Below are positions 1 through 64,000 of a DNA stretch of 64,000 nucleotides, in pieces. The notes beneath the pieces were generated by a model. The model was not told the origin of the DNA. It saw only the letters and a list, made by a program, of their open reading frames with translations, and made no database searches. Made by a program: the position numbers and the translations under genes. The stretch is from positions 28,626 through 92,625 of the IMG/VR virus record IMGVR_UViG_3300030098_004740; one strand, given 5' to 3'. Numbering within the stretch: the stretch's first letter is position 1; every line of letters begins with the position of its first letter. Source of the DNA: a virus.

Positions 1-2
1 TA

Positions 3-3000
3 AACAGTTCACAAAGTACCTTGTCACTCAACTTAGTTGCAGATGATGGGTATTTCGATGCGTATCATACTTTAGACACACTACCAATGACTTATCCCAC
101 AGTTAGTTGGGGAGGATCGTCAGGCCCTTTTGGTACTGGATTTGGCGGTGGATTCTTTATGGGAACAACCACTGTAAATGTTGGTATTAGAGACGCTGTA
201 ACGGAAGGCTACCACCCTTGGGATCCTAATGCTTTTCCCGCAACATTAATACAAAAATATGGCGGAGTGACTGGAGTTAAACAAAATTATGCTATGAATG
301 GAGATGTAGCATGGCTTCCTCCTCCGGGATCTCCTGTATATTTTAAATATTATGGAACTGGAAATTTAAATAATGCATGTGTTAAGGATAGAAATTGCAC
401 ACCCGTATTTCACTTTAATGGAATATTAGGAAACTATGAAAAAAGTTTTAGCACTGGTGGGTTGACTTATTCTGTAACATTATCAGACCCTAGAAAGATT
501 TTAGAAAATACTCTTGTTATATTAGATGGAGAAACTGGAAGAGTAGCCGCCGCAGATGAGCATTACCTAAAAGGCACAGCAAACGTAACCAATAAAAGAA
601 AATACGAACATGGTTGGAATGGCTACTATAACATTATAAATGTCTTTGGTTATTACGAATCGCATGGCTTTAATAAATCCCGAAAAAATGACCAAGGAAT
701 AGCTTGGTTTGAGGCCAAAAATGGGAAGCAATTTACAAACCACTATGGTATTAATCATCATTTTGGAGTTTTGCCTGCTATAGATTTTATAGCTAGTGGA
801 ACTAATGATGAATATATTAAGAAACTTGAACCCTATGGAGGTCCCGCATATTACGGTGTAGATGATAGAAACCTTGCAACATATGCTCCTTTTTCAGAGC
901 AGTTAAACGGAGATGGTGTCTACAGATATGCAATAGATCTTTCAGCCCTTTATGATTTGAGCAAGTACTATAATCCTAATCCTCCAGCAAAAGGTGTTAT
1001 AGATGACAACTTTAGAATAAATGGAGAAAATATATCTCTACTCCAGTTGATAGAAAAGGTTTGCGAAGCTGCTGGCGCTGATTTTATGGTAGAAATGTAC
1101 GCTCCAAGGTTAGGAGAACCATTCTACGCAACGCATAAAGACTATGCTGGGATAATAAGAATAATTCCTATCCCTAGAAATATTGAAGTAGAACTAGGCG
1201 TATTAGAAAAAGCTATTGATCTTTCGCAACAGACTCCATCCGTAGGGCCTTTCGTAGATTCAGAACAGCACTCAATCTTAATAGACTCTAGTGTTGGATA
1301 TGAATTCACAGATCCTGTACAAGGCAAAATCCTATTTGGAGCGCCAAGAACAAGAGTAGTTGGAGTTACCCCTCTCGGTGATAGAAAAACTAGAGATGAA
1401 TTATTTTATAATGCTACAACAAAAAAGTATATAGACGGAAATCCAACTGAAGGTACGGATGATATCCTTCGAGAGTATATGCCTTCTATTGAACTAGATG
1501 GTGTCACTTTACATACGCAAGCTTTGCCTGCGGATTCATTTCAAGATAGATCTGAATATGGTTGGAATCCTGAAACAGATCTTTTAAGAGAAGGTGGCAA
1601 AGATGTCTTGCCAGACTTTGAACAAAACCTTCCTATGGTTTCAAATGATGATTTCTTACCCTATCATTTTGCTGAAGATGTATCTGGTAGAAACTATGAT
1701 GAAGCTGATCCGTACCAATTTGGAAGAGCTAACTCAAAATTTTATGAAACCGGCTCACAGTGTTTCATAACTCCTCCTGCTACAGAGGGGTCACCTTTTG
1801 TAATAAGCAATTACTGTACTGAAGAGTACGATGCAACTCAGGCTGCTGGCGGTAGAGCTGCTGAACCTCATGGAAATCCAAAACAAATATGCACAAATGA
1901 AAGCACATGCACAGCCGCTGATTATTGTGATGGTGAATGGAAGACAATAGAGGATGCGCAGGGATGTACAGACGCTGGCGTTATGTATTTCTTTTTTTAT
2001 GGTGATCCTAGTCTTTCTTCTCAGAATGTTGGTCAATATAAAAAGGTAGATTCAGGACTTGGTTCTGGATATTTAGACATGTTTCCATGTTGGGGATTCC
2101 ACAAGACAGAGTATAACTCTGCTAGCTCTTTGTTAAAAGATGATATCAATAAGTCAATCAAAGGACAGCCAATTAAGGGAATGTTCTGGGATGATGATCC
2201 ATATAGAGATTTTCATCCCATTGATGGAATATTTGGTGTATTTGATTGGATTAATCCGGGTCTTGGAAAATGTAGGTCAGTAGAAGACTTCGTAGATCCT
2301 GCCACTGGTCAGACAAATCCGAATACTGCAAAAGGCAAAATATTACCTGCTCTTGAAAATATGCCACTTCTTTGTGAGTGTGATTATATGACAGCCGCTA
2401 TTGATGATGACTGTTATACATTTAGAAACAGTATAGGCGTAAAAGCTAGAGGTAAGTTTGAACCAGCTTGTGAACCACGTAAAAGATGTGAAGCTCAACC
2501 TTCAGGAGATGAAGTAACTGATTTACACGCTGGAACAGCAGGGGTGGAAAATAACTTACATAAAATAAAATTCAGTTGTGAAAATGCTTGCTTCTTAGCA
2601 GACGCAAACGGCAATCCTACTGGAAACGCTGTAGTTGCGTACTATACAGAAGATGTAGGAACTAAAACAAAAGGACAAGCAGCTAACGTAAATGATAATG
2701 AATGGATGACCAACCCTCCGGGAACAAAAGGTTCTAAGATTAAATTGATATCAGATAAAGAAGATTGTGAAATTGAATCTGTATCTGGAACACAAACTAA
2801 AAGAGTTGTAGGAAACATAAAGTCTGATGGATCTCTAACAACGGGAGCCGACCAAAATAAATTTATCGCAGAAGGGGGTCTATATAGCAAAGAGTGCATA
2901 GGAATAAGTCACAAATATCCTCATAGTACTCATTGTGAAGCAATAGCTGGTTTCACTGATCCGGCTACGGGTACTAAATATCGTGTAGGAGACTGGCTTC

Positions 3001-5372
3001 CATCTACTACAGCTGATGGCTGTAGAGACAGATTTGGCATAATGTTTGTCAAATGGGTAAACGCTATGACACAGTTTCCAACAAACCCAATTGATGATAA
3101 ATTCTATGGACAAACTATTCCTGTAGACAAGATACCTGCACCGGGATATGTAAATACTAGATTTAGATATACAGGAGTCTGCAAGACTCATTTTAGAAAT
3201 CAGCCAGTCACTAACCTTCTTACTCAAAAAAATATAACTGATAAGTTTGATTGTCTTAATGGGACTGGAGGATTACATTATTTTGACGAAGACGATGTAG
3301 ATAGTATTCCTGTAATGGCTAAGTCTGCAACTATTCCTATTGATTTAGGATCTATAGGATATGACCAAGGTCCTCTTGGATCGAACAATATTCCCGGAGG
3401 TGCTACAAATTGGTATTACGCTACTATTACTGAGTTAAGACACGCTGCTGTAAGCAAAGACTCTTGGACTGCTTATCTGAGAAACTTGGGACAAAAACTT
3501 CCTTGTTCCATGTGGGCTATAAATCCAGTTCCACAAAATGCTTGGTCTGACTTCTGCAAGAAAGCAGATGAAGTAATGTTCAAAGGAGGCACTAGCAAAG
3601 CCCATTTAGCAATTGCAAATAACCTAAATTATTTTGCATCTGGAGGTGCTTCAGGTTCGCCAACAATAAATAGCGATGTCATAAACCATGCTGGTAATCC
3701 AAGCGAAGCTAATGCAAAGTCTGCTACTGGACATCCCTGCGGAGACGCAGAAAGAAATGCTCTTAGTTTGGGTGAAAGAACTCAAATGGAAGTAGACATT
3801 GCTTATCAAAAAGTTCAAGAGGCTGCTACTCAATTTTATGGAAGACGGTACTTAGTGCCATTACCCTTCAATCCACCAACTTCACACACTTGTAGCAATC
3901 TTGTATACAAAAATCGAGCAGACTGCACAGACAATGGGTATGATTGGGGTCCTCATGGAATGCTAAGCGAATGGTTCCAAAAGATGGGCGTTGGACAATG
4001 CTCAGATGGAGTAAGCGCTGACAAGTTTACTTGTGAAGTAACTAATAATTCTTTTTGGATAGAACCTATTAAACACATAAACAAATGGGATATAAATACT
4101 TCAGGATGGCCGGGAGGTTCTATAGATTACCAATGGGACGAAACAAAGAACACAGGCTACCCACAGAATATAAATTTCTGGACTGAAGACGGGAATTTGG
4201 AACCATTTGTTGTATTTCCTTCACACGAAAGAAAAAGATTCAGCGCAGATGCTTCAAGATTAGATTTTAGAAATTATGACCCAGAAACAATTCATGAATC
4301 AAAGTCTAATGTCGGCCCTATTGCTGGTTGGGGAACTAAAGTCTTTGTTAAAGCCAATGTAGATCCAGAAACTCACTGGATACCAGAAAGAGCTGCGTGG
4401 GAAATACAAAACGAAAAACAGTTTGCAATGTTTAGAGATGGAGATCCAGATGGCGGAACCGATCGACAAAAAAGACTAAACCAGCCAGCGAATCATTTAG
4501 CGATTGGAACGCTTGATAATTCAAAATTCCTAACAGAAAGAGAAGTCTATGTAAGAGAAGTAGACCAAAACTCTGCTGATTATTTTAAGGAAACAGCGGC
4601 TTATAAACCTTATGCATTAATCACATTACCAAATCAAGTTCTTTATGGAGATATGGACCAAACAACAAAATTCCATCCTGATATTGGAGAAGGTAAAGAT
4701 ATGTGCATACCTTTGATAAAAGCTAAAAACTCTAACGCTTTAATGAGCGCTTGGTTGCAAGGCATGGACAGAGGAGGAATTGTTGGTCAGCAATTAGTGG
4801 CTATGGCAGGCAACTTAAGAAATGCTCCAGTTGTGTCTCCCGATATGGGGAGAGGCTCTTTACAAGCTGCTGCTTATAAGCCTTGGCACGCAGCTATACC
4901 TCAACAAAGTAAGCATTTTAAATGGGGTCCTTGGGCTTTAGGAACGGGTTTTGGAAAAACTGACTATCAAGTAGACACAAGCATACAACCATCAGCATTT
5001 GGTGGAGAAAAGGCCATGGCTAATTATGCTATGTCTGGCATAAAAACTACACTTCAAAATGTAACCCCTTATATTGAGACTGGAAGCGTGACATTAGCTG
5101 GCTTACCAGCACACGCGTTTGCAACTCAAATAGTTTTGCCAATTAATGGAGTAAATTTGTTAGGTCCATTTATAACAGATATATCTGTAGCAATGGGTGC
5201 TAGTGGACTTACTACTACATACAACTTTACAACACAAGAAAAATTTGCTGATATCGACTCTATCAACAGACAAAGGATCAGAAAAAATCAAGAGGATATG
5301 TTGAAGATGCTTAAACATACAGAAGAGCAAATTGCAAAAACAAAAAGAGACATATCAAAGTATATTAAATAA
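3..5372 (+). CDS. Giant virion protein, baseplate-hub-like N-terminus (5' partial)
   Basis: The reading frame is open to the left edge, so the gene starts outside the window; the TTG at 21 has no ribosome binding site and is probably not the start. More than 1783 residues are visible. Residues about 130-170 (FNGILGNYEKSF, LTYSVTLSDPRKILENT) and 340-365 (ENISLLQLIEKVCEAAGADF) resemble baseplate hub or late-control proteins that bind the tail tip; this is motif recall, not an alignment. The middle is Cys-rich (residues about 600-1000) with pieces such as CSNLVYKNRADCTDNGYDW that match the Cys-pair repeats of the 3760-residue protein downstream. The last 45 residues are charged and look like a coiled coil. 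It lies 17 bases before the next structural gene. A tail or baseplate role is inferred. Confidence 0.75.
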   Translation, partial: NSSQSTLSLNLVADDGYFDAYHTLDTLPMTYPTVSWGGSSGPFGTGFGGGFFMGTTTVNVGIRDAVTEGYHPWDPNAFPATLIQKYGGVTGVKQNYAMNGDVAWLPPPGSPVYFKYYGTGNLNNACVKDRNCTPVFHFNGILGNYEKSFSTGGLTYSVTLSDPRKILENTLVILDGETGRVAAADEHYLKGTANVTNKRKYEHGWNGYYNIINVFGYYESHGFNKSRKNDQGIAWFEAKNGKQFTNHYGINHHFGVLPAIDFIASGTNDEYIKKLEPYGGPAYYGVDDRNLATYAPFSEQLNGDGVYRYAIDLSALYDLSKYYNPNPPAKGVIDDNFRINGENISLLQLIEKVCEAAGADFMVEMYAPRLGEPFYATHKDYAGIIRIIPIPRNIEVELGVLEKAIDLSQQTPSVGPFVDSEQHSILIDSSVGYEFTDPVQGKILFGAPRTRVVGVTPLGDRKTRDELFYNATTKKYIDGNPTEGTDDILREYMPSIELDGVTLHTQALPADSFQDRSEYGWNPETDLLREGGKDVLPDFEQNLPMVSNDDFLPYHFAEDVSGRNYDEADPYQFGRANSKFYETGSQCFITPPATEGSPFVISNYCTEEYDATQAAGGRAAEPHGNPKQICTNESTCTAADYCDGEWKTIEDAQGCTDAGVMYFFFYGDPSLSSQNVGQYKKVDSGLGSGYLDMFPCWGFHKTEYNSASSLLKDDINKSIKGQPIKGMFWDDDPYRDFHPIDGIFGVFDWINPGLGKCRSVEDFVDPATGQTNPNTAKGKILPALENMPLLCECDYMTAAIDDDCYTFRNSIGVKARGKFEPACEPRKRCEAQPSGDEVTDLHAGTAGVENNLHKIKFSCENACFLADANGNPTGNAVVAYYTEDVGTKTKGQAANVNDNEWMTNPPGTKGSKIKLISDKEDCEIESVSGTQTKRVVGNIKSDGSLTTGADQNKFIAEGGLYSKECIGISHKYPHSTHCEAIAGFTDPATGTKYRVGDWLPSTTADGCRDRFGIMFVKWVNAMTQFPTNPIDDKFYGQTIPVDKIPAPGYVNTRFRYTGVCKTHFRNQPVTNLLTQKNITDKFDCLNGTGGLHYFDEDDVDSIPVMAKSATIPIDLGSIGYDQGPLGSNNIPGGATNWYYATITELRHAAVSKDSWTAYLRNLGQKLPCSMWAINPVPQNAWSDFCKKADEVMFKGGTSKAHLAIANNLNYFASGGASGSPTINSDVINHAGNPSEANAKSATGHPCGDAERNALSLGERTQMEVDIAYQKVQEAATQFYGRRYLVPLPFNPPTSHTCSNLVYKNRADCTDNGYDWGPHGMLSEWFQKMGVGQCSDGVSADKFTCEVTNNSFWIEPIKHINKWDINTSGWPGGSIDYQWDETKNTGYPQNINFWTEDGNLEPFVVFPSHERKRFSADASRLDFRNYDPETIHESKSNVGPIAGWGTKVFVKANVDPETHWIPERAAWEIQNEKQFAMFRDGDPDGGTDRQKRLNQPANHLAIGTLDNSKFLTEREVYVREVDQNSADYFKETAAYKPYALITLPNQVLYGDMDQTTKFHPDIGEGKDMCIPLIKAKNSNALMSAWLQGMDRGGIVGQQLVAMAGNLRNAPVVSPDMGRGSLQAAAYKPWHAAIPQQSKHFKWGPWALGTGFGKTDYQVDTSIQPSAFGGEKAMANYAMSGIKTTLQNVTPYIETGSVTLAGLPAHAFATQIVLPINGVNLLGPFITDISVAMGASGLTTTYNFTTQEKFADIDSINRQRIRKNQEDMLKMLKHTEEQIAKTKRDISKYIK

Positions 5373-5389
5373 CGCTATGGAATAATAAG

Positions 5390-7180
5390 ATGGCCACAGA
5401 TAAACAACCTGTAAACGACCAAAGGTCTGAAACAGATAAAAATGACTATAGTCACTTGATGCTAACTAGTGCTAGTTATCCAGAGCAAGACATACCTATT
5501 AGAGATGCCGCTAATAATGTTTTGTTTTGGGATAATCATCCTGACTATGCGGGAAAGCCTATAAACGCTTTTAATGCATCTACTACTACAGCCACTGGAC
5601 CAGTTGCATCTTTTATGGATCAGTTTCCAAGCGATAAGGCTTGGCATAATGCTGGAGGTATGTCTATTGATGGCTTGTTTGTTCCTTATGCCACAAACTT
5701 TGCCGTAGTTAGCACAGGTGGGGAAAGAAAAAATCTGAACAAAGCTCCAGACACTTCTTCAATGCCTACTTTTGAAAGGCCATATAGTGTTGAAAAAGGA
5801 GGCGAACCATCAGACCAAGTTGATTTTGTAAACTACAATACAAAACTAGGGGCTGCTGCACCATCTCCCGCCACAATAGACTCCGCTTCTCTTAATCCAT
5901 TTGCTTCCGGCCACTATATACAAATGGTTAACAAGGAAAGTAAACAGGTTAGTCCCAACACAGACGTTTCAGGGTATTCTAAGCATTCTTCTCCTTTAGG
6001 AAAACCCAATGTTAAATCTACTGAAACAGAAAGACCAATAGGTCTTAGAGGTCCGATTGTTATTGCTGGATGGGGTTATGATGCTATTACTTCGCATCCA
6101 GTTCCTAACTTAAGATACGACTCTGATTATAGACATAATGAACCAAAGAGCGCGAATTATGGTAGGCAAAGGTATGCTCCTGAGACCATGAAGGCTAGGA
6201 CTGCTAGCGGTATGCAGCAAGACCATAAGCATTTTACTCCTTTTCATATGAGAAGACCTGACAAATGGAAAGCTGGCCCTGTTGACTTAAGATGGGATCA
6301 CAATAGAAAAGTTTGGGTTGGTGGAAAGCACAATGGAATATTTTTATCAAAAGCTACAAAGTGTATACTTCCAAAATCTGGTATAGATGGTAATAACTCT
6401 TTTAACTTTGGCGTTGGTGGTAATATTAATGCTCCCGGAAGATTATATAGAAACCCATGCCCAACGCATAACTGTAATTATCATTCATACTTTCCAACAA
6501 GTATCTATTATCCCGATATAGAAATATATGACCCAGAAGATCACAACTGGTGTGGTAGATGTAGAACTATAGGGACACAAACAGCATGTGGAGACTTCAA
6601 GGATGGATGTTCTCCTTTTTATGATGCAATTATTTTAAGAGCTGTAGATGAACAAGTAGGGAAAAATAACGAGCTTATTGAATGTACTGACAAGTTTAGA
6701 AAAGTGCAAGGCGGTACTCCTCAAGCAAGAAGAGCTGGAAACCCTTGTCATGGATGGGGTTCTAGTAAATTTGGAACTGGTGAGTTTATTAATGAAAAAA
6801 TAGGAGATGACGAAGTTTGGACAGAATATGCTAAAGCTTTGTTGTATCAAAAAATATTCGTAGAAAACCCTCTAGGTCAAGGGTTAATGGTAGGGGATGC
6901 ATTTTTTAGTTATGATACTGGTAGGAGAATAGTGTATGAATATGAAAGAACAGATACCGCAGCTTGTGGAAAAGGTGTTGGTACAAAAGTAAAAGTAAAG
7001 GAATCTATTCCTGTACATGTAATTTTACAGGGCGAATTTTATGGAATGGAAGTAATTTCACACGCAGGTTGTGATAGAGGTGAAATGGGTTCTTGTTCTA
7101 GAAAATTCTTTGCTCAAGGCTTTGCAACTGGAGAAGATTGTGGGCCAGATGATGACTATCCACAAACAGCAGGATCATAA
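5390..7180 (+). CDS. Large structural-block protein of unknown function
   Basis: A 596-residue protein between two giant virion-type proteins. I recognise no family. The composition is like its neighbours: rich in Gly, Asn, Tyr and Pro, few long hydrophobic stretches, no signal peptide. Residues about 350-420 hold a Cys/His cluster (NPCPTHNCNYH, NWCGRCRTIGTQTACGDF, GCSPFYD) that could bind metal or form disulfides. The C-terminus has more Cys (HAGCDRGEMGSC). The stop codon overlaps the next start in TAATG at 7178-7182, so translation is probably coupled and the two products may be made in fixed ratio. A tail-associated role is inferred from position only. Confidence 0.8.
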   Translation: MATDKQPVNDQRSETDKNDYSHLMLTSASYPEQDIPIRDAANNVLFWDNHPDYAGKPINAFNASTTTATGPVASFMDQFPSDKAWHNAGGMSIDGLFVPYATNFAVVSTGGERKNLNKAPDTSSMPTFERPYSVEKGGEPSDQVDFVNYNTKLGAAAPSPATIDSASLNPFASGHYIQMVNKESKQVSPNTDVSGYSKHSSPLGKPNVKSTETERPIGLRGPIVIAGWGYDAITSHPVPNLRYDSDYRHNEPKSANYGRQRYAPETMKARTASGMQQDHKHFTPFHMRRPDKWKAGPVDLRWDHNRKVWVGGKHNGIFLSKATKCILPKSGIDGNNSFNFGVGGNINAPGRLYRNPCPTHNCNYHSYFPTSIYYPDIEIYDPEDHNWCGRCRTIGTQTACGDFKDGCSPFYDAIILRAVDEQVGKNNELIECTDKFRKVQGGTPQARRAGNPCHGWGSSKFGTGEFINEKIGDDEVWTEYAKALLYQKIFVENPLGQGLMVGDAFFSYDTGRRIVYEYERTDTAACGKGVGTKVKVKESIPVHVILQGEFYGMEVISHAGCDRGEMGSCSRKFFAQGFATGEDCGPDDDYPQTAGS

Positions 7181-10100
7181 TGGCAATAGGTGACTTCTGG
7201 GATACTTCTTATAATCCCATTTATGAATACGGGTCAAACCCGTTGAAGAATGACAGAACAGGAAAATACCAATGGGGTCCTGACTATTCTGATATTGTTC
7301 CTCAAACATCAGTAGGATCACTCAAACGCCGACAAAAAGGTCGGTTTTGCAGTGAAGGATGTGGCTGCGTAAACACTTATTGCGACAGTATGCTTCTTCC
7401 TGAAGGTCAATATGGATGTCATCTCCCTCCTGAATTGTCTATAACAGTTGTTAGAAATCCAAACGGCAGGTACGAAGCAAAAGGGGAAATTGAAGGAGGC
7501 GGTGGTGAAACTATACATCTCAAGTATTCCAAAGGATCTTGGAGAGGAAGAAGATGTTGTACTAGTAACGCTTATGGGCAATTAGAATATGCTTGCGACC
7601 CATGTAAAGTGACTACTCTTCCAAATGGCAAACCTTCTGAGTGCCATCCCGCTAATAACAAATTCAAAGATTTTGGTAAAAACAGTCATATATCTCAAAA
7701 GTCTGATAACTTTACAATCAGAGATGATTTTGATTATGACGAAGCTCTAAAAGGTGGAAGTAATTGGCCGAGGTTAGGAGAAAATGCTTGGTTAAAACTT
7801 TCTGTCTATAACGTAACAGCGCCTACAACAGGCACAGATATGCTTAGAGACACCACTTTTGACGGATTTGCTTCGTTGTGTTTTGATGCTAGCGGATTGC
7901 CTGTTAAAGGCATAGGAAACGAGGGTGATTGCTTAAAAAACAGTGGATATCATTGGAGTGAAAAAACGCCTGTTTGGATTAACAATGATATTAATGACGA
8001 AGACGATGTAGCAGGTAATGGTGGTCACATACAGCTAATAGGAACAGAAGAAGTTCCTACAAAATTTAGCATAGATGTAAAAGCTGACGAAGTTGTAACA
8101 AATATAAAGTCCAGAGAAAAGACTATAAAAGTAACAAAAGATGGATATTTAGATAATTATAGTATAAACAATGGGGCTGATCCCAACGATAGAGTTTCTA
8201 CAACAAAACTCAATTATTATGATCCAACATCAGAAGACAGAGGCTGTTTAGTTGATGGGTCAATGCCTCTAAAAAAACGTCCTTACTGTAGAAATGCAAT
8301 AACAGGAAAAAGAATACAGCAGCAATGCGAAGAAGTAACAGGTGTTAATGCTGGCTTTGGTTCAGGTTTTTCTATAACAAAAGAAAAAGAAGACTGTGAG
8401 GCCACTTCGTCTAGCATAAATGGTTACTGTAGTATAAGTGATCCTGTAACACAACAACCTTATCCAGATGAAGCCTCTTGCAATTTTGCATCAGGAACAT
8501 GGGTATGGGAAGACAACAAATGGTTATACGACGATCAAACAACATGCGAAGACGCTGGTTCTTGTCTTGCTCCAAAAACCGATAAGTTTCAAAGTCAAGA
8601 AGATAGAATTGTAGGAGCTTACTGTCTTGATATAGTTTCTGGAACAAAAGATCCTGTCCCGCAAAACAAAGCTGAATGCGAGGCTCAAGGTCATGGCATA
8701 TGGAAGCTTGGAGATAGTTCCTCATGCACAGCTTCTTACAAAGAAGGCTCTCCTGTATGTAACGATATTGATGGCAAAGATTCTGGACATGCTGATGAGG
8801 ATTCTTGTTTAGCAGCTGGAAATACATGGATGAAAAATGAATGGTTCTCAAATCAATGGGTTGATTGGGAATATGAAAAGCTATCCTGCTGTGGTGAAAC
8901 TCTTTTAGATCATAATTACCCATCAAGAACTCCTCAAATATCTGGATCAACACTAAGTGCTAGAAAAAATCCATCTTGCACTACCCCCTACCATGAAGTG
9001 ATTTTAAGTCCGTATCAAGCCGGTCAAAATATTAATACTGAGTCATATCATAGCTGTATAGCCGCAGTCAATCAGTGGCAAAGAGATGACAATACAGACA
9101 CAGAATTTTTCATGAATACAATCTCCTATTGGACTTTAGTGATAAGGCCATGTAATTTTCATGGAGGTTGTCAGGATGAAAATGTCAAAAGACCTGATCC
9201 ACAAGACCTAATAGATAATAAGCTAGACAATTACTATGACACTACATGCGGTGAAGAAATAGTACTCTATTTAAGTACAGACCAATTAGTAAATTGCTCT
9301 AACCTTAATCTAACAATAGAAAACGAAAATCAGATACGTTCGGGTTGGAAAGAAGCCCAACCTATGTGGCACAAAAGCATTGGAGATACAAAGGGTAATC
9401 CTGCAAATTTGCAATTTTTAATGCCGGGTGCTGATTCTAGTATGATTTCTGGATCTAGCTCTTATGAGTTTTCGTATCCCGGTGATGCGATGTACAAAAA
9501 CCAGTATAAGCATTGGTGTAATAATCCTGATGTAAATGTTGATGGTATTGGTGATGGTGGTGTTTGTTCGCAATATCATTACTGGAATTCAGGGTTTCCA
9601 AAAGTTCAATTAGCAAACCCTAAAGGAATTGATGCTTTTTATGGTTTCAACTTGCAGCCGCAACCTTTTAAAGCAACTGAAGAAAAACAAAATAGAGCAA
9701 AGCTTCTTTATACTGCGGCAGTAGATCATAATACATGGCAAGCTTGTGCTGGTCATATATTAGGAGATGCTAATGGTGGCGGTCATTGGTTCTGGAATTA
9801 TGGCCCAGACTATTTCATGTATTTTGATTTCCTTGCTTATGACGAAATTCATTCTTTTAATCCTGTAGCGATCAAAAATGATAGCCCAAAATGTACAGCT
9901 GTTGCTACAAAAGCCAAAGAGTATGTAGATAGTCATGTAGGATTTTTACGCAGGGGTGATTGTGGATATGGAAATGGGCCTCTTTGGGTTGGTTGGATCC
10001 CAGATTATGATAGCTGGACAAACAATAAAATATGTCCCGATTGTGGGAGTAAAGGAAAGAACAATTGTGAATCAGAAGGTGGGTGCTTAAACGCAGATGG

Positions 10101-13100
10101 CTCGTTTGAAACTGACCAAACTGATTGCTCTGAAAAAGGGCAATGCAACAGTCCTGTTGGAACCAAAACTACACATACTACAGAGGATGAATGTGACGAA
10201 GCTGGAGGCAGCTGGAGTCCTGCTAAGTTTGTACCATGTTGTGAATGGTTTGAAGAATGTAGCGAAAGGATAGTGACAAATCATCAAGATGCGGGTGAAT
10301 TTGGAATGGGAGCAGAACCAAAGTATCGAGATGCTGTAGACAAAGCTGAGTGTGAAAAACACCCAGATCAAGGCGGTGCTGGAGGTGTTTGGAGTGGAGG
10401 TTGTACTCCCGGTGTTGGACAAAGACAACAAAATCAGCTATGCGGTGAAGTACAAAACCCTCCAGAAGACTTCGTTGATATTGTTCTAGGCGAACAGTTT
10501 GGAACTTGCGTTTTACATAAAGATGGTCAAAATGCAAACATAACCGATATGTCAAAATCTGACTGCGGTGAAGAGTCAATGAAGCATGAATGTAGAATCA
10601 TTCTTACTGGCATAGTAGTTAATACTTCACAGGATGCTTGTGAGCTTAATCCATTAACTGAATGGGTTCCAGTGTATGACCAAGATCCTGCTCCTAAATT
10701 TGAACCAGACATGATTGGCCACTTCGATAGTAAATATCCAAGACGAGAAGGACCACTAACTAAATTAAGGGAGGCTGGTCCTTTAACTGGCTCGCTTGCA
10801 GATGTAAGCCAAATGAAAGGGGGATTCATTGAGCGACAGCCGGGAGTTAGTGTGGACTTCCCCTCTGGAACAGCAAAAGAAAATCCTCTTAACTACTGGC
10901 ATAGGACTGGTTTATACCCAAGAGGAGAAACCGCTAGCTATGTTAGTGATGGTTGTGTTGGTGTAAGTCATAGTGGGAGAATTGAACATGCTTCAAATAC
11001 TACCCCAATCAAGATTACTTCTAGAAGTCATGGATTAAGAAACGGCGATCTTATAATGACTCAAGATGTTCTTGGAAACTTTGCTGCAAATGTATTTTTG
11101 TCACAAAGAGACGTAAAAGAGATTCAATGGGAAGATAAGCTTGCTGGATCTTGTACTGGAGACAATTGTGATGATCAAGCTTACCCAGCATCTGAATGTT
11201 TGTTTGAAGGAAAGTGTCTTGATTCCAGCGGAAACGACACTGGCGAAAAAGATAAGTCTAAGTGCAACTCAGCTGCGGGAAATACTTGGGAAGAAGTATG
11301 TCCCTCTGAATATTTAGCTTGTTATGGCTTTAGAGTCCCCGGAAATATGGAGCCACAATACGCTCCTTTTGCAGTAGTGCAAAATGCAACAGCTGATACT
11401 TTTGATTTGTATACGTGTGATAATTTGCCACTTAAAGGCACTTTAAGTACGGGCGCAATAAAAAATCTACCTGAATCTGTAGACACACATGGACAAGTCA
11501 TAGAATGTGAAGGAGTTGGAAATGCAAGTGTTTGCTTTTGGGGTTATTTTGCACAATTCACAGGGTATTTTGGAGGGGAAATAAATCCTATCAATCCTCC
11601 TCCTTTGACATTAGGTACGGAAGTCACTGATGATCCTACTGTAAATGCTGGAAAACCCACAATTGGAAAGTGGGCAGCTAGATGTATTGCCTACGATAGC
11701 GGAAAGGTTATAAACCAAGCAGATGACGCTAGGTCTGAATACAAGTTTAATCCTTTCGCAGTATTAACCGGCGCCCCTATTAATGAAAACTACACCTGTG
11801 GTGGAACAATAGCTGATGGAGGGCATTGGTGTGGTGCAAGCGATTGTGATAGTCGTTTTGGAAAATGGATGACTGAACAAGAGATGGCGGATAACGTTCT
11901 TACGAAGTCAAAAATAGAGGGTTCTAAAGAAGTATGTGAGTCTTATGGTATATGTAATATTATAAAAAATGCTCAAGAAAAAGCGCCTAAGTCAGTAATG
12001 ACAAAAAGTGATTGCAAGAAACTATCTAAAGTTTATCATACTTTGGATTTGGATGCTGGATACCATGACGATTCGCAAATTTATGTTGAAAGATGTCAAG
12101 ACGCAGATGGGAATATAGATAACAGTCCAGAAATTCAAGACGCTCTTGATATAAAAAAGGCTTGTGAAGAAAGAGGTTCTTGTTCTGAAGCCTTTTTTGG
12201 TAACAAAAAAGATTGTGAAGGAAATGGCTTTATATGGAATGGTGGAACATATATCAAAAAAGCCAATAACTGCGTAGGCGACGAAATGGAGGGGCAAGAT
12301 AATGATCTTTGCTGGACACCAAATGTCTTTGGTACAGAAATAGACCTTAGTAGTACCAGTGGTGGAGGTCTTGGAAATGACCGACCACTTCCAAACTATC
12401 CGGTGTGTCCCTATACAGGAACTTGGGAAATATTCCATCAAGACTTGGGAATAGCAGCTGGATATTTCACTGAAAATCAGTTTGATTCTATTTATAGATT
12501 TGGATGGGGTGGATTAACAAGAAGATGGGAAGAAAGAGCTAACGATTATTACATTCAAATAGAGCAAAAAGGTATATGTCCTGTTTGTTGTGATCATTTT
12601 CTACCAGAAACACTAACTGCCACTATTAGTGATACAGGCAGTAGTCTCCAAGACATTGTTGGCGGATGTCCAATAGATCCATGTGAGGCTGGCGATTTTA
12701 TATTTGATGATGATGCTACAGCTAGAGGTACAAGATCAGGATGGAAAAAAACAAGTGGGAAATTTAGCGGTTCGTTTGATGGATATTGTTGCAGTGATTT
12801 TTATCACCCTTGCTCGATACCAGAAGATGAATTAACAAAATGCATTGCTGACCCTACCCAGTTTGGCCATTGTTATAGAGTGAGTAATGCAAGTGGTCAA
12901 GAACCCGGACTTTTAGCTGGTGCGTATACAAAAGATGAATGCGCAAAAAGAGGTTCTGGCGCAGGAGGTTGTAGTAAAAGCGGAATTTGTACAGTAAATC
13001 CTCAAGGAAATCAAACTCCAGCAGATTGCGAAGCTGCCGGAGGAACTTGGAGTCCTGTCACTGATCAGACAGGATGTACAAGCGCAGGAGGTACTTGGAC

Positions 13101-16100
13101 TCCTAGAGATGGTCATACTAAATTCTATCCATTGCCAGCTGGTAGTTGTGAATTTCCTCATCCATTTGTAGATGCTGATGGCAATGTATTAGAAACAATA
13201 CCAGATGATGCACAAACCGATAAAGCTTCATGCGAAAGAGAATATTGTTCTTTTGATCAAATTGATAATCAACAAGATTGCGAAAACGCCACTGATGATC
13301 AAGGAAATCCAGCAGGTTATAAATGGATGCTAGGAAGTTGGTCTGAAAACACTAAGGAAGAATCTGCTTATATCTGTGAAGATTTTCTAAGAAAAAGACC
13401 AACACAAGCTTATGATGATAGGTATCCAGAGACAGCAAGAAATTGTAGAAAATGTTCTAACCTATACAGTGACCAAAATAAAGCTCCTATTAAAAAAGAA
13501 TTTGCAGGGTGTGGTTGTGATTGTCTTGTAAATCATGTTGACGCGCTTGCTTTTGAAAGGTATCCTACCTGCCGAGAGGCTATAGGTGGTTTACTACCAG
13601 ATTGCACTCCAGAAATCTTAGGTCAACAACATACACTTGGCACAGCAGGCGCGTTGTTAGCTGTTTGTACGGCGGGTACTGGATCTCCGGCGGGAACAGG
13701 AACTGGCACTGAGGTATATTATTATTGGTCATTTGATCCTTGTCAATGCTTCCCTCAAAATGTTCCTCATAAGTGCATCGGTGATCATATACCTTTAGAA
13801 TATGGAAACAGTTGTGAAGATGATGGAGTTGTTTTACCGTCCAATAATGTCGGAGGTTGTTATAATTCAAGTAATGCTCTTATCTTAACCAAAACTGTTG
13901 AGCATGGAGCCAGTTGTAAAGATGGTATTGGTAGCATTGTTGCTGGTGTAACTACTAGAGATGAATGTATTTCTATAGCTGGTCGAGTTTGGAATACAAC
14001 AGCTTTAGATTGCGACACAAATGCTGGTGAGTACTTCAAAGCTGGTAACAAATTGGAATGTGGTGTAGTCGAAGTATCAACAGATGGTTATTCGGCTCCA
14101 TATTCTCTACCAAACTCTGCGCAGCCTCAATATGAAACATGTCCCGGTTTAGGAGCAATTGATGTTTCATTGAAATATGATGGTTCTGTTTGGCGTTCTG
14201 ATTGGACTCAAATGGGAGCAGTTGGGACAAAACAATGCAAGATGGGTCAACATAGATTCGTCTTCTCTCCCAACTGTAAGAGTACCGGACAGAGTCCATC
14301 AACCGCACCGAAAGGTTATGCTTTCCGTTCTTCGTCTGATCTAGTTGCAATAAACGCAGATTGTGGAAATTGCGATGCAGCACAATATTCTTATCAAGGC
14401 GTTAGGGTTTTTGGTCATGACCCACTAAACTATACGTACAGAGGACATGAATTCCCTACAGATGTAAAAGACAGTCATTATATTAGACTTGTCATGGGTT
14501 GTGGAAATAGCGTATCAAGCATAACACCAGAAGACGCAATGGTAAAACAAGGAGGTTTTGGAGGAGGTAGGCACACTTATAGAGACAATGGAATAGAAAT
14601 TTATGCACAAATAGCCAACTGTACTTTCTATGACTTTGACGCGAGCGAAGGTTTAAGGTTTGGAAGAGTTAATGAGGGTACTAGCGGACAACCTCCATGC
14701 CATGGCAGCAATTGTATAAGCAAAGCTAAAACTTTTGGAGATTGGACGGAAACTGGCAAACCGACGATTAGTGAAAGAATATTCAGTTTTGCTGGAAGAT
14801 GCATAGATGGACGAGCTAATTGTGGAAATCAAGGGCCTTGCGCAAAAATTGCAAGTTGTTGTGTATATACAGGAAGAGACGTACCTTTACAGACTGGCTT
14901 GGATGGTCAATCATTTCCGTTATGGAGTGGTGGAGTAGCCTGCACTACAGGAGGTGACATTGAACACAGATGTAGTGCTTGGGGTTACGATCCGTTTCCG
15001 AAAAAACCAGCAGAAGTATTCACTGTTTATTATGTAAAAGAAATACATGATGATGGAAGTGCAACCCTTGTTGTCAACAAGGGTATGGGGTGTTCTTGGC
15101 CCAAAGGTACTGTTGTAGGCATTGGTCACGCTGAATTACTAGACGCTGAAAATGATGACTTTGGTAGCACAACAAGAAACAACATGCCCAGAAATCCTTT
15201 TTTGCCAGCAGGAGCTACTCATCTATTAGGAAGTAGAGTATTTAACTACGATCAAAAAAGTTCTGGCGCTCCTATGGTGCTGTCAGATAGATGGGAAGTT
15301 TATGGAGAGTTTGATAATAAGACATTTGCTACCGAATATCCAATAGATGTAGAAGACCCTGCAATTCCTGATGGTAGAGGCAATCAGTTCACTCTTGGTC
15401 GTCCAGAACGTGGAAATACTGGTTTTATGGAAATAACAGTCGCAAGTATTGAGCCTCTCATAAGTAAAAACCCCAGACAAAATAGGCACTTAAAAATTTA
15501 TGATAGAAGTGGAATATTAGATGCTAATGGAACATTCGATCCTAAAGACGCAGACATGCTTCCAAATCGTGATTATGCACATCCATTTGGATTAAATCCA
15601 TGGCCTGTAGGAGTTCAAAATCATTCTTCAACTGGTAGAACGCAAGACATGTGGCCTAAAGGTGTTCCCATGGGATGGGAAAACACTGAGCATTTGAGAA
15701 AAGATCCTGTCGCTGCTCATACAGCTTTAGGAAGAGTTGGACTAAAGCCAACGGCTGAAAATTTAAACATGCTATCTGTTTATAATGAGGTATCACAAGG
15801 AAATACGACAACTCCGATCCCATTAATCATGCCAGTAACAACAGTCATGATTAATTCGATTGATAACGTTTATGCAACAGATGACGAAGATGGAACTTGT
15901 GTAGGAAAAGTAGCATACACAAAACAACAATGTCAATCTGGAGGAGCAAGCGCAGGAAGATGGATTCCTAGATTCCTTTATACAAAAGCTACAACTGGAC
16001 AACCGCACGACATAAGTGATGGCGAAAAAATAATTGTCAGCGGATCTGTCGCCTATCCAGCTACTTGTAGAGGGACTAGGCTTGGTTATTGCCATGGAGA

Positions 16101-18462
16101 TGTCTCGTTAACCATTAACGAATGCATGAAAGGTGTTTGCAAGGACGTTCAACATCCAAATGGTTTTGGCATAACCGGATCAATAAAAAAATATCATATT
16201 GATCCAGACACAAACAAACCTTGGGATACAGAACATGACTGCTCAATAGCGAGTGAGCAGAAAAGACAAGATTTAACTTCAAACGGCTGGGATCCAGATG
16301 GCACTTTTACTAAAGATCTAGTTTTCACTCCTAATGGACAATGGGTTCAAGTATATGAGGATCACGAAGCTGACGAACAAATATGCGAAGCTTTTGGTGG
16401 CGGATGGGTAGTTGGAAAAACCAATAATAAACAAGACAATAAAGGGCTATACGAGGATCCAACAAATGATTTTCCTGATGATTTAGATAACAAAGAAAAA
16501 GATTTTGTTCAAGGTTGTCCAGTAAATTGTCAAATTAATGGATTTATGATTCAAGATGCTTGTACTTCGCATTATGATTATGGTCAATGTTATGAGTGTC
16601 TCTTGCTAACAATAAAAGATGATCAAGGAAACGAAACTGAAGAATCCAGATGTCCTAGAGCTGAGCATGATGGAATGTACATAGCAAGGACGAATCCTGA
16701 AAGATACTGTCAAAATACTAATTATGATCCTGACTTTTCTAGCACTACAAATGGAAATCAAAGAAAACAAGCAATAGCCAATGCAAAGATAGAATGCATC
16801 AGAGCTGGTTTTGACTGGTATGGAGATGTACCACTTTCGTTAAAAGCAGATTCTAATGGAAATGAGCATTCATTTGAAATAGCTCTTCATGGCGAATTTA
16901 ATATGGATTTTGTTGATGGGGCAAAAATCTATGGAAGCGAAAGAGTGCCTCTTAGAGCAATGACTAAAGGTAGAAATGTTAAGAGTGATTGGCAATTAGA
17001 TGTTGAAGTCCACGAAGGAATTATTGTTGATCCTTTGGGTGACTTTAAAGATGATGCTAACTACACAGTACCAATAACAAAAGAAGAGTGCTTAACAGTA
17101 AGAGAACATGTGTGGATAGACACAACACCTGCTCGTCCACCTTCACCGTTTGGAAACACACAAACAAAAGGCACTGCAAATCAAACTCCTCTAGTGTCTT
17201 CTGCGTTTACTTCTGGATTTGGATATAAAACATATGGACAAGCAGGAACTAGTCCAACAGGAAACGTAGCAAACGGAACTGTAGGAGAATGTGTTTACAT
17301 CAGAAAAATAAGACGGTTCATGGAAAATTGGATTCCCCGTACAAACAATACTGGCGTTTCCTTAATACAAACTAATGAGTTCCTTGAGGAAGATGTTGAC
17401 GGAAATGCTGCCAAGATAGTATCTTCTCTTCAAGACGCCTGCGTAAGATCAGACAATTGTATATTAAATAAGAAGTTTGGTTGGTGTATGGATCTTACTG
17501 AGAATACACTTGGAACTTGTTATGAATATCTTCAAAACGGCGGAACTTGGAGAGAATCAAATCAACCAGCCAATAAATGTACTGATATATTTGTAGGACA
17601 ACAACAAGTTATAGGCTCTAGCACGTTAACCACATCTTTGAGCGAAAGAGAAGCATGTGCAACAAAAGGTATGCAGGCTTATGGTGGAGGGATTGGAACT
17701 ACGGTAAGCTCTACTGCTGTTGTAGATGATTTTGAATGTATGGATCCTCAAGTGCCTGCTTATCAGTCAACTTTTTCTTGTACAGTTAGTGATCCAGTCA
17801 CTCAACAGCCTTATACAGATGAGTTTTCTTGTATCGTTGGTGGAGGTCAATGGATTGAGACACCTCCAGCAAAACCAATAAGAGGTGCTGGAATGACTGA
17901 AAGGGTTTGTAGAGAAGTAGCATTAGGACATCCAGTCTACAAGAATAATCAAGGAGAAGTTATATCGCCTGCTCCAGAATATGGGCCAAGTACAATGAAC
18001 AAAGCCTTCCTTGATTTACAAGCATTGTCTTCAAAAGAGGCCATTGCTATGGGTCATGAGACTGGTATAGGAGAGACTCAAAGAGTTTACAAAGGTGTAA
18101 TATACGCTCCTAATATTGAGAAAAATCAATTTATGGGTGGTAAGGAAATAGAAACCTATACTAAATATGGAGTTCAAGAAAATGAAAGAGCTGTATGGAG
18201 CAGACATGGCGGATCTTTCGATATAATTGTAGGGTATCCACCACCGGAAAATAATTGTAGAGACGCTAATTCAACCGGACCTGTAAATCTAGATTGGCAT
18301 TTAGGGTTTGATCAAATATGTTGCAATGTTAGAGGTCCTTTGAAATTTTATCAATGTGCAGACAGATGTTATCATAATTACGAAGGTCCTTTAATTACAG
18401 ATTTAGAGCAGGATTTTAAAACAACTGGAGTGTCACATCTGATTGTAAATGTTCATGATTGA
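7180..18462 (+). CDS. Giant Cys-rich repeat-bearing virion protein (3760 aa)
   Basis: One uninterrupted frame of 11.3 kb. It carries many copies of a Cys-pair motif, C-x(5-25)-C followed by a Gly-rich turn and Trp (for example ADCEAAGGTWSP, EDECDEAGGSWSP, DEASCNFASGTW). Residues about 1265-1300 contain ITSRSHGLRNGDLIM and GNFAAN, a motif known from phage tail proteins (HGL..GD.I..V.GN..AN). A second copy of that type may lie near residue 2950 (TTGQPHDISDGEKIIVSGS). There is no signal peptide and no membrane segment. The start ATG overlaps the previous stop. The size suits a tail fibre, tail needle or host-contact protein, and the many Cys suggest disulfide or metal-stabilised modules; both points are inference. 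No catalytic motif was recognised. Confidence 0.85.
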   Translation: MAIGDFWDTSYNPIYEYGSNPLKNDRTGKYQWGPDYSDIVPQTSVGSLKRRQKGRFCSEGCGCVNTYCDSMLLPEGQYGCHLPPELSITVVRNPNGRYEAKGEIEGGGGETIHLKYSKGSWRGRRCCTSNAYGQLEYACDPCKVTTLPNGKPSECHPANNKFKDFGKNSHISQKSDNFTIRDDFDYDEALKGGSNWPRLGENAWLKLSVYNVTAPTTGTDMLRDTTFDGFASLCFDASGLPVKGIGNEGDCLKNSGYHWSEKTPVWINNDINDEDDVAGNGGHIQLIGTEEVPTKFSIDVKADEVVTNIKSREKTIKVTKDGYLDNYSINNGADPNDRVSTTKLNYYDPTSEDRGCLVDGSMPLKKRPYCRNAITGKRIQQQCEEVTGVNAGFGSGFSITKEKEDCEATSSSINGYCSISDPVTQQPYPDEASCNFASGTWVWEDNKWLYDDQTTCEDAGSCLAPKTDKFQSQEDRIVGAYCLDIVSGTKDPVPQNKAECEAQGHGIWKLGDSSSCTASYKEGSPVCNDIDGKDSGHADEDSCLAAGNTWMKNEWFSNQWVDWEYEKLSCCGETLLDHNYPSRTPQISGSTLSARKNPSCTTPYHEVILSPYQAGQNINTESYHSCIAAVNQWQRDDNTDTEFFMNTISYWTLVIRPCNFHGGCQDENVKRPDPQDLIDNKLDNYYDTTCGEEIVLYLSTDQLVNCSNLNLTIENENQIRSGWKEAQPMWHKSIGDTKGNPANLQFLMPGADSSMISGSSSYEFSYPGDAMYKNQYKHWCNNPDVNVDGIGDGGVCSQYHYWNSGFPKVQLANPKGIDAFYGFNLQPQPFKATEEKQNRAKLLYTAAVDHNTWQACAGHILGDANGGGHWFWNYGPDYFMYFDFLAYDEIHSFNPVAIKNDSPKCTAVATKAKEYVDSHVGFLRRGDCGYGNGPLWVGWIPDYDSWTNNKICPDCGSKGKNNCESEGGCLNADGSFETDQTDCSEKGQCNSPVGTKTTHTTEDECDEAGGSWSPAKFVPCCEWFEECSERIVTNHQDAGEFGMGAEPKYRDAVDKAECEKHPDQGGAGGVWSGGCTPGVGQRQQNQLCGEVQNPPEDFVDIVLGEQFGTCVLHKDGQNANITDMSKSDCGEESMKHECRIILTGIVVNTSQDACELNPLTEWVPVYDQDPAPKFEPDMIGHFDSKYPRREGPLTKLREAGPLTGSLADVSQMKGGFIERQPGVSVDFPSGTAKENPLNYWHRTGLYPRGETASYVSDGCVGVSHSGRIEHASNTTPIKITSRSHGLRNGDLIMTQDVLGNFAANVFLSQRDVKEIQWEDKLAGSCTGDNCDDQAYPASECLFEGKCLDSSGNDTGEKDKSKCNSAAGNTWEEVCPSEYLACYGFRVPGNMEPQYAPFAVVQNATADTFDLYTCDNLPLKGTLSTGAIKNLPESVDTHGQVIECEGVGNASVCFWGYFAQFTGYFGGEINPINPPPLTLGTEVTDDPTVNAGKPTIGKWAARCIAYDSGKVINQADDARSEYKFNPFAVLTGAPINENYTCGGTIADGGHWCGASDCDSRFGKWMTEQEMADNVLTKSKIEGSKEVCESYGICNIIKNAQEKAPKSVMTKSDCKKLSKVYHTLDLDAGYHDDSQIYVERCQDADGNIDNSPEIQDALDIKKACEERGSCSEAFFGNKKDCEGNGFIWNGGTYIKKANNCVGDEMEGQDNDLCWTPNVFGTEIDLSSTSGGGLGNDRPLPNYPVCPYTGTWEIFHQDLGIAAGYFTENQFDSIYRFGWGGLTRRWEERANDYYIQIEQKGICPVCCDHFLPETLTATISDTGSSLQDIVGGCPIDPCEAGDFIFDDDATARGTRSGWKKTSGKFSGSFDGYCCSDFYHPCSIPEDELTKCIADPTQFGHCYRVSNASGQEPGLLAGAYTKDECAKRGSGAGGCSKSGICTVNPQGNQTPADCEAAGGTWSPVTDQTGCTSAGGTWTPRDGHTKFYPLPAGSCEFPHPFVDADGNVLETIPDDAQTDKASCEREYCSFDQIDNQQDCENATDDQGNPAGYKWMLGSWSENTKEESAYICEDFLRKRPTQAYDDRYPETARNCRKCSNLYSDQNKAPIKKEFAGCGCDCLVNHVDALAFERYPTCREAIGGLLPDCTPEILGQQHTLGTAGALLAVCTAGTGSPAGTGTGTEVYYYWSFDPCQCFPQNVPHKCIGDHIPLEYGNSCEDDGVVLPSNNVGGCYNSSNALILTKTVEHGASCKDGIGSIVAGVTTRDECISIAGRVWNTTALDCDTNAGEYFKAGNKLECGVVEVSTDGYSAPYSLPNSAQPQYETCPGLGAIDVSLKYDGSVWRSDWTQMGAVGTKQCKMGQHRFVFSPNCKSTGQSPSTAPKGYAFRSSSDLVAINADCGNCDAAQYSYQGVRVFGHDPLNYTYRGHEFPTDVKDSHYIRLVMGCGNSVSSITPEDAMVKQGGFGGGRHTYRDNGIEIYAQIANCTFYDFDASEGLRFGRVNEGTSGQPPCHGSNCISKAKTFGDWTETGKPTISERIFSFAGRCIDGRANCGNQGPCAKIASCCVYTGRDVPLQTGLDGQSFPLWSGGVACTTGGDIEHRCSAWGYDPFPKKPAEVFTVYYVKEIHDDGSATLVVNKGMGCSWPKGTVVGIGHAELLDAENDDFGSTTRNNMPRNPFLPAGATHLLGSRVFNYDQKSSGAPMVLSDRWEVYGEFDNKTFATEYPIDVEDPAIPDGRGNQFTLGRPERGNTGFMEITVASIEPLISKNPRQNRHLKIYDRSGILDANGTFDPKDADMLPNRDYAHPFGLNPWPVGVQNHSSTGRTQDMWPKGVPMGWENTEHLRKDPVAAHTALGRVGLKPTAENLNMLSVYNEVSQGNTTTPIPLIMPVTTVMINSIDNVYATDDEDGTCVGKVAYTKQQCQSGGASAGRWIPRFLYTKATTGQPHDISDGEKIIVSGSVAYPATCRGTRLGYCHGDVSLTINECMKGVCKDVQHPNGFGITGSIKKYHIDPDTNKPWDTEHDCSIASEQKRQDLTSNGWDPDGTFTKDLVFTPNGQWVQVYEDHEADEQICEAFGGGWVVGKTNNKQDNKGLYEDPTNDFPDDLDNKEKDFVQGCPVNCQINGFMIQDACTSHYDYGQCYECLLLTIKDDQGNETEESRCPRAEHDGMYIARTNPERYCQNTNYDPDFSSTTNGNQRKQAIANAKIECIRAGFDWYGDVPLSLKADSNGNEHSFEIALHGEFNMDFVDGAKIYGSERVPLRAMTKGRNVKSDWQLDVEVHEGIIVDPLGDFKDDANYTVPITKEECLTVREHVWIDTTPARPPSPFGNTQTKGTANQTPLVSSAFTSGFGYKTYGQAGTSPTGNVANGTVGECVYIRKIRRFMENWIPRTNNTGVSLIQTNEFLEEDVDGNAAKIVSSLQDACVRSDNCILNKKFGWCMDLTENTLGTCYEYLQNGGTWRESNQPANKCTDIFVGQQQVIGSSTLTTSLSEREACATKGMQAYGGGIGTTVSSTAVVDDFECMDPQVPAYQSTFSCTVSDPVTQQPYTDEFSCIVGGGQWIETPPAKPIRGAGMTERVCREVALGHPVYKNNQGEVISPAPEYGPSTMNKAFLDLQALSSKEAIAMGHETGIGETQRVYKGVIYAPNIEKNQFMGGKEIETYTKYGVQENERAVWSRHGGSFDIIVGYPPPENNCRDANSTGPVNLDWHLGFDQICCNVRGPLKFYQCADRCYHNYEGPLITDLEQDFKTTGVSHLIVNVHD
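8428..8481 (+). repeat. Copy 1 of an 18-residue near-identical module
   Basis: Encodes CSISDPVTQQPYPDEASC inside the giant Cys-rich protein. It is the closest relative in the window of the segment at 17779-17832. The two differ at four of 18 residues and at several synonymous sites, so the protein sequence appears to be conserved rather than the DNA recently copied. Confidence 0.8.
17779..17832 (+). repeat. Copy 2 of an 18-residue near-identical module
   Basis: Encodes CTVSDPVTQQPYTDEFSC, about 9.3 kb downstream of copy 1 and near the C-terminus of the same protein. Codons for the shared VTQQPY differ (gta aca caa caa cct tat against gtc act caa cag cct tat), which points to old duplication. 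Confidence 0.8.
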
Positions 18463-18487
18463 TATTACATAGATAAGAGGGATTAAG

Positions 18488-19105
18488 ATGAAAGGTTTTT
18501 TTGAAGATACTGAAGATGATTTTATAGAACAGGTTTACAAACCAGTTCAAAAGAGACAGCCTAAAGTATTTGAAAACGTTAGGAACATTCCAACTCAAAT
18601 GGGGTTTGATGAAAAATCTGGAAATTTATTAGTAACCCCTTGTCAGTGTGAGTTCAGGGATAGTCCAAATGGAATTTTTTGTGACAGGCATAAATGCTTA
18701 AAATCAAAATCTTTACATACGTTATGTCAAACTAGGCAGGATTACTTCCAACTATGGGAAGACGGGGTTGGTCCAATGCAAAACGCATTCAACAACGAAA
18801 TGAAAAAAAGAGGATACAAACAAATAGAAATAACAGAAGAAGAGGAAGTAATAATAGACAAAAAGAAGGAAGAAGAAGAAAAATTCTTCATGAATGACCC
18901 TAGAATACCTGCTAAGTCTAGAGGTTTAGGAGACACAATAGCAAAGGTAACAAAAGCAACAGGCATTAAAAAAGCTGTAGATACTGTATTCGGAGTGATT
19001 AATAAGGATTGTGGATGCACTGAAAGACAAGCTAAGTTGAATAGAATGTTTCCTTATGGAAAAGGTAAGGAACCTCCTAAGAAAACAAAAGGCTTTTTTG
19101 AGTAA
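18488..19105 (+). CDS. Cys-rich structural-block protein of unknown function
   Basis: A 205-residue protein with an AAGAGGG site a few bases before the ATG. Residues about 50-80 hold CQCEF, FCDRHKC and a further Cys (CQTRQDY), a possible metal-binding cluster. Residues 115-140 are a charged, Lys/Glu-rich helix. The C-terminus (GLGDTIAKVTKATGIKKAV, DCGCTERQAKLNRMFPYGKG) has a CGC..RQ.KLN.MFPY ending that I have seen in phage proteins of unknown role. It follows the giant virion gene by 25 bases and precedes a promoter. Co-transcription with the structural genes is likely; function is unknown. Confidence 0.75.
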   Translation: MKGFFEDTEDDFIEQVYKPVQKRQPKVFENVRNIPTQMGFDEKSGNLLVTPCQCEFRDSPNGIFCDRHKCLKSKSLHTLCQTRQDYFQLWEDGVGPMQNAFNNEMKKRGYKQIEITEEEEVIIDKKKEEEEKFFMNDPRIPAKSRGLGDTIAKVTKATGIKKAVDTVFGVINKDCGCTERQAKLNRMFPYGKGKEPPKKTKGFFE

Positions 19106-19117
19106 TGGTGTATAATA
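19103..19117 (+). promoter_or_regulatory. Conserved phage promoter, copy 1 (TAATGGTGTATAATA)
   Basis: The 15-mer TAATGGTGTATAATA starts on the stop codon of the upstream gene and lies about 33 bases before the 19150 start. The identical 15-mer occurs on the minus strand at 62543-62557 before another virion-type gene. The core TATAAT is a -10 box, and I see no good -35 box. This fits an extended -10 or phage late-type promoter. Confidence 0.6.
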
Positions 19118-19149
19118 TATTAGAAAATAAGCTCTAAGGAGATTTAAAT

Positions 19150-19860
19150 ATGGCCGAAATTAGTTTTTTGGCTGGCTCCACTACTGTTAATCACCTAGCT
19201 GGTTCTGGCTTGGGTTTTTTCGGTGGTTCTTTTGGCCAGTCAGTACAGATCAATCAGTTTCAAGACACTACATTTATTACCGATGGTGCTGGAACTACCC
19301 AAAAAGGCTCTGCTAATAACGTTAAGTACTCTACTGATACCACAGCTTTTGCTAATGGTATTGTTGAAGCAACTGGCTTGAAGTACATTCCAAACGAAAA
19401 AGCCACACTAAATATTAGATTTACAAACGACAGCGCTGTTAGAACGCAAAACTGTAAGTTACGAATATTTGATAGAGTCAACAAAGATCATCCTGCTAGT
19501 GGAGTAATCACCAGAGTCGCTGAGATTATTCATCCCAATACTTCCTACTCAGTTTTAGGCTCTGGAGATGACACTTGGTACGGAAGTACTTCCCATAGTG
19601 GCACTGATGCTCAAGGCACTTATAACGCTTCTACTAATCCAAGCGACAGGCTTCCAGATGGAACTCTTACAGTTGGTGGTAGTGGAATTTTTGTACCTCT
19701 TGCTCAATCCCCCGGAGCATTAGGAGAATTTGCTGGCAATGGCTCCGCTAACACTGGTCAGTACACTCAACATGACTGGTATGTAGCAATCACAGCCTCG
19801 CCTGACAGTATCGGTAGCAAGACCCAATATGGTCTATACGTAGAGTTAGAGTATCTCTAA
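19150..19860 (+). CDS. Probable abundant virion protein
   Basis: A 236-residue, Gly/Ser/Thr-rich beta-type protein (GSGLGFFGGSFGQS near the N-terminus, NVKYSTDTTAFANGIVEATG in the first third, WYVAITASPDS and YGLYVELEYL at the end). It has a strong AAGGAG site, its own promoter copy just upstream and a strong terminator just after the stop, the layout expected for a highly expressed single gene. I cannot assign capsid, tail tube or decoration role from sequence alone. It is the last gene of the plus-strand block. Confidence 0.8.
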   Translation: MAEISFLAGSTTVNHLAGSGLGFFGGSFGQSVQINQFQDTTFITDGAGTTQKGSANNVKYSTDTTAFANGIVEATGLKYIPNEKATLNIRFTNDSAVRTQNCKLRIFDRVNKDHPASGVITRVAEIIHPNTSYSVLGSGDDTWYGSTSHSGTDAQGTYNASTNPSDRLPDGTLTVGGSGIFVPLAQSPGALGEFAGNGSANTGQYTQHDWYVAITASPDSIGSKTQYGLYVELEYL

Positions 19861-19882
19861 AGACTACCTTTTTGTAAGCACC

Positions 19883-19914
19883 AAAAAACCCCGCCAGCAA
19901 TGACGGGGTTTTTT
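19883..19914. terminator. Bidirectional rho-independent terminator
   Basis: The left arm AAAAAACCCCG and right arm CGGGGTTTTTT pair perfectly over 11 bases around a 10-base loop. The A and T tracts make it work in both directions. It sits exactly between convergent genes ending at 19860 (plus) and 19918 (minus). Confidence 0.92.
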
Positions 19915-19917
19915 ATT

Positions 19918-20247
19918 TTACTCTTCCTTCTGGGTTTTGGAATTCCATTTAACCCATCCATTATCAGGTAGCCAATTACCTTCTTTATCCTTGCGTTTGG
20001 GAAATAGTCTTCCACCCTTTTTCATGACTCCAAATGCTAGCTTAGCACCGCAATCAGAGCATCTAAGTTCATAGTATAGGTTGTCGTCTACATTCCTAAC
20101 TTGAAACTTGATGTTGTCGCTTCCGCATTTTCCGCAAGTTGTTTCTTCAAAAATCTCTTGAAAGTTAGATAACTTTTGAAATAGTTCAATCTGTGTTTCA
20201 AATTCAATTTCAACACTGATTTTCCCGCTAGTGTAAGTTGCTTTCAT
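19918..20247 (-). CDS. Zinc-ribbon protein
   Basis: A 109-residue protein. Residues about 38-41 (CGKC) and 63-66 (CSDC) form a classic four-Cys zinc ribbon. The N-terminal half is a strand-and-helix region (KISVEIEFETQIELFQKL), and the C-terminal tail is basic and polar. It overlaps the upstream annealing-protein gene by one base, so the two are translationally coupled and probably work together, perhaps on single-stranded DNA. The function itself is unknown. Confidence 0.8.
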   Translation of the reverse strand: MKATYTSGKISVEIEFETQIELFQKLSNFQEIFEETTCGKCGSDNIKFQVRNVDDNLYYELRCSDCGAKLAFGVMKKGGRLFPKRKDKEGNWLPDNGWVKWNSKTQKEE

Positions 20248-21167
20248 TATAACCTCCAGTTAGCCTTATAACCTTTTATCGAATCTTGAATGGGTTCGCC
20301 ATTCTGATACCCATTTAAAAACTTAATCATTTTCTTTGCACTGTCTCTTGTGACTTGGCCAATATTGGCGTAATCACCACTTCCTATATTAATAAACGAC
20401 ATAACGTCAATGTCGAGTTGTTTACACTTAGTATCTATAAATTGAACTTGTTGAGTGCTGATACTTTGATCAACTTCGTATTCTCCAGATGTTGGAGTCT
20501 TCTTTACAGATTCTTGTACGATACTAACAATATCTTTCTTCGCTAATTCTTCAGCGGCAAGACATCTTAGCTTTAAAGCTTTCCTCAAAGCTCTCCCTTC
20601 AGCCCTCGTGCTAGCAGTAGCGACAGGATGAGCGCAGAACAAATCATCAGTATTACCATGCCATACATCTGCTACCTCTTTATACACCCTATGCTGTCCA
20701 CTGTTCATCCAGTTAAAGACAACTTTGAATACTACTGTTGCCCTATCAGGAGATGACCCATCCATAGCAGGAAATACTTGCTCTGGACCAGACTCTATAA
20801 TGTCACCCAATAGAAACTCAGCGACTCTTCTAAGACCTGCACATATTGGATTACCATCAATAAGTTCATTTCTATGAAAATGAGCCATGACAAAATCATT
20901 CCACTCATCACTAAACATAGACGGACGGCCTTCTTCTCCAACGGATTCTTCAACTACTACTTCTTTGGCTTCTTCTTCCGTGTTGTCAAATAGTTCATCA
21001 AACATATCATCAGGGTTTTCAACTTGCATCGTTACAAAATCTTCATCTTTAGCCATGATAGCCTCCACTAATTCAACTAAGTCTTTTTTCTTTGCACCAT
21101 TAGGTATGGCGCAATTATGATCATCCAAAATTTGTTTTAATTCATTTATTGTTTTTTTACTATACAT
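20247..21167 (-). CDS. Putative SAP-domain, Rad52-like single-strand annealing protein
   Basis: 306 residues. Residues 5-37 (TINELKQILDDHNCAIPNGAKKKDLV) look like a SAP DNA-binding helix pair. After an acidic linker, residues about 95-215 form the core. Its segment TASTRAEGRALRKALKL matches the (A/T)..AEGRALR.AL pattern of phage Rad52/Redbeta-like annealing proteins. A small C-terminal domain (STQQVQFIDTKCKQLDID) resembles the tails of such proteins. These proteins pair complementary single strands during recombination and end repair. The phage also has a UvsX/RecA homologue at 45713-46780, so it may use two strand-pairing systems. The family call is by motif only. Confidence 0.6.
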   Translation of the reverse strand: MYSKKTINELKQILDDHNCAIPNGAKKKDLVELVEAIMAKDEDFVTMQVENPDDMFDELFDNTEEEAKEVVVEESVGEEGRPSMFSDEWNDFVMAHFHRNELIDGNPICAGLRRVAEFLLGDIIESGPEQVFPAMDGSSPDRATVVFKVVFNWMNSGQHRVYKEVADVWHGNTDDLFCAHPVATASTRAEGRALRKALKLRCLAAEELAKKDIVSIVQESVKKTPTSGEYEVDQSISTQQVQFIDTKCKQLDIDVMSFINIGSGDYANIGQVTRDSAKKMIKFLNGYQNGEPIQDSIKGYKANWRL

Positions 21168-21955
21168 TATGTCTCTACTTCAATAAGCCTCTTTGTTGCT
21201 GGAGGAAATTTGGCTTCAATCTTTCCAACTTCTTCTAGTACAAGAGCTAAGGCTTCTCTCATATTTTTATTTGAGAGGTTGCGAATAATGTTCTTCACAC
21301 GAAGAACTACAAATCCCCTATTAATTAATAAACCAGCTTTTTGAGCATCTGCTCGAATATGACGCTCAAGACTCTGCTGCCCCCAAATCGGTAAGAAATG
21401 AGCAGGGCCATCAATTTCAATGGCTGTTTTTAACGCAGGAATGAAGAGGTCAATTTCAAGATTTTCATTTTCCACTAATCCTCGCTTATGAAATATAACA
21501 TCATATCCAGCATCGGTCAATCCCTCATAGATGAATTTCTCAATTTTTGAGCCTTCTTTTGAAGCTTTTCTTACAGCTTCAGCAGCTAGCTTTCTCAGGT
21601 TAGCTTTGTCTTCGTCAGACATTTCCGCCCATTGTTTTTTGGAAAGTTCTGAACGCCTTTTTCGTTCATCTTCTTCCATTTCTTCCCAATAACTAGCCAT
21701 ACCATTACTGATTGCAACTTTTTCAGCTTCTGTTCTTTTCTTTCCTCTTGTTGGATGCTCATGCCTGCCATTTTCTATTGCTACAGTTTGAGCCGAGCTT
21801 TTGTCACGAAGATTAATCCCAAGAGTATTCAATGCTCTCCTGATTTTGTTCGGATAAGTTTTAAGCTCTTGAGCTATTTCATATGTACTTTTCTTTTCAT
21901 TGACGTATTGTTCAATGATATATTCCTTGTACTTGTTTATAAACGCACTACTCAT
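21167..21955 (-). CDS. Vsr-like (EDxHD-type) homing endonuclease
   Basis: 262 residues in three parts. Residues 15-50 (STYEIAQELKTYPNKIRRALNTLGI) are a helix-turn-helix. The middle is a basic, repetitive linker (HPTRGKKRTEAEKVAISNGMASYW, KQWAEMSDEDKANLRKLAAEAVRKA) like NUMOD-type DNA-contact regions. The C-terminal part (EIDLFIPALKTAIEIDGPAHF, then LERHIRADAQK, then GFVVLRVK) has the acidic and His pattern of Vsr-related nucleases, to which homing enzymes such as I-Bth0305I belong. It overlaps neighbours on both sides, so it is free-standing rather than inside an intron I can see. It lies between the glycan cluster and the recombination genes, a likely insertion point. Confidence 0.7.
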   Translation of the reverse strand: MSSAFINKYKEYIIEQYVNEKKSTYEIAQELKTYPNKIRRALNTLGINLRDKSSAQTVAIENGRHEHPTRGKKRTEAEKVAISNGMASYWEEMEEDERKRRSELSKKQWAEMSDEDKANLRKLAAEAVRKASKEGSKIEKFIYEGLTDAGYDVIFHKRGLVENENLEIDLFIPALKTAIEIDGPAHFLPIWGQQSLERHIRADAQKAGLLINRGFVVLRVKNIIRNLSNKNMREALALVLEEVGKIEAKFPPATKRLIEVET

Positions 21956-22424
21956 TTGTTATCCTCACTATTTCTTTTATGTTAGTATTTTCTATTATAT
22001 AGTCAACTTTTCTATTTGAATAGTTTTCTATTGCTTTTGCGTGGTCTTTACTTCTGGCTATAAGCTTCGTTTCTTTAGGTATAAAAGCTTGTATTGTTTT
22101 TTCATATTCTCGTCCATGATTTCTAATCCACTCAAGGTCCCAAATATAAAAATACTTTGATTTTGGTGCAAAGCACTTATTCATTGAAAGCGAAGTAGAA
22201 ACATTTGTTGAGATAAGATTTCCACTAAAGTTCCATATTTCGCTCATAGACATAGTAGCGAAGTTAGGCTCGATAATATTTGCTGAAGAATTTTCAAAAA
22301 ATATTAAAAAGTCTTCTTTTCCTCCATCGTCAATGTAATCATTAATTCCTTTTATTAATGAAAACGATAATTCGCTAGCTGTAGTATCAGTTACTACAAA
22401 ACCTATCTGATTATTTTTTTGCAT
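21948..22424 (-). CDS. Glycan-cluster protein of unknown function
   Basis: 158 residues, no recognised family. It starts with a strand-rich segment (QIGFVVTDTTASELSFSLIKGINDY), then DFLIFFENSS, a Rossmann-like alternation, and YFYIWDLEWIRNHGREYEKTI in the middle. It overlaps the upstream epimerase gene by 14 bases and the downstream nuclease by 8. Position makes a role in sugar transfer likely; the fold could be a small glycosyltransferase-like domain, but I see no DXD motif. Confidence 0.7.
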   Translation of the reverse strand: MQKNNQIGFVVTDTTASELSFSLIKGINDYIDDGGKEDFLIFFENSSANIIEPNFATMSMSEIWNFSGNLISTNVSTSLSMNKCFAPKSKYFYIWDLEWIRNHGREYEKTIQAFIPKETKLIARSKDHAKAIENYSNRKVDYIIENTNIKEIVRITNE

Positions 22425-23364
22425 TAGCTTCTTCCTTGTTTAAGGAATACCATTCTACAGTTTTTGCAATGCCTTCTTTTACGTCAGTGGTTTCAATATC
22501 TATGTATTTTTTCATTTTTTCTACTGAAAGAAGCTTTTTCATTTGGCCATCAGGTTTTTCAGTATTCCAGAATATCTCTCCTTCATAACCTACAGCCTCA
22601 TTAATATATTCTACTAACTGCTTAATGCTTATGTCGCTTCCTGTTCCTATATTAAGTGGGGTTGTGTTGTCTTCATATTTCTGCAAAGCTTGAACTATTG
22701 CTTCAGCTGCATCATCTACATACATAAACTCTCTCATGGGAGATCCAGTTCCCCAACACTCAACCTGCTCCTCTTCTTTATGTTTTGCCTCTACGAACTT
22801 TCTAATCAAAGCTCCGACAACCTTTGTTCTGACTAAATTGAAGGTATCATTTGGCCCATAAAGATTTGTTACGCAAACAGAAACTGAATTGAATTCATAC
22901 TGCTTGCTATAAGCTTCAGAAGCAGCCTGCAAGACTCTCTTTGCTATCCCATGAGCGCGAATAGTCTCGTTTGGTAAGCCATTCCAAAACTGATCTTCTT
23001 CTAAAATTTCCATTCCCGTGTCTGGGTAAGCACAAGAAGTCATTATTGAAATAAGTTTTTTTACTCCTGCCCATTCGCAAGCGTGATGCAGGTTTAGTCC
23101 CATTACAGCATTTGAAAATAAAATATCTGCTGGATACATCCTATTAAACTCTATCCCTCCATTGTATCCTGCTGCGTGAATGCAATAGTCTGGTTTCACA
23201 GAATTTAAGTAGTGTATGAGTGTTTGCAAGTCATTGAGGTTTACATCCCCATGACGAAGAGCGATAGGTTTGGCTCCTTTTTCTATAAGGTTATCAACGA
23301 TAGCCCTTCCAAGAAAACCTTCTCCACCAGTGACTAAAACTATTTTGTCTTTAATATCTATCAT
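22411..23364 (-). CDS. GDP-fucose-synthase-like SDR protein with His in place of the catalytic Tyr
   Basis: 317 residues of extended short-chain dehydrogenase type. VTGGEGFLG (residues 11-19) is the NAD(P)-binding glycine motif. GYNGGIEFNRMYPADILFSN, TSCAYP and VTNLYGPNDTF are typical of the GDP-L-fucose synthase (WcaG/Fcl) branch, which makes GDP-6-deoxy sugars by epimerisation and reduction. In that family the active site reads YxxxK; here it reads H138-G-I-A-K142, and the codon is CAT. The Ser/Cys pair (S110, C111) is kept. The enzyme may be altered in chemistry or inactive as a reductase. It is part of the glycan operon and overlaps the next epimerase gene by four bases. Confidence 0.85.
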   Translation of the reverse strand: MIDIKDKIVLVTGGEGFLGRAIVDNLIEKGAKPIALRHGDVNLNDLQTLIHYLNSVKPDYCIHAAGYNGGIEFNRMYPADILFSNAVMGLNLHHACEWAGVKKLISIMTSCAYPDTGMEILEEDQFWNGLPNETIRAHGIAKRVLQAASEAYSKQYEFNSVSVCVTNLYGPNDTFNLVRTKVVGALIRKFVEAKHKEEEQVECWGTGSPMREFMYVDDAAEAIVQALQKYEDNTTPLNIGTGSDISIKQLVEYINEAVGYEGEIFWNTEKPDGQMKKLLSVEKMKKYIDIETTDVKEGIAKTVEWYSLNKEEANAKK

Positions 23365-24296
23365 GCGTATTGATGTCTTATTTGTAATAAAGGTGCTACT
23401 TTGATTAGTTCTTGTATGCCAGTTTTCATATCTACTTCACATTGAAAACCTTCATCACTTAATTTATCGTAACTTACTTCATAGTCTCTTTGGTCTGCGT
23501 CTGTTCCTATTTCTTCATAGTGAACAAAACAACCAGTATTCTCTTTAACATACTCTGCTAGTTCTCTTTTTGTCCAGTTAAGATGATTAGCTCCACAATT
23601 ATATACCTTGTGTTTCCAATTACCCATATTCTCTACACCCATAGTAAAAGCTCTAGCCATATCTCTTACATGAATAAAGGTTCTACGAAAGTCTGCTTGA
23701 AAAATAGTTAGTATTTTGTTTGTAATAGCTTGGTAAACAAAGTCGTTTACAAGCAAATTCACCCGCATACATGGGCTAACACCAAACCCAGTTGCGAACC
23801 TAAATGAGACAGTGTTGTCTTGTGTACCCACCATCTCCTCTGCAACGCGCTTATTTACGCCGTAAAGCGACACGGCGTTTAATGGTGACTCCTCTACGCA
23901 TGTGCCTTCTACTTTGCCGTAGACGCTTCCTGTGGACGCATAAACGAAAGGCATTTTTGGGTTATAAGCCTCTCTTGCGAAGAGCATATTTCTAGTGCCT
24001 TCTACGTTGACCGCCGTGGCCAACGCAGGTTGGGATTTGCAAGCCGGAAAGCCAACAATAGCAGCAAGATGAATAATAGCGTCACACCCATGAACAGCCT
24101 CCTTCATTTGTTCTAAGACAGTAACATCACCATATTCAAACTCAAAGTTTGGATTTGTAGCTAGTGGAATTATTGCATCACATTGACCTTTGTGAAAGTT
24201 GTCAACGCATTTTACCTTGTAGCCCTTACCTAGTAGATGTCGGCATAGGACATTTCCTACATAACCACCACCGCCAGTAACTAGAATTTTAGTCAT
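23361..24296 (-). CDS. NAD-dependent nucleotide-sugar epimerase/dehydratase
   Basis: Extended SDR fold. MTKILVTGGGGYVGN gives the Rossmann motif at the N-terminus, HLAAIVGFPACKSQP follows, and STGSVYG plus SLYGVNK supplies the Ser and the YxxxK pair. It most resembles UDP-glucose 4-epimerase-like enzymes that reshape nucleotide sugars in the cytoplasm. I chose the ATG at 24296 because GGAG lies eight bases before it and translation then starts directly at MTKILVTGG; an in-frame start at 24317 would add seven residues with no better site. The start overlaps the end of the cupin gene. Confidence 0.88.
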   Translation of the reverse strand: MTKILVTGGGGYVGNVLCRHLLGKGYKVKCVDNFHKGQCDAIIPLATNPNFEFEYGDVTVLEQMKEAVHGCDAIIHLAAIVGFPACKSQPALATAVNVEGTRNMLFAREAYNPKMPFVYASTGSVYGKVEGTCVEESPLNAVSLYGVNKRVAEEMVGTQDNTVSFRFATGFGVSPCMRVNLLVNDFVYQAITNKILTIFQADFRRTFIHVRDMARAFTMGVENMGNWKHKVYNCGANHLNWTKRELAEYVKENTGCFVHYEEIGTDADQRDYEVSYDKLSDEGFQCEVDMKTGIQELIKVAPLLQIRHQYA

Positions 24297-24660
24297 CGTA
24301 TACTCCACCAGAATCAAATCTGATTATGTCATTTCTTTCTATTGGGTCTATCCAATATATTTCTAAAGCTTTAGTATCTTCTATTGCTTCAAATCTATGT
24401 TGAACATTAGGAGGAACATCCGAGAACATACCTTCATAAAGAATCGTCTCATCCTCACTATCCTGCTGATATATAATAACCTTTAAAGCTCCTTCTAGCA
24501 CAATAAATCTGTTCCATTTATTTGCGTGCTTATGTTTGGAACAAAAGCCATCCTTATCAGCTTCAATATAATGGACTTCGCAAGAAGAGTTTTCAAAGAA
24601 GCAACTAGTTTGGCCCCATATTTTGCCCTGAGTTGCTCCGGTTAAAGTTTTATGCGACAT
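24289..24660 (-). CDS. Cupin protein, sugar-isomerase type
   Basis: 123 residues, a single small cupin barrel. HKHANKWNRFIVLEGALKV is the first cupin motif (metal-binding His pair and the Glu-Gly turn), and VPPNVQHRFEAIEDTKALEI is the second. This resembles the C-terminal domain of type II mannose-6-phosphate isomerases and sugar isomerases such as WxcM/FdtA. Within the glycan cluster it probably isomerises or epimerises a sugar intermediate. It overlaps the next epimerase gene by eight bases. Confidence 0.8.
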   Translation of the reverse strand: MSHKTLTGATQGKIWGQTSCFFENSSCEVHYIEADKDGFCSKHKHANKWNRFIVLEGALKVIIYQQDSEDETILYEGMFSDVPPNVQHRFEAIEDTKALEIYWIDPIERNDIIRFDSGGVYDD

Positions 24661-24670
24661 ATTAAAACCT

Positions 24671-25576
24671 TTAAATTAAAATTCCCAAATGTTTAAAAGG
24701 TAAACCCTCTTCTATTTCTTTCAAATTCCATTGAGTATAAGCTAGGTTATTAAGCCATTGTTCTCTATCAAAAATTTTCGGATTGTTTATTTCTGATAAA
24801 TCATGGCTTGTTACATCCCAAGCTACAGATTTTTTACTAGTGACAAAAGACGGTATTCCTTCTATCACTGACTCTACACAAGAATTTGAGCTATGAGTAA
24901 CGACAGTTGCTGCCAAAGCAAAATCTTGTTCAATAGTTCTTCCAGTAGACAACCTAATTCCTTCTGGCAACGTAGGTCCTCTCAATTCAAGAGGATGACC
25001 TCTATAGATTATTTTTCGATCTGATTTTTCTAATAGAAACTCAAGAGTTTTTGTTAACCATTTTTGGTAGTCATCAAGGTCATTTACATTTGCATCATTA
25101 TAGGTTTGACCACAAAACAAAACGTATTTTCTTTTTTTGTCTGGTTCCTTCCAAGGCTTAAGTTCTACATTAAGGTCTTTAGCTCTATCACCGGGCATTT
25201 CTTCATTTTTAAAGTCTGCCTCATTGTTAATTTCATGTGCATAGTTTGTAAGACCGATAGAGTAATAGTTATCTCTTTTTATATAGCCACGTTCTCCTAG
25301 TATAGTTTTGAAGCCATTTTCTCTTTGTCTATCTGAAAGTTCTCTTCTTGGAAGATAGACGTTTGCAAAAATTTTCTTTTCTGCCCCCCAAACCATAACA
25401 TTTTTAGAAGGTTTGTAATCTTCTATGTTCAACATTTTGACGCCATAATTTGCAACAGCTTCCTCAAATCTTCTAAGCGATTTTTCAGGTCTTTTTAATG
25501 CTTTATTATCTTTAGAAGCCCTTACTTCAGGAAGCGTATTCGCAAGATACCTGTAATATAAAATAGGCTCATTCAT
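24671..25576 (-). CDS. Capsule-type (KpsC/KpsS-like) glycosyltransferase
   Basis: 301 residues. Residues about 150-260 resemble the nucleotide-sugar half of capsule export-linked glycosyltransferases: KYVLFCGQTYND, IIYRGHPLE, and THSSNSCVESVIEGIPSFV, the last being the usual Ser/Glu-rich donor-site signature. The N-terminal half (KNVMVWGAEKK, VYLPRRELSDRQR) would be the acceptor domain. It probably adds a sugar to a surface glycan or to a phage substrate. It starts inside the end of the upstream epimerase gene (8-base overlap). Confidence 0.65.
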   Translation of the reverse strand: MNEPILYYRYLANTLPEVRASKDNKALKRPEKSLRRFEEAVANYGVKMLNIEDYKPSKNVMVWGAEKKIFANVYLPRRELSDRQRENGFKTILGERGYIKRDNYYSIGLTNYAHEINNEADFKNEEMPGDRAKDLNVELKPWKEPDKKRKYVLFCGQTYNDANVNDLDDYQKWLTKTLEFLLEKSDRKIIYRGHPLELRGPTLPEGIRLSTGRTIEQDFALAATVVTHSSNSCVESVIEGIPSFVTSKKSVAWDVTSHDLSEINNPKIFDREQWLNNLAYTQWNLKEIEEGLPFKHLGILI

Positions 25577-26510
25577 TTGGGGTATCCTCTATCGCTTTTA
25601 TTATGGCTTGTTTGGAGGTGTATTTTGGATTCCATCCAATAGACTTCATTTTACTATTTGATACAGAAATTATTCTATTATCCCCCTTCCAATTAGCAGA
25701 TTCTCCAAGCCATTCAATTTCTTTGTAAACTTCTAGTCCACTCATAACAGCTTTTGCAACCTCTTCAATATTTATTTGGTCGTCTGGGCATATATTATAT
25801 TCCCCAGAAACACTTTTCATAGCAAGCAAAAGAAGCGCTTCTGTTACGTCGTTTATATGACAATATGGTTTTGTAGAACCGGGTTTATCGCCAAGAGCTT
25901 CTAGGATTGGGTTATTTAAAATTTTATGCATAAAATCATAAACAACTCCGTGGGTAAGACCACGCCCAACAGTCGCACACATACGAGCCGAAACGCCTCT
26001 TATCTGTCCCGTACTGGTATAGTATTTGAGGATACTTTCCGAAGCTCTTTTAGTCATACCATAAATAGAAGTTGGATCTGTTTTATCCTCTTCGCCATAA
26101 GGTCTAAAAGTTTCTTCTTGAAACATCCAATCGCCATAGTTGATTACAGACGATGCCAGTATCACCCTAGCGCCTTTCGGCGCCCATTGACAGACTTTTT
26201 GAGTGCTTAATATGTTACTGTTTAGTATCTCAAAAGGTTCGTTTCCTTGCATCTTAACAGTAGCTTTTGAAGCCAGATGAAAAATGTAATCAAAGTCATA
26301 CTTTCGCATTATTGTTTTAAGCGTATAAAATTCAGGCTCGCTTTGGTCTGGATATCCTAAATCGCATGTATAATGCCTATCAACAAAAGGCGATGCGAAA
26401 GATTGTCTGCCAACAGTGACAATAGGGCCAAATATGTTTTTATAGGAGTGGAGTCTATGTATTAGATGACGGCCTATAAACCCACGACCACCAGTTACAA
26501 GCACGCTCAT
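25569..26510 (-). CDS. NAD-dependent nucleotide-sugar epimerase
   Basis: 313 residues. MSVLVTGGRGFIGRHL is the N-terminal NAD-binding motif, HLASKATV the conserved His region, and ASSVINYGDW with SIYGMTKRA gives the Ser and the YxxxK catalytic pair. GEYNICPDDQINIEEVAKAV is the usual C-terminal substrate-domain signature. It is likely an epimerase or reductase acting on a nucleotide sugar supplied by the nucleotidyltransferase in the same operon. It overlaps the next gene upstream by four bases. Confidence 0.88.
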   Translation of the reverse strand: MSVLVTGGRGFIGRHLIHRLHSYKNIFGPIVTVGRQSFASPFVDRHYTCDLGYPDQSEPEFYTLKTIMRKYDFDYIFHLASKATVKMQGNEPFEILNSNILSTQKVCQWAPKGARVILASSVINYGDWMFQEETFRPYGEEDKTDPTSIYGMTKRASESILKYYTSTGQIRGVSARMCATVGRGLTHGVVYDFMHKILNNPILEALGDKPGSTKPYCHINDVTEALLLLAMKSVSGEYNICPDDQINIEEVAKAVMSGLEVYKEIEWLGESANWKGDNRIISVSNSKMKSIGWNPKYTSKQAIIKAIEDTPNE

Positions 26511-27559
26511 TCTTCGACTCCAAAAAGGGACATCTTTACATTAATACACTTTGCAGCTTCTTCTGGAAGATTAAGTTCCGTAAGTATCGAAGCGACTCTA
26601 TCAAAATAAGTATGGTTTTCTACGACAGATTCATAACCAGCTTTCATATGTTTGATTCGTTCATCTGGATTTTTTATATAGAAGTCTATTAGCTTCTTGA
26701 ATTCTTCTGGAGTCTTTGCAAAAACAATTTCGTTATTTGTGAAAACATCATTTGCCATTGATTCTACATAGTCAGAAATACAAAAACCTCCACTCATAAG
26801 AACCTTAAAAGGTCTTTCGATGATGTCGTATCCAAAATCTTGAGAATGTGGCTCACTAATATTTGGCGAGACAGTAGCAGAGGCAAATAAAGATCCGACA
26901 TTTTCAGAAGCTATACTCCCCATATATTGAACTACAGGCCAGTTTCTATTTCCAAATATCTTTATGTTGTAATCACCGACAGGGTGACATAGTTTGATCA
27001 AATACTTGTCCAAGCATTTTGCTTTGTAAGGCCAATATCCGCCAACAAATCCAATGTCACATTTGAGAACGTCCACTGGCGGTCTCAATCCAAACTCAAA
27101 TACATCAGCGCCATGTATTAAGGAAAAAGGCTTAATGCCAATGTCTTCCCATTTGTTATGCGTGTGCTTAATCCAGTTTTCGTGATAGTGGTTATGCACG
27201 AAGTCTGGTTTTCCCGTTTCTTTCTTTAGTCGTTCTAATAGTTTCTTTTCTTCTTTTGACGCTACTAAGATAGGATACTTATCAAGATCTATATCTTTTT
27301 GAATATCTCCCCAGTCTGAGCCACGCAGAACAACTTTCATATGAGGTCTGTGTTGGATGCATTTGAAAAGAGCTTCATCCAAGTGGTAACTTTGACCCAT
27401 AAAGATGTCTGGCTCAAACTCATCAAAAGCGTCAAATGCCGGAGTTTCATCCTTTTGCCATATACGGACTTCGTAGCCCATAGACGAAAAAACTTTTGAC
27501 CAAGATACTCTGATATAGTGATGGGCATTAAGTCCATCGCTACTTATTAGAACTTTCAT
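26507..27559 (-). CDS. CgeB-like GT-B glycosyltransferase
   Basis: 350 residues with two Rossmann-like halves. The C-terminal half holds CDIGFVGGYWPYKAK, NIKIFGNRNW, ERPFKVLMSGGFCISDYV and DERIKHMKAGYESVVENHTY. These fit the CgeB or spore-maturation-like glycosyltransferase group (Glyco_trans_1_2). The N-terminus MKVLISSDGLNAHHYIRVSW is a typical acceptor-domain start. It is a cytoplasmic transferase by prediction. A 49-residue microprotein overlaps its start by 20 bases. Confidence 0.82.
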   Translation of the reverse strand: MKVLISSDGLNAHHYIRVSWSKVFSSMGYEVRIWQKDETPAFDAFDEFEPDIFMGQSYHLDEALFKCIQHRPHMKVVLRGSDWGDIQKDIDLDKYPILVASKEEKKLLERLKKETGKPDFVHNHYHENWIKHTHNKWEDIGIKPFSLIHGADVFEFGLRPPVDVLKCDIGFVGGYWPYKAKCLDKYLIKLCHPVGDYNIKIFGNRNWPVVQYMGSIASENVGSLFASATVSPNISEPHSQDFGYDIIERPFKVLMSGGFCISDYVESMANDVFTNNEIVFAKTPEEFKKLIDFYIKNPDERIKHMKAGYESVVENHTYFDRVASILTELNLPEEAAKCINVKMSLFGVEE

Positions 27560-27689
27560 ACTTTTCTGCCGCTTCTTGTGCTTCTTCTATAGTGTGAAAA
27601 GGTCCAAGTTTAACCTTAACTTTGTTTTCCACATATTTCCAAGCATACCATTCATAGTTGTTTTTAATCCAACCCCAGTAGTTTCCCAT
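27540..27689 (-). CDS. Trp/Tyr-rich microprotein (49 aa)
   Basis: A short frame with ATG at 27689 and TAG at 27540. AAAGGA lies about ten bases before the start. The protein begins MGNYWGWIKNNYEWYAWKY and ends in a charged helix (TIEEAQEAAEKYESSNK). It fits the operon exactly: two bases after the nucleotidyltransferase stop, and overlapping the glycosyltransferase start by 20 bases. The five aromatic Trp/Tyr-rich turns suggest a small binding domain. No family recognised; the function is unknown. Confidence 0.75.
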   Translation of the reverse strand: MGNYWGWIKNNYEWYAWKYVENKVKVKLGPFHTIEEAQEAAEKYESSNK

Positions 27690-27691
27690 TA

Positions 27692-28396
27692 TTATAAGTC
27701 CTTTAAAGAATCTATTTCTCTTATTGTCATGCCTTTTGGCTCTTTAGCTCTTATTGTAAAACCGTTTTCTATTATAATATTAAATAATTCAAAAAGATAA
27801 AGTTTGTTTTTTCTCTTATCGGTACAAAGACTTTTTAACATCTTAAATGCTCCATCTTCAATATAGGCTATTTGCGACCATTTACTTGGCAACCCATAAG
27901 CAAATGTAGTTACTTTGTTTTCTACGACAGTTAAGCCTACTTCTTCTTCTTTGAATCTATTTTTTGAATCGAAAACAACGCAAGTTCCAGATGAGGTTAT
28001 TTCTCTTATGGAATAAACATTAAATATTAAGTCTCCATATATAATCAATGCGTTATCGTGAGCAGAGGCATTTATTCCTATTCTTAAGCTTTCTACAATA
28101 TTGGTTTTTTCGTAGTTTTGATTTTCTACTATTCTGACAAAACTAGGAAGGCTCTTTATAACCTTGTCAGCTTCAAACCCAACTACGACTATTATGTCGG
28201 AATATGGATATTCTCTTTTTATATTGGATACTGTTTTTTCTAGAATCGTTTCTTTTTGATTAGCTTTGAGCAAACACTTTGGTCCATACGACTTCATCCT
28301 GTGACCCATTCCTGCCACAGGTATGATTACTGTTAAAGGTTGGTCTGCTGATAAGCCGACACCTTTATCTTTTATTTTTGTCGTATGTCTGTTCAT
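27692..28396 (-). CDS. Sugar nucleotidyltransferase
   Basis: 234 residues. VIIPVAGMGHRMKSYGPKCLLK (residues about 23-44) is the signature of NTP-transferase enzymes, with the GxGxR loop and the PK pair. NALIIYGDLIF carries the metal-binding Asp, and GLPSKWSQIAYIEDGAF follows. Such enzymes activate a sugar phosphate to a nucleotide sugar, feeding the epimerases and transferases of this cluster. An alternative is a phosphocholine cytidylyltransferase-like activity, which has the same core. It overlaps the upstream gene by four bases. Confidence 0.85.
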   Translation of the reverse strand: MNRHTTKIKDKGVGLSADQPLTVIIPVAGMGHRMKSYGPKCLLKANQKETILEKTVSNIKREYPYSDIIVVVGFEADKVIKSLPSFVRIVENQNYEKTNIVESLRIGINASAHDNALIIYGDLIFNVYSIREITSSGTCVVFDSKNRFKEEEVGLTVVENKVTTFAYGLPSKWSQIAYIEDGAFKMLKSLCTDKRKNKLYLFELFNIIIENGFTIRAKEPKGMTIREIDSLKDL

Positions 28397-29157
28397 TGAG
28401 TTCTAGATTGCATTTTTTCCATTACTCTTAGCCAGTTTTTACGCCAAACTTCTTGATTGACAATAAACGAAGAGTTGTCCCCTGTAACCCTAACTTTGGT
28501 TAAAGATTCTGGCACATGAGCAATTATATATTTCTCACTTATTCTCATCCAAAGATCATAATCTTCACAAGTTCTCATGGTTTTATCGTAATAACCAGTC
28601 TCTTCCAAAACAGATTCAAGCGCTTCTTTTAGTATCAAAGATCCGCTATGCACAATGCATTCTTGAACAAGTCTTTTCCTGCTATAAGGCTCTTTAAATT
28701 CTCTAATGGTTCTATTGCTATTAACATGAAACGTATCATAGTCTCCATACACAACACCAACCATTCCTTCTCCACGAGCAAACACTGAAACACATTTGCT
28801 CACTTTACTTTCATACATTTCATCATCTGAATCAAGTATTGCGTAAATATCTGTATCTTCTAAGGTTTGTTTTATTCCTACGTTTCTAGCTTCACTTGGT
28901 CCAGAGTTTATATTTTTTATTGCAATAAAATTTGTATGTCCAAATCTTCCAGCACTTTTCTTTGTAAGAATATCTCCATCTTTGTTATCAAAGTATGAGC
29001 TTATAATTTCCCAAGATTCATCTTCTGACCCGTCGTCAACTATACATATAGTTAAAGGGCCGGGATAATCTTGATTGACTGCGCTTTCTATAGCGTTGTC
29101 AATATACTCTTCATCGTTGTAATTTGCTATTAAGATTGTGACTCTTGGTAAAGACAT
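28393..29157 (-). CDS. GT2-family glycosyltransferase
   Basis: 254 residues, GT-A fold. VTILIANYNDEEYIDNAIES is the family start, CIVDDGSEDES holds the first Asp pair, and AILDSDDEMY is the DXD-type donor and metal motif. CEDYDLWMRISEKY is the ED acceptor motif near residue 200. It should be a soluble transferase that adds one sugar using an NDP donor. It overlaps the next upstream gene by 28 bases. Confidence 0.9.
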   Translation of the reverse strand: MSLPRVTILIANYNDEEYIDNAIESAVNQDYPGPLTICIVDDGSEDESWEIISSYFDNKDGDILTKKSAGRFGHTNFIAIKNINSGPSEARNVGIKQTLEDTDIYAILDSDDEMYESKVSKCVSVFARGEGMVGVVYGDYDTFHVNSNRTIREFKEPYSRKRLVQECIVHSGSLILKEALESVLEETGYYDKTMRTCEDYDLWMRISEKYIIAHVPESLTKVRVTGDNSSFIVNQEVWRKNWLRVMEKMQSRTQ

Positions 29158-29942
29158 CTTAGTTTATCCCAGTCTGTTATTAAAGAATTAGATTCTAGTG
29201 TTTGGTCGAACTCTTCACCTTCTATAAGCTTGGTTTCAAACAGCGCTCCTCTATACCCATAGAGATATTTGTAAAGAACTGCTTGATGAAGTGTTCCACT
29301 CAAATTGTCTCCGTTCTTGACAAGAGCGACACTCTTTAGCTTTTTGTTCAAGGCGTAATGAAGCAAATCAGACGCATCTTCTGGAACTTCATCTCCGCAC
29401 TTTAATCCCATGTAAAAACCATTCGCTGATAATCTAAATGAATCGTCTAGAATGGCTTCAAAAGACATATCTTCACCAACACAATGAACTCTAAAGTCTG
29501 AGCCATACAAATCTTCTAGCTCTGCTTTTACATGTTGAAGTATTGGCATATAATCTTCAGGAGAAGTGCAAGTTACCAAGACTCGTTTTGGTGGATATTT
29601 TTGTCTTTTAATTGATTCAAGAGTTTTTTGAAAATTATCCTTATCGAGGCTATCCATTACAATGCAGTAATTTATTTTAGGATATGTCTCTTGGTTTAGT
29701 TGCTCTATGAGGTTTTTGTCTGAATGAGCGGTCTTCCACAACTCTTCTCTATAAGTGGAACACCAAGCCTTGACAACAAAAAATTCTTTATCTTCGTCAT
29801 CAAAAGCTTCGATAATTGGTGTTTTTCGTTCTTTGTATAATTTTATTTTTCCAAGATCGCAACCAATCTGAGTGTCTTCTTCCCAAGTGGCAAAAATGCA
29901 ATCTTTGCAAGAGGTGTTTATTTCTTGTAATAATTCTTTCAT
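29130..29942 (-). CDS. Four-Cys protein fused to a degenerate GT2-like domain
   Basis: 270 residues. Residues C12, C15, C28 and C61 form a possible metal knuckle. From residue about 90 the sequence (INYCIVMDSLDKDNFQKTLESIKRQ, then RVLVTCTSPED) follows the alternation of a GT2 domain but lacks a clear DXD motif. FYMGLKCGDEVPEDASDLLHY may stand in for the donor loop. It could be a non-catalytic partner of the GT2 enzyme whose gene it overlaps. Family membership is inferred. Confidence 0.6.
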   Translation of the reverse strand: MKELLQEINTSCKDCIFATWEEDTQIGCDLGKIKLYKERKTPIIEAFDDEDKEFFVVKAWCSTYREELWKTAHSDKNLIEQLNQETYPKINYCIVMDSLDKDNFQKTLESIKRQKYPPKRVLVTCTSPEDYMPILQHVKAELEDLYGSDFRVHCVGEDMSFEAILDDSFRLSANGFYMGLKCGDEVPEDASDLLHYALNKKLKSVALVKNGDNLSGTLHQAVLYKYLYGYRGALFETKLIEGEEFDQTLESNSLITDWDKLRCLYQESQS

Positions 29943-30403
29943 GGTCTAGTTGCCTCTAATATAGCTCTGATTCCTGAAATTCTCTTTTTAGTAACAACCA
30001 ATCCTAAAGATGTCAAAAAATCAGCAAGTTCTTCTACACTGCTATGGCTAAGCCTTACATCCCAAGGAGCTTGAAAAGTTCCATGTATTATTTTATTGAA
30101 TTGGTCTATGTTTATTTCTTTATCTAAGAAAGATTTGCAAACTTGATGAGTGTCAACAGAAGTTATTACTATTTTTCCTTTGTGTCTAATCTTTTTTACC
30201 CAATGCTTAAGGACTGTAAAAGATTCTTCTCTGTGCAAAAAGTCGATAACATCTTCGCAGATTATTTCAGTGCATTCTGCATCAGAGGCTATTGGGTCTA
30301 TATTTCTGATGTCTACCGCAATGTCATCAAACTTGCTTATAGGATCTATATTTATGTAGCCATTGAGCTTTTCTCTTTGGCCAACGGATATTCTTATTTT
30401 CAT
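29939..30403 (-). CDS. SAM-dependent methyltransferase-like protein
   Basis: 154 residues, short for the family. NGYINIDPISKFDDIAVDI and CTEIICEDVIDFLHREE match the acidic loops of small Rossmann methyltransferases, KIRHKGKIVITSVD is the strand after the adenine site, and HSSVEELADFLTSLGL the C-terminal helix. The N-terminal G-rich SAM loop is shortened (RISVGQREKLNG). It may methylate a sugar or regulate a partner; inactivity is possible. It overlaps the upstream gene region only at its ends. Confidence 0.6.
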   Translation of the reverse strand: MKIRISVGQREKLNGYINIDPISKFDDIAVDIRNIDPIASDAECTEIICEDVIDFLHREESFTVLKHWVKKIRHKGKIVITSVDTHQVCKSFLDKEINIDQFNKIIHGTFQAPWDVRLSHSSVEELADFLTSLGLVVTKKRISGIRAILEATRP

Positions 30404-30404
30404 C

Positions 30405-31427
30405 TTAGCCTCTATAAATGAATTGCGAAGATATTTCTAAAGTCCGATTCCAACTGTCAACAAATTTTGAAGTAGAATACTTTTCTGTAATTGTATTTCT
30501 TGCATTACTTCCTATTTTTTTTGCTAAGTCTTCGTTATTTAGAAGATCTACCAAATATTGTTTTAGCTCTTCTGGATCATTACTAATAAACCCATTGACT
30601 CCGTTCTCTATTATTTCCGGTATCATGCATGTTGCAGTGGTGACTACCGCACATCCACAAGACATAGCTTCCATAAGTGCTGTTGGAACTGGAGATATTG
30701 TTGAGGTATTAAGAAATATCCTACTGTTTTGGTAGGTGGCGACAAGCTCTTCAATTGAAGCAGCTGGTTTAGATAGACCCGGAGTATCGCCAACCACCTT
30801 GTGTGGTAAACCCTTTATTACATCTTGCCATAAACTAAATCCACAACACCAGTCTCTATTTACCCAATCATTTACAACAGATAGAATTTCGTCGCTTCTA
30901 TCTCCTTCTAAAGGGCAAAAAAGTTCAGTGTCTATGCCGTGAGTTATAACTTGTGTATCATCTTCAAGGTCGCGATTATCCCAACCCCAAGCATTGATGC
31001 TGTAGTCTGATATAAAAACATTTACATGACCTCTCATTTCCCTTAGTTGATAAAGCATAGATTCACCCCAAGCAGGCATTGGCAATGTATGCTCTAGACT
31101 TACCAAAGGAAGGTGAAACTTAGTCGCAAGTTCTTTTGCAATTTGGAATTGACCAAACTTGTTCTGAGAAAGAATTAAATCAAAATCCACATAGTCGGGT
31201 ATTTGAGCTTCTCCTAAAGCCGGATCTAACAAAATATAGTTACTGGGAAGTTTAGCGTATGTTTCGTTCCAGTCTTTTATTCCCTCTGCTCTATAAGAAT
31301 AGAAATTATGACCAGTCTTACACAGCATAGTTTCATATCGTTCATGAGTTGGGAACGTTAATATATTCAATTTTTCTACCGGAGTTCTTGTAGCTCCTCT
31401 AATAATGGAAGACATCTTAGTTGGCAT
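30405..31427 (-). CDS. GT4-family glycosyltransferase
   Basis: 340 residues, GT-B fold. The C-terminal half has SRIFLNTSTISPVPTALMEAM, followed by SCGCAVVTTATCMIPEII and NGVNGFISNDPEELKQYL, the donor-binding signature with the E-x7-E pattern. The N-terminal half has IDTELFCP. The ATG at 31427 has AAGGAG seven bases before it and overlaps the end of the upstream GT4 gene by 11 bases. Confidence 0.9.
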   Translation of the reverse strand: MPTKMSSIIRGATRTPVEKLNILTFPTHERYETMLCKTGHNFYSYRAEGIKDWNETYAKLPSNYILLDPALGEAQIPDYVDFDLILSQNKFGQFQIAKELATKFHLPLVSLEHTLPMPAWGESMLYQLREMRGHVNVFISDYSINAWGWDNRDLEDDTQVITHGIDTELFCPLEGDRSDEILSVVNDWVNRDWCCGFSLWQDVIKGLPHKVVGDTPGLSKPAASIEELVATYQNSRIFLNTSTISPVPTALMEAMSCGCAVVTTATCMIPEIIENGVNGFISNDPEELKQYLVDLLNNEDLAKKIGSNARNTITEKYSTSKFVDSWNRTLEISSQFIYRG

Positions 31428-32532
31428 CTAACAACTCCTTGATAAGATTTCCAATGTTCAAGTGAGAGTAGCTATAAGCCTGAGTTAGTCCTTCTGATTT
31501 CATATTGCTGAGACTGTCTTGATTCTCATAAACATGCCTCATGCTTTCCATCAAACCTCTGATGCTAACAGAACACCAATCTTCATTGCATGTAAACAGC
31601 TTTTTGAAAGTTCTTGTCATGCCAAAGACAGGCTCCATAGTTCCCTCAACTAAAAAGCCACCATTCTTAATAAAATCTTTCATGCCTCCTATGTTTGTAC
31701 AAATAGGAGTTTTTCCAAAACCCATTGCATCAAATGCAGGAATACACCAAGCTTCTCCATAGCTTGGCATTACAAAACAATCTCCTGTTGCATGAAGCCT
31801 GCACATGTCTTCAGGACTTAGGTAGTCCGTAATCATCAAGTCTTCTTTGTATTCTTGAATGGTGCTGAATTTTTTTAATCCAGCCTTTATTGCGTTTGAA
31901 ACATCCTTTAACTTGTTCGCAACTTCATCAGGTTTTAGACCATATTGACTCGTTTTTATAAGTAAAGAAACTGGCTCGCTTGGTTCAAATTCCATATGAA
32001 AAGCTTTAATTAAAGCTTCCAAATTTTTTCTTCTGTTTAGATCAGCTACTGTGTAGAAAACAAAAGAATCTTGCAGGTTGGGAATATGTATTTTTTCATA
32101 GGATCTTTCAAATTTTGAAAAATCTGTTGCATGAGGAACTACCTTTATTGGTATCGTTACTCCACTATCCCTCGAAGCTTTTACCATTTGGTCATTTATA
32201 ACCCAAGCTTCATCCATCATATTGATTTTTCTAGCCCAGCCTGAGTCCTTGAAATTACTAGTCTCAGTAGCATAAAGAGCTATATTTTTCTTAAACTTTG
32301 GACTGTATTCCATTAAGTGAGGAAGGACATGCTGTATGCAGACATCTGCTCCGTATCCGCTATGTTCTTCTAGCTCTTCGATTCTTTCTGGAACATACCC
32401 GCTTGTATTGTCTAACCTTAATGGCCTTGGGACGACTTCTATGCCAGCTTTGTCCATTGAAAGCATATAGTCTATAGCGGCATTGCCCCAACCTGTGCCA
32501 TCTCGGTAACAACCTACATATAAAACTTTCAT
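31417..32532 (-). CDS. GT4-family glycosyltransferase
   Basis: GT-B fold, about 371 residues from the chosen start. MKVLYVGCYRDGTGWGNAA is the glycine-rich acceptor-domain start. FYTVADLNRRKNLEALIKAF, CFVMPSYGEAWCIPAFDAMG and GKTPICTNIGGMKDFI are the donor-domain signature. I chose the ATG at 32532 because it overlaps the previous stop as TAATG, giving coupled translation; a start at 32565 would put 11 extra residues inside the upstream gene. Confidence 0.9.
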   Translation of the reverse strand: MKVLYVGCYRDGTGWGNAAIDYMLSMDKAGIEVVPRPLRLDNTSGYVPERIEELEEHSGYGADVCIQHVLPHLMEYSPKFKKNIALYATETSNFKDSGWARKINMMDEAWVINDQMVKASRDSGVTIPIKVVPHATDFSKFERSYEKIHIPNLQDSFVFYTVADLNRRKNLEALIKAFHMEFEPSEPVSLLIKTSQYGLKPDEVANKLKDVSNAIKAGLKKFSTIQEYKEDLMITDYLSPEDMCRLHATGDCFVMPSYGEAWCIPAFDAMGFGKTPICTNIGGMKDFIKNGGFLVEGTMEPVFGMTRTFKKLFTCNEDWCSVSIRGLMESMRHVYENQDSLSNMKSEGLTQAYSYSHLNIGNLIKELLDAN

Positions 32533-34163
32533 TATTTTATGTGCTGCTTTCTGAGCTTTTCCCAATCATTTCTTCTATTACAAAGACCTAGCATCATATT
32601 ATACGCCTCGTCTTTTCCGAAAGGCTCGAATATAGGTCTAACAAATTTATATGAGTCTTCGTTTAGGTACATTTCGCCTGTACCATTTATATACATTCCG
32701 TAATTTAAGTCTCGAATCAATCTAGACTCAAAATAGGTGTTTAGTTTTTCAGGCTCACCTAGAACATTTACTATTAACCATCTAGCATATTCAGAAGATG
32801 ACATCTCTGTTTTTGTCTGTGGTTGTGGTTGATGAAGCCGAGGAGAAGAACCCCAAGTTTGCTCAAAAGGTTTTATATCAACTGAGTCAAAGTAGTCTTC
32901 CCATTTTTTTGCCGTCTTATCCCATTGATAATATTTTTCAAAGTTAAGGCGCGTATTTTTAGAAAGAGTATTTATTTCTTGTTCTGATTTATTAAAGAAC
33001 TCTTTCATTTTTTCAGCTGTGTAATCATTGTCTGGAACAGCTCTGTCACAACCAGTTTCTAATTCGCTATAAAGGGTTTTTACTTTTAAAGGTGTTCCTC
33101 CTAAATTTCTCACAACGCTAGACATGGCTGAGTAATCTATGCTCATCACAGGGACTCCACAAGCAGCTGCCTCAACTTGCGGTAGTCCAAAACCTTCGCT
33201 ATTAGCATATTGTATATATAAATCAAACATATTCATTATATTTGAGAGATATTCATACGAAGCTCCTTTTTGCACGCTAGACAATCCAGCATTTGAACTT
33301 CCGCATATTTTGCACTTTCTCTGTGCGTCAGAGAAGAATGCAGGAAAGCTTTGATTACAAGTGTTACAAGTATATGTAAAAAGAGTTTTACTAGCTATTT
33401 TGTATTTGTTAAGAAGTTTTGGTATATCCCAGCCTAAATCTGGGTAACTAGTGTGGCAATATAGATAAACATCTTTTCTTCCACTTATATCCAAAAACTT
33501 TCTGTAGGACTCAAAGAGGTCTGGAAATAGTTTCCTTCTTTGGTTTCTCATCACGGTTCCGACAAACTTAATATCGGAAGAAAACCCCATGTTTACCTTA
33601 TGTTGACCTTTGTCTTGTACTGGTTGATAAGCTGCATCAGCAGATGGAGGAGCAGAGCCTAAACATTTGATATTACCGTTAGACTCTTTTTCTAATACTT
33701 CATGACCCCATTGAGAGTAGTTAAAAACACCGTCTGCGTTACAAAATGTGGATAACCATTGTTCATTTTGAGGAGCAGCGTCTACGGTAGGCATTATCGC
33801 CCAATTAAAATATGGCCTAAAGGCAGACCTGTCTTGGTATTCAAACATCCAAAAGTCACGAATGTCACAGACGATATCTGGAAGAAAGTCAAGTAAAACC
33901 GACTCAAATTTCCATTCACCAAATTGGTTAGTGGGTATCTCGTCGTACTGTTGCTGTTGGCTGTCTTTTGTTGGTAGGTTTCCATAAAATTTCCAAGGAA
34001 TGTCTACTCCTCGTGGATCTCCATCTTTTCCATAGCTTGCAAATTCTGCCATCTCATATTTTTGAGTAGCGTAGAGAACCTTCATTACTTCTCTTAGATA
34101 CGTAGCGTATCCAGTGTTTAAATATGTGGCTTCCCCGCAAAAAAGTATTCTCTTTTTTCTCAT
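32532..34163 (-). CDS. GT4-like glycosyltransferase with internal zinc ribbon
   Basis: 543 residues. RILFCGEATYLNTGYATYLREV is the N-terminal GT-B loop, and IQYANSEGFGLPQVEAAACGVPVMSIDY the donor-site signature. At residues about 264-295 a four-Cys ribbon (CNTC and CKIC, 17 residues between) sits inside the donor domain. I know of no standard place for such a ribbon in GT4 enzymes. About 100 extra C-terminal residues (EYARWLIVNVLGEPEKLNTY) may be a partner-binding domain. It overlaps the sigma-like gene upstream by four bases. Confidence 0.85.
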   Translation of the reverse strand: MRKKRILFCGEATYLNTGYATYLREVMKVLYATQKYEMAEFASYGKDGDPRGVDIPWKFYGNLPTKDSQQQQYDEIPTNQFGEWKFESVLLDFLPDIVCDIRDFWMFEYQDRSAFRPYFNWAIMPTVDAAPQNEQWLSTFCNADGVFNYSQWGHEVLEKESNGNIKCLGSAPPSADAAYQPVQDKGQHKVNMGFSSDIKFVGTVMRNQRRKLFPDLFESYRKFLDISGRKDVYLYCHTSYPDLGWDIPKLLNKYKIASKTLFTYTCNTCNQSFPAFFSDAQRKCKICGSSNAGLSSVQKGASYEYLSNIMNMFDLYIQYANSEGFGLPQVEAAACGVPVMSIDYSAMSSVVRNLGGTPLKVKTLYSELETGCDRAVPDNDYTAEKMKEFFNKSEQEINTLSKNTRLNFEKYYQWDKTAKKWEDYFDSVDIKPFEQTWGSSPRLHQPQPQTKTEMSSSEYARWLIVNVLGEPEKLNTYFESRLIRDLNYGMYINGTGEMYLNEDSYKFVRPIFEPFGKDEAYNMMLGLCNRRNDWEKLRKQHIK

Positions 34164-34717
34164 AGATTTGTTTCTCTCAAAGACTTTATGATCACATCAA
34201 TCTGTTTGATGACTTCTTGCTTTGTTATAGACATCAAATCAGCAATTTCAGCATTTGTATAATTTTGAGATTTTAGCTTAATTAAGAATACCTGCTTTTC
34301 AGTTAAAGAATCTGGCAGGCAATCTGATATTTTTTCTGAGATATTATAAGACTCTTCTACAACTTTTGCATATTCAAACGTTATAGAATCTTTTTTTTCA
34401 TCTTTTTCTTTTAGGTTGTTTATAGCATTTCTTATACACACCGTGGCAAAAGTGCTAAACTTAGACCTCTCTGGATCATGCTCTCTTATTGCTTTAAGAA
34501 GTCCTATCAATCCAACTTGTATATAGTCATCAAAATTTGAGTCGTTCAAAAAATAAAGAGCTTGAGATACAACTAATCCATAATGATCATGAACCAGTTC
34601 TTCTTCAAGCTCTTTGTTTGTAATCGTCTTGTTTTTATATAAATTGCTCTTTTGGTTTTGAGTTAAAGAGCTTGAATTCTTTAACTCTGAACTTTGTTGC
34701 GAACCTTTTGTTTCCAT
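34160..34717 (-). CDS. Sigma-70-like factor, possible late sigma
   Basis: 185 residues. Residues about 58-95 (DDYIQVGLIGLLKAIREHD and FSTFATVCIRNAINN) are sigma region 2, which contacts core polymerase and the -10 box. Residues about 135-180 (LTEKQVFLIKLKSQNYTNAEIADLM) are a region-4-type helix-turn-helix. Region 1 and most of region 3 are missing. The length equals that of T4 gp55 (185), the late sigma, but the two are not shown to be homologous. The start is uncertain: the ATG at 34717 lies 83 bases inside the SSB gene and has only a weak binding site. Confidence 0.82.
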   Translation of the reverse strand: METKGSQQSSELKNSSSLTQNQKSNLYKNKTITNKELEEELVHDHYGLVVSQALYFLNDSNFDDYIQVGLIGLLKAIREHDPERSKFSTFATVCIRNAINNLKEKDEKKDSITFEYAKVVEESYNISEKISDCLPDSLTEKQVFLIKLKSQNYTNAEIADLMSITKQEVIKQIDVIIKSLRETNL

Positions 34718-34985
34718 TTTTGTCAGTCCAAGAATTGTTTCTAGCAGAGGCCACTAGATCAATTATATCGCCTTTAGAGCAATGTTTGCCAATTGCATCA
34801 CCCCCAGAGTCCCAAGCCTCAAAATCAAAGAAGTTAGTTGTCTTCTTTTTTTCGCCGCTTTTTTCTCTTCTATATTCAGTTATAGCTAAAGTAAAGGTCC
34901 AAAGTCTGGTATTGTCAAATTCAACCATTTTTGGATCTTCTGTAAGTCTTCCAATAAATCGGCAGTAGTTTGAAATAGTATTCAT
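34635..34985 (-). CDS. ssb: Single-stranded DNA-binding protein
   Basis: 116 residues, one OB fold. NYCRFIGRLTEDPKM is the family start, WTFTLAITEYRR the second strand, and FFDFEAWDSGGDAIGKHCSKGDIIDLVASAR the family core. It coats single strands at the fork. I chose the ATG at 34985 because AGGGA lies six bases upstream; an earlier in-frame start at 35045 would add 20 non-OB residues inside the polymerase gene. The usual acidic C-terminal tip of bacterial SSB is replaced by NSKPKEQFI. Confidence 0.88.
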   Translation of the reverse strand: MNTISNYCRFIGRLTEDPKMVEFDNTRLWTFTLAITEYRREKSGEKKKTTNFFDFEAWDSGGDAIGKHCSKGDIIDLVASARNNSWTDKNGNKRFATKFRVKEFKLFNSKPKEQFI

Positions 34986-35031
34986 ATTTTTCCCTATCAG
35001 GTGTGGTGTCTTAACTATTTTAAGCGTTGGG

Positions 35032-36618
35032 TTAAGATAATTCAATAACGTCTTCTACTATGAATCCGTCGTCTATTTGATTTCTTATATTTCTGGAATC
35101 TTGACCTTTTAATATCACGTTGTTGCCCTCATAAAGAACATTTTTAAACTTTTGCCAATTATCTGCAAATACGGTTATAGTATCTATAGTTCCAGTGTGA
35201 TCTTCTGCACAAATGAAAGCCATCTCTACGCCTTTCATCTTTCCTCTTTTTGTCACATATTTTTTGACATCAGATATTGTCACAGCCATCTTGACATTCT
35301 TCCTCTTGCCAGAGGAAAATTCTTTGATTGTAGTGTTGGCTAGACTAGTGTTATAAGACTCAATTCTAGAATGACTCAAGGATACTCCAAGGTAGTTCTC
35401 TTCTGTCCTGACTACCCATTCAGGCTCATCTCGTAATGAATAAGAAGGATTTTCACAATGGATGACTAGATCAGATATGATCTGAGATCTTTTTGCGTTG
35501 TGAGTTGCACCTCCAGATTTTTTAGTTGGAGACATTGCTTTCAACAAACTAACTAAAGAATCAAAATCTGATATATTATCGACAGCCCATTCCTGCTCTT
35601 TCTTGGTTATGTTGCTCCAAGTGTCAAGCTCGTCTAACATTCGTTGCCTAGACTCAGGAAACTTATGAAAGAACCCTATGGATATTAAGGCTATTATCAT
35701 TCTAGAATTGCATTTCGACGAAGCCAATATCAGAAACTCATACCATGTCCAGTCAGCAAAAGGTTTGTTGTATGATTCTTCTGCTTCTGCTATTACAGAT
35801 TTCATCTTTTCGACTTGCTTAAGACCTACAGTTTTTACATCTAAAAATCCAAAGCATATTTTTTCGTCGATTATGTCGGTGTAAGTGTTCATGGCCTTGA
35901 ATGACGGAGGATTGATGTATATATCTACATTCTTAGCGTCATTTACAAGCTGTTTAACTTCCTGCTGAGGGTCAGGCTTTCCAGACGAATGCAAAAGGTA
36001 GTTACAGTAAAACTCAAGAGGATGATGAGCCTTAGCATAAGCACTCCAGTAAGCGCAAATAGCGTAAGAAACAGCGTGAGACTTATTGAAAGCATACCTG
36101 CTGGATTTTTCAATCCAACTAAAAATCTCTTCAGCAACTTCATCGCTTACAACCCCTTTTTTAGACGCGCCTTTGAGGAATGATTCTTTGACCTTAGCCA
36201 TAAGGTCTGCCTTCTTCTTACCAATCGCTTTACGCAGGTTATCAGCTTCTTGAAGATCAAAGCCAGCAAGCTGCTGAGCTATCTGCATAGACTGTTCTTG
36301 GTAAACAAGGACTCCTTGAGTTCCTTTTAGAATTGGCTCAAGAGATGGATGAAGATAAGTTATCTCTTCAGCTCCATTCTTTCTGTCAACAAAGTGTTGG
36401 GTCATTGTTTTGCCATCTACTATGGCTTTGAGGGTTCCCGGTCTGATAATTGATATCAGAGCAGAAAGCTCTTCTATATTTCTTGGTTGAACTCTTTTAG
36501 CCCAAGACTTGCCTAAGTTACTTTCTAGCTGGAATACACCTTTAGTTCTTCCAGAACATATCAAGTCCCAAGTCTGAGTATCATCAAAATTAACTTCAAG
36601 TGGATTGAAATCAGACAT
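35032..36618 (-). CDS. dnaE: DNA polymerase III alpha, C-terminal half (split DnaE)
   Basis: 528 residues. WDLICSGRTKGVFQLESNLGKSWAKR matches the fingers region that follows the third catalytic Asp in DnaE. RPGTLKAIVDGK, GVLVYQEQSMQIAQ and VSYAICAYWSAYAKAHHPLEFYC are fingers signatures. A helix-hairpin-helix segment (FFHKFPESRQRMLDEL) and an OB fold (KMAVTISDVKKYVTKRGKMKG) follow. The tau-binding C-terminal domain of bacterial DnaE is absent. The gene cannot be active alone: all three catalytic Asp are in the N-terminal half at 37526-39439. Two intact genes separate the halves. No intein sequence is visible at this start. Confidence 0.93.
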   Translation of the reverse strand: MSDFNPLEVNFDDTQTWDLICSGRTKGVFQLESNLGKSWAKRVQPRNIEELSALISIIRPGTLKAIVDGKTMTQHFVDRKNGAEEITYLHPSLEPILKGTQGVLVYQEQSMQIAQQLAGFDLQEADNLRKAIGKKKADLMAKVKESFLKGASKKGVVSDEVAEEIFSWIEKSSRYAFNKSHAVSYAICAYWSAYAKAHHPLEFYCNYLLHSSGKPDPQQEVKQLVNDAKNVDIYINPPSFKAMNTYTDIIDEKICFGFLDVKTVGLKQVEKMKSVIAEAEESYNKPFADWTWYEFLILASSKCNSRMIIALISIGFFHKFPESRQRMLDELDTWSNITKKEQEWAVDNISDFDSLVSLLKAMSPTKKSGGATHNAKRSQIISDLVIHCENPSYSLRDEPEWVVRTEENYLGVSLSHSRIESYNTSLANTTIKEFSSGKRKNVKMAVTISDVKKYVTKRGKMKGVEMAFICAEDHTGTIDTITVFADNWQKFKNVLYEGNNVILKGQDSRNIRNQIDDGFIVEDVIELS

Positions 36619-36634
36619 AACTCACCTTAATTTA

Positions 36635-37318
36635 TCAAATATATGTTTCACCATCCGCAAACGATTTTTCAAATGTTATTTTTGGAGCTACTCTTCTATG
36701 AAGCTTCATGAATCGAATCATTAAATTGGCTGTATCTTTAACATCTTGCAATGCATCGTGAGCATTTTCTTTACTCATACCAAATAGGTCTCGCATTGAA
36801 TCCATGCTTAATGACTTTACGTCGGCATTGTTTTCCATCCACATCCACATAGTATCCATTACATCAACTCTGTGAATTTTATTAAATAAAGTTTGCTTTC
36901 CGGTCTTCTTGTCAATTGGCCCGTATAGTTCACACATTCTCTGTACAATCGGCATATCAAAGCCAACAATATTGTAGCCAGCTGCGATTGGTGCGTAAAA
37001 CGGCTTGTTCTTAAAATTGTACCTATTTACAAAGTTTGTAAATTTCTTCCAAACTGTTCGTTCCGATGGAGCTTTTGCCAATTCTTCTCTGGTTTTTCCG
37101 TTGACTGCTAGAGCCTCGTCTTCGATGGGGTCTAGTCCCATACTAATAGCTTCGTCGTCGTCCAATACAGGACGTATGAGGCTTTCAAAGTAGCCATCCG
37201 GTTGCAATGTTAAGTTTCTGCCATGAATCGCAACTGCGGCAATTTGGACAGGCTGGGTTTTATCAGGATTTCTAGAACCTGTTTCAAAATCAAATACAAT
37301 TATGTCTCTATAATTCAT
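36635..37318 (-). CDS. DnaQ-like 3'-5' exonuclease (proofreading candidate)
   Basis: 227 residues, DEDDh family. IIVFDFETGSRN gives the first Asp and Glu, AAGYNIVGFDMPIV the second Asp, and AHDALQDVKDTANLM the His and last Asp. It removes mismatched 3' ends. Its gene lies between the two DnaE halves, and a small gene separates it from the N-terminal half, so the product very likely serves as the phage's epsilon subunit. I see no recognised clamp-binding motif. Confidence 0.92.
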   Translation of the reverse strand: MNYRDIIVFDFETGSRNPDKTQPVQIAAVAIHGRNLTLQPDGYFESLIRPVLDDDEAISMGLDPIEDEALAVNGKTREELAKAPSERTVWKKFTNFVNRYNFKNKPFYAPIAAGYNIVGFDMPIVQRMCELYGPIDKKTGKQTLFNKIHRVDVMDTMWMWMENNADVKSLSMDSMRDLFGMSKENAHDALQDVKDTANLMIRFMKLHRRVAPKITFEKSFADGETYI

Positions 37319-37533
37319 CTCATTTTCCTTCTCAACTCAAAAAATTTATTCAATGCTTCTTCTATATCTTCATACAGACCACTAAACGAACGACAGTGAA
37401 CCTGATATTTTATCTTTTTATTCATTGGTTCATAAAAGTCATTTATCATGCATATGCTAAGACCTTTGTATTCACTATAGCGTCCACTCGTTATTCTTTC
37501 TCTAACGTTTTGTTTGTAGCTTTTTTTATACAT
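37315..37533 (-). CDS. Small basic protein between the DnaE halves
   Basis: 72 residues. The N-terminus is basic (MYKKSYKQNVRERIT), and the rest is a strand-rich region ending in a helix (EDIEEALNKFFELRRKMR). No family recognised. It overlaps the DnaE-N stop by eight bases and the exonuclease start by four. It might bridge the two polymerase halves or bind DNA; nothing in the sequence proves this. Confidence 0.75.
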   Translation of the reverse strand: MYKKSYKQNVRERITSGRYSEYKGLSICMINDFYEPMNKKIKYQVHCRSFSGLYEDIEEALNKFFELRRKMR

Positions 37534-39439
37534 CTTTTTTCTCTAATTGATCTCTTATACCCATTAGTTTATCCATTAAGGAAATACCCAGTATATCAAA
37601 TTTGACATGACCCATTGATTCAAGGTCGTTCATTTCCATTCCGGCTATTTTGTCGGAGCTTCTTTTGTCTCTAACCATTGGGCAAACATCATCTAGTTTA
37701 TGAGAAGATATTACGACTCCTGCTGCGTGTTTGCCTTGTGACTTAAATGTTCCTTCAATGCGCATAGCTTGCTTAAAATATGTAGCTAGATTTCCTTCTA
37801 GCTCTCCATCATCATTTAGCCTGCAATAGTCTCTCAAGGCTTCTGGCTGGTTCATCAATGTCCATTGAATCACAGATGGCTCATCCATTTCAGCCAGTTG
37901 GTCAGAGACTTCGTGTTCGTGAGGCAGGCTCTTCGTTATCTCTTTCATTTCTTCGTATGGACAAGCTTCATTTATTCTCAAAACTTCTGTTAATGAACTT
38001 CTTCCTTGAAGTCTTCCAAATGTCACCATTTGACCAACTCTATCATTGCCATACTTTGATCTAATATAATCTATTGTCTCGTCTCTTTTGGTAGCTGGGA
38101 CATCAATGTCGATATCTGGTAAAGATACGTGTCCTCCAGTATTTCTACCGGCATTATAAAATCTCTCAAAGATCAAGCCATATTCCATTGGGTCAACTTG
38201 AGTTATCCCAACTAAGTATGATACTAGACATCCAGCAGCAGAACCTCTACCCGGACCGGGAATGTAATTCTTCTCTACTACACTGTTTACAATATCTCTA
38301 ACGATTAAAAAGTAACCAGCTAAATTAGCTTCACTAATTACATCAAGTTCCTTTTTTATTTGTTCTGTATAAAGGTCTTTTGATTGTTGGTTGTTTATTT
38401 TCCCACTAGGTTCTAACCTGTTCTTCCAGCCTTCTCTACACAGTTGTCTTAAATATTGGTCTTCTGAAATTTCTTGTGGGCATTTGAATTTAGGCAGCAT
38501 TGGCTGGCCTAAGATATTATAGTCTTCACACATAGAAGATATTTGCATCGCCATGTCAATTTCGGCGGCAGTGTTTACCTGTTGTATTTCTTCTAGCGTT
38601 GGTATATGAAAAGAGTTTGAATTTAAAAAACCACTAAATGCTGAATCGCCAGTTTCTTTTAATCTGCTCTTTGCTTTGCGAAGAGTGGTTTTCATAGAGG
38701 AGCATAACAGTAATAATTGATCTTCTGCATCCTCTCTTCTTGGGTAGTGAGAATCAGCAGTTGCAACAGACTGGAATTTGTATTTCTTGGCAATATACCT
38801 TAAGCCTTTAGCAACAACGGTGGCTGCTGGAGATTTGTCTTGGTCTATTGCTTGTATTTCTATAAAGAAATTGTCTTTGCCAAATATTTCTTTGTACTTA
38901 TTCGCTATGAACAAAACGTTGTCAACCCAATCGGGATGAGTAAACCTTATAGCCTCTTCTTCTGTTTTAGCATTGTAAGCAGACTTTGGATCAATAAATA
39001 TTGCATTTGCCAAGTCGCTGCCAAGATGACCACTAAATGCTATGAGGTTTCCATCTGCAAATTGACCGAGAGTATTTAAGTCAAGTCTTGGCTTGTAATA
39101 ATAATTTTCTTCGTCATTGCTTTTAGAAACAGCTTGGATTAGGTTATGCCAACCCTTTTTGTTTTTAGCAAGCACGCAAAGATGACTAAGCTTCTTATTT
39201 TCGTCGTTCTTCACAGTGCAATCTTGCTGGCTTAGGTAGAACTCGCAACCAAGAATAGGTTTAATATTCTTTTTCTTCATTGCCTGAGTGAAAGATACAG
39301 CCCCTGATATAGTGCCGTGATCCGTTAAGGCGCAAGAAGTATAGCCAACCTCAGAACATCGTTCAGCAACCTGTGAAGGCTTACTGAGGCCATCTAGGAG
39401 GCTATAGTGCGTATGAAGGTGTAGTGGTGTCCAACTCAT
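37526..39439 (-). CDS. dnaE: DNA polymerase III alpha, N-terminal half (split DnaE)
   Basis: 637 residues. Residues 7-16 (HLHTHYSLLD) open the PHP domain. Residues about 440 (LPDIDIDVPATKRDE) hold the first two catalytic Asp, and near residue 613 HVKFDILGISLMDKLMGI holds the third. PGPGRGSAAGCLVSYLVGI is the palm nucleotide loop. The protein stops just after the third Asp motif; in bacteria the same chain continues into the fingers. No intein block (Cys start, HN end) is visible at its end. The C-terminal half is encoded at 35032-36618. Confidence 0.93.
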   Translation of the reverse strand: MSWTPLHLHTHYSLLDGLSKPSQVAERCSEVGYTSCALTDHGTISGAVSFTQAMKKKNIKPILGCEFYLSQQDCTVKNDENKKLSHLCVLAKNKKGWHNLIQAVSKSNDEENYYYKPRLDLNTLGQFADGNLIAFSGHLGSDLANAIFIDPKSAYNAKTEEEAIRFTHPDWVDNVLFIANKYKEIFGKDNFFIEIQAIDQDKSPAATVVAKGLRYIAKKYKFQSVATADSHYPRREDAEDQLLLLCSSMKTTLRKAKSRLKETGDSAFSGFLNSNSFHIPTLEEIQQVNTAAEIDMAMQISSMCEDYNILGQPMLPKFKCPQEISEDQYLRQLCREGWKNRLEPSGKINNQQSKDLYTEQIKKELDVISEANLAGYFLIVRDIVNSVVEKNYIPGPGRGSAAGCLVSYLVGITQVDPMEYGLIFERFYNAGRNTGGHVSLPDIDIDVPATKRDETIDYIRSKYGNDRVGQMVTFGRLQGRSSLTEVLRINEACPYEEMKEITKSLPHEHEVSDQLAEMDEPSVIQWTLMNQPEALRDYCRLNDDGELEGNLATYFKQAMRIEGTFKSQGKHAAGVVISSHKLDDVCPMVRDKRSSDKIAGMEMNDLESMGHVKFDILGISLMDKLMGIRDQLEKKDV

Positions 39440-40458
39440 TTTTTATCGCTATCGTCTGCCAATCTTCCACCGCCATCTCCGTAGGTGGCGATTTTGTCAA
39501 TTTTCCCAAAACTCTCAACAACCTTGACTATACCCCTATGTTTTATCTGGTCACGAATATATTGGCAAACACTTTTTTCAGCGCCTTCCTTATAAGGCTG
39601 GCTAAATTTGCAAAGTTTTTGACATTTCCAGTGACTGTTTTCATTGGAGAGTAATCTTGGTTGCTGAATATCTCTTATCTGCTCAAACTTTTGCCTAAGT
39701 ATATCTTCGGCTTTTTGGTAGTCATCCTCGTCAAAAACCATCGAGAATAATCCGCCGCTATTGATGTAATAAATACTAACCGAGAACTCTCGTTCTGGGT
39801 ACATATTTTTCAGAGCGTAGTAGTATAGCAAAAGCTGAGTGTCTTTTTGCAACTTTTCGTGAGTTTTTTCTTCTCCCGTAGCCCAATTTATTCTTTTGCC
39901 GGTTTTGTAATCCAGAATTTCGTAATATTCGTCGTCATGTTTTAAGATGAGGTCAACGGTTCCTTTGATTGATAGATAACCCTCTATGGTCTGATCTTCA
40001 AACTCGTACTTGTACTTTGCCCAAGGTTTCTTAATCTCAATGTCAAAGAAAAGCTCTGTTGCAAAAACTTCTTGGTTTCTTGGATCTAAAGCTCCGCCTT
40101 GATAAGCTACAGCTTTTTCTGCCCAACGAAGACATTGCCTTTTTTCTTTCTCCCCAAGGTTAACTTCTGGAAAAGCATTTGTGTAATACTCAAAAGCTAT
40201 ATCATTAAGAAGCTCAAGATCGTCGCATTCTTCTAGAGTTAGATTCCTTCCAGTCTCTTCATCTTCTACAATATCTAAACCTTTGTTCATAGCGACTTTT
40301 TTGTCGCCAAGCGTTTGCATAACTTTATGGGTAATAGTACCCATCAAAGCTTTTGCATTTGTCTTGTCTTTGAAAGAGAGATTGTATTGCAAAAAGTATT
40401 TTTGCTGACAAAATTCTAAAGTTCCAAGACTACTGCTCCTGTGGTAACAGACTATCAT
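39436..40458 (-). CDS. RecB-like PD-(D/E)XK nuclease with Fe-S Cys pattern
   Basis: 340 residues. KGTVDLILKHDDEYYEILDYKTGK is the nuclease core (Asp, then D-Y-K). Cys near residue 18 and three Cys in CQKLCKF and SVCQYIRDQ near residues 295-315 match the four Cys that bind a 4Fe-4S cluster in Cas4 and AddB nucleases. No helicase domain is present. It may process DNA ends for recombination or packaging. It overlaps the next upstream gene by 29 bases and the DnaE-N start by four. Confidence 0.85.
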   Translation of the reverse strand: MIVCYHRSSSLGTLEFCQQKYFLQYNLSFKDKTNAKALMGTITHKVMQTLGDKKVAMNKGLDIVEDEETGRNLTLEECDDLELLNDIAFEYYTNAFPEVNLGEKEKRQCLRWAEKAVAYQGGALDPRNQEVFATELFFDIEIKKPWAKYKYEFEDQTIEGYLSIKGTVDLILKHDDEYYEILDYKTGKRINWATGEEKTHEKLQKDTQLLLYYYALKNMYPEREFSVSIYYINSGGLFSMVFDEDDYQKAEDILRQKFEQIRDIQQPRLLSNENSHWKCQKLCKFSQPYKEGAEKSVCQYIRDQIKHRGIVKVVESFGKIDKIATYGDGGGRLADDSDKK

Positions 40459-41026
40459 CTAGTGATTCCAATTCTGATATAGGCAGATTGTACATGTCTG
40501 CGTGAGCTACGAAGTTATTTGAAGGATCAAGCTCACCTTTTGGTACAAACCTAGCTTCGGCAAAATAATCTTCAGGTTCCATTTGTCCTAATATTTCTAT
40601 ATTTCTAATTCCGTAGTATCTAGCAACGCCATTCTCATCTTTTCTGTAATCATCAAAATGTATGTTTACAAAAATATAAAGTTCAGGTCTTTGATGCACA
40701 CTGGTTTTGGCTATCGAGACTTCGTAAAAGCCACGGTCATTTCCATCATCATCAATGCACGAAACAGTCCTTCTTTTAGTTTTTACTTCTACTTTTCGTT
40801 CGTCTCTAGTGGTGATATCAAAATTATATTTTCCAGAGCCTTCGTCACAACTAGTTATTTCAGCTCCAATATAAGACGCAACAGCTTCTTCTCCTAAGTA
40901 ACCGGCAGCATTGCCGCCACCCCTAAGTATTGAATTTTTTATTTTGCCTAGTTTTTTGGCTTTATTCTGGGCGTTAGTCACCATTCTATCATCCCAGTCT
41001 ATTCTTATGATTTTGTTGTCAGCCAT
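40430..41026 (-). CDS. PD-(D/E)XK nuclease-like protein
   Basis: About 198 residues. NFDITTRDERKVEVKTKRR holds Asp followed by E-V-K, the core of a restriction-type nuclease. GYLGEEAVASYIGAEI is the helix that normally precedes it. I chose the ATG at 41026 (MADNKII) because AAAGGA lies a few bases before it, while the ATG at 41032 has no space for a site. The role may be end processing, mismatch handling or host DNA attack. Confidence 0.7.
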   Translation of the reverse strand: MADNKIIRIDWDDRMVTNAQNKAKKLGKIKNSILRGGGNAAGYLGEEAVASYIGAEITSCDEGSGKYNFDITTRDERKVEVKTKRRTVSCIDDDGNDRGFYEVSIAKTSVHQRPELYIFVNIHFDDYRKDENGVARYYGIRNIEILGQMEPEDYFAEARFVPKGELDPSNNFVAHADMYNLPISELESLDDSLLPQEQ

Positions 41027-41763
41027 CCCCATCCTTTCATTACTTCCATGAGAGCCATGTTAGTTTGATCAATATTCATATCAGCGTTATGAATAACATA
41101 ATCAAACTCGTCGTATCCATCCAAAGCTGTTTCGCTATCGTGTTCATCTTCGTGAGGCTTTCTAGTAAGTCTAATAACTTTGCCGCCAGCCTTCTGAATA
41201 GACTCTACCTCGTTTGGAAACCTAACATCGGGAACAATCGCTAATTGTGTTCCGCTAGATAGGATTCTATTTATGCAAGCGCTAGTCCAAATATCAGGCT
41301 TGATGCCTCTACAAACGTCTGTACCGAAGTGTTGCAAAAATTCTCTTGCTGTCATGAAGCCACTAGCATTTATTATATTCGGCATGTTCTCCCACTTTAT
41401 ATTAATGGGGGTATTCTTATCTTCGTCTGTTCCGTAGCATTGCTCTTCTGTTAATCCAAACAGTTGTATTGCGATTGACTTCAAAGGATCTGCAAAGCTA
41501 AACGATCTAACAAAAGGCCATATGTTTCTAGAGGCGTACTCTAAAAACTCTTCGTCTTGACGATTTACATCTAGCATACCAAGACCTTCGATCTCTTGAC
41601 CATTTTCATCAATTTCAGTTGCATTTACGAATAAGTTTCCTTTTTCATCCATTAGAAACTTTTCAAACACATCATTGAATCTAAGTTGGTATCCATGCAA
41701 GAAAGTTGCACAGGTACTTTTCCCACTTTGTTTAGCTCCAGAAAATCCAATTATATTAGTCAT
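41005..41763 (-). CDS. Deoxynucleoside monophosphate kinase
   Basis: 252 residues. GFSGAKQSGKSTCATFLHGY is the P-loop. SFADPLKSIAIQLFGLTEEQCYGTDEDKNTP and TAREFLQHFGTD are features of the phage dNMP kinase family (T4 gp1 type), which converts dNMPs to dNDPs. VPDVRFPNEVESIQKAGGKVIRLTRK follows. It supplies precursors with NrdAB and dUTPase encoded downstream in the window. It overlaps the primase gene by eight bases. Confidence 0.85.
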   Translation of the reverse strand: MTNIIGFSGAKQSGKSTCATFLHGYQLRFNDVFEKFLMDEKGNLFVNATEIDENGQEIEGLGMLDVNRQDEEFLEYASRNIWPFVRSFSFADPLKSIAIQLFGLTEEQCYGTDEDKNTPINIKWENMPNIINASGFMTAREFLQHFGTDVCRGIKPDIWTSACINRILSSGTQLAIVPDVRFPNEVESIQKAGGKVIRLTRKPHEDEHDSETALDGYDEFDYVIHNADMNIDQTNMALMEVMKGWGWLTTKS

Positions 41764-42892
41764 TAGTATAGCCTTTAAGTTGTGGTTTCAAATGCTCGTT
41801 TATTTCTTCAATAGACATCTCGCCAACATCGTTAGCAGGTATATCTATATCTATAATATTAAACAAGTTGCTGCATTTTTTCCTAATTTTTTCTTTGGCA
41901 TTTTGTCCAGCCCCATCGCTATCAGTCAAAACAACCAAATTTAAAATGTTCATATTTTTTAGTAGCTCAATTTGTACGTCAGATAAACTAGCACCAAACA
42001 TTCCAACTACATTTTTTATTCCAGACTCCCAAAGTCTCCAAACATCTCCTTGACCTTCAACTAATATGGCAGTACCACATGATTTTATAAAGTCTTTGGA
42101 TTTGTTTAGAGCATAAAGCCATATGTTTTTTGAAAAACCTTTACTGTTTTTCCATTTCATATTGCTGTTTTCTATCATTGACCTACCAACACATCCAACA
42201 AGCACCTCGTGTTCTTCATCGTAAACCGGAACGACAACCCTATTACTCATTGGTTTACCAGCATCTAAACAAACGCCAACATCAAATTCATTTAAAACTT
42301 CTTCAGTAAAACCACGCCTCAAATAATAGTTAGGAGGCATGTGAAGCCTACCTCTAACTTTGTCTCTAGTATTATTTTTACTAGTGACTTTGACTTCTTC
42401 TCTTTTGTTTAATCCAAACTCTAGAGCAGAAGGACCATCTTTGAAAGTTACATTTTTAGCTTCTTCAAGAACTCTACTTCCATTAATTCCAAAAAAGTTA
42501 GTACAGAATTCAATTACTTCATGAAACTTGACAATAGAATCTTGATCAATTTCTCCAGATTCTCTAGCATCTCTCGTAAGTAAGGCTCTGACAAGACCAA
42601 TAGGGGTATTGATAAATTCAGACATACAGGTTTCTCCATAACTTTCAGACCAACATTTCCATCTTCCATAGTATGGATGGTCAGGTTCTAAGTTAATGGA
42701 AAACCCCATAGGGTTGTTACCTCTATGAATTGGACATGGGCATGAGCCAAGACCCACCTCCATTCTAGTCCCAAAGTGTTCAAGCACTCGGTATATATTG
42801 TTGATAATTAAATCATCATACACCTTGAGTTGTTTAGATCGTTCTTGTTTATCTTTGGACAAACTGAAGCTCATCAAAGTTTCTTTCATCAA
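41756..42892 (-). CDS. dnaG: DnaG-type primase
   Basis: 378 residues. CPCPIHRG and WKCWSESYGETCMSEF form the N-terminal zinc-binding part. Residues about 250-340 are the TOPRIM domain: AILVEGQGDVWRLWESG with the catalytic Glu, and VLTDSDGAGQ with the Asp pair. A C-terminal helicase-binding domain is short. It lays RNA primers for the phage helicase, whose gene overlaps its start by four bases (ATGA). Confidence 0.9.
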   Translation of the reverse strand: MMKETLMSFSLSKDKQERSKQLKVYDDLIINNIYRVLEHFGTRMEVGLGSCPCPIHRGNNPMGFSINLEPDHPYYGRWKCWSESYGETCMSEFINTPIGLVRALLTRDARESGEIDQDSIVKFHEVIEFCTNFFGINGSRVLEEAKNVTFKDGPSALEFGLNKREEVKVTSKNNTRDKVRGRLHMPPNYYLRRGFTEEVLNEFDVGVCLDAGKPMSNRVVVPVYDEEHEVLVGCVGRSMIENSNMKWKNSKGFSKNIWLYALNKSKDFIKSCGTAILVEGQGDVWRLWESGIKNVVGMFGASLSDVQIELLKNMNILNLVVLTDSDGAGQNAKEKIRKKCSNLFNIIDIDIPANDVGEMSIEEINEHLKPQLKGYTND

Positions 42893-44376
42893 AATGGTTT
42901 TTCAGGATCAATATCTTCTTCTATCTTGAACTCTTCTTGTTTGTCATCGAGTTCGTTATCGAAGCCTTCTTTTTCTTTTTTATTTGCAAGTATGTATTCT
43001 GATTTGGTGAAGCCTTCGTCAATTCTTCCAAATTCACCATTAAGGTGCATGTTAATGTAATCAAAGTCGTCAGAGAGTCCACCGCCGTGTCTAGCAATCA
43101 AAGGCACTAGTTTACGATTTCCGCTTTCGCCACCGTCTTCGGCTATTTCCTCCTCAGATTTTTTCTTAAAGATCGTTAGACTGCTACAAAACCATGAAAG
43201 TCTATCTGATCCACTAATAACATCTTCAGATTCACGAGTAATTCCATCTCTATTAAGTTGAACGAAAGACAAGCAAGGAACTTTTTCTTTAATTGTAAAG
43301 TTTACGAGCTGCTGCATTTGATAACCCAAAGCTTGAAACTCTTTCATGTCGTTCATTTGAGACGCACTGGTCAACTTCAAGTAGTCATAAATAATTAAAC
43401 ATGGGTTGCTAATTCCATTCTCATCGTACCCAACTTCTTTCTTAATCCATCGTCTCATTATGGATAATGTCTCATCAAAGCTAGTTCCTGCAATAGTGAC
43501 ATACTTGTAAGGAATTTCTTTTAGTTTTTCTACACCTTGTTTTACACGCTCCTGCAAACCACTTGATTTTCCAAATTGACCTGTAGAAATATCATTTATA
43601 GTAACATCGGTCATGCTTGCTAATAGACGGTGAATGTGATCTTCTCTAGACATTTCAGTGTCAAGCATTAGAACTGGTATTCCAAGAGTGCCAGCCACAT
43701 GTAAAGCTACACTATCAGCAAACAAGCTTTTACCAGCCTTTGCTCTAGCAGCTATAAGGTCTACATTACCTCTTCTAAGTCCACCGCCGATGGACTTGTC
43801 GAATCTAGAAAACCCAGTGCTAATACCCATCATCTCTTGTGGGTTATCTATTAATGATTGAATATATTCGTCAATATCTTGACCAATGTCTTCTGGTTCA
43901 TTGTCAACCCTACCTTCAAGTCTAGAACTAAACTCAAAGAAAGGGGTTTCACCTATACTGATGATCTCACTTATGCTTTCGTCACCAGTAACATCTTTAA
44001 TCTTTATCTTGATTTGGGATGCAGTCTTGTCTACTTCTCTGGCTATCTCAAACTTTACAAGAATAGCTGCCTGATGTTTTACGTTGGCTTTTTCAATGTT
44101 TATTGCAGAGAGTTTTTTGTAATAGTCTTTTGGTACTCTTTTCATAAACACAGAATCTAGATCTATTTTCTTCGCTGCCGCATAAAGAGTGGGCAAGTCT
44201 ACTGTGTCAGAGTCTTCAAATAATTTTTTCAGACAACTCCATACAATTTGATTTTCTTCTAAAGTGAAGGACTGTTCGGTTATTGCTCCATCAATATCTA
44301 CAAAAGAATCTTTACCGTGCTGTATCAGTCCTGCTAGTACTGCTTTTTCTGCTGCTTTGTTGTTTAGTTCCGACAT
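42889..44376 (-). CDS. dnaB: DnaB-type replicative helicase
   Basis: 495 residues. The N-terminal helical domain starts EKAVLAGLIQHGKD. Residues about 190-245 hold STGFSRFDKSIGGGLRRGN, the Walker A loop ARAKAGKS and VLMLDTEMSREDHIHRLLA. SFVQLNRDG and DVISGSDRLSWFCS are later RecA-fold motifs. The acidic C-terminus (KIEEDIDPEKPF) overlaps the primase start. It unwinds the fork and stimulates the phage primase. Confidence 0.93.
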   Translation of the reverse strand: MSELNNKAAEKAVLAGLIQHGKDSFVDIDGAITEQSFTLEENQIVWSCLKKLFEDSDTVDLPTLYAAAKKIDLDSVFMKRVPKDYYKKLSAINIEKANVKHQAAILVKFEIAREVDKTASQIKIKIKDVTGDESISEIISIGETPFFEFSSRLEGRVDNEPEDIGQDIDEYIQSLIDNPQEMMGISTGFSRFDKSIGGGLRRGNVDLIAARAKAGKSLFADSVALHVAGTLGIPVLMLDTEMSREDHIHRLLASMTDVTINDISTGQFGKSSGLQERVKQGVEKLKEIPYKYVTIAGTSFDETLSIMRRWIKKEVGYDENGISNPCLIIYDYLKLTSASQMNDMKEFQALGYQMQQLVNFTIKEKVPCLSFVQLNRDGITRESEDVISGSDRLSWFCSSLTIFKKKSEEEIAEDGGESGNRKLVPLIARHGGGLSDDFDYINMHLNGEFGRIDEGFTKSEYILANKKEKEGFDNELDDKQEEFKIEEDIDPEKPF

Positions 44377-44391
44377 ATATTCTCCTTTCCA

Positions 44392-44844
44392 TTAACCTAC
44401 ACATCTACTACAACGATGATAACTACCTGTTTTATACGCTGGATTTATCTCCTCCTTTCTTCCACATGCGTTGCAAATTACTTCAACCATTTTGACAGGA
44501 GGTCTGCGAGGAGTGAGGTTGATGTCAGGCGTATCAAACTCTTCTCCTACAGCCTCTGTTCTGTCATCTACAAATTGATTTTCTCCAACTTGTATTGCTT
44601 CTTTTCTTCCGTATTGCCCAGCGGGAAGACTGTCACGTTTCATTGTGAAGTCTTCTACCTCCGTCCGCACCGACATCTGTGCTGACACCTTGTCGGAGCT
44701 TTTTGGCTCTGCATTTGCTGTTCCTGTTGTTCCAGCTTTTTCTTCTGGTCTAACTTCTTCTCCTGTGAGAAGAGCATACCCTTGAATAACTTTTTCAAAA
44801 TCATTTTCTAGTATTCCATTTTTTATTAGTTCTAGTGGTGACAT
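44392..44844 (-). CDS. Phage protein with C-terminal zinc ribbon
   Basis: 150 residues. The N-terminal helical part (SPLELIKNGILENDFEKVIQGY) and a long polar linker lead to a C-terminal ribbon: CNACGRKEEINPAYKTGSY then CSRC. No family recognised. It is 15 bases upstream of the helicase start and may be a helicase loader or partner; this is inferred from position. Confidence 0.75.
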   Translation of the reverse strand: MSPLELIKNGILENDFEKVIQGYALLTGEEVRPEEKAGTTGTANAEPKSSDKVSAQMSVRTEVEDFTMKRDSLPAGQYGRKEAIQVGENQFVDDRTEAVGEEFDTPDINLTPRRPPVKMVEVICNACGRKEEINPAYKTGSYHRCSRCVG

Positions 44845-44845
44845 A

Positions 44846-45325
44846 TTATCCCCTACTGTACTTTCTTCTGCTTAGTTCAAGCAGTGTGTCTGCTTGTTTT
44901 CTAATGTCTCTTATAATGTCCAGCGATGAGGCTACGTTACCATCAATCACTCTTTTGACACGCCAAACTTTTTGCACAAAATCGTCTTCCCTAATTACAG
45001 AGTTGACTTTGACTTCCCATTTGGTGTACTTATCGAATTGATTTGAAACTTTTGAAACTGCGTAGTTTATAAATTCTTCGCACCATTTGGCTTTAGCAAC
45101 TTCTTTGTTGTGTTTCTTTTGTAGAAAATTACAGTAGTTGTATATGGCGTATGCTTTTTCACAACATTCTTCTGACGTAAGCGATTTAAGCTCAAAAGCA
45201 GTAAGTGATAATATTTTTTCTACTTCAGAGTTTGGTTCTACATGAATAACATCAGACATGTATGCATCTAGCCTGCCTACAAACTCTTCTAGTCTATCTA
45301 TTGACAATGGATTCTCGCCATTCAT
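44846..45325 (-). CDS. All-helical protein, possible UvsY-like mediator
   Basis: 159 residues, nearly all helical by eye. Charged repeats (CEEFINYAVSKVSNQFDKYTKWEVKVNSV, then IRDIRKQADTLLELSRRK) resemble the layout of T4 UvsY (about 137 residues), which loads UvsX on SSB-coated strands. The motif match is weak; the argument is size, fold type and the recombinase gene nearby. It overlaps the nuclease upstream by 32 bases. Confidence 0.6.
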   Translation of the reverse strand: MNGENPLSIDRLEEFVGRLDAYMSDVIHVEPNSEVEKILSLTAFELKSLTSEECCEKAYAIYNYCNFLQKKHNKEVAKAKWCEEFINYAVSKVSNQFDKYTKWEVKVNSVIREDDFVQKVWRVKRVIDGNVASSLDIIRDIRKQADTLLELSRRKYSRG

Positions 45326-45716
45326 CTTCAGTTCCTGAATAACTTAAAATAATAAGTTCAATATCATTATTCAAAAGCCAGTTAGCTTTATCTCTATCCC
45401 TAGCTTTTGATTTTCTGAAACCTTTTCGATCTCCATGAAAATGAGCGACAAACTCAAAATGTTGTCTCCCATGAACTTCTACCGCCAACGAATGAGACGG
45501 AATAAAGAAGTCAACGTAAAGCGTAGACTTTCTTGAAGGCTTGTGAGAACCAACAAGTGGCACTTCTTCAAGGATTGTATCATAGGGAAACTGCTCACGG
45601 AGTAACTTTCTTGCTAAAATGTGCAACTTACTTCGAGGTCTTGTCTGATCCCCTGAAACTACGCACTTTGACAGGTTCCAATTTCTTTCACGACCATCGA
45701 AACCTACTGCCTTCAA
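45294..45716 (-). CDS. Vsr/EDxHD-like nuclease
   Basis: 140 residues. LYVDFFIPSHSLAVEVHGRQH has the Asp-Glu-His pattern of Vsr-fold nucleases, and GFRKSKARDRDKANWLLNNDIELIIL completes it. I chose the TTG at 45716, which overlaps the recombinase stop as TTGA, because AAAGGA lies eight bases before it; another TTG at 45755 has no such site. It may resolve branches or nick DNA in the recombination pathway of its neighbour. Confidence 0.75.
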   Translation of the reverse strand: MKAVGFDGRERNWNLSKCVVSGDQTRPRSKLHILARKLLREQFPYDTILEEVPLVGSHKPSRKSTLYVDFFIPSHSLAVEVHGRQHFEFVAHFHGDRKGFRKSKARDRDKANWLLNNDIELIILSYSGTEDEWRESIVNR

Positions 45717-46780
45717 AACAACATTTCCTTTAATGAATTTTGCAAAGCAGGCCAAAGGTCGTTTGCGTCGAGAAAATCTCTGAGTTTTTGTTGACCTTGA
45801 AACTTGACCAGTTTCGTAATTTTTTCTTCATCGTCTTTGTCGATTCCTTCAGCCTCCAAAAGTTTTTTGATTGGTTTTGTGTCGTCGATTAAGAAATCGC
45901 ATGTATACCAAGCTCCTGCTGCTGAAATTAAATCAAAGTCATTTGCTTGGTCGAATAACTCTTGTTTGTAATCAATACCTGTTCCATACCGAAGCCATCC
46001 AATGGCTTCAGCTCCTACGAACCCTCCAAGGGCAGAGGTGACTACTTTCCAATGTAAAGCTTGTCCAATTTGCCTTCCGTCACTCTTTTCTTTCCATGCT
46101 TGAATCCAAGCGATTTCCAGTATTGTATCCGCCTGATAACGAACCTTTACACCGCCATCAGCTACTTTCTTTTTGCCCATGCCGCCAGTATTGGCGATGA
46201 AGTGTGTAATCATAATAATGATGGCTCTTTGTTTAGGGACTACACTACTCATCTTCTTGCAAAAGTTGGATAGTATCTTAGGAACTCCCGGTCTATAATC
46301 ACCTCTAACTTCTTCGTCTAGATCCTTCTGTGCTATGAAACTAGATATTGAATCAATAATTACCACGCAATTAGGATGTGATTTTACAATCTTCTCTACA
46401 GCGCCTAAGTATTTCTCTGCGCTAAGAGTTTCTCCTTCAGATTGGACAACAGTAATTTTACTAGCATCAAGACCATGAACTCCTTCAAAGTTCTTGGTGC
46501 TTAATCTACCCTCTACATTTACATAAAAGATAGGTCTTTCGCCATACTCTTCCTTTTGACAATTAGCAGCAAACTGCAAAGCTGTTGTAGTTTTTCCAGA
46601 CTTTGGATCTCCAATCATCTGAATCCAAGTACCTTCTCTAAAACCTCCACCAAGAGCATAGTCTAGAGAAGGGCTAACAGGTATGATCTGCATATCCTGC
46701 AATTCTTCAAAAACGTCAGCTCCGTTTACAAGTATGTTTCCATACTTTTTGGTGATAGTCTTTAATGCTGCATCACTCAT
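45713..46780 (-). CDS. uvsX: RecA/UvsX recombinase
   Basis: 355 residues. Walker A is GDPKSGKTT (residues 57-65), Walker B is VVIIDSISSFI near 140, and IIIMITHFIANTGGMG is the L2-type loop region. The C-terminal 80 residues (IDKDDEEKITKLVKFQGQQKL) are shared with phage UvsX-like proteins. It drives strand exchange in recombination and repair. It overlaps the next gene upstream by eight bases, and a nuclease gene follows. Confidence 0.92.
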   Translation of the reverse strand: MSDAALKTITKKYGNILVNGADVFEELQDMQIIPVSPSLDYALGGGFREGTWIQMIGDPKSGKTTTALQFAANCQKEEYGERPIFYVNVEGRLSTKNFEGVHGLDASKITVVQSEGETLSAEKYLGAVEKIVKSHPNCVVIIDSISSFIAQKDLDEEVRGDYRPGVPKILSNFCKKMSSVVPKQRAIIIMITHFIANTGGMGKKKVADGGVKVRYQADTILEIAWIQAWKEKSDGRQIGQALHWKVVTSALGGFVGAEAIGWLRYGTGIDYKQELFDQANDFDLISAAGAWYTCDFLIDDTKPIKKLLEAEGIDKDDEEKITKLVKFQGQQKLRDFLDANDLWPALQNSLKEMLF

Positions 46781-47198
46781 TTTCTAAATCCTTAAATCTA
46801 GACAGTTTGCCTTTTTTTCCAAAGGGTTGTCTTGGTTTTTCTAAAGTGTTGTCTTTATACTCTATCTCTTTTATCTCTCTACTATCTATCTTATCAAGCT
46901 TTTTTTGCTCAGCTTTGATTATAGGTTCTAGAAATTTAACACGAAGAGAGTATATATTTTTGCCTTTGTAAGAATTCAAGGCATTGATGATAGCTTTGTC
47001 GCTATATTTTTTGAGCAGGCCGTAAGCCTTTGTTACTTGGCTTTTGAATTTCTTTTGCCATTTGTCAGTATTCCATAACGCATAAGCAGGTCTACCAACT
47101 CTTTGTTTTTCTGCCTCTCTAAGACAGACCATTTCAGCAATATACTGAGCAGCGTTACATTCCTGCCCCGTTGTTTTGTGCTTGTAATTTTTGTTCAT
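46773..47198 (-). CDS. Phage protein of unknown function
   Basis: 141 residues, helical and basic. ECNAAQYIAEMVCLREAEK, AYALWNTDKWQKKFKSQVTKA and SDKAIINALNSYKGKNIYSLR are recognisable as a phage replication-region type, but I cannot name a function. It overlaps the recombinase start by eight bases and the upstream gene by 44 bases. Confidence 0.75.
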   Translation of the reverse strand: MNKNYKHKTTGQECNAAQYIAEMVCLREAEKQRVGRPAYALWNTDKWQKKFKSQVTKAYGLLKKYSDKAIINALNSYKGKNIYSLRVKFLEPIIKAEQKKLDKIDSREIKEIEYKDNTLEKPRQPFGKKGKLSRFKDLENE

Positions 47199-47631
47199 TC
47201 AAAATTCCTTTCTTAGTTATCAAACAGTCAGGAGATTGGTATGGATCTCTCTCCTCAAATCTTTCAGGCACAAGCTCAGGCAATCTCCATGTTTGGACTT
47301 TTAAGCTCTCGCCTTTTAATACACCAATGCTATAAGTATGAATAACATAGTCGCTGAACATCAAAGCTCCAGCACCCTTACAAAAAAAGTAGCCATCGTA
47401 GTCTGACCCAACTTCTTCTATATGAGTACGGTTTCTAACTTTTAAGTTTGTTATATGAAGATTGTTCTCTTCACAATAAGTCTTGAGTCTAACCCAAGCA
47501 CTAGCGGGTTCAACATTCGGTCTATCATCATCCTGATAGATGATCTCTCCATTCGACAAGGTTGCTATCCAAATTGGATTATTATCTGCATAGGCAACAA
47601 TGTAATCGTCAAATTCTTTTGTTAGTTGCAT
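47155..47631 (-). CDS. Phage protein of unknown function
   Basis: 158 residues. TLSNGEIIYQDDDRP, SAWVRLKTYCEENNLHI and GYFFCKGAGALMFSDYVIH suggest a strand-rich globular fold. No signal peptide, no membrane segment, no recognised motif. Its position between small zinc-ribbon genes and the recombinase suggests an accessory replication role. Confidence 0.75.
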   Translation of the reverse strand: MQLTKEFDDYIVAYADNNPIWIATLSNGEIIYQDDDRPNVEPASAWVRLKTYCEENNLHITNLKVRNRTHIEEVGSDYDGYFFCKGAGALMFSDYVIHTYSIGVLKGESLKVQTWRLPELVPERFEERDPYQSPDCLITKKGILNEQKLQAQNNGAGM

Positions 47632-47939
47632 TATTTAATTTTATGAATTGCACTATGATTTATATTTTTAGAAAGCCTTTTGCCTCTAGTTGAATCAGAC
47701 AACTCAGAAGCAGCAGGTGTCATAACTGTAGAACCACGATCATTGTGACCCATAAGACTAGATGCGTCATCAGACTTAGCTTCAGATGTATGCTTTGGTC
47801 TAGGCGAAGCTTTCATATACTTCTTGACAGAAGCTTCAGATCTATTCAAATCTTTTGCAATTTGAGAAATCTCTTTATCAGAGTTGTTTTCTATATAAAA
47901 CTTTTCCACCTTGTTCAGTTTTCCAGTTTTCTTAGACAT
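47631..47939 (-). CDS. Small helix-turn-helix protein
   Basis: 102 residues. Residues 22-45 (EISQIAKDLNRSEASVKKYM) form a helix-turn-helix of resolvase or sigma region-4 type. The C-terminal half is polar and probably disordered (SSLMGHNDRGSTVM, SDSTRGKRLSKN). It may regulate transcription or guide DNA binding. It shares one base with the downstream gene and overlaps the upstream one by eight. Confidence 0.75.
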   Translation of the reverse strand: MSKKTGKLNKVEKFYIENNSDKEISQIAKDLNRSEASVKKYMKASPRPKHTSEAKSDDASSLMGHNDRGSTVMTPAASELSDSTRGKRLSKNINHSAIHKIK

Positions 47940-48255
47940 TTATCATTCCTCTCTTAGCCCAAGTAAATTGATTTCTCTCTTTATTGGTCAAGTAGTTTAA
48001 GTAGAAATCAAAAGTTTCTTTGCTAACTTTTGAAAACTTTGTGTGAACAGAACTGATCTTATTGGCATCAATTCCTTCTGGATCAAACAGTTCGCTTCTA
48101 TAAACTTTTACATAGTAAAATTCAGAACCCTCTCCAGATAAGATGTAAGCACAAGCGTGTGCCACCTCTTCAGATAGAACTTCTCCATCTTTGCCATAGA
48201 AAGTGTATTCAATATCTTTGTCTCTTATGAACTCAGAAATGTCTTCAGTCATCAT
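47932..48255 (-). CDS. Small protein of unknown function
   Basis: 107 residues, acidic. DIEYTFYGKDGEVLSEEVAHAC, EFYYVKVYRSELFDPEGID and SKETFDFYLNYLTNKE suggest a small alpha/beta domain. No family recognised. It overlaps both neighbours by 8-11 bases. Confidence 0.7.
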   Translation of the reverse strand: MMTEDISEFIRDKDIEYTFYGKDGEVLSEEVAHACAYILSGEGSEFYYVKVYRSELFDPEGIDANKISSVHTKFSKVSKETFDFYLNYLTNKERNQFTWAKRGMINV

Positions 48256-48532
48256 CGACCCCTTTCAAGGAGATGTAAAATGTTTCTTCTTCTTGCCAAA
48301 CCTCCTCAACAATTAAATCCTCTGGAGGTGCTTGTAAATAATCTCCATGTATATCAATCGTCCAACTTTCGCCATCGCAAAAAGGACATCTGACTATCAG
48401 TGAAATGTTCTTGTTGCCATCTCTAAGTTTCACAAGATTGTATAAATGTTCTTCACAATCAGCACATTGGACTTCAAAATGTTCAATGTCTTCAACCCGT
48501 AAGCTATTGTCCTTATTAATGTCCTCAGACAT
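48245..48532 (-). CDS. Small zinc-ribbon protein
   Basis: 95 residues. CADC near residue 23 and CPFC near residue 50 form a zinc ribbon; the C-terminus is acidic and strand-rich (VWQEEETFYISLKGVDDD). It shares one base with the FmdB-like gene upstream. A nucleic-acid binding or polymerase-partner role is possible. Confidence 0.75.
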   Translation of the reverse strand: MSEDINKDNSLRVEDIEHFEVQCADCEEHLYNLVKLRDGNKNISLIVRCPFCDGESWTIDIHGDYLQAPPEDLIVEEVWQEEETFYISLKGVDDD

Positions 48533-48891
48533 TACTTCTTGCCTTCTTTAATATATTTGGCCTTCTGAGCTTTAGACATTTTGTTAATGTCTGCTTTTGT
48601 TGCGTCTCCAGACTTTTGCCACCATTCTTTAGGCTTATTCTTTTTAAGATTGCCTTTTTCTTGCTGCGCTCTTTTGTCTTCAAGCTCATATCGTCCCATG
48701 TTTTTGGTATTTGACTCAGCGAGCTGACCAAGAGTTGTTGGCTCACCTTTGACAAATCCCATAGGAACTTGATTAATTACTATCTTGATGTTTGAACTAC
48801 CGCATTGACAAGGTTCTGGAGTTTTACCAAATCCATGAACTTGCTCGAACTCAGAACCGCAATCGTTACATAAATAATCGTAGGTAGGCAT
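48532..48891 (-). CDS. FmdB-like zinc-ribbon protein
   Basis: 119 residues. MPTYDYLCNDCGSEFEQVH and CQCGSSNIKIVI match the FmdB/CxxC regulatory ribbon. A basic, Lys-rich helical tail follows (KKNKPKEWWQKS). It shares one base with PhoH upstream. A regulatory role is suspected from the family; no target is seen. Confidence 0.82.
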   Translation of the reverse strand: MPTYDYLCNDCGSEFEQVHGFGKTPEPCQCGSSNIKIVINQVPMGFVKGEPTTLGQLAESNTKNMGRYELEDKRAQQEKGNLKKNKPKEWWQKSGDATKADINKMSKAQKAKYIKEGKK

Positions 48892-49559
48892 TAATCGTAA
48901 AGCGCGTCTAAAATGCGAGAAATAATCTTGTTTCTAATTATATCATCTTCTGTAAGTTCAGCAATACCAACTCCTTTAACCTCATCAAGACGGTCTAGAA
49001 ATTCTTCAAGACCTCCCTGTTCTTTTGAAATTAAATCTGTTTGGTCAATATCGCCATTGATGACAGCTTTAGAATCCCAACCAATTCTAGTTATAAACAT
49101 TTTTAATTGTTCAAACGTAGCATTTTGGGCTTCATCTAATATTATAAAAGAGTTATGAAAGTTTCGCCCTCTCATATATTCCAAAGGTACTACTTCAATT
49201 TTGCCTTCTTCTCTATATGACTGAACTCTATTACTATTTAATCTGTATTGCATTTCTTCCAATACAGGGACAAGATAAGGATGTATTTTCTCTTCAAAAG
49301 TTCCCGGCAAAAAGCCTAGTCCTCTACCTGACTCAATAACAGGTCTAGTAACAATTATCTTCTCAACTCTTTTATCTAATAAATAATCACAAGCTAATCC
49401 AACTGCTACTGCTGTTTTTCCAGTACCTGCTGGGCCTGTACAAAATGTGACATCATTTTCATTTATGATGTTAATATATTTTGTTTGATTTTCCGTTTTA
49501 GGCTTTAAAGCCTTCCGTCTTGTAGTATATCCTGACTCATTGTTCTTTTTTCTAGTCAT
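48891..49559 (-). CDS. phoH: PhoH-like ATPase
   Basis: 222 residues. Walker A is TGPAGTGKT (residues 41-49), Walker B is SFIILDEAQN, and IIVTRPVIESGRGLGFLPGTFEEKI is the PhoH signature. GDIDQTDLI is a later motif. It is an ATPase or RNA helicase of unclear task common in phages. The ATG at 49559 was chosen for the AGG site eight bases upstream and because dut stops one base earlier. Confidence 0.93.
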   Translation of the reverse strand: MTRKKNNESGYTTRRKALKPKTENQTKYINIINENDVTFCTGPAGTGKTAVAVGLACDYLLDKRVEKIIVTRPVIESGRGLGFLPGTFEEKIHPYLVPVLEEMQYRLNSNRVQSYREEGKIEVVPLEYMRGRNFHNSFIILDEAQNATFEQLKMFITRIGWDSKAVINGDIDQTDLISKEQGGLEEFLDRLDEVKGVGIAELTEDDIIRNKIISRILDALYD

Positions 49560-49560
49560 A

Positions 49561-49995
49561 CTACTTACCTGTAGAACCAAACCCTCCATCGCCCCTATTT
49601 GTAGAGTCTAGTTCGTTAACCACATGTTGTATAAAGTTTGGGGCTTCTTGTATTAACATTTGTGCGATTCTATCGCCTCTTTCTATATGATACGGTTCTT
49701 TTGTTGTATTGTGCAGGCAAACTTTTACTTCACCCCTATATCCAGAGTCTATAACGCCTGCATGTCTATGAACTCCTTTGACTCCCATTGAAGACCTATC
49801 CCATATTAGAGCAACATGTTCTTTAGGAATAGCCATAGAAATGCCAGTAGAAACAAGCACGGTAGCTCCAGCAGGTATAGACACTGTCTCAAAAGCGTAT
49901 AAGTCCCAACCAGCATCATTCATATGTCCTTTGCTTGGAAGCTTAGCAGAGTCGTGCAGAAGTTTAACTTCAAAATACTTGTAATCGTAAGTCAC
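49561..49995 (-). CDS. dut: dUTP diphosphatase
   Basis: 144 residues with all five dUTPase motifs: NDAGWDLYA, DRSSMGVKGVHRH, GVIDSGYRGE, RGDRIAQMLI and GDGGFGSTG. It makes dUMP and keeps uracil out of DNA. I chose the GTG at 49995 because AAGGA lies eight bases before it and the upstream microprotein stop overlaps it as GTGA; a TTG at 50022 is less likely. Confidence 0.93.
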   Translation of the reverse strand: MTYDYKYFEVKLLHDSAKLPSKGHMNDAGWDLYAFETVSIPAGATVLVSTGISMAIPKEHVALIWDRSSMGVKGVHRHAGVIDSGYRGEVKVCLHNTTKEPYHIERGDRIAQMLIQEAPNFIQHVVNELDSTNRGDGGFGSTGK

Positions 49996-50135
49996 TTTTC
50001 TTCCTTCTTTTCGTATTTCCAAATCAAATTGGAAAGAGTGCTTCTAGTAATTTTATTACCAGCTTCTACTTCTTTGTTAAGTCGCTCAGCTAGCCACTTG
50101 AGCATCTCATTATCTATTGTAATATTTCTAAGCAT
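49992..50135 (-). CDS. Ribbon-helix-helix microprotein (47 aa)
   Basis: A short frame from ATG 50135 to TGA 49992. NITIDNE is a strand, MLKWLAERLNKEVEAGN and TRSTLSNLIWKYEKK are two helices, the ribbon-helix-helix pattern of Arc/MetJ-type DNA-binding dimers. Its ATG overlaps the nrdB stop (TAATG) and its stop overlaps the dut start (GTGA), so it sits inside the dNTP operon and may regulate it. Confidence 0.75.
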   Translation of the reverse strand: MLRNITIDNEMLKWLAERLNKEVEAGNKITRSTLSNLIWKYEKKEEK

Positions 50136-51151
50136 TAGAAATCGTCTTCAATATTTCCAACTGCGTATTCAGTGACACGAGTTTCAAAGAAGTTCTTGCA
50201 TTTCTCTAGGTCGATAATTTCACTTAACCAAGGAAATGGATTTTTGGTATCTTCATAGGGACTTGGTAGATTCAAGTCTTCTAGTCTACGGTTTGCTATA
50301 TACTGCACATAATCAATAAACATGTCAGAGTTCAGCCCTAAGATACCATTTGGAAGAACATCTCTCGCATAAGCAAGCTCAAGCTCCATGGCTTTATCTA
50401 TATGCTCTAGAGTTTCTTTTTCAAAAGCTTTAGTCCAAACCTTTGGGTTGTCTTCTCTTATTCTGTTTATGAGAGTAGTTCCAAATTTGATATGCAAACT
50501 TTCATCACGAAGCGTGTATTGAATTTGTTCTCCAACCCCCGGCAGCTTATTCTGTCTATTAAAGGAGAGCAGCATTGCAAAACCGGAAAAGAAAAAGATT
50601 CCTTCACATATGATGTAGTAGGTAATGATGTTTCTTAGAAACTCTCTCTTGCCTTCTAAAGTGTTGATATTAAAGTCTGGTCTATTAATATCCGTACATA
50701 TGTTCATTAGGAACTCATCCTTAGACTTGATGCTAGGTATTGAGTTATATGCTTGGTAGACTTCATCAATTTTGAGACCGAGAGAGTCGCAGCAATAAAC
50801 AACCGTCAAGTTGTGCAAACTTTCTTCGTAAGCCTGTCTAAGTATATATTGGCGACATTCAGGATCAGTTACATACTTAAAGATGCTAAGTAGTAGGTTG
50901 TTTGCTACTAGAGATTCTGAGCCAGCAAAGAATCCTAAAGATCTTTTTACCACTAACTTCTCGTCATTAGTTAGTAAATCAGAACGCCACTGTTCAATAT
51001 CTTTAGCCATTGAAATTTCAGTAGGCATCCAGTTATTAGCCGCACCGTCAATGAATAAATCCCATGCCCATTTATTTGTGTGAGGAAGGATTTGATTAAC
51101 TACTGCAACTTTGTCCGAAATAATTTCTTTAGTCTTTTTCATTACTGGCAA
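50135..51151 (-). CDS. nrdB: Ribonucleotide reductase small subunit, class Ic-like
   Basis: 338 residues. Metal ligands are E79, E110, H113, E183, E217 and H220. The first is Glu, not the Asp of class Ia. Four residues after H113, where the tyrosyl radical sits (E. coli Y122), there is Val 117; Tyr 119 is two residues further. The pattern SES LVANN, ESLHNLTVVY and RDESLH matches the class Ic group (Mn/Fe cofactor, no Tyr radical) known from Chlamydia and relatives, in which the site may be Phe, Leu or Val. It overlaps nrdA by ten bases. Confidence 0.93.
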   Translation of the reverse strand: MPVMKKTKEIISDKVAVVNQILPHTNKWAWDLFIDGAANNWMPTEISMAKDIEQWRSDLLTNDEKLVVKRSLGFFAGSESLVANNLLLSIFKYVTDPECRQYILRQAYEESLHNLTVVYCCDSLGLKIDEVYQAYNSIPSIKSKDEFLMNICTDINRPDFNINTLEGKREFLRNIITYYIICEGIFFFSGFAMLLSFNRQNKLPGVGEQIQYTLRDESLHIKFGTTLINRIREDNPKVWTKAFEKETLEHIDKAMELELAYARDVLPNGILGLNSDMFIDYVQYIANRRLEDLNLPSPYEDTKNPFPWLSEIIDLEKCKNFFETRVTEYAVGNIEDDF

Positions 51152-53598
51152 CTTTCACAATCTGGATCATCTAGTGAGCAAGCTTTAACTTGACTTAAGT
51201 CTTCTTCAGGAACTTCTTCTTTTACTGTCTGAACTGTAGACTTCTCAAGTCTTGTTGCAGCTTTGCTTCTTAAGTAATACGTTGTTTTTAAACCCTGCTC
51301 CCAAGCGTGCATGTACATATCGTTGAGATACTTGAGGCTAGTGCCTTTATTGTACAGGTTAAGAGATTCGCCCATGTCGATCCACTTTTGTCTTTCAGCC
51401 GCTGCATCAAGCAAAATGGTTGGTTCAATATCAAATGCAGTCTTGAATTCTCTTTGCAGTTCTTCGTCTAAATTTATTGACATAACATCACCATCAGCCG
51501 CCTTAAGAGCTTCTACTAAATCTTTTCCCCATATACCCTTCTTCTTTGCAGCCTCTACAAAATGTTCGTTAATCATTGTAAACTCGCCGCTTAAAGTTGA
51601 GTATACAAAAAGGGTTGAATAGTCAGGCTCAATAGATTGAGAGCATCCCTGTATATAAGAAATTGTTGCAGTAGGAGCGATAGCCATGACATTTGAATTT
51701 CTCATTCCATATTCAGCTATATGCTCTCTAACTTTGCTCCAGTCCATTGTTTCAAAGTCAGAAGGTTTGTAATGATTATCTTTACCATTCTTTAAGTGTT
51801 CTGGATGTCTTTCATTCATCAATCGACAGTAAGTGTCGATAGGCAAGTTGCCATAGCTCCACTCAGAACCCTCGTAAGATTCGTAGTGTCCTCGTTCCTT
51901 CGCTAATTTAGAAGAGGTGAGAATAGCATGATAAGAGATGAATTCTTGTATTTTGCCACACAGAATAACAGCATCTTGAGAATTGTAAACAACCCCTAGC
52001 TTATGCAATAAGCCATGAGTACCCATAATACCTAGACCAACAGGACGGTTTCTGAGGTTAGACTTAGCCGCTTCTTTAGTTGGGTAAAAGTTAAGGTCGA
52101 TGACATTATCCAAGCCTCTGATAGCTACCTCTACTGTTTTCTGTAGCTTCTTCCAGTCAATGGTGCGAACCTTAATGTGATTCTCAAGATTGATAGAGGC
52201 AAGGTTGCAGACAGCAGTCTCTCCTACCTCAACGACTTCACCATCTTCATAAGTTGTTGGTTTAGTGTGAAGAAGTATTTCCGTACACAAATTAGAAGAA
52301 TGGACCACGCCTTCATGTTTATTGCTATAACGAATATTAGAAGGGTCTTTGAAAGTAATCCATGGATGTCCTGTCTCGTATAAAGACTTGAGCATCTTCT
52401 TCCACAAATCTTTGGCGTTTATAACACGGAAGTTTTTAATACCTCCCTCTTTTGCCATCTTTTTGTACTTGTTATAAACTCTCGTAAACTTTTTACCGTA
52501 TGTTTCATGCAGGTCAGGGCATTCAGAAGGATCAAACAAATACCAATCTCTGCCCTTCTGAGCTGCCAACATGAACTCATCACAAATCCATAAGGCGGTA
52601 TTCATGTCATGACAACGACGACGATCATCACCTGTGTTTTTTCTTAGGTCTAAAAAGTCTTCAACATCAAGATGCCATGCTTCTAAATAAGCACAGCCAG
52701 CACCCTTGCGCTTGCCGCCCTGATTCACGCCTACAAGCGTATCATTGAATATCTTTAACCAAGGAATTAATCCAGAAGACTGGCCATTTGTACCTTTGAT
52801 ATAAGAACCAGTAGAACGAACAGAACTCCAGTCTACCCCAAGACCTCCAGCATATTTTGATAGTCTGGCCTGACCATGAATCGTACCAAAGATACCATCA
52901 ATAGAGTCATCGACTGTACTTAGATAACAAGAAGATAATTGTGAGTGACAAGTTCCGCTATTAAAAAGAGTCGGAGTAGATGGTGAATATCTAAACTCAG
53001 ACATCATATTGTAAATTTCTATAGCTTTTTCTTCTTTGTTCTCTTCGTTCAAGCAAAGACCCATTGCGACACGCATATAGAAAGCTTGAGGAGTCTCCAT
53101 CCTACGGCCTTCTTTATGAATGAAATAACGATCATATAAGGTCTGGATACCAAGATACTTAAAATTCTTGTCTCTCTCTAAGATCAGATTTTTACTAAGC
53201 AAATCGAGATCATAAGAAAGAATCTCTTCACTTAATCTATCTTCTTTTACAAGCGTCTTTATATTTTTTATAAAAGATGACCTATACTCTTCTTCAAAGT
53301 CACCGTTTACGCTTTTGCCAAAAACTTCTTTGTAAAGACTAGACAGCAATAGGTTTGTTGCAACGTAAGTATAATTTGGCTCTTGTTCTATTTTAGATCG
53401 AGCAGACATGATTAAAGCAGTGTCTATTTCAGATGTAGTTATCTTATTGTATAACTGTAAACTTGCATCTAATACTACTTCACTAACATTGACATCTGAT
53501 AATCCTTCACAGGCTCTCTCAACACACTTGTTGATTTTATCAAGGTTAATTTGTTCCAGTCTTCCATTACGTTTCTTAACTTTGATGTCTGAAGTCAT
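51142..53598 (-). CDS. nrdA: Ribonucleotide reductase large subunit
   Basis: 818 residues. An ATP-cone is at the N-terminus (KVKKRNGRLEQINLDKINK). The barrel has SGTCHSQLSSC, the active-site set SNLCTEI with its Asn, Cys and Glu, and AVCNLASINL. A late motif is ATISYIQGCSQSIEP. The C-terminal DPDCESCQ is the redox Cys pair reduced by thioredoxin, two of which are encoded at 56885-57467. It makes dNDPs. The start has CGGA eight bases before it; two terminators end about 26 bases upstream. Confidence 0.95.
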   Translation of the reverse strand: MTSDIKVKKRNGRLEQINLDKINKCVERACEGLSDVNVSEVVLDASLQLYNKITTSEIDTALIMSARSKIEQEPNYTYVATNLLLSSLYKEVFGKSVNGDFEEEYRSSFIKNIKTLVKEDRLSEEILSYDLDLLSKNLILERDKNFKYLGIQTLYDRYFIHKEGRRMETPQAFYMRVAMGLCLNEENKEEKAIEIYNMMSEFRYSPSTPTLFNSGTCHSQLSSCYLSTVDDSIDGIFGTIHGQARLSKYAGGLGVDWSSVRSTGSYIKGTNGQSSGLIPWLKIFNDTLVGVNQGGKRKGAGCAYLEAWHLDVEDFLDLRKNTGDDRRRCHDMNTALWICDEFMLAAQKGRDWYLFDPSECPDLHETYGKKFTRVYNKYKKMAKEGGIKNFRVINAKDLWKKMLKSLYETGHPWITFKDPSNIRYSNKHEGVVHSSNLCTEILLHTKPTTYEDGEVVEVGETAVCNLASINLENHIKVRTIDWKKLQKTVEVAIRGLDNVIDLNFYPTKEAAKSNLRNRPVGLGIMGTHGLLHKLGVVYNSQDAVILCGKIQEFISYHAILTSSKLAKERGHYESYEGSEWSYGNLPIDTYCRLMNERHPEHLKNGKDNHYKPSDFETMDWSKVREHIAEYGMRNSNVMAIAPTATISYIQGCSQSIEPDYSTLFVYSTLSGEFTMINEHFVEAAKKKGIWGKDLVEALKAADGDVMSINLDEELQREFKTAFDIEPTILLDAAAERQKWIDMGESLNLYNKGTSLKYLNDMYMHAWEQGLKTTYYLRSKAATRLEKSTVQTVKEEVPEEDLSQVKACSLDDPDCESCQ

Positions 53599-53629
53599 TT
53601 GTGATCCGAGAGATTTTTATATTAAAAAA

Positions 53630-53646
53630 AGTCCACTGAATGGACT
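53630..53646 (-). terminator. Terminator just before nrdA
   Basis: On the minus strand AGTCCA, a five-base loop TTCAG, then TGGACT pair perfectly, and TTTTTTT follows down to 53624. The nrdA start is about 26 bases further on. Confidence 0.75.
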
Positions 53647-53649
53647 GCT

Positions 53650-53794
53650 GAAAAAAAATAGAGCGACACCTGTTATACTAAGTGATTTGTTAGAGTAAAA
53701 GTAAACACGATAAAACTACTCACTTAGTGCAACATAGGCTTGTTGAGTATGTGTCGCTCTAGCTCTCTTTTGCAAGAAGCTCTTTATAACCCAA
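53650..53794 (-). ncRNA. Candidate structured RNA ending in a terminator stem
   Basis: About 145 bases from a likely start near 53794. A hairpin at 53761-53781 has a GCAA tetraloop. An outer 10-11 bp stem pairs 53659-53669 with 53751-53761; inside it, 53677-53685 pairs with 53720-53728 over 9 bp, and a small CAACA/TGTTG hairpin sits beside it, giving a three-way junction. Eight Ts follow the outer stem (53651-53658). It does not fit a tRNA and I do not recognise a known riboswitch. It may be a free small RNA or a leader control element for nrdA. Confidence 0.55.
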
Positions 53795-53798
53795 CAAG

Positions 53799-53809
53799 TT
53801 ATTATACAC
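53799..53809 (-). promoter_or_regulatory. GTGTATAATAA promoter-like site
   Basis: Shares the GTGTATAATA core with the sites at 19103 and 62543. Its TATAAT (53801-53806) would start a transcript near 53794, just at the structured RNA. Flanks differ from the other two and no -35 box is clear. Confidence 0.5.
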
Positions 53810-53868
53810 TTAGCGAGCCAATGCCTACTTTTCTTTTATCCAGACCTATAAGATTGTTTGAGTAAGAC

Positions 53869-53979
53869 CTACTTGGGGTAAGCCGCATCTTTGGAATTAT
53901 ACTTCCTCAGACGCAATCGACGACTTTCTTTTAGGCGTTTTTTATCTTTTTTGCTTTTATTTCTTACTGTTTTTCCCAT
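53869..53979 (-). CDS. Small basic protein (36 aa)
   Basis: ATG at 53979, TAG at 53869. The product begins MGKTVRNKSKKDKKRLKES and has 16 Lys/Arg of 36. Similar very short basic proteins starting M.KTVRNKS occur in phages. It overlaps the upstream gene by 23 bases; the binding site is weak. A nucleic-acid binding role is possible. Confidence 0.6.
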   Translation of the reverse strand: MGKTVRNKSKKDKKRLKESRRLRLRKYNSKDAAYPK

Positions 53980-54139
53980 CTCTGTACTCTGGATGAACCC
54001 AAGTAATGGAATTATTGTAAGAATAAGCAATCATCTTACGAAAATTGTCACTCTTAGGCAATAGCCAAGCAGTTTGGTTTTCTGAAATTTTTAGTTTTTC
54101 CACCTTGTTTTTTTTGGCAAGGTTTAGGTTAATCTTCAT
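53957..54139 (-). CDS. Small basic protein of unknown function
   Basis: 60 residues (KINLNLAKKNKVEKLKI, then SYNNSITWVHPEYRDGK). No family recognised. It overlaps the upstream beta-propeller gene by one base and the 36-residue gene downstream. It is the last gene before the structured RNA region. Confidence 0.65.
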   Translation of the reverse strand: MKINLNLAKKNKVEKLKISENQTAWLLPKSDNFRKMIAYSYNNSITWVHPEYRDGKNSKK

Positions 54140-55065
54140 TATTCGATTATCTCCAATCCGTGAATAGCGTGTCTCATATCTTTTTCTAATTTTATTTCTG
54201 TCTCGAAAGTTTTGGTTTCAATGTCAAAAACTAAAATTCTTGCAGGTGACGATCCGATGAATAATTTTCCCCCACCCATAGCCAAGCCTCGGTTCCAGTT
54301 GTTTGAAGCTATCTCATCTACTTGATACTTAACATCAGATGCTCTTGGTATACCAAAGTATTCAAAGTTCTTTCCATCGTAAGAAAGCCCCAGAGAGCTA
54401 AATGTAGTAAAGTTTATAGTGAAGAAATCATCATACCCATAGAAGTTGTGGACAAACCCATTTGCTAGTTGTCCAGAAGTTGTTTGAACCATTGGTATCT
54501 GACAGACTTCTTCAAAGGTGTTGAAGTCATATAAAGGAGTCAGTAACCCAGAGAATAAAAGCCTATCTTTTGTAGCGAAAATGGAATTGATATGATAAGA
54601 ATCATTTTGAGATTTTGTTTCTGGATTTATCTCCGTCTTTCCGGTGAGAACTTTATGATTGTCTACATTCTCTCCCAAGATTTCCCAAAAGCCTTTTATA
54701 TTAAAGTCAAGGTCTAGTTTAACTATGGCGTCGTAGGCTGTAGAGGTTGCCCAAATATGGCCATCAAAAAAAGCTATTTCATGTATACTCTTAAAGTATT
54801 CTCTATCCTGAAACGTTCTTTTTATTTCATAAGTGTTTTTATCTAGTTCAATAAAGCCAGCAGAATCAGCCACGAGAATGCGATCAGGAAGAACGCAAAT
54901 GCCACGAAGACCTCTTTCTCCTCCACGCTCATTATCATTGACAAAATCTCTTTCATAAGGCGCATGATGTAGTATGTCTCCATTTTCTGTGTCTATAACA
55001 TACAAGCCACCATGTATATCGCCCTGCTTAGCCGCTCTGACGACTGTAGTGCAAATAATCTTCAC
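54139..55065 (-). CDS. Beta-propeller-like protein
   Basis: 308 residues with repeating strand motifs (GGLYVIDTENGDIL, RILVADSAGFIELDKN, GHIWATSTAYDAIVKLDLD, GKLFIGSSPARILVFDIETK). It resembles the TIGR03032/DUF4915 propellers that lie beside sugar or sulfate-transfer genes. No catalytic residues can be named. The start is GTG at 55065 with AAGG eight bases upstream; it overlaps the glycosyltransferase gene by 38 bases. Confidence 0.75.
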   Translation of the reverse strand: MKIICTTVVRAAKQGDIHGGLYVIDTENGDILHHAPYERDFVNDNERGGERGLRGICVLPDRILVADSAGFIELDKNTYEIKRTFQDREYFKSIHEIAFFDGHIWATSTAYDAIVKLDLDFNIKGFWEILGENVDNHKVLTGKTEINPETKSQNDSYHINSIFATKDRLLFSGLLTPLYDFNTFEEVCQIPMVQTTSGQLANGFVHNFYGYDDFFTINFTTFSSLGLSYDGKNFEYFGIPRASDVKYQVDEIASNNWNRGLAMGGGKLFIGSSPARILVFDIETKTFETEIKLEKDMRHAIHGLEIIE

Positions 55066-55921
55066 GATGAAACCTTGTTATAAATTGTTGGAATGGTTTA
55101 GATGTACCATTGAACTTAAAAAAGTCATAGTCTATTTTGTAGTCTTGTAGGTATCTTTCATTTATACCAAAATCGCCTGTTCCATAATCAAATGGTTTAG
55201 GGTCTGAAATTTTTTCAGCTATATTAGTTATTAATACGTTGTACTCTAAGCAAGCCATATAAGGAGGTATCAGAGAGCCAAATGCTCCAACATACAAATT
55301 GTCTTGCAGTTTCTTCTCAAAGCTTTCAAAAGAATTAATTTCTGTTTGCTCAAGTACAAACTTAGCTAATTTAGTTGTATGGATATGTCCATGAGAAGAA
55401 AAAGGTATTGCAAAGTTTGTAAACGGCTTTAAGTCAGAAGCGTTCCAGAACAAAAACTTATCAAATAGAAACTCTCCAGTTCTAGGCTTATCAATAAAAT
55501 AATCCTTTGCAGAATAAGGATTCTGAATAATAGTATTGTTCCCAAGCCTAAGTGACAGGGCTGTAACAGGCTTCTCTCTAAATAGGTTAATTATCTCCCT
55601 GTAAGAAGGAGGGTTTGAGAAGAGTATGTCTTCATCAGACAAGAAGCATGTTAAATCTCTATCTTCGTTCAATATATTCAGGATGTCTAAGCTTATATTT
55701 TCTTCAGTTCTTTCGTGCCATCTGACTGGAAAATTGACATCTCTTTTTGTGTGATAAAATGTTTCCTCTTTTAATTTTTCATAACCTTGATTAAATACAC
55801 CGTTTGATGCTTCATATATAACTTTTATGTCAAAAAGATTCGATGTGTTTCTTCTTATAGATTTGAGAAGAAGTTCTAATTGGCAAGCCTTGTCTTTTGA
55901 AAATATGATTGCATTTATCAT
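55028..55921 (-). CDS. GT-A-type glycosyltransferase
   Basis: 297 residues. MINAIIFSKDKACQLELLLKSI is the usual start of a GT-A acceptor-side domain, and LTCFLSDEDILF (residues about 95-105) is a DED variant of the DXD motif. PFSSHGHIHTTKLAKF follows. It is part of the second sugar island with the epimerase just upstream, whose stop overlaps its start by four bases. Confidence 0.75.
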   Translation of the reverse strand: MINAIIFSKDKACQLELLLKSIRRNTSNLFDIKVIYEASNGVFNQGYEKLKEETFYHTKRDVNFPVRWHERTEENISLDILNILNEDRDLTCFLSDEDILFSNPPSYREIINLFREKPVTALSLRLGNNTIIQNPYSAKDYFIDKPRTGEFLFDKFLFWNASDLKPFTNFAIPFSSHGHIHTTKLAKFVLEQTEINSFESFEKKLQDNLYVGAFGSLIPPYMACLEYNVLITNIAEKISDPKPFDYGTGDFGINERYLQDYKIDYDFFKFNGTSKPFQQFITRFHREDYLHYSRQSG

Positions 55922-56892
55922 AGTATGGAAAGAGTATCTTCTGGAATATAGTCTGAATTTAGTTGCGCTGCTTTATACCATTGAGCCATAGAATTGAGAC
56001 CGCGATCTAAATCAACTCTTGGAGTCCAGCCAAGTTCTTCTTTTATTAGAGATGAGTCTAAACAAGATTTTTTTAGAACATCAATTTCGGATTCTTGCCA
56101 TTCTATTGGAACTTTTATATTAAAAGCCTCTTTGACTTTAAGATGTAAATTTTTTATAGTTATTTCATTTCCGTCCGACACGTTATAGGTGTTTGGTTTG
56201 TCTGCAAACATGATTGCATGATATATAGAACTCAAAGCATCAGATAGGTACAGAAAGTCTCTAGAACACTCGCTGTCACCTTCTACTTTTAATGGGTAGT
56301 CATATTTTTCAGATGCTTTTAGATTGGTTATTACTGACTCAATAACTTTGCCTCTTTTAATATTAAAGCCTGATCCGGGACCATATACTTCTGGGAATAT
56401 AAGGTTGACCCCTACAAACTCTGGAAATTGTGTGCTAAAAGCCATATTCATTTCCATTAGAGTCTTTGCAGTGTTACCATAATATCTCTTGGTCCAATGG
56501 GGAGCGCCTTCCCATAAGTCTTCCTCTTTATATGGAACTTTTGCAAACTCTGGATAACAAGAGGACTCCCAAGCTGTGATAAACTTTTTGCATCCAGAAA
56601 TTCTAGCTTCTTCCATGACTTTGGATGTAACTAATATATTTTCATACATTAAAGCTGCTGGATATTCCATACAAAGCTCCTGAGTAGGAAGCCTTGTAGC
56701 TAAATGTATTACTATTTCAGGATCTGTAGAAAAAGCCCAGCCGAGAACAGAGTCCAAGCCCAAGTCTATACCGTCACTGTTCCCTGCTAATACCTGAACA
56801 TCTGTAAAACCTTGATCTGCAAGATATTGACCAAGAGCCAAACCTATCCAACCTTGACCGCCAGTTATCAAAACTGTAGAGTTTTTATTCAT
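55918..56892 (-). CDS. GDP-fucose-synthase-like epimerase
   Basis: 324 residues. VLITGGQGWIGLALGQYL is the NAD-binding start, TAWESSCYPEFA the Ser/Cys region, and YYGNTAKTLMEM contains an intact YxxxK. NVSDGNEITIKNLHLKVKEAF is the C-terminal signature. It likely reduces or epimerises a GDP-linked sugar. It overlaps the thioredoxin gene upstream by eight bases. Unlike its homologue at 22411, the catalytic Tyr is present. Confidence 0.88.
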   Translation of the reverse strand: MNKNSTVLITGGQGWIGLALGQYLADQGFTDVQVLAGNSDGIDLGLDSVLGWAFSTDPEIVIHLATRLPTQELCMEYPAALMYENILVTSKVMEEARISGCKKFITAWESSCYPEFAKVPYKEEDLWEGAPHWTKRYYGNTAKTLMEMNMAFSTQFPEFVGVNLIFPEVYGPGSGFNIKRGKVIESVITNLKASEKYDYPLKVEGDSECSRDFLYLSDALSSIYHAIMFADKPNTYNVSDGNEITIKNLHLKVKEAFNIKVPIEWQESEIDVLKKSCLDSSLIKEELGWTPRVDLDRGLNSMAQWYKAAQLNSDYIPEDTLSIL

Positions 56893-57181
56893 TGAAATTT
56901 TCTAAAAATTCTATTACTTCTTCAGCATCCATATTGTTGGCACGTTTTTTAATGTTATGATCTTCATCCATTATGACAACGGTTGGATACTTTTCTATTT
57001 CAAACTCGTCTACTAAATGTCTATTTTGAGGTCTACTGCAAATGACATACGCAGGTTTTGAGTTATGAAATTGACTAACTGCTTGGCGAACCCTTTCATC
57101 AGTCCAAACATATTTTTTCATGTTTGCACAATGAGGACACCATTCAGCCATGAAAACTACTACTTGATGATTCTCTTTCAT
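56885..57181 (-). CDS. Thioredoxin-like protein (WCPHC)
   Basis: 98 residues. FMAEWCPHCANMKKYVW is the redox motif and EKYPTVVIMDED the cis-Pro loop. The WCPHC pair is closer to glutaredoxin or DsbA-type motifs than to classic thioredoxin. It probably reduces a phage enzyme, most simply ribonucleotide reductase. It lies four bases after the next thioredoxin. Confidence 0.88.
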   Translation of the reverse strand: MKENHQVVVFMAEWCPHCANMKKYVWTDERVRQAVSQFHNSKPAYVICSRPQNRHLVDEFEIEKYPTVVIMDEDHNIKKRANNMDAEEVIEFLENFNE

Positions 57182-57185
57182 TTTT

Positions 57186-57467
57186 TTAACCTAAAAAACT
57201 TAAAGTACCTCTTACATCCATAGTGCTAGCTGCTTTTTTAGGAATCCCTTCTTTGTCTACAATGTATATTGTAGGAACTGCCTGAACTCTATAGGCAATA
57301 GCCATTTCTCTATGTTCTGGATCATCTATATCTAGAAAAGTAACAGAATCGAAATCTTCCAAGCTTTGCTTTACACTAGGATCATTCCAAACCATAGACT
57401 TCATCATCCTACAAGGACCGCACCATTTAGCAGAAAAAATTAATAGATGTCTTTCTTCATTAGTCAT
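57186..57467 (-). CDS. Thioredoxin-like protein (WCGPC)
   Basis: 93 residues. FSAKWCGPCRMMKSMVW is the classic redox motif, YRVQAVPTIYIVDKEG the cis-Pro loop. Shorter than a full thioredoxin (about 105). A terminator lies directly upstream, so transcription must start nearby or read through. It likely supplies electrons to NrdA. Confidence 0.88.
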   Translation of the reverse strand: MTNEERHLLIFSAKWCGPCRMMKSMVWNDPSVKQSLEDFDSVTFLDIDDPEHREMAIAYRVQAVPTIYIVDKEGIPKKAASTMDVRGTLSFLG

Positions 57468-57487
57468 ATTATAACCCCAAAAAAAAT

Positions 57488-57521
57488 AGCAGCTCGCCTA
57501 TAGTATTATAGACGAACTGCT
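57488..57521 (-). terminator. Terminator before the thioredoxin genes
   Basis: On the minus strand two 15-base arms pair fully, with two G-U pairs, around a four-base loop, and eight Ts follow at 57479-57486. It separates the membrane-protein gene from the thioredoxins. Confidence 0.85.
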
Positions 57522-57539
57522 AAATGTTTGCATACAGTT

Positions 57540-57725
57540 CTATGCAGATTCTGTTTCAGATGTAACCCGTAGAGAGTCACCAAGAATCCAAGCCACAGCT
57601 AATGCTACAATTCGGTTAGTTGTTTCTGGGTCTAATCCAAGTGTTTCCTGAGCGGCTACTACAACCACACCACCAATAGCAGTCCAGAAACGACGACTTT
57701 TGAATAAGGCTTTGACCTTTTCCAT
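57540..57725 (-). CDS. Small membrane protein, holin candidate
   Basis: 61 residues. Basic start (KVKALFKSRRFW), a hydrophobic segment (TAIGGVVVVAAQE), a short turn and a second hydrophobic segment (RIVALAVAWILGD). Two short membrane helices and this size fit a small holin or other phage membrane protein. No lysis gene is proven beside it, though a peptidase is encoded at 58674. Confidence 0.7.
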   Translation of the reverse strand: MEKVKALFKSRRFWTAIGGVVVVAAQETLGLDPETTNRIVALAVAWILGDSLRVTSETESA

Positions 57726-57749
57726 AGTTCTTTTCCTTAATATAAAAAA

Positions 57750-58037
57750 TTAAAAGAAGCCTTTAATCTTCTCTAAAATGCCTGCTCCGCCACCAAAGCT
57801 AAACCCGCCTTTGAAAATGACTAAGTAGGCTACTATCGCAGCTGCTATGATTAAAAACAGCCACTTCCTTTTGGCTGCAACAGCATAGATTTTTTCTTTT
57901 ACAGCATTGATTTTTTCAAGTCTGTAGTCTCTTTTACTTTCTTTCTTTTCTTCTCTATCGTCTTTTTTGTCAGACTTAATCTGATGTTTTTGACGACGCT
58001 TTTCTAAGATAGATTGTAGTCTATTATTATTTGCCAT
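57750..58037 (-). CDS. Single-pass membrane protein with basic N-terminal part
   Basis: About 95 residues. A long charged helix (LEKRRQKHQIKSDKKDDREEKKES) leads to a hydrophobic segment (WLFLIIAAAIVAYLVIF) near residue 72 and a Gly-rich tail. I chose the ATG at 58037, one base after the upstream stop. A spanin-like or assembly role is possible, not shown. Confidence 0.7.
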   Translation of the reverse strand: MANNNRLQSILEKRRQKHQIKSDKKDDREEKKESKRDYRLEKINAVKEKIYAVAAKRKWLFLIIAAAIVAYLVIFKGGFSFGGGAGILEKIKGFF

Positions 58038-58038
58038 G

Positions 58039-58677
58039 TTACCACATTTTACAAGACCAATATCTTGCCTTCCATTTAGGGCCGGGGTTATCGCAATTAT
58101 GTCTTGCCCTAAAACTCTTGCGTCTTTCAGGATCACTCTTCTTAATTTTCATGTTGGGATCGCCAAAGTTGACTTTAACAACATTGCCTTTTTCATTCTT
58201 TACATAAACAGAACGTTTCTTTGGTCCATCTGGAGTTAGGAAAGGTTTATTAAGAGTAACCTTTCTTCCTTGATACTCAGCGGCTTCAGCTTTTTCTGCT
58301 ACACCTCTGTACACTAGCATTACTCCATCTTTTTTATAAGTGCCTCTTCTTGAATATATAAATATTTCTCCCGTTCTTGGGTTTTCATATTTATAGTCTG
58401 CTTCAGCTTGTTCTGCTGTTGTTTTTTCGCAAGAGCCGGGTTCTCCTTTTTTTGTATTGGGAACTCTTTGATAACCTTCCCAACAGGCTCCCGTCTTTGG
58501 ATCACTCATAGTAGGATCATTATTAGCTTTACTTGATCCAATTTTTCTGCAAGATCCGGGTTCACCTTTTTTAGTGTTAGGTACTCTTTCATACCCTTCC
58601 CAGCACGCACCAGTCTTGGCATCACTAGTGGTAGCGTCTTGTGCATATTGTTTTAAAGCGTCTATATATTTTTTCAT
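58039..58677 (-). CDS. Tandem-repeat protein with a known phage C-terminal domain
   Basis: 212 residues. Two 28-residue repeats at residues 18-45 and 58-85 share GACWEGY.RVPNTKKGEPGSC. The C-terminal half (VYVKNEKGNVVKVNFGDPNM, then RARHNCDNPGPKWKARYWSC) is a Cys-containing domain I recognise from many phage proteins of unknown role (DUF5872-like). It follows the dipeptidase by four overlapping bases. Confidence 0.75.
   Translation of the reverse strand: MKKYIDALKQYAQDATTSDAKTGACWEGYERVPNTKKGEPGSCRKIGSSKANNDPTMSDPKTGACWEGYQRVPNTKKGEPGSCEKTTAEQAEADYKYENPRTGEIFIYSRRGTYKKDGVMLVYRGVAEKAEAAEYQGRKVTLNKPFLTPDGPKKRSVYVKNEKGNVVKVNFGDPNMKIKKSDPERRKSFRARHNCDNPGPKWKARYWSCKMW
58423..58506 (-). repeat. 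Repeat unit 2 of the Cys-pair tandem
   Basis: Encodes the second 28-residue unit (GACWEGYQRVPNTKKGEPGS core). It lies 120 bases from unit 1. Confidence 0.85.
58543..58626 (-). repeat. Repeat unit 1 of the Cys-pair tandem
   Basis: Encodes the first 28-residue unit (GACWEGYERVPNTKKGEPGS core), differing from unit 2 at three of 28 residues. Confidence 0.85.
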
Positions 58678-59924
58678 TTCTTTTTACCCCATCCCTCAAG
58701 GATGAATCTTAGGGAATTTCTACCTAGTATATTAGTTATTGTTGTGTTTGAATATTTATCCTCATTTATACCGCTTCTGAAAGATGATAGATACCTAGTG
58801 AATCTTGGGAGTTCTGAAATATCCGTTATCTCATCTGGAGGATCGGTAAATCCGTCAAAGTCAGTTCCTATAGCTAGAACTTGGTCTCCTGCTATATTAA
58901 TTATATGATCTATTGTTCTTTCCAAATGCTTGAGTCCAAGACCAGAATCTATAGGACTCAACCAATAGTTCATAAATATGATTCCCATTAGACAGTTGTG
59001 ATCTGCCAGCCATTTTATTTCCCAGTCTTCCAAGTTCAATGGGTCTGGATTAACAGAAAAAGCCCCAATGTGACTTGCGATTACTTTTGATGAATCATTT
59101 CCTACTATATCATACACCTCAGAACGAGCTTTAGGCGTGCAATGGGTGATGTCTATTATCATACCCATATCTTTCATGGCTTCCACCACTTTTTTACCGA
59201 TAGATGTAAGCCCTTTGTTCATATCCCAACCCGCCATTAACTGCTTCCAGTTACTTTTTTTGATTCCGTACTCTGGATAAGGAAATACTGGAGACACTAA
59301 ATGGTTTGGATAAAAGTGAGCAAGAGTAAGATAAGCCACACCTCTATCATAAAAATGTTCAAGGTTTTTCAGCAATTCGTTTTCAACGAGTGGCTTTAAA
59401 GCAGTGGATTCTTCTACTCTTTTCTTTGCCAATTCTCCGTTAAGTGAGTGACCTCCTTCAACAGAATGAATCATGGCTATGTCACTATTCACAATGGCAT
59501 CTTCTAGTTCTTTGATGTTTTTTACAAACTTAAATTTGTTGTCAGAAAAAGAAATATCACTGTACAATTCTACTTCTTTTTCCATACGATCCATCATCGC
59601 ATTAGTTGCGTCAAAGTAAGTTGGCTGAAAGACTCTTTTGTTTACTGATGGATACAGCCATTTCAAAAACTTAATTAGTTTTTGATCGTCTACCCATTCT
59701 ATTTCAGGTATATAAGAAGTTGAAAGAACTACGTTTAACCCTCCCTCTTCCATCTTTGGTAAAGTGTTTCTTTCACTCAAAGGCCAGAAAGACCTTTTGA
59801 ATAATCTAGTCAAGAACCTAGAATCTTTACCGTCAAGAGAACGGTCGAACAAGAAATTTTTAAGTGTGCCGTGATTGTGCCAATCGAATACGATGGCTTG
59901 ATCGTGAATGTCTTGCCAGTTCAT
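58674..59924 (-). CDS. M19-type (membrane dipeptidase-like) metallopeptidase
   Basis: 416 residues, close to family length. The metal sites read: N-terminal DWHNHG (residues 14-19), IHSVEGGHSL with Glu near 155, IDITHC with His near 258, ASHIGAFS with His near 283, and IGTDFDGF with Asp near 357. Family members usually have H-x-D at the first site; here it is H16-N-H18. The family cleaves dipeptides, including forms with a D-residue at the C-terminal side. It may act on cell-wall peptides during lysis, but this is inference. There is no signal peptide. Confidence 0.82.
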   Translation of the reverse strand: MNWQDIHDQAIVFDWHNHGTLKNFLFDRSLDGKDSRFLTRLFKRSFWPLSERNTLPKMEEGGLNVVLSTSYIPEIEWVDDQKLIKFLKWLYPSVNKRVFQPTYFDATNAMMDRMEKEVELYSDISFSDNKFKFVKNIKELEDAIVNSDIAMIHSVEGGHSLNGELAKKRVEESTALKPLVENELLKNLEHFYDRGVAYLTLAHFYPNHLVSPVFPYPEYGIKKSNWKQLMAGWDMNKGLTSIGKKVVEAMKDMGMIIDITHCTPKARSEVYDIVGNDSSKVIASHIGAFSVNPDPLNLEDWEIKWLADHNCLMGIIFMNYWLSPIDSGLGLKHLERTIDHIINIAGDQVLAIGTDFDGFTDPPDEITDISELPRFTRYLSSFRSGINEDKYSNTTITNILGRNSLRFILEGWGKKK

Positions 59925-60338
59925 CTAAATAACCCCTGAAGCCAACGGGTAAACGTATACAGCAGGCTCTTCAATTTCTTTATAATATTCTGGAAATGGA
60001 CTCATTTCAAGGTTGACTCCAGTTACGCTTTGAACACTAAACGACTCAAGAATCACTGTATTGGATTCTATAGCTGTAGAATGAAAATTATCTGTCACTG
60101 CTTGAACTGTGGTGTAAATTTTTGCATAGGTATCAATTAATGATCCTTCTACATCCCATGCCGGAATAACGAATTCTAGTTCATTAACCCAAGGTTCTAC
60201 TTCTCTTTCAAAAAGAAGGTCATTCCAAGGTTCACCCGTGTCTTCATTAGTAAGTACTCTGTAAGCACTAACTATTTGTTTTGTAATACTTGGGTCAGGG
60301 GAAGTTATCCACCGAACCTTTAGTTCTGGGTATTTCAT
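59925..60338 (-). CDS. Structural-type protein of unknown function
   Basis: 137 residues, strand-rich (KYPELKVRWITSPDP, EPWVNELEFVIPAWDVEG, TVILESFSVQSVTG). No signal peptide, no membrane helix, no recognised family. It stops directly before the dipeptidase start and overlaps the upstream gene by four bases. A small virion or host-contact protein is possible. Confidence 0.7.
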   Translation of the reverse strand: MKYPELKVRWITSPDPSITKQIVSAYRVLTNEDTGEPWNDLLFEREVEPWVNELEFVIPAWDVEGSLIDTYAKIYTTVQAVTDNFHSTAIESNTVILESFSVQSVTGVNLEMSPFPEYYKEIEEPAVYVYPLASGVI

Positions 60339-60853
60339 TTTCTATGCTCCATAAACTCATGTCTGAATTGTTTTTTTATTAGTTTGAGATTTCTGCGTTC
60401 AACGTCGTAGTCTGTGTGGCTCGTCTTTATGCTATTACATATAACTCGTAAATAGGTATCGCTATTCATATCGTAGAAAGTAAAATGCCATTTTCCATTG
60501 ATAAGATTCCATCTTAAGTTTTGCTTGTTGCTCCACCCCTCTTTTAATACAACGTAATCTCTTATAACAAAATCAGAAGTCATTTTGTATTCATCAGTCA
60601 GTTTGCCTTCTTTATTTCTAACTGGTAATAAAACGTCATACCTAAAAGACCAGAAAATGGCCTGCTTCATATAGCAGACCACTCTCTCATCTATCTCGTC
60701 GTATCTGTATACATGATTAATTTCTACATAGTCACAGTATTCAACTATTTCTACTTCGTAATTATCAGGCGCAGACAGGACAGGCGCAACTATCATCACA
60801 GATGCAATCACCGCCATCAATATGGCACTCACAAGCCTCTTCACAATCTTCAC
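60335..60853 (-). CDS. Secreted or membrane-anchored protein, uncertain start
   Basis: 172 residues from GTG 60853. The first 27 residues (KIVKRLVSAILMAVIASVMI, then VAPVLSA) look like a signal peptide with cleavage near residue 27. The rest (VYRYDEIDERVVCYMKQ, then FRYDVLLPVRNKEG) is globular and unrecognised. This start overlaps the Cys-rich gene by 89 bases in another frame; ATG 60817 or 60796 are alternatives that shorten the overlap. Confidence 0.65.
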   Translation of the reverse strand: MKIVKRLVSAILMAVIASVMIVAPVLSAPDNYEVEIVEYCDYVEINHVYRYDEIDERVVCYMKQAIFWSFRYDVLLPVRNKEGKLTDEYKMTSDFVIRDYVVLKEGWSNKQNLRWNLINGKWHFTFYDMNSDTYLRVICNSIKTSHTDYDVERRNLKLIKKQFRHEFMEHRK

Positions 60854-61007
60854 AACTTTCTGGAATGTTTACTTCAATCGGATCAGATCCGGGTACATCT
60901 ATAATAATTCCATCAAGTCCTCCGTTTTGCCATACAGCAAATACTAGAGCCATGATTATTGACAGTATTGCCATAATTCCTTTTTTACTTTTAATTGCTT
61001 CTTTCAT
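60765..61007 (-). CDS. Membrane protein with a 10-Cys tail
   Basis: 80 residues from ATG 61007, with GGAG eight bases upstream. A hydrophobic segment (IMAILSIIMALVFAVWQNGG) is followed by a C-terminal cluster (CEDCEEACECHIDGGDC, then CDDSCACPVCA) with ten Cys in 29 residues, likely metal-binding or disulfide-linked. A hairpin lies just upstream at 61027-61056. Function unknown. Confidence 0.7.
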   Translation of the reverse strand: MKEAIKSKKGIMAILSIIMALVFAVWQNGGLDGIIIDVPGSDPIEVNIPESCEDCEEACECHIDGGDCICDDSCACPVCA

Positions 61008-61026
61008 TTTATTTCTCCATAAAATA

Positions 61027-61056
61027 GGGGGTAAGGAGTAATTACCCCATACCCCC
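61027..61056 (-). terminator. GC-rich hairpin before the Cys-rich gene
   Basis: On the minus strand GGGGGTA and TACCCCC pair, with a nearly self-complementary core (GGGGTAATTACTCC) between them. TATTTTAT follows, a weak T-run, so partial termination or attenuation is as likely as full termination. Confidence 0.6.
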
Positions 61057-61072
61057 ATTAATTACTAGCTAA

Positions 61073-61378
61073 CTAGTCTAACTTTTTATCAATTCTATCT
61101 AGAATATCTGCGATCCTCTTCTGGTCTGTCACCATCTTAGTCATTACTCTTTGCATGTCGCGCTGAATTTCAGCCCAACTGCGAGGAACATAAACTAGTG
61201 GTGTTCCATCAGTGTCACATCGTTCGTGTAATTCATGTAGTCCTTGTAACCAATTTCTTTCTTCTAAGCTCAAACAAGAGTCTTTGGAAGATTTTTTTGA
61301 AATCAACATCTCTATTACCTTTAGCAATCCCATCGTTATAGCAATTACAGCGGCTAGCGCTGGCATTTCTGAACCCAT
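61073..61378 (-). CDS. Small membrane protein with coiled-coil tail
   Basis: 101 residues. One hydrophobic segment near the N-terminus (MPALAAVIAITMGLLKVIEML) and a long charged helix (WAEIQRDMQRVMTKMVTDQK, then RIADILDRIDKKLD). The layout fits a holin-like or spanin-like phage membrane protein. It ends just before a GC-rich hairpin. Confidence 0.7.
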   Translation of the reverse strand: MGSEMPALAAVIAITMGLLKVIEMLISKKSSKDSCLSLEERNWLQGLHELHERCDTDGTPLVYVPRSWAEIQRDMQRVMTKMVTDQKRIADILDRIDKKLD

Positions 61379-61408
61379 GATTCACCTCAATTCTAAATTG
61401 ATAGGACA

Positions 61409-62470
61409 TTAACCTCCAGTTAGTGCGCTGTAATCCATCAAGTTTTCACTTCCACTACCATCGCCGCTTATGCTAGCTCCAGTGTAGGAAACGAAGTTCT
61501 GAAGAATAACAAATTCACCGCCTCTAGGAGCAGCACCAAAACCGACAGCCGCAGCATGGTCACTAGCAAGCGCTCGGCTAGTTCCCCAACCAGAGATACC
61601 TGCCTTAGCAGTGTTATCATCTTGTCGAAGTCCAGCATCGCCACCAGCAGTTCCGCCATGGAACTGAGCAGACGTTGGGTCTCTGTAGAGATTGAAAATT
61701 TGTCCAGAAAGCAAACCCTTACCTCGGTAAGCAGTCTTGACATGGATATTACCAGTCCTGCGACTACTAGTATCTGAAGCACCACTTAAGATTGGGTTAA
61801 GTGAAAGACCAGAAATCTTGTTCACTACACCGCCTCTAATAACGAAGCCTGTGTCTGTGGATGAACGAGTTGCTGGCCCACTGTAAGCCAAAGTTCCACT
61901 AGAATTACCTTTAGCAATTCCGGGTACATAGGAGCTACCAGTTCGAGCAGTAACTTTAGCACCAGAGGCTCTAGAGCCTGAATTAGTGTCAATAAGAGAC
62001 TTAGCTGCGAACTTAGATCCAGAAATAGTACCACCATTTGCAACAGTACCCTTGTCGTTTTGCTCAACAATTGCACCACCAGTAAAATCAACAACAGTTA
62101 CGTTAGCTAATCCACTAGTAATCCCTGCTCCACTCCAAAGGCCAGTGCCTCCATTACCATGCGGACCTTCTGTAGGCTGAACCAATGTAAGACCACCAGA
62201 TCCATCATCAGTAACAGTAATAGACTCGTTATGACCATTTGCATGATCCATACAAGCCTTCAAAGAAGTAGCTGCGGCAGCTGCCGTGCTAGCTCTATTG
62301 AAAAAACCATCAGCTAACGTTTGAGAACCTTTAGCCGTGTAGGTCTTGGAAGTACCTTGTGAATCTACGATGACGATTGTCTCATCAGCCGCAGGTACAC
62401 CAGAAAAAGTAATAGTTGCAGACGCTTTCGTGCCTGAAGTAACAAAGTTTGTGTGTAGAGTAGTAGTCAT
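61409..62470 (-). CDS. Probable abundant virion protein
   Basis: 353 residues, Gly/Ser/Thr/Ala-rich and less AT-rich than its neighbours, as in highly expressed genes. TTTLHTNFVTSGTKASATIT opens a beta-type fold; GTGLWSGAGITSGLANVT, PTSAQFHGGTAGGDAGLRQD and AVGFGAAPRGGEFVILQNFV follow. AAAGG lies nine bases before the start, and the conserved promoter lies about 70 bases upstream. It may be a major capsid, decoration or fibre protein. Confidence 0.8.
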   Translation of the reverse strand: MTTTLHTNFVTSGTKASATITFSGVPAADETIVIVDSQGTSKTYTAKGSQTLADGFFNRASTAAAAATSLKACMDHANGHNESITVTDDGSGGLTLVQPTEGPHGNGGTGLWSGAGITSGLANVTVVDFTGGAIVEQNDKGTVANGGTISGSKFAAKSLIDTNSGSRASGAKVTARTGSSYVPGIAKGNSSGTLAYSGPATRSSTDTGFVIRGGVVNKISGLSLNPILSGASDTSSRRTGNIHVKTAYRGKGLLSGQIFNLYRDPTSAQFHGGTAGGDAGLRQDDNTAKAGISGWGTSRALASDHAAAVGFGAAPRGGEFVILQNFVSYTGASISGDGSGSENLMDYSALTGG

Positions 62471-62542
62471 ATTAAAAACCTTTCTTAATGACTATTGTCT
62501 ACGGTTTCCTTTAGTTCCTATAATAAGAGTCCAATCCTACAG

Positions 62543-62557
62543 TATTATACACCATTA
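62543..62557 (-). promoter_or_regulatory. Conserved phage promoter, copy 2 (TAATGGTGTATAATA)
   Basis: Identical 15-mer to 19103-19117, with TATAAT as the -10 box. It lies across the stop codon of the DeoC-like gene, about 70 bases before the virion-protein start. No -35 box is evident. Confidence 0.65.
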
Positions 62558-63187
62558 GATGATGTCTTCTGTAGCTTTGGAAGAAATAAGCCTGAGAGCA
62601 TATACGTCTAGGTCTTCAAACATTTTTACATGTTCTTTGTTAAAAGCCCTGACACAGGGTGTAACCTGAACACCTGTTTTGCTCTGTATTTCATAGGAAA
62701 TGATGGCATTATCAGACAAATCATCGGCCACAAACCCAGTAGAATTGATTACATTGTAGACGTTTGCGTTGTATAAAAGATCGCACATCAACAGTACGGT
62801 TTTAACAGGAAACAAGCGATATTCCATAATAACCCTAAGCTCTATACCGTGTTGATTGCAGACAGTTTGACAAGTCTTCAAGTCTTCCCGTATTTTCCTC
62901 CAGTTCTCTTCCTTAATAAAACTATTATTCAAAACTAGGTCAATGTAAGAAGCTCCTTGTCTGATAGCAAGGATTATTTCGTGGACTCTAACAGATGTTC
63001 CACTAAGACCGTAAGGGAAATCAATAGCTACAGAAAACTTTTGATCGTTTGTGAATTCAGTAAGACGGCTCATGAAGCCAGAGGGTATAGCTACGCAGTC
63101 AACTCTTTTTTGAGCTGATGTAAAAACGACAGACAACAAATCTTTGAATGTTGAATCATGATTATAAAATGCTAACTCGGTAAACAT
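62555..63187 (-). CDS. DeoC-like TIM-barrel protein lacking the Schiff-base Lys
   Basis: 210 residues. VAIDFPYGLSG, HEIILAIRQGASYIDLVLN and VINSTGFVADD match the deoxyribose-phosphate aldolase layout, where the last motif normally reads VKTSTGF and its Lys forms the Schiff base. Here the Lys position is Ile. The later Lys motif is also not clear (VTPCVRAFNKEHV). It probably no longer works as the aldolase. It overlaps the sigma-like gene upstream by 16 bases. Confidence 0.7.
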   Translation of the reverse strand: MFTELAFYNHDSTFKDLLSVVFTSAQKRVDCVAIPSGFMSRLTEFTNDQKFSVAIDFPYGLSGTSVRVHEIILAIRQGASYIDLVLNNSFIKEENWRKIREDLKTCQTVCNQHGIELRVIMEYRLFPVKTVLLMCDLLYNANVYNVINSTGFVADDLSDNAIISYEIQSKTGVQVTPCVRAFNKEHVKMFEDLDVYALRLISSKATEDII

Positions 63188-63681
63188 AGTTGTTTCAATT
63201 TATCCACTGCGTCTATTATTCTTCTTCTTGCTGTCTCTCTACCATATCCATTTTCTTTTCCTATTTCTTTTGTCGTTTTTGATTCATAGAATCTTTTGAA
63301 AATTATCTTTTGAGATTCTTCGTCCAGTTTTTCGATAAGCTCCAAAAATTCAACTTCGTCTAAGTCTTTTTCAAACCCAGAGATGTCTGATATTAAGGAG
63401 GAGGCATATTCGTTTCTTGGTATCCTTCTAGCTTTGTTTATTTCGTAGAGTTGTTTTTGACATTCCCAAAACAATCTATTGCATAAAAAAGACGTAAACT
63501 TACAGTTACCTTTAGAAGGATCATACTTTTCTATTGAGTGCCACAATGCGATTAGCTTGCATCGCTCAAGCTCTTCGTAGGGAATAATATCAATGTACTT
63601 TGAACATATTTTGTTCATAACATTAATGTTATCCCTGTTTGCTTGAGCTTTTTTTATCTCTTCGCTTGTGACCTTCTTCAT
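63172..63681 (-). CDS. Second sigma-70-like factor
   Basis: 169 residues. Residues about 33-75 (PYEELERCKLIALWHSIEKYD and FTSFLCNRLFWECQKQL) resemble sigma region 2, and residues 120-165 (SQKIIFKRFYESKTTKEIGKENGYG) a region-4 helix-turn-helix. Region 1 and 3 are missing. AAAGGA lies six bases before ATG 63681, and the start overlaps the ClpP-like gene by 53 bases. With the factor at 34160, the phage may program two sets of genes. Confidence 0.8.
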   Translation of the reverse strand: MKKVTSEEIKKAQANRDNINVMNKICSKYIDIIPYEELERCKLIALWHSIEKYDPSKGNCKFTSFLCNRLFWECQKQLYEINKARRIPRNEYASSLISDISGFEKDLDEVEFLELIEKLDEESQKIIFKRFYESKTTKEIGKENGYGRETARRRIIDAVDKLKQLCLPS

Positions 63682-64000
63682 CTATTTCCTTTTCCCAAGA
63701 GTAATCCCAAATCTCATCTATGATTTTTCTTTTCTTTGCTTCCTTTGGACAAAGCCAAAGTCCGTGTTGTATTTCTTCTACAAATTTACTAATAGAAGCT
63801 TTTGTTCTTTTTTTGCAATTTTTTGCAACTTTATTAATTATATCTGCATACTTGTAATCAGTAAAAGCCGTATATGCTTTTTGATTCGCTACATAATCCA
63901 TGTCCAAATCAAACAAAATTGGATGCAACATTATTGTTGAGTTTTCTGTTGCATATTTTTTTGATCCAAAAGTCAATATGTATGCAGCAGCTGAGTATGC
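63629..64000 (-). CDS. ClpP-like serine protease (5' partial)
   Basis: The frame is open to the window edge; at least 123 residues are visible. SAAAYILTFGSKKY holds the nucleophile-region Ser, STIMLHPILFDLD the His, and ISKFVEEIQHGLWLCPKEAK with KIIDEIWDYSW is the C-terminal helix and EA motif of the ClpP fold. In phages such proteases often mature the prohead. The catalytic Asp lies in DADA-type loops I cannot assign with confidence. The apparent TTG start at 63976 is inside the gene. Confidence 0.8.
   Translation of the reverse strand, partial: AYSAAAYILTFGSKKYATENSTIMLHPILFDLDMDYVANQKAYTAFTDYKYADIINKVAKNCKKRTKASISKFVEEIQHGLWLCPKEAKKRKIIDEIWDYSWEKEIDEEGHKRRDKKSSSKQG

What the first reader, a model, noticed from the sequence alone, without database searches (positions are those of the whole stretch)
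35032..39439. DNA polymerase III alpha split into two genes with the proofreading-type exonuclease gene between them
Seen: PHP plus palm with all three catalytic Asp (LPDIDID and HVKFDILG) at 37526-39439; fingers, helix-hairpin-helix and OB fold at 35032-36618; a DEDDh exonuclease and a 72-residue gene in between, all on one strand with small overlaps. The break falls right after the third Asp motif, much earlier than the cyanobacterial split-intein DnaE break, and no intein blocks are visible. Inference: the two halves assemble without covalent joining, with the exonuclease and perhaps the 72-residue protein as partners. That is an unusual polymerase architecture.
Basis: partly seen in the sequence, partly recalled or inferred. 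Interest (0 to 1): 0.8.

Follow-up and report, generated by a model that had tools for sequence, protein, structure and literature searches.

The report
Two-piece viral DNA polymerase, proofreader between
A large group of uncultured tailed viruses encodes its only recognisable DNA-copying enzyme, a bacterial-type polymerase III alpha, as two separate proteins cut between the palm and the fingers, with the gene for a proofreading-type enzyme always lying between the two halves and no known protein-joining element at the cut.

Summary
Confirmed and extended. The window holds a DnaE-type polymerase III alpha in two genes: PHP plus palm (37526-39439) and fingers, HhH and OB (35032-36618). A DEDDh exonuclease and a 72-aa gene lie between. 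The cut falls in the short loop between palm and fingers; no domain is lost there. It is not an assembly error: 213 related viral loci (about 139 groups at 95% C-half identity) all read N half, exonuclease, C half; none is intact. Trees of each half give one split clade with full support. In 24 long records (77-238 kb) this is the only DnaE; no PolA, PolB or beta clamp was found. No intein or Rfam intron lies at the cut, although inteins occur elsewhere in the gene in two relatives. Best explanation: an ancient gene fission, perhaps caused by a homing endonuclease, gave a two-subunit polymerase that assembles non-covalently and proofreads with the exonuclease in trans. The 72-aa protein is missing from 59 of 136 loci checked, so it is not a universal subunit. 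Assembly and activity are inferred. Other split phage polymerases are known; this site, the fixed exonuclease between the halves and the breadth of the clade appear undescribed in the papers searched.

The parts
37526..39439 (-). DnaE N half, 637 aa: PHP domain and NTase/palm-thumb with catalytic Asp442, Asp444, Asp615; ends 22 residues after the third Asp
   Evidence: Pfam PF02811, PF07733; PDB alignment to Taq and E. coli DnaE; residues conserved in 136 of 137
37315..37533 (-). 72-aa gene of unknown function, alpha-beta fold predicted; overlaps both neighbours; clade-specific
   Evidence: No Pfam or PHROG match; homologs in 77 of 136 loci; model pLDDT 85, no PDB fold match
36635..37318 (-). 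DEDDh 3'-5' exonuclease, 227 aa, candidate proofreading subunit in trans
   Evidence: PF00929 and phrog_192 'DNA polymerase exonuclease subunit'; active-site Asp10, Glu12, Asp121, His187 and Asp192 in 137 of 137 loci
35032..36618 (-). DnaE C half, 528 aa: fingers, HhH region, OB fold; no C-terminal tau-binding domain
   Evidence: PF17657; PDB alignment from Taq 649; AlphaFold2 model pLDDT 84, Foldseek to Taq/E. coli/M. tuberculosis DnaE
34635..35045 (-). single-strand DNA-binding protein directly downstream, overlapping the C half
   Evidence: PF00436
39436..40458 (-). PD-(D/E)XK exonuclease (Cas4/Dna2-like) directly upstream
   Evidence: PF12705
41756..42892 (-). Toprim primase of the same replication cluster
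   Evidence: PF13662, phrog_47
42889..44376 (-). DnaB-like replicative helicase of the same cluster
   Evidence: PF03796, phrog_19

Best explanation
The virus replicates with a two-subunit C-family polymerase. An ancestral dnaE was cut once, in the loop between the last palm helix and the fingers, and the two products (PHP-palm and fingers-HhH-OB) are translated separately and re-form the active site without covalent joining. The DEDDh exonuclease made from the gene between them proofreads in trans. Shown by sequence: the cut, its fixity in 213 loci, single ancestry of both halves, intact catalytic residues on both sides, no other recognisable replicative polymerase or beta clamp in 24 long records, no recognisable intein or intron at the cut. 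Inferred: non-covalent assembly, polymerase activity, the exonuclease as proofreading subunit, and use of a host clamp or of none. Inferred with less confidence (about 0.5): the cut was made by insertion of a homing endonuclease gene that was later lost. The 72-aa protein is at most a clade-specific accessory.
For: 213 of 213 loci split in the same order; one split clade in joint, N-only and C-only trees, support 100; cut is seamless against intact DnaE; catalytic and finger residues near invariant, exonuclease residues invariant while PHP ligands are lost in about 40%; single DnaE, no PolA/PolB/clamp in 24 long records; C half folds confidently alone; no intein or intron at the cut although relatives show both kinds of intein elsewhere in the gene; endonuclease-like genes between pieces in 25 of 213 loci; split gp43 of Aeromonas phage 25 and split NrdA of Aeh1 are active as separate chains (PMC2988022).
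Against: No biochemical test and no complex model. Host and complete genome unknown, so a missing second polymerase or clamp is not proven. No intact member of the clade was found, so the direction and cause of the split cannot be polarised; only the best 80 matches of each scan were kept.
Confidence: 0.8

Rival explanations
1. The halves are joined after all, by an unrecognised split intein, a trans-spliced intron or a translational bypass.
For: Cyanobacterial DnaE is joined by a split intein; relatives L292 (same family) and Bacteroides phage BS-TP1 have split-intein DnaEs at other sites.
Against: No intein blocks at either new end in any aligned member; the tails are short; Rfam finds no intron; spacing between the halves ranges from a few hundred bases to over 6 kb and holds unrelated genes.
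Confidence: 0.06
2. The two genes are decaying remnants or serve another role, and the virus is copied by the host replicase.
For: The PHP metal site is lost in about 40% of members; the C half lacks the tau-binding domain.
Against: Palm, finger and exonuclease catalytic residues are near invariant down to about 35-40% identity; the genes sit in a full replication cluster with helicase, primase and SSB.
Confidence: 0.06
3. The exonuclease (and where present the 72-aa protein) is an obligate scaffold that holds the two halves together, rather than only a proofreader.
For: The exonuclease gene is always between the halves, even where kilobases of other genes have been inserted; the 72-aa gene stays next to the N half or the exonuclease in its clade.
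Confidence: 0.25
4. Assembly error or a sequencing frameshift broke one frame.
For: None found.
Against: Two whole genes lie between the halves, and the arrangement repeats in 213 loci from many metagenomes.
Confidence: 0.005

Closest known systems
Intact bacterial DnaE (Pol III alpha), e.g. Thermus, E. coli, M. tuberculosis
   Same: Same domains in the same order: PHP, palm-thumb, fingers, HhH, OB; same catalytic residues
   Different: One chain there; here two genes with an exonuclease gene between; no tau-binding C-terminal domain; no conserved clamp motif seen
Cyanobacterial split DnaE (Ssp/Npu split intein)
   Same: dnaE in two genes
   Different: There cut at Y|CFNKSH in the fingers and rejoined by a split intein; here cut about 175 residues earlier with no intein
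Split minimal Pol III alpha of group 2.2 jumbo phages (PMC7824862)
   Same: Phage Pol III alpha in two proteins thought to reconstitute an enzyme
   Different: There minimal, in distant genes, beside a family B polymerase; here full domain set, one gene cluster, and no PolB found
Microbacterium cluster EF phages (Krampus, AnnaSerena; PMC7302621)
   Same: DnaE in two adjacent phage genes, no intein reported
   Different: Cut after the PHP part (345 + 767 aa) with nothing between
Genes-in-pieces by homing endonuclease: gp43A/B of Aeromonas phages, NrdA of Aeh1 (PMC2988022)
   Same: Essential phage enzyme cut into two chains that work without covalent joining
   Different: Different polymerase family (PolB) or enzyme; recent cuts in few phages; here ancient and clade-wide with an exonuclease between
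Fractured genes with split inteins and free-standing nucleases (Dassa et al. 2009, from memory; not held)
   Same: L292 shows this arrangement inside the N half of this same polymerase
   Different: The clade-wide cut has no intein

Membership tests
C-family DNA polymerase, DnaE type | PHP domain and NTase palm with three catalytic Asp | tested here: met
   PF02811, PF07733; Asp442, Asp444, Asp615 in 136 of 137
C-family DNA polymerase, DnaE type | Finger domain, HhH and OB fold | tested here: met
   PF17657, weak HHH_6, modelled C-terminal beta fold
C-family DNA polymerase, DnaE type | Single polypeptide | tested here: not met
   Two genes in the window and in 213 loci
C-family DNA polymerase, DnaE type | Template-dependent DNA synthesis | not testable with these tools
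   Needs purified proteins
Split-intein DnaE (cyanobacterial type) | Intein N and C blocks at the two new ends | tested here: not met
   No Hint/intein match, short tails
Group 2.2 jumbo-phage split Pol III alpha | Minimal protein, distant genes, accompanied by PolB | tested here: not met
   Full domain set, one cluster, no PolB in 24 records
Homing-endonuclease genes-in-pieces | Endonuclease gene at the split | tested here: inconclusive
   Absent in the window; endonuclease-like genes between pieces in 25 of 213 loci
DEDDh proofreading exonuclease (epsilon / PolC-exo type) | Asp-Glu, Asp, His, Asp active-site residues | tested here: met
   All in 137 of 137; PF00929, phrog_192
DEDDh proofreading exonuclease (epsilon / PolC-exo type) | Binds the polymerase alpha subunit | not testable with these tools

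The most novel reading that the evidence does not exclude
A stable two-subunit Pol III-type replicase, cut inside the catalytic core and fixed across a broad uncultured virus lineage, works with an exonuclease encoded between its halves as a three-part core and without any clamp of its own: a naturally evolved heterodimeric replicative polymerase of the C family, whose gene cut has become a hot spot for cargo genes and homing elements.
Probability: 0.45. Interest if true: 0.8.

Novelty: new variant of a known kind. Interest (0 to 1): 0.66.

Why it matters
Replicative polymerases are usually single chains; here the active site would be built across two proteins. Hundreds of natural pairs make it possible to ask directly how a replicase tolerates fission, whether polymerase and proofreading can be regulated by subunit assembly, and how homing elements turn one essential gene into several (some relatives already have three pieces). 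The pairs also offer a natural split polymerase and a marker for a widespread unclassified virus clade, whose halves may be annotated as unrelated or truncated polymerases.

Tried and rejected
Assembly error or frameshift: rejected, 213 loci. Split intein or intron at the cut: rejected as far as Pfam, Rfam and reading of the termini go. Second polymerase in the genome: none found. The 72-aa protein as universal subunit: rejected; fold match for it: none significant. Rfam search of the L140 interval for an intron: nothing. Cultured relatives of the clade in the phage collection: best matches only about 34% identity, intact genes in the phages I opened except those listed. Literature searches for a split DnaE at this site gave only other systems or intein technology. 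Dassa et al. 2009 and Kazlauskas & Venclovas 2011 are not held.

Full report
Observation. The window is bases 28626-92625 of a 92,625-base virus record. On the minus strand, in order of transcription, lie a DnaB-like helicase, a Toprim primase, a nucleotide-kinase-like gene, a 200-aa gene, a PD-(D/E)XK exonuclease, the DnaE N half (37526-39439), a 72-aa gene (37315-37533), a DEDDh exonuclease (36635-37318), the DnaE C half (35032-36618), SSB and a sigma-like gene. A tail tape-measure domain elsewhere in the record marks it as a tailed phage. N half: PHP plus PF07733; C half: PF17657 fingers, HhH region, OB-like fold. PDB alignments carry the N half to Taq DnaE residue 626, with a short tail after it, and start the C half at 649, with nine residues before it. 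The alignment with 21 intact bacterial DnaEs shows the break in the loop that follows the last palm helix, with no domain missing.

Not an artefact. Scans of viral contigs with each half and with two alignments, plus one scan of genome contigs, gave 213 loci that hold both halves; all read N half, exonuclease, C half, and none is intact. Some contigs were fetched more than once, so the clusters are the better count: 163, 139 and 28 groups at 99, 95 and 70% C-half identity. Bacterial DnaEs fetched by the same patterns are intact in 69 of 70 cases. Limit: each scan kept only the best 80 matches, so intact relatives just outside the clade may have been missed. The only intact viral relatives met this way, the L060 family, are distant.

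One origin. A tree of 64 sequences puts the 34 split ones on one side of a branch with support 100. N-only and C-only trees do the same, and pairwise distances of N and C halves correlate at 0.86.

Sole replicase. Twenty-four records of 77-238 kb each have exactly one DnaE palm and no PolA, PolB or beta-clamp match. They may be incomplete.

Function of the parts. The catalytic Asp residues are kept in 136 of 137 N halves; the finger motifs are near invariant; the exonuclease active-site residues Asp10, Glu12, Asp121, His187 and Asp192 are present in 137 of 137, while PHP metal ligands are lost in about 40% of members. So the separate exonuclease, not the PHP, is the universal candidate proofreader. 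The C half ends after the OB-like fold and lacks the C-terminal tau-binding domain. The alignment shows no conserved glutamine-led clamp motif (the motif's expected position is from my knowledge of E. coli DnaE). The C half folds confidently alone, with lower confidence around FNKSH and parts of the fingers, and matches Taq, E. coli and M. tuberculosis DnaE. In 104 of 213 C halves the new N-terminus carries a CGC motif, in 93 of them followed by a further Cys, absent from the intact DnaEs aligned. It could be a metal-binding staple, but it is missing in the window's own subclade.

The 72-aa protein. Homologs lie between N half and exonuclease in 77 of 136 loci and are not found in 59. The model is confident but matches no PDB fold. 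It is not a universal subunit.

No joining element at the cut. Neither end has intein blocks, and Rfam finds nothing. The family supplies positive controls: L057 has a cis intein in the fingers, and L292 has a split intein at GPGRG|SAAG with a nuclease-like gene between its parts. L140, L313 and L316 have a LAGLIDADG gene interrupting the N half just before MPDIDID. In these viruses the polymerase is in three pieces. Endonuclease-like genes lie between pieces in 25 of 213 loci. This makes an origin by homing-endonuclease insertion plausible but does not prove it.

Cargo. Uracil-DNA glycosylase (13 loci), methyltransferases, an RCC1-repeat gene and, in L023/L024, about 6 kb of metabolic genes sit between the halves. 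Such variable spacing argues against splicing or bypass.

Known systems. Split phage DnaEs are on record for Microbacterium cluster EF phages, cut after the PHP part (PMC7302621), and for a minimal Pol III alpha in some jumbo phages (PMC7824862). Split gp43 and NrdA are active as separate chains (PMC2988022). The present case differs in site, in the fixed exonuclease between the halves, in full domain content and in breadth. I found no description of it in the held library, which lacks many subscription papers.

Verdict. A real, ancient, clade-wide fission of the only recognisable polymerase; most likely a two-subunit, non-covalent enzyme with a proofreader in trans. New variant of a known kind.

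Noticed in passing
L292:2059-5122: The N half of this relative is itself broken by a split intein (GPGRG|CFIPET... and ...GIGVHN|SAAG) with a nuclease-like gene between, so its DnaE is in three pieces.
   Followed up: partly
L140:1861-4935; L313 and L316:2027-5101: A LAGLIDADG endonuclease gene interrupts the N half just before the MPDIDID motif; no Rfam intron was found, so how (or whether) the pieces rejoin is unclear.
   Followed up: partly
L057:7953-9935: A cis mini-intein of about 130 residues sits in the fingers at FNA|C...N|SH, three residues from the cyanobacterial DnaE intein site.
   Followed up: partly
L236 and L239 (Bacteroides phage BS-TP1, PQ571274.1): DnaE of a cultured phage looks like a split-intein gene with a Dda-like helicase gene between the pieces; the finger piece is not annotated in the record.
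   Followed up: partly
L023:1326-7254 and L024:1359-7260: About 6 kb of metabolic genes (glyoxalase-like, aldehyde dehydrogenase-like, aminotransferase-like and others) lie between the N half plus small gene and the exonuclease.
   Followed up: no
L025, L033-L037, L048, L056, L264-L266, L271, L275: A uracil-DNA glycosylase gene lies between the N half and the exonuclease.
   Followed up: no
L142, L143, L138, L139, L140: Contigs of this virus family sit in genome bins labelled Lokiarchaeota, SAR202, Chitinophagia and Alphaproteobacteria; possible host hints or binning errors.
   Followed up: no
L192:3371-9965: A dnaE in a Clostridiales MAG is interrupted by about 2.8 kb; cause not examined.
   Followed up: no
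L033:7938-8060 and C halves of 103 other loci: A CGC motif, mostly followed by a further Cys, extends the new N-terminus of the C half; possible metal-binding staple.
   Followed up: partly
window 7180-18462: A 3760-aa ORF without any PHROG match, next to tail genes.
   Followed up: no
L231:4986-9452: Intact DnaE of the distant L060 family with 1489 aa, about 330 aa longer than its relatives; may carry an intein.
   Followed up: no

Follow-up and report, generated by a model that had tools for sequence, protein, structure and literature searches.

A structured element in front of a phage nrdA gene

Does the sequence directly upstream of the nrdA gene of an uncultured phage give rise to a small RNA in its own right, or is it a leader through which the reductase is controlled? 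The question was raised by an initial annotation of a 64-kb stretch of DNA (the window), which is part of the marine-type phage record G000 (92,625 bases). No close relative of this record was found by DNA similarity among 50,697 phage records, its relatives at the protein level being distant, and a tRNA/tmRNA scan found neither. The nrdA gene starts with an ATG at position 53598 of the minus strand, and all the pieces that had been listed upstream of it were present on that strand: TATAAT, a hairpin with a GCAA loop, an 11-bp stem, T8, and a second hairpin with T7 (cf. Table 1). The spacing between T7 and the start codon, given as about 26 bases, amounts to 25 nt. The 211-nt leader folded better than all of 200 dinucleotide-shuffled sequences (z -3.3), and a 149-nt piece of it gave a z of -2.7; the HP1 fold taken alone is weak in the window. 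The segment CAACAAG (53745-53739) does pair with CTTGTTG (53798-53792), and ACTCAACAAG/CTTGTTGGGT extend this helix to 10 bp. It had been described as an alternative pairing, but covariation identifies it as the conserved core (see below). Since the -10 box lies only 2-4 nt before the 5' strand of this helix (X), the first few bases of X may be untranscribed.

Table 1. Coordinates of the element and of the reductase genes in the window
Feature	Position	Strand	Observation
Promoter-like box GTGTATAAT; TATAAT at 53801-53806	53801-53809	minus	same box precedes most elements and two other window genes
X, pseudoknot 5' strand, CUUGUUGGGU	53789-53798	minus	covaries with X'
A-rich linker L1, UAUAAAG; family motif AUAAAAGAG	53782-53788	minus	conserved; A17 of first sequence nearly invariant
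HP1 hairpin, AGCUUCUU-GCAA-AAGA.G.AGCU, GCAA loop	53761-53781	minus	predicted in elements folded; sequence and length variable
P2 5' arm UAGAGCGACAC; family core GCUARAGCGRCAC	53751-53761	minus	highest conservation in the element; compensatory changes, P2 cells 98-99% paired
X', pseudoknot 3' strand, ACUCAACAAG	53739-53748	minus	covariation with X
P3 mini-hairpin GC(CUAUGUU)GC	53729-53739	minus	no change at either GC pair in 20 sequences
P4 hairpin ACUAAGUGA...UCACUUAGU	53677-53728	minus	double changes within the window's clade
P2 3' arm (P2') GUGUCGCUCUA	53659-53669	minus	11 bp with 5' arm UAGAGCGACAC
T8 after P2, first intrinsic-terminator-like end	53651-53658	minus	T-rich run at this place in 48 of 51 elements
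Second terminator, 7-bp hairpin 53646-53630, T7 to 53624	53624-53646	minus	-7.7 kcal/mol, z -3.5
nrdA, class I ribonucleotide reductase large subunit	51142-53598	minus	PF02867, E 1.5e-183; ATP-cone and all-alpha domains
nrdB, small subunit, gene after nrdA in operon	50135-51151	minus	PF00268, E 3.6e-78

A predicted RNA family absent from Rfam

A NrdA search of viral contigs yielded 54 loci, and with pattern scans for the P2 arms in 2.9 million viral contigs, 46 distinct elements were obtained in all. A covariance model (R1) was built from 31 of them and, when run on 75 nrdJ loci, retrieved five further variants, which raised the total to 51 distinct elements. Three of the five were clearly divergent (L128, L132, and L133, with 57, 44, and 40 bits, respectively). 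The carriers are uncultured, mostly marine viruses of bacteria. The same order recurs in all elements, namely X, A-rich linker, HP1, CUARA, P2, 1-5 nt, X', P4, and P2', while the inner domains vary about twofold in length. P3 takes the form GCC-GAAA-GGC in the L013 clade and is absent from the L018-L029 clade, and the position of P4 is occupied in other clades by a predicted hairpin of different sequence.

The model found one strong match per record; weak matches (E > 0.004, the E-values of the model being rough) were mostly the element's own antisense. Records from nrdA phages further removed, and those of four cultured phages, gave no strong match, and the sole match of a genome-contig scan (L097), which fell within a Vibrio maerlii gene for an ABC-transporter ATPase, was rejected as due to chance. 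Rfam 15, which the initial annotation had suggested consulting, matched no family in the 64-kb window at gathering scores, and relaxed scans of the window leader and nine other loci returned only sub-threshold, chance-like matches. No description of the RNA was found in a literature search that reached few subscription papers. The putative RNA is a covariation-backed family absent from Rfam, and it comes from an uncultured, largely marine phage lineage for which no close cultured relative was found.

Covariation points to an H-type pseudoknot

In the 31 aligned sequences, all nine X/X' pairs had changes on both sides, and the covariation score was 0.378, while shuffled partners gave 0.207 and slid partners no more than 0.130. 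Shuffle-based statistics of this kind are inflated by related rows; a permutation at the level of clusters and the divergent variants left out of training are the safer evidence. In the former, 12 X core types paired with their own X' at 61 of 72 positions, whereas 20,000 permutations averaged 47.5 and reached 57 at most. As to the latter, P2 was kept, with compensatory changes, in L128, L132, and L133, all outside the training set of the model. Within the 31 sequences, P2 was 98% paired, and three of its pairs had changed on both sides. In the window's clade, double changes were seen at 6 of the 14 pairs of helix 3, which consists of P4 and its outer extension. The P3 pairs have no covariation support, since they never vary, and HP1 was treated as a folding prediction and left unscored because its alignment slips.

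The covariation of X/X' and P2 establishes the pseudoknot as real, and we describe the conserved core, as deduced from the comparison, as an H-type pseudoknot in which X/X' crosses the 11-bp P2, with HP1 and the inner hairpin P4 in addition. Matching mutations keep the knotted shape intact in many viruses, which implies that the RNA itself must matter. Absence of covariation had been named in advance as a result that would speak against a functional RNA; the covariation is in fact strong, which supports one. The three-way junction of the initial annotation survived in part: its closing stem is the covarying P2, while the junction of the plain minimum-free-energy fold, formed via CAACA/UGUUG, is conserved only among the closest relatives and accounts for just part of the structure. 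Altogether, the comparison shows the X/X'-P2-P4 structure, its single copy, and its position before the reductase operon.

The element heads reductase operons of two classes

A reductase operon lies directly downstream of the element in 51 of 51 cases and is either of class I (nrdA) or of class II (nrdJ, called by the insertion domain of B12-dependent reductases), and the RNA hence marks the head of the operon regardless of reductase class; its assignment to nrdA alone was too narrow. The gene that follows the element is nrdA or nrdJ, or else a small or SNase-like gene preceding one of them, while the upstream neighbours vary by clade and include a dCMP deaminase, a basic protein of 34-36 aa, zinc-knuckle-like small proteins, and others. 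The nrdJ-type RNAs of L057 and L061 resemble nrdA-type RNAs most closely, as is expected if the reductase was exchanged while the RNA stayed. Shared synteny inherited from a common ancestor explains part of this pattern. Related small basic proteins (FEV.F..KDKNGKPT) are encoded between the RNA and nrdJ or nrdA in L070 (9572-9796), L028 (1735-1935), and L011 (3837-4004), and that of L070 matched no Pfam family.

The box GTGTATAAT was also found at 19108-19116 (plus strand) and 62544-62552 (minus strand), directly before ORFs at 19150 and 62470 that possibly encode virion proteins. Because there are three matches in the window against 0.66 expected, and with no -35 consensus, the box is probably a phage-specific general promoter that lacks a -35 box. 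In nrdJ relatives without the RNA (L121, L123, L125, L126, L160, L174, and L194), a AGTGTATAAT box stands directly before the SNase-nrdJ operon, and L174 offers a natural empty site, reading AGTGTATAATACTACATG where L067 has box, RNA, and ATG. Since these relatives keep the box directly on the operon, the RNA sits between the operon promoter and the first gene. In L127 and L130 (2690-2780), the same promoter and a small gene precede nrdJ, but a short unrelated hairpin replaces the RNA.

Two layouts were observed downstream of P2'. In 28 of the 51 elements, the operon starts 13-49 nt past P2', behind one U-run and with no shared promoter box between, so that the reductase mRNA must cross the terminator; the same follows for the nrdJ mRNA of L128, where the likely Shine-Dalgarno sequence AGGAG abuts the U-run. 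The other layout, with a second terminator after P2, occurs in 23 of 51 elements. This terminator reaches -14 to -18 kcal/mol in the clade comprising L018-L029, L058, L073, and L083-L085, and in 12 of the 23 a conserved promoter-like box resembling GGTACAAT stands before nrdA. Three of the 23 (L023, L025, and L026) have lost the U-run after P2 with pseudoknot and P2 retained, and P2 must therefore be kept not only for termination. In the window, two terminators precede nrdA, and no promoter is evident between them and the gene. We found no antiterminator pairing conserved across clades, UGUUGC pairing with the P2 5' arm only in close relatives. A leader peptide was considered and rejected, as an AUG after X with an SD-like GGAG is present in L018 only.

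A discrete small RNA, a leader, or both

The RNA itself is the common denominator across these layouts, which leads us to favour, with a probability of roughly 0.5, a new small-RNA family of phages whose product is a discrete RNA over a cis-acting attenuator or riboswitch. A phage promoter (AGTGTATAAT) would drive a transcript of about 140 nt, both promoter and ends being placed from sequence. In this RNA, X at the 5' end would pair with the internal X', and P2' at the 3' end would pair with the segment immediately preceding X'. Both ends would thereby be locked in an H-type pseudoknot with one hairpin in each large loop (HP1 and P4). As P2 runs into the U-run, the folded RNA would terminate itself, the second terminator often serving as a backup. 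It is only moderately likely that this RNA, once released, is itself the functional product, either in trans or as part of a complex with protein, and the same holds for the expression of the reductase genes of the window phage by read-through of the RNA's terminators. Of the features of a small non-coding RNA gene, a conserved structure and a terminator are present, and the conserved -10 box suggests the promoter. A free RNA is favoured by the 23 elements with a second terminator, the 12 with a box before nrdA, the three without a U-run, and the lack of a family-wide antiterminator. Against it stand the 28 elements with the layout of an attenuated leader and, as regards action in trans, the finding that all elements head a reductase operon, which such action does not require.

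Of the two options offered by the initial annotation, a free small RNA or an nrdA leader, both thus keep evidence. The RNA would then be a discrete transcript with a terminator of its own and, in many phages, that of the window among them, also a leader read through into the operon; both may hold in the window's clade. A similar arrangement is known from phage lambda, in which 6S RNA is the short terminated transcript of the late-promoter leader (tR') and read-through needs protein Q. The phage promoter directly upstream, the short terminated transcript, and gene expression by read-through are alike, whereas lambda 6S lacks a conserved pseudoknot and depends on Q. RydC, a pseudoknotted bacterial sRNA bound by Hfq, is likewise a small free RNA in an H-type pseudoknot, as the phage RNA is proposed to be, but it is about half as long, and neither its sequence nor Rfam relates it to the phage RNA. 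If the RNA is indeed free, it is a novel small RNA of phages with a fixed place at a locus of core metabolism.

We regard a cis-acting leader as less probable, though a serious alternative. The pseudoknot would set the frequency with which polymerase terminates at P2 and at the second terminator, and reductase would be made only upon read-through; perhaps it senses a nucleotide, a cofactor, or a protein, as an attenuator or riboswitch whose aptamer stem is the terminator. Every element found by the pattern scans precedes a reductase operon, a U-rich run follows P2 in 48 of 51, the RNA lies between the AGTGTATAAT box and the operon (L174 versus L067), and the L128 mRNA has to cross the terminator. 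This reading is opposed by the isolation of nrdA behind a strong second terminator and a promoter-like box in 12 elements, by the persistence of P2 without a U-run in L023, L025, and L026, and by the candidate pairings mutually exclusive with the terminator being clade-specific only. Control by read-through, if true, would explain how phages of this kind set the timing of dNTP synthesis. We regard it as rather unlikely that the family is a new ligand- or protein-sensing RNA class controlling phage DNA-precursor synthesis, in which the closing stem of a pseudoknot aptamer doubles as terminator and which was kept through swaps of class I and class II reductases.

A precedent for a leader is the 2'-deoxyguanosine riboswitch that controls a ribonucleotide reductase gene in Mesoplasma florum (PMC12268651). 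There, too, a structured leader that contains a terminator precedes a reductase gene, but this leader is bacterial, has a clear antiterminator switch, and adopts a purine-riboswitch fold without a pseudoknot crossing the 5' and 3' ends; our RNA had no Rfam match to purine or 2'-deoxyguanosine riboswitches and, in place of their three-way junction, conserves an H-type pseudoknot. The manA and wcaG motifs, found in marine cyanophages and metagenomes in possible 5' UTRs of metabolic genes including those of nucleotide synthesis (PMC2864571), are also structured RNAs mainly from marine metagenomes and phages upstream of metabolic genes, but they are unrelated by Rfam scan and have no tie to reductase. 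Neither these motifs nor the riboswitch resemble the phage RNA in sequence or structure. The Rfam cobalamin consensus, expected upstream of nrdJ for an AdoCbl riboswitch, gave no match, and the RNA also precedes nrdA, which uses no cobalamin.

It is improbable that the RNA is a cis-acting processive antitermination element of the put or EAR type, in which the nascent RNA would modify polymerase to ignore the two following terminators. Structured antiterminator RNAs exist, and the position of the window nrdA behind two terminators would suit one, but such an element would defeat itself, as its own conserved stem ends in a U-run, and Rfam gave no match, EAR included. Still less credible is a self-cleaving ribozyme of the HDV type, a nested pseudoknot starting at the 5' end of the RNA: in both, a 5'-end helix crosses the helix closed by the 3' end, and a hairpin occupies the P4 position, but the helix order P1-P2-P3-P1'-P4-P2' is not that of the phage RNA, which has a hairpin between X and P2 and 1-5 nt in place of a P3 between P2 and X' (the counterpart of P1'), and Rfam again gave no match. 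Ordinary tandem terminators with the remaining fold due to chance are hardly tenable: intrinsic terminators alone are common (six terminator-like sites in the stretch versus 4.9 expected), but the covariation of pseudoknot, P2, and P4 (31 and 20 sequences) and the retention of pairing while the sequence of X varies refute this reading.

Other features of the window

Immediately upstream of the RNA, at 53869-53979 (minus strand), a very basic 36-aa protein (MGKTVRNKSKKDKKRLKESRRLRLRKYNSKDAAYPK) is encoded, possibly an RNA-binding peptide; related proteins are encoded close to the RNA in nrdA as well as nrdJ phages of the window's clade and are absent from other clades. A DNA polymerase III alpha-like protein appears to be split on the minus strand, its two ORFs (35032-36618 and 37526-39439) flanking an exonuclease-like ORF (36635-37318). 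At 22411-34163 (minus strand), there is a cluster of nucleotide-sugar epimerase and glycosyltransferase genes, as if for the modification of host-surface or virion glycans, while the plus strand at 7180-18462 carries an ORF of 3760 aa in which cysteine-rich segments (CxxxGGTW-like) recur many times and which probably encodes a giant virion protein.
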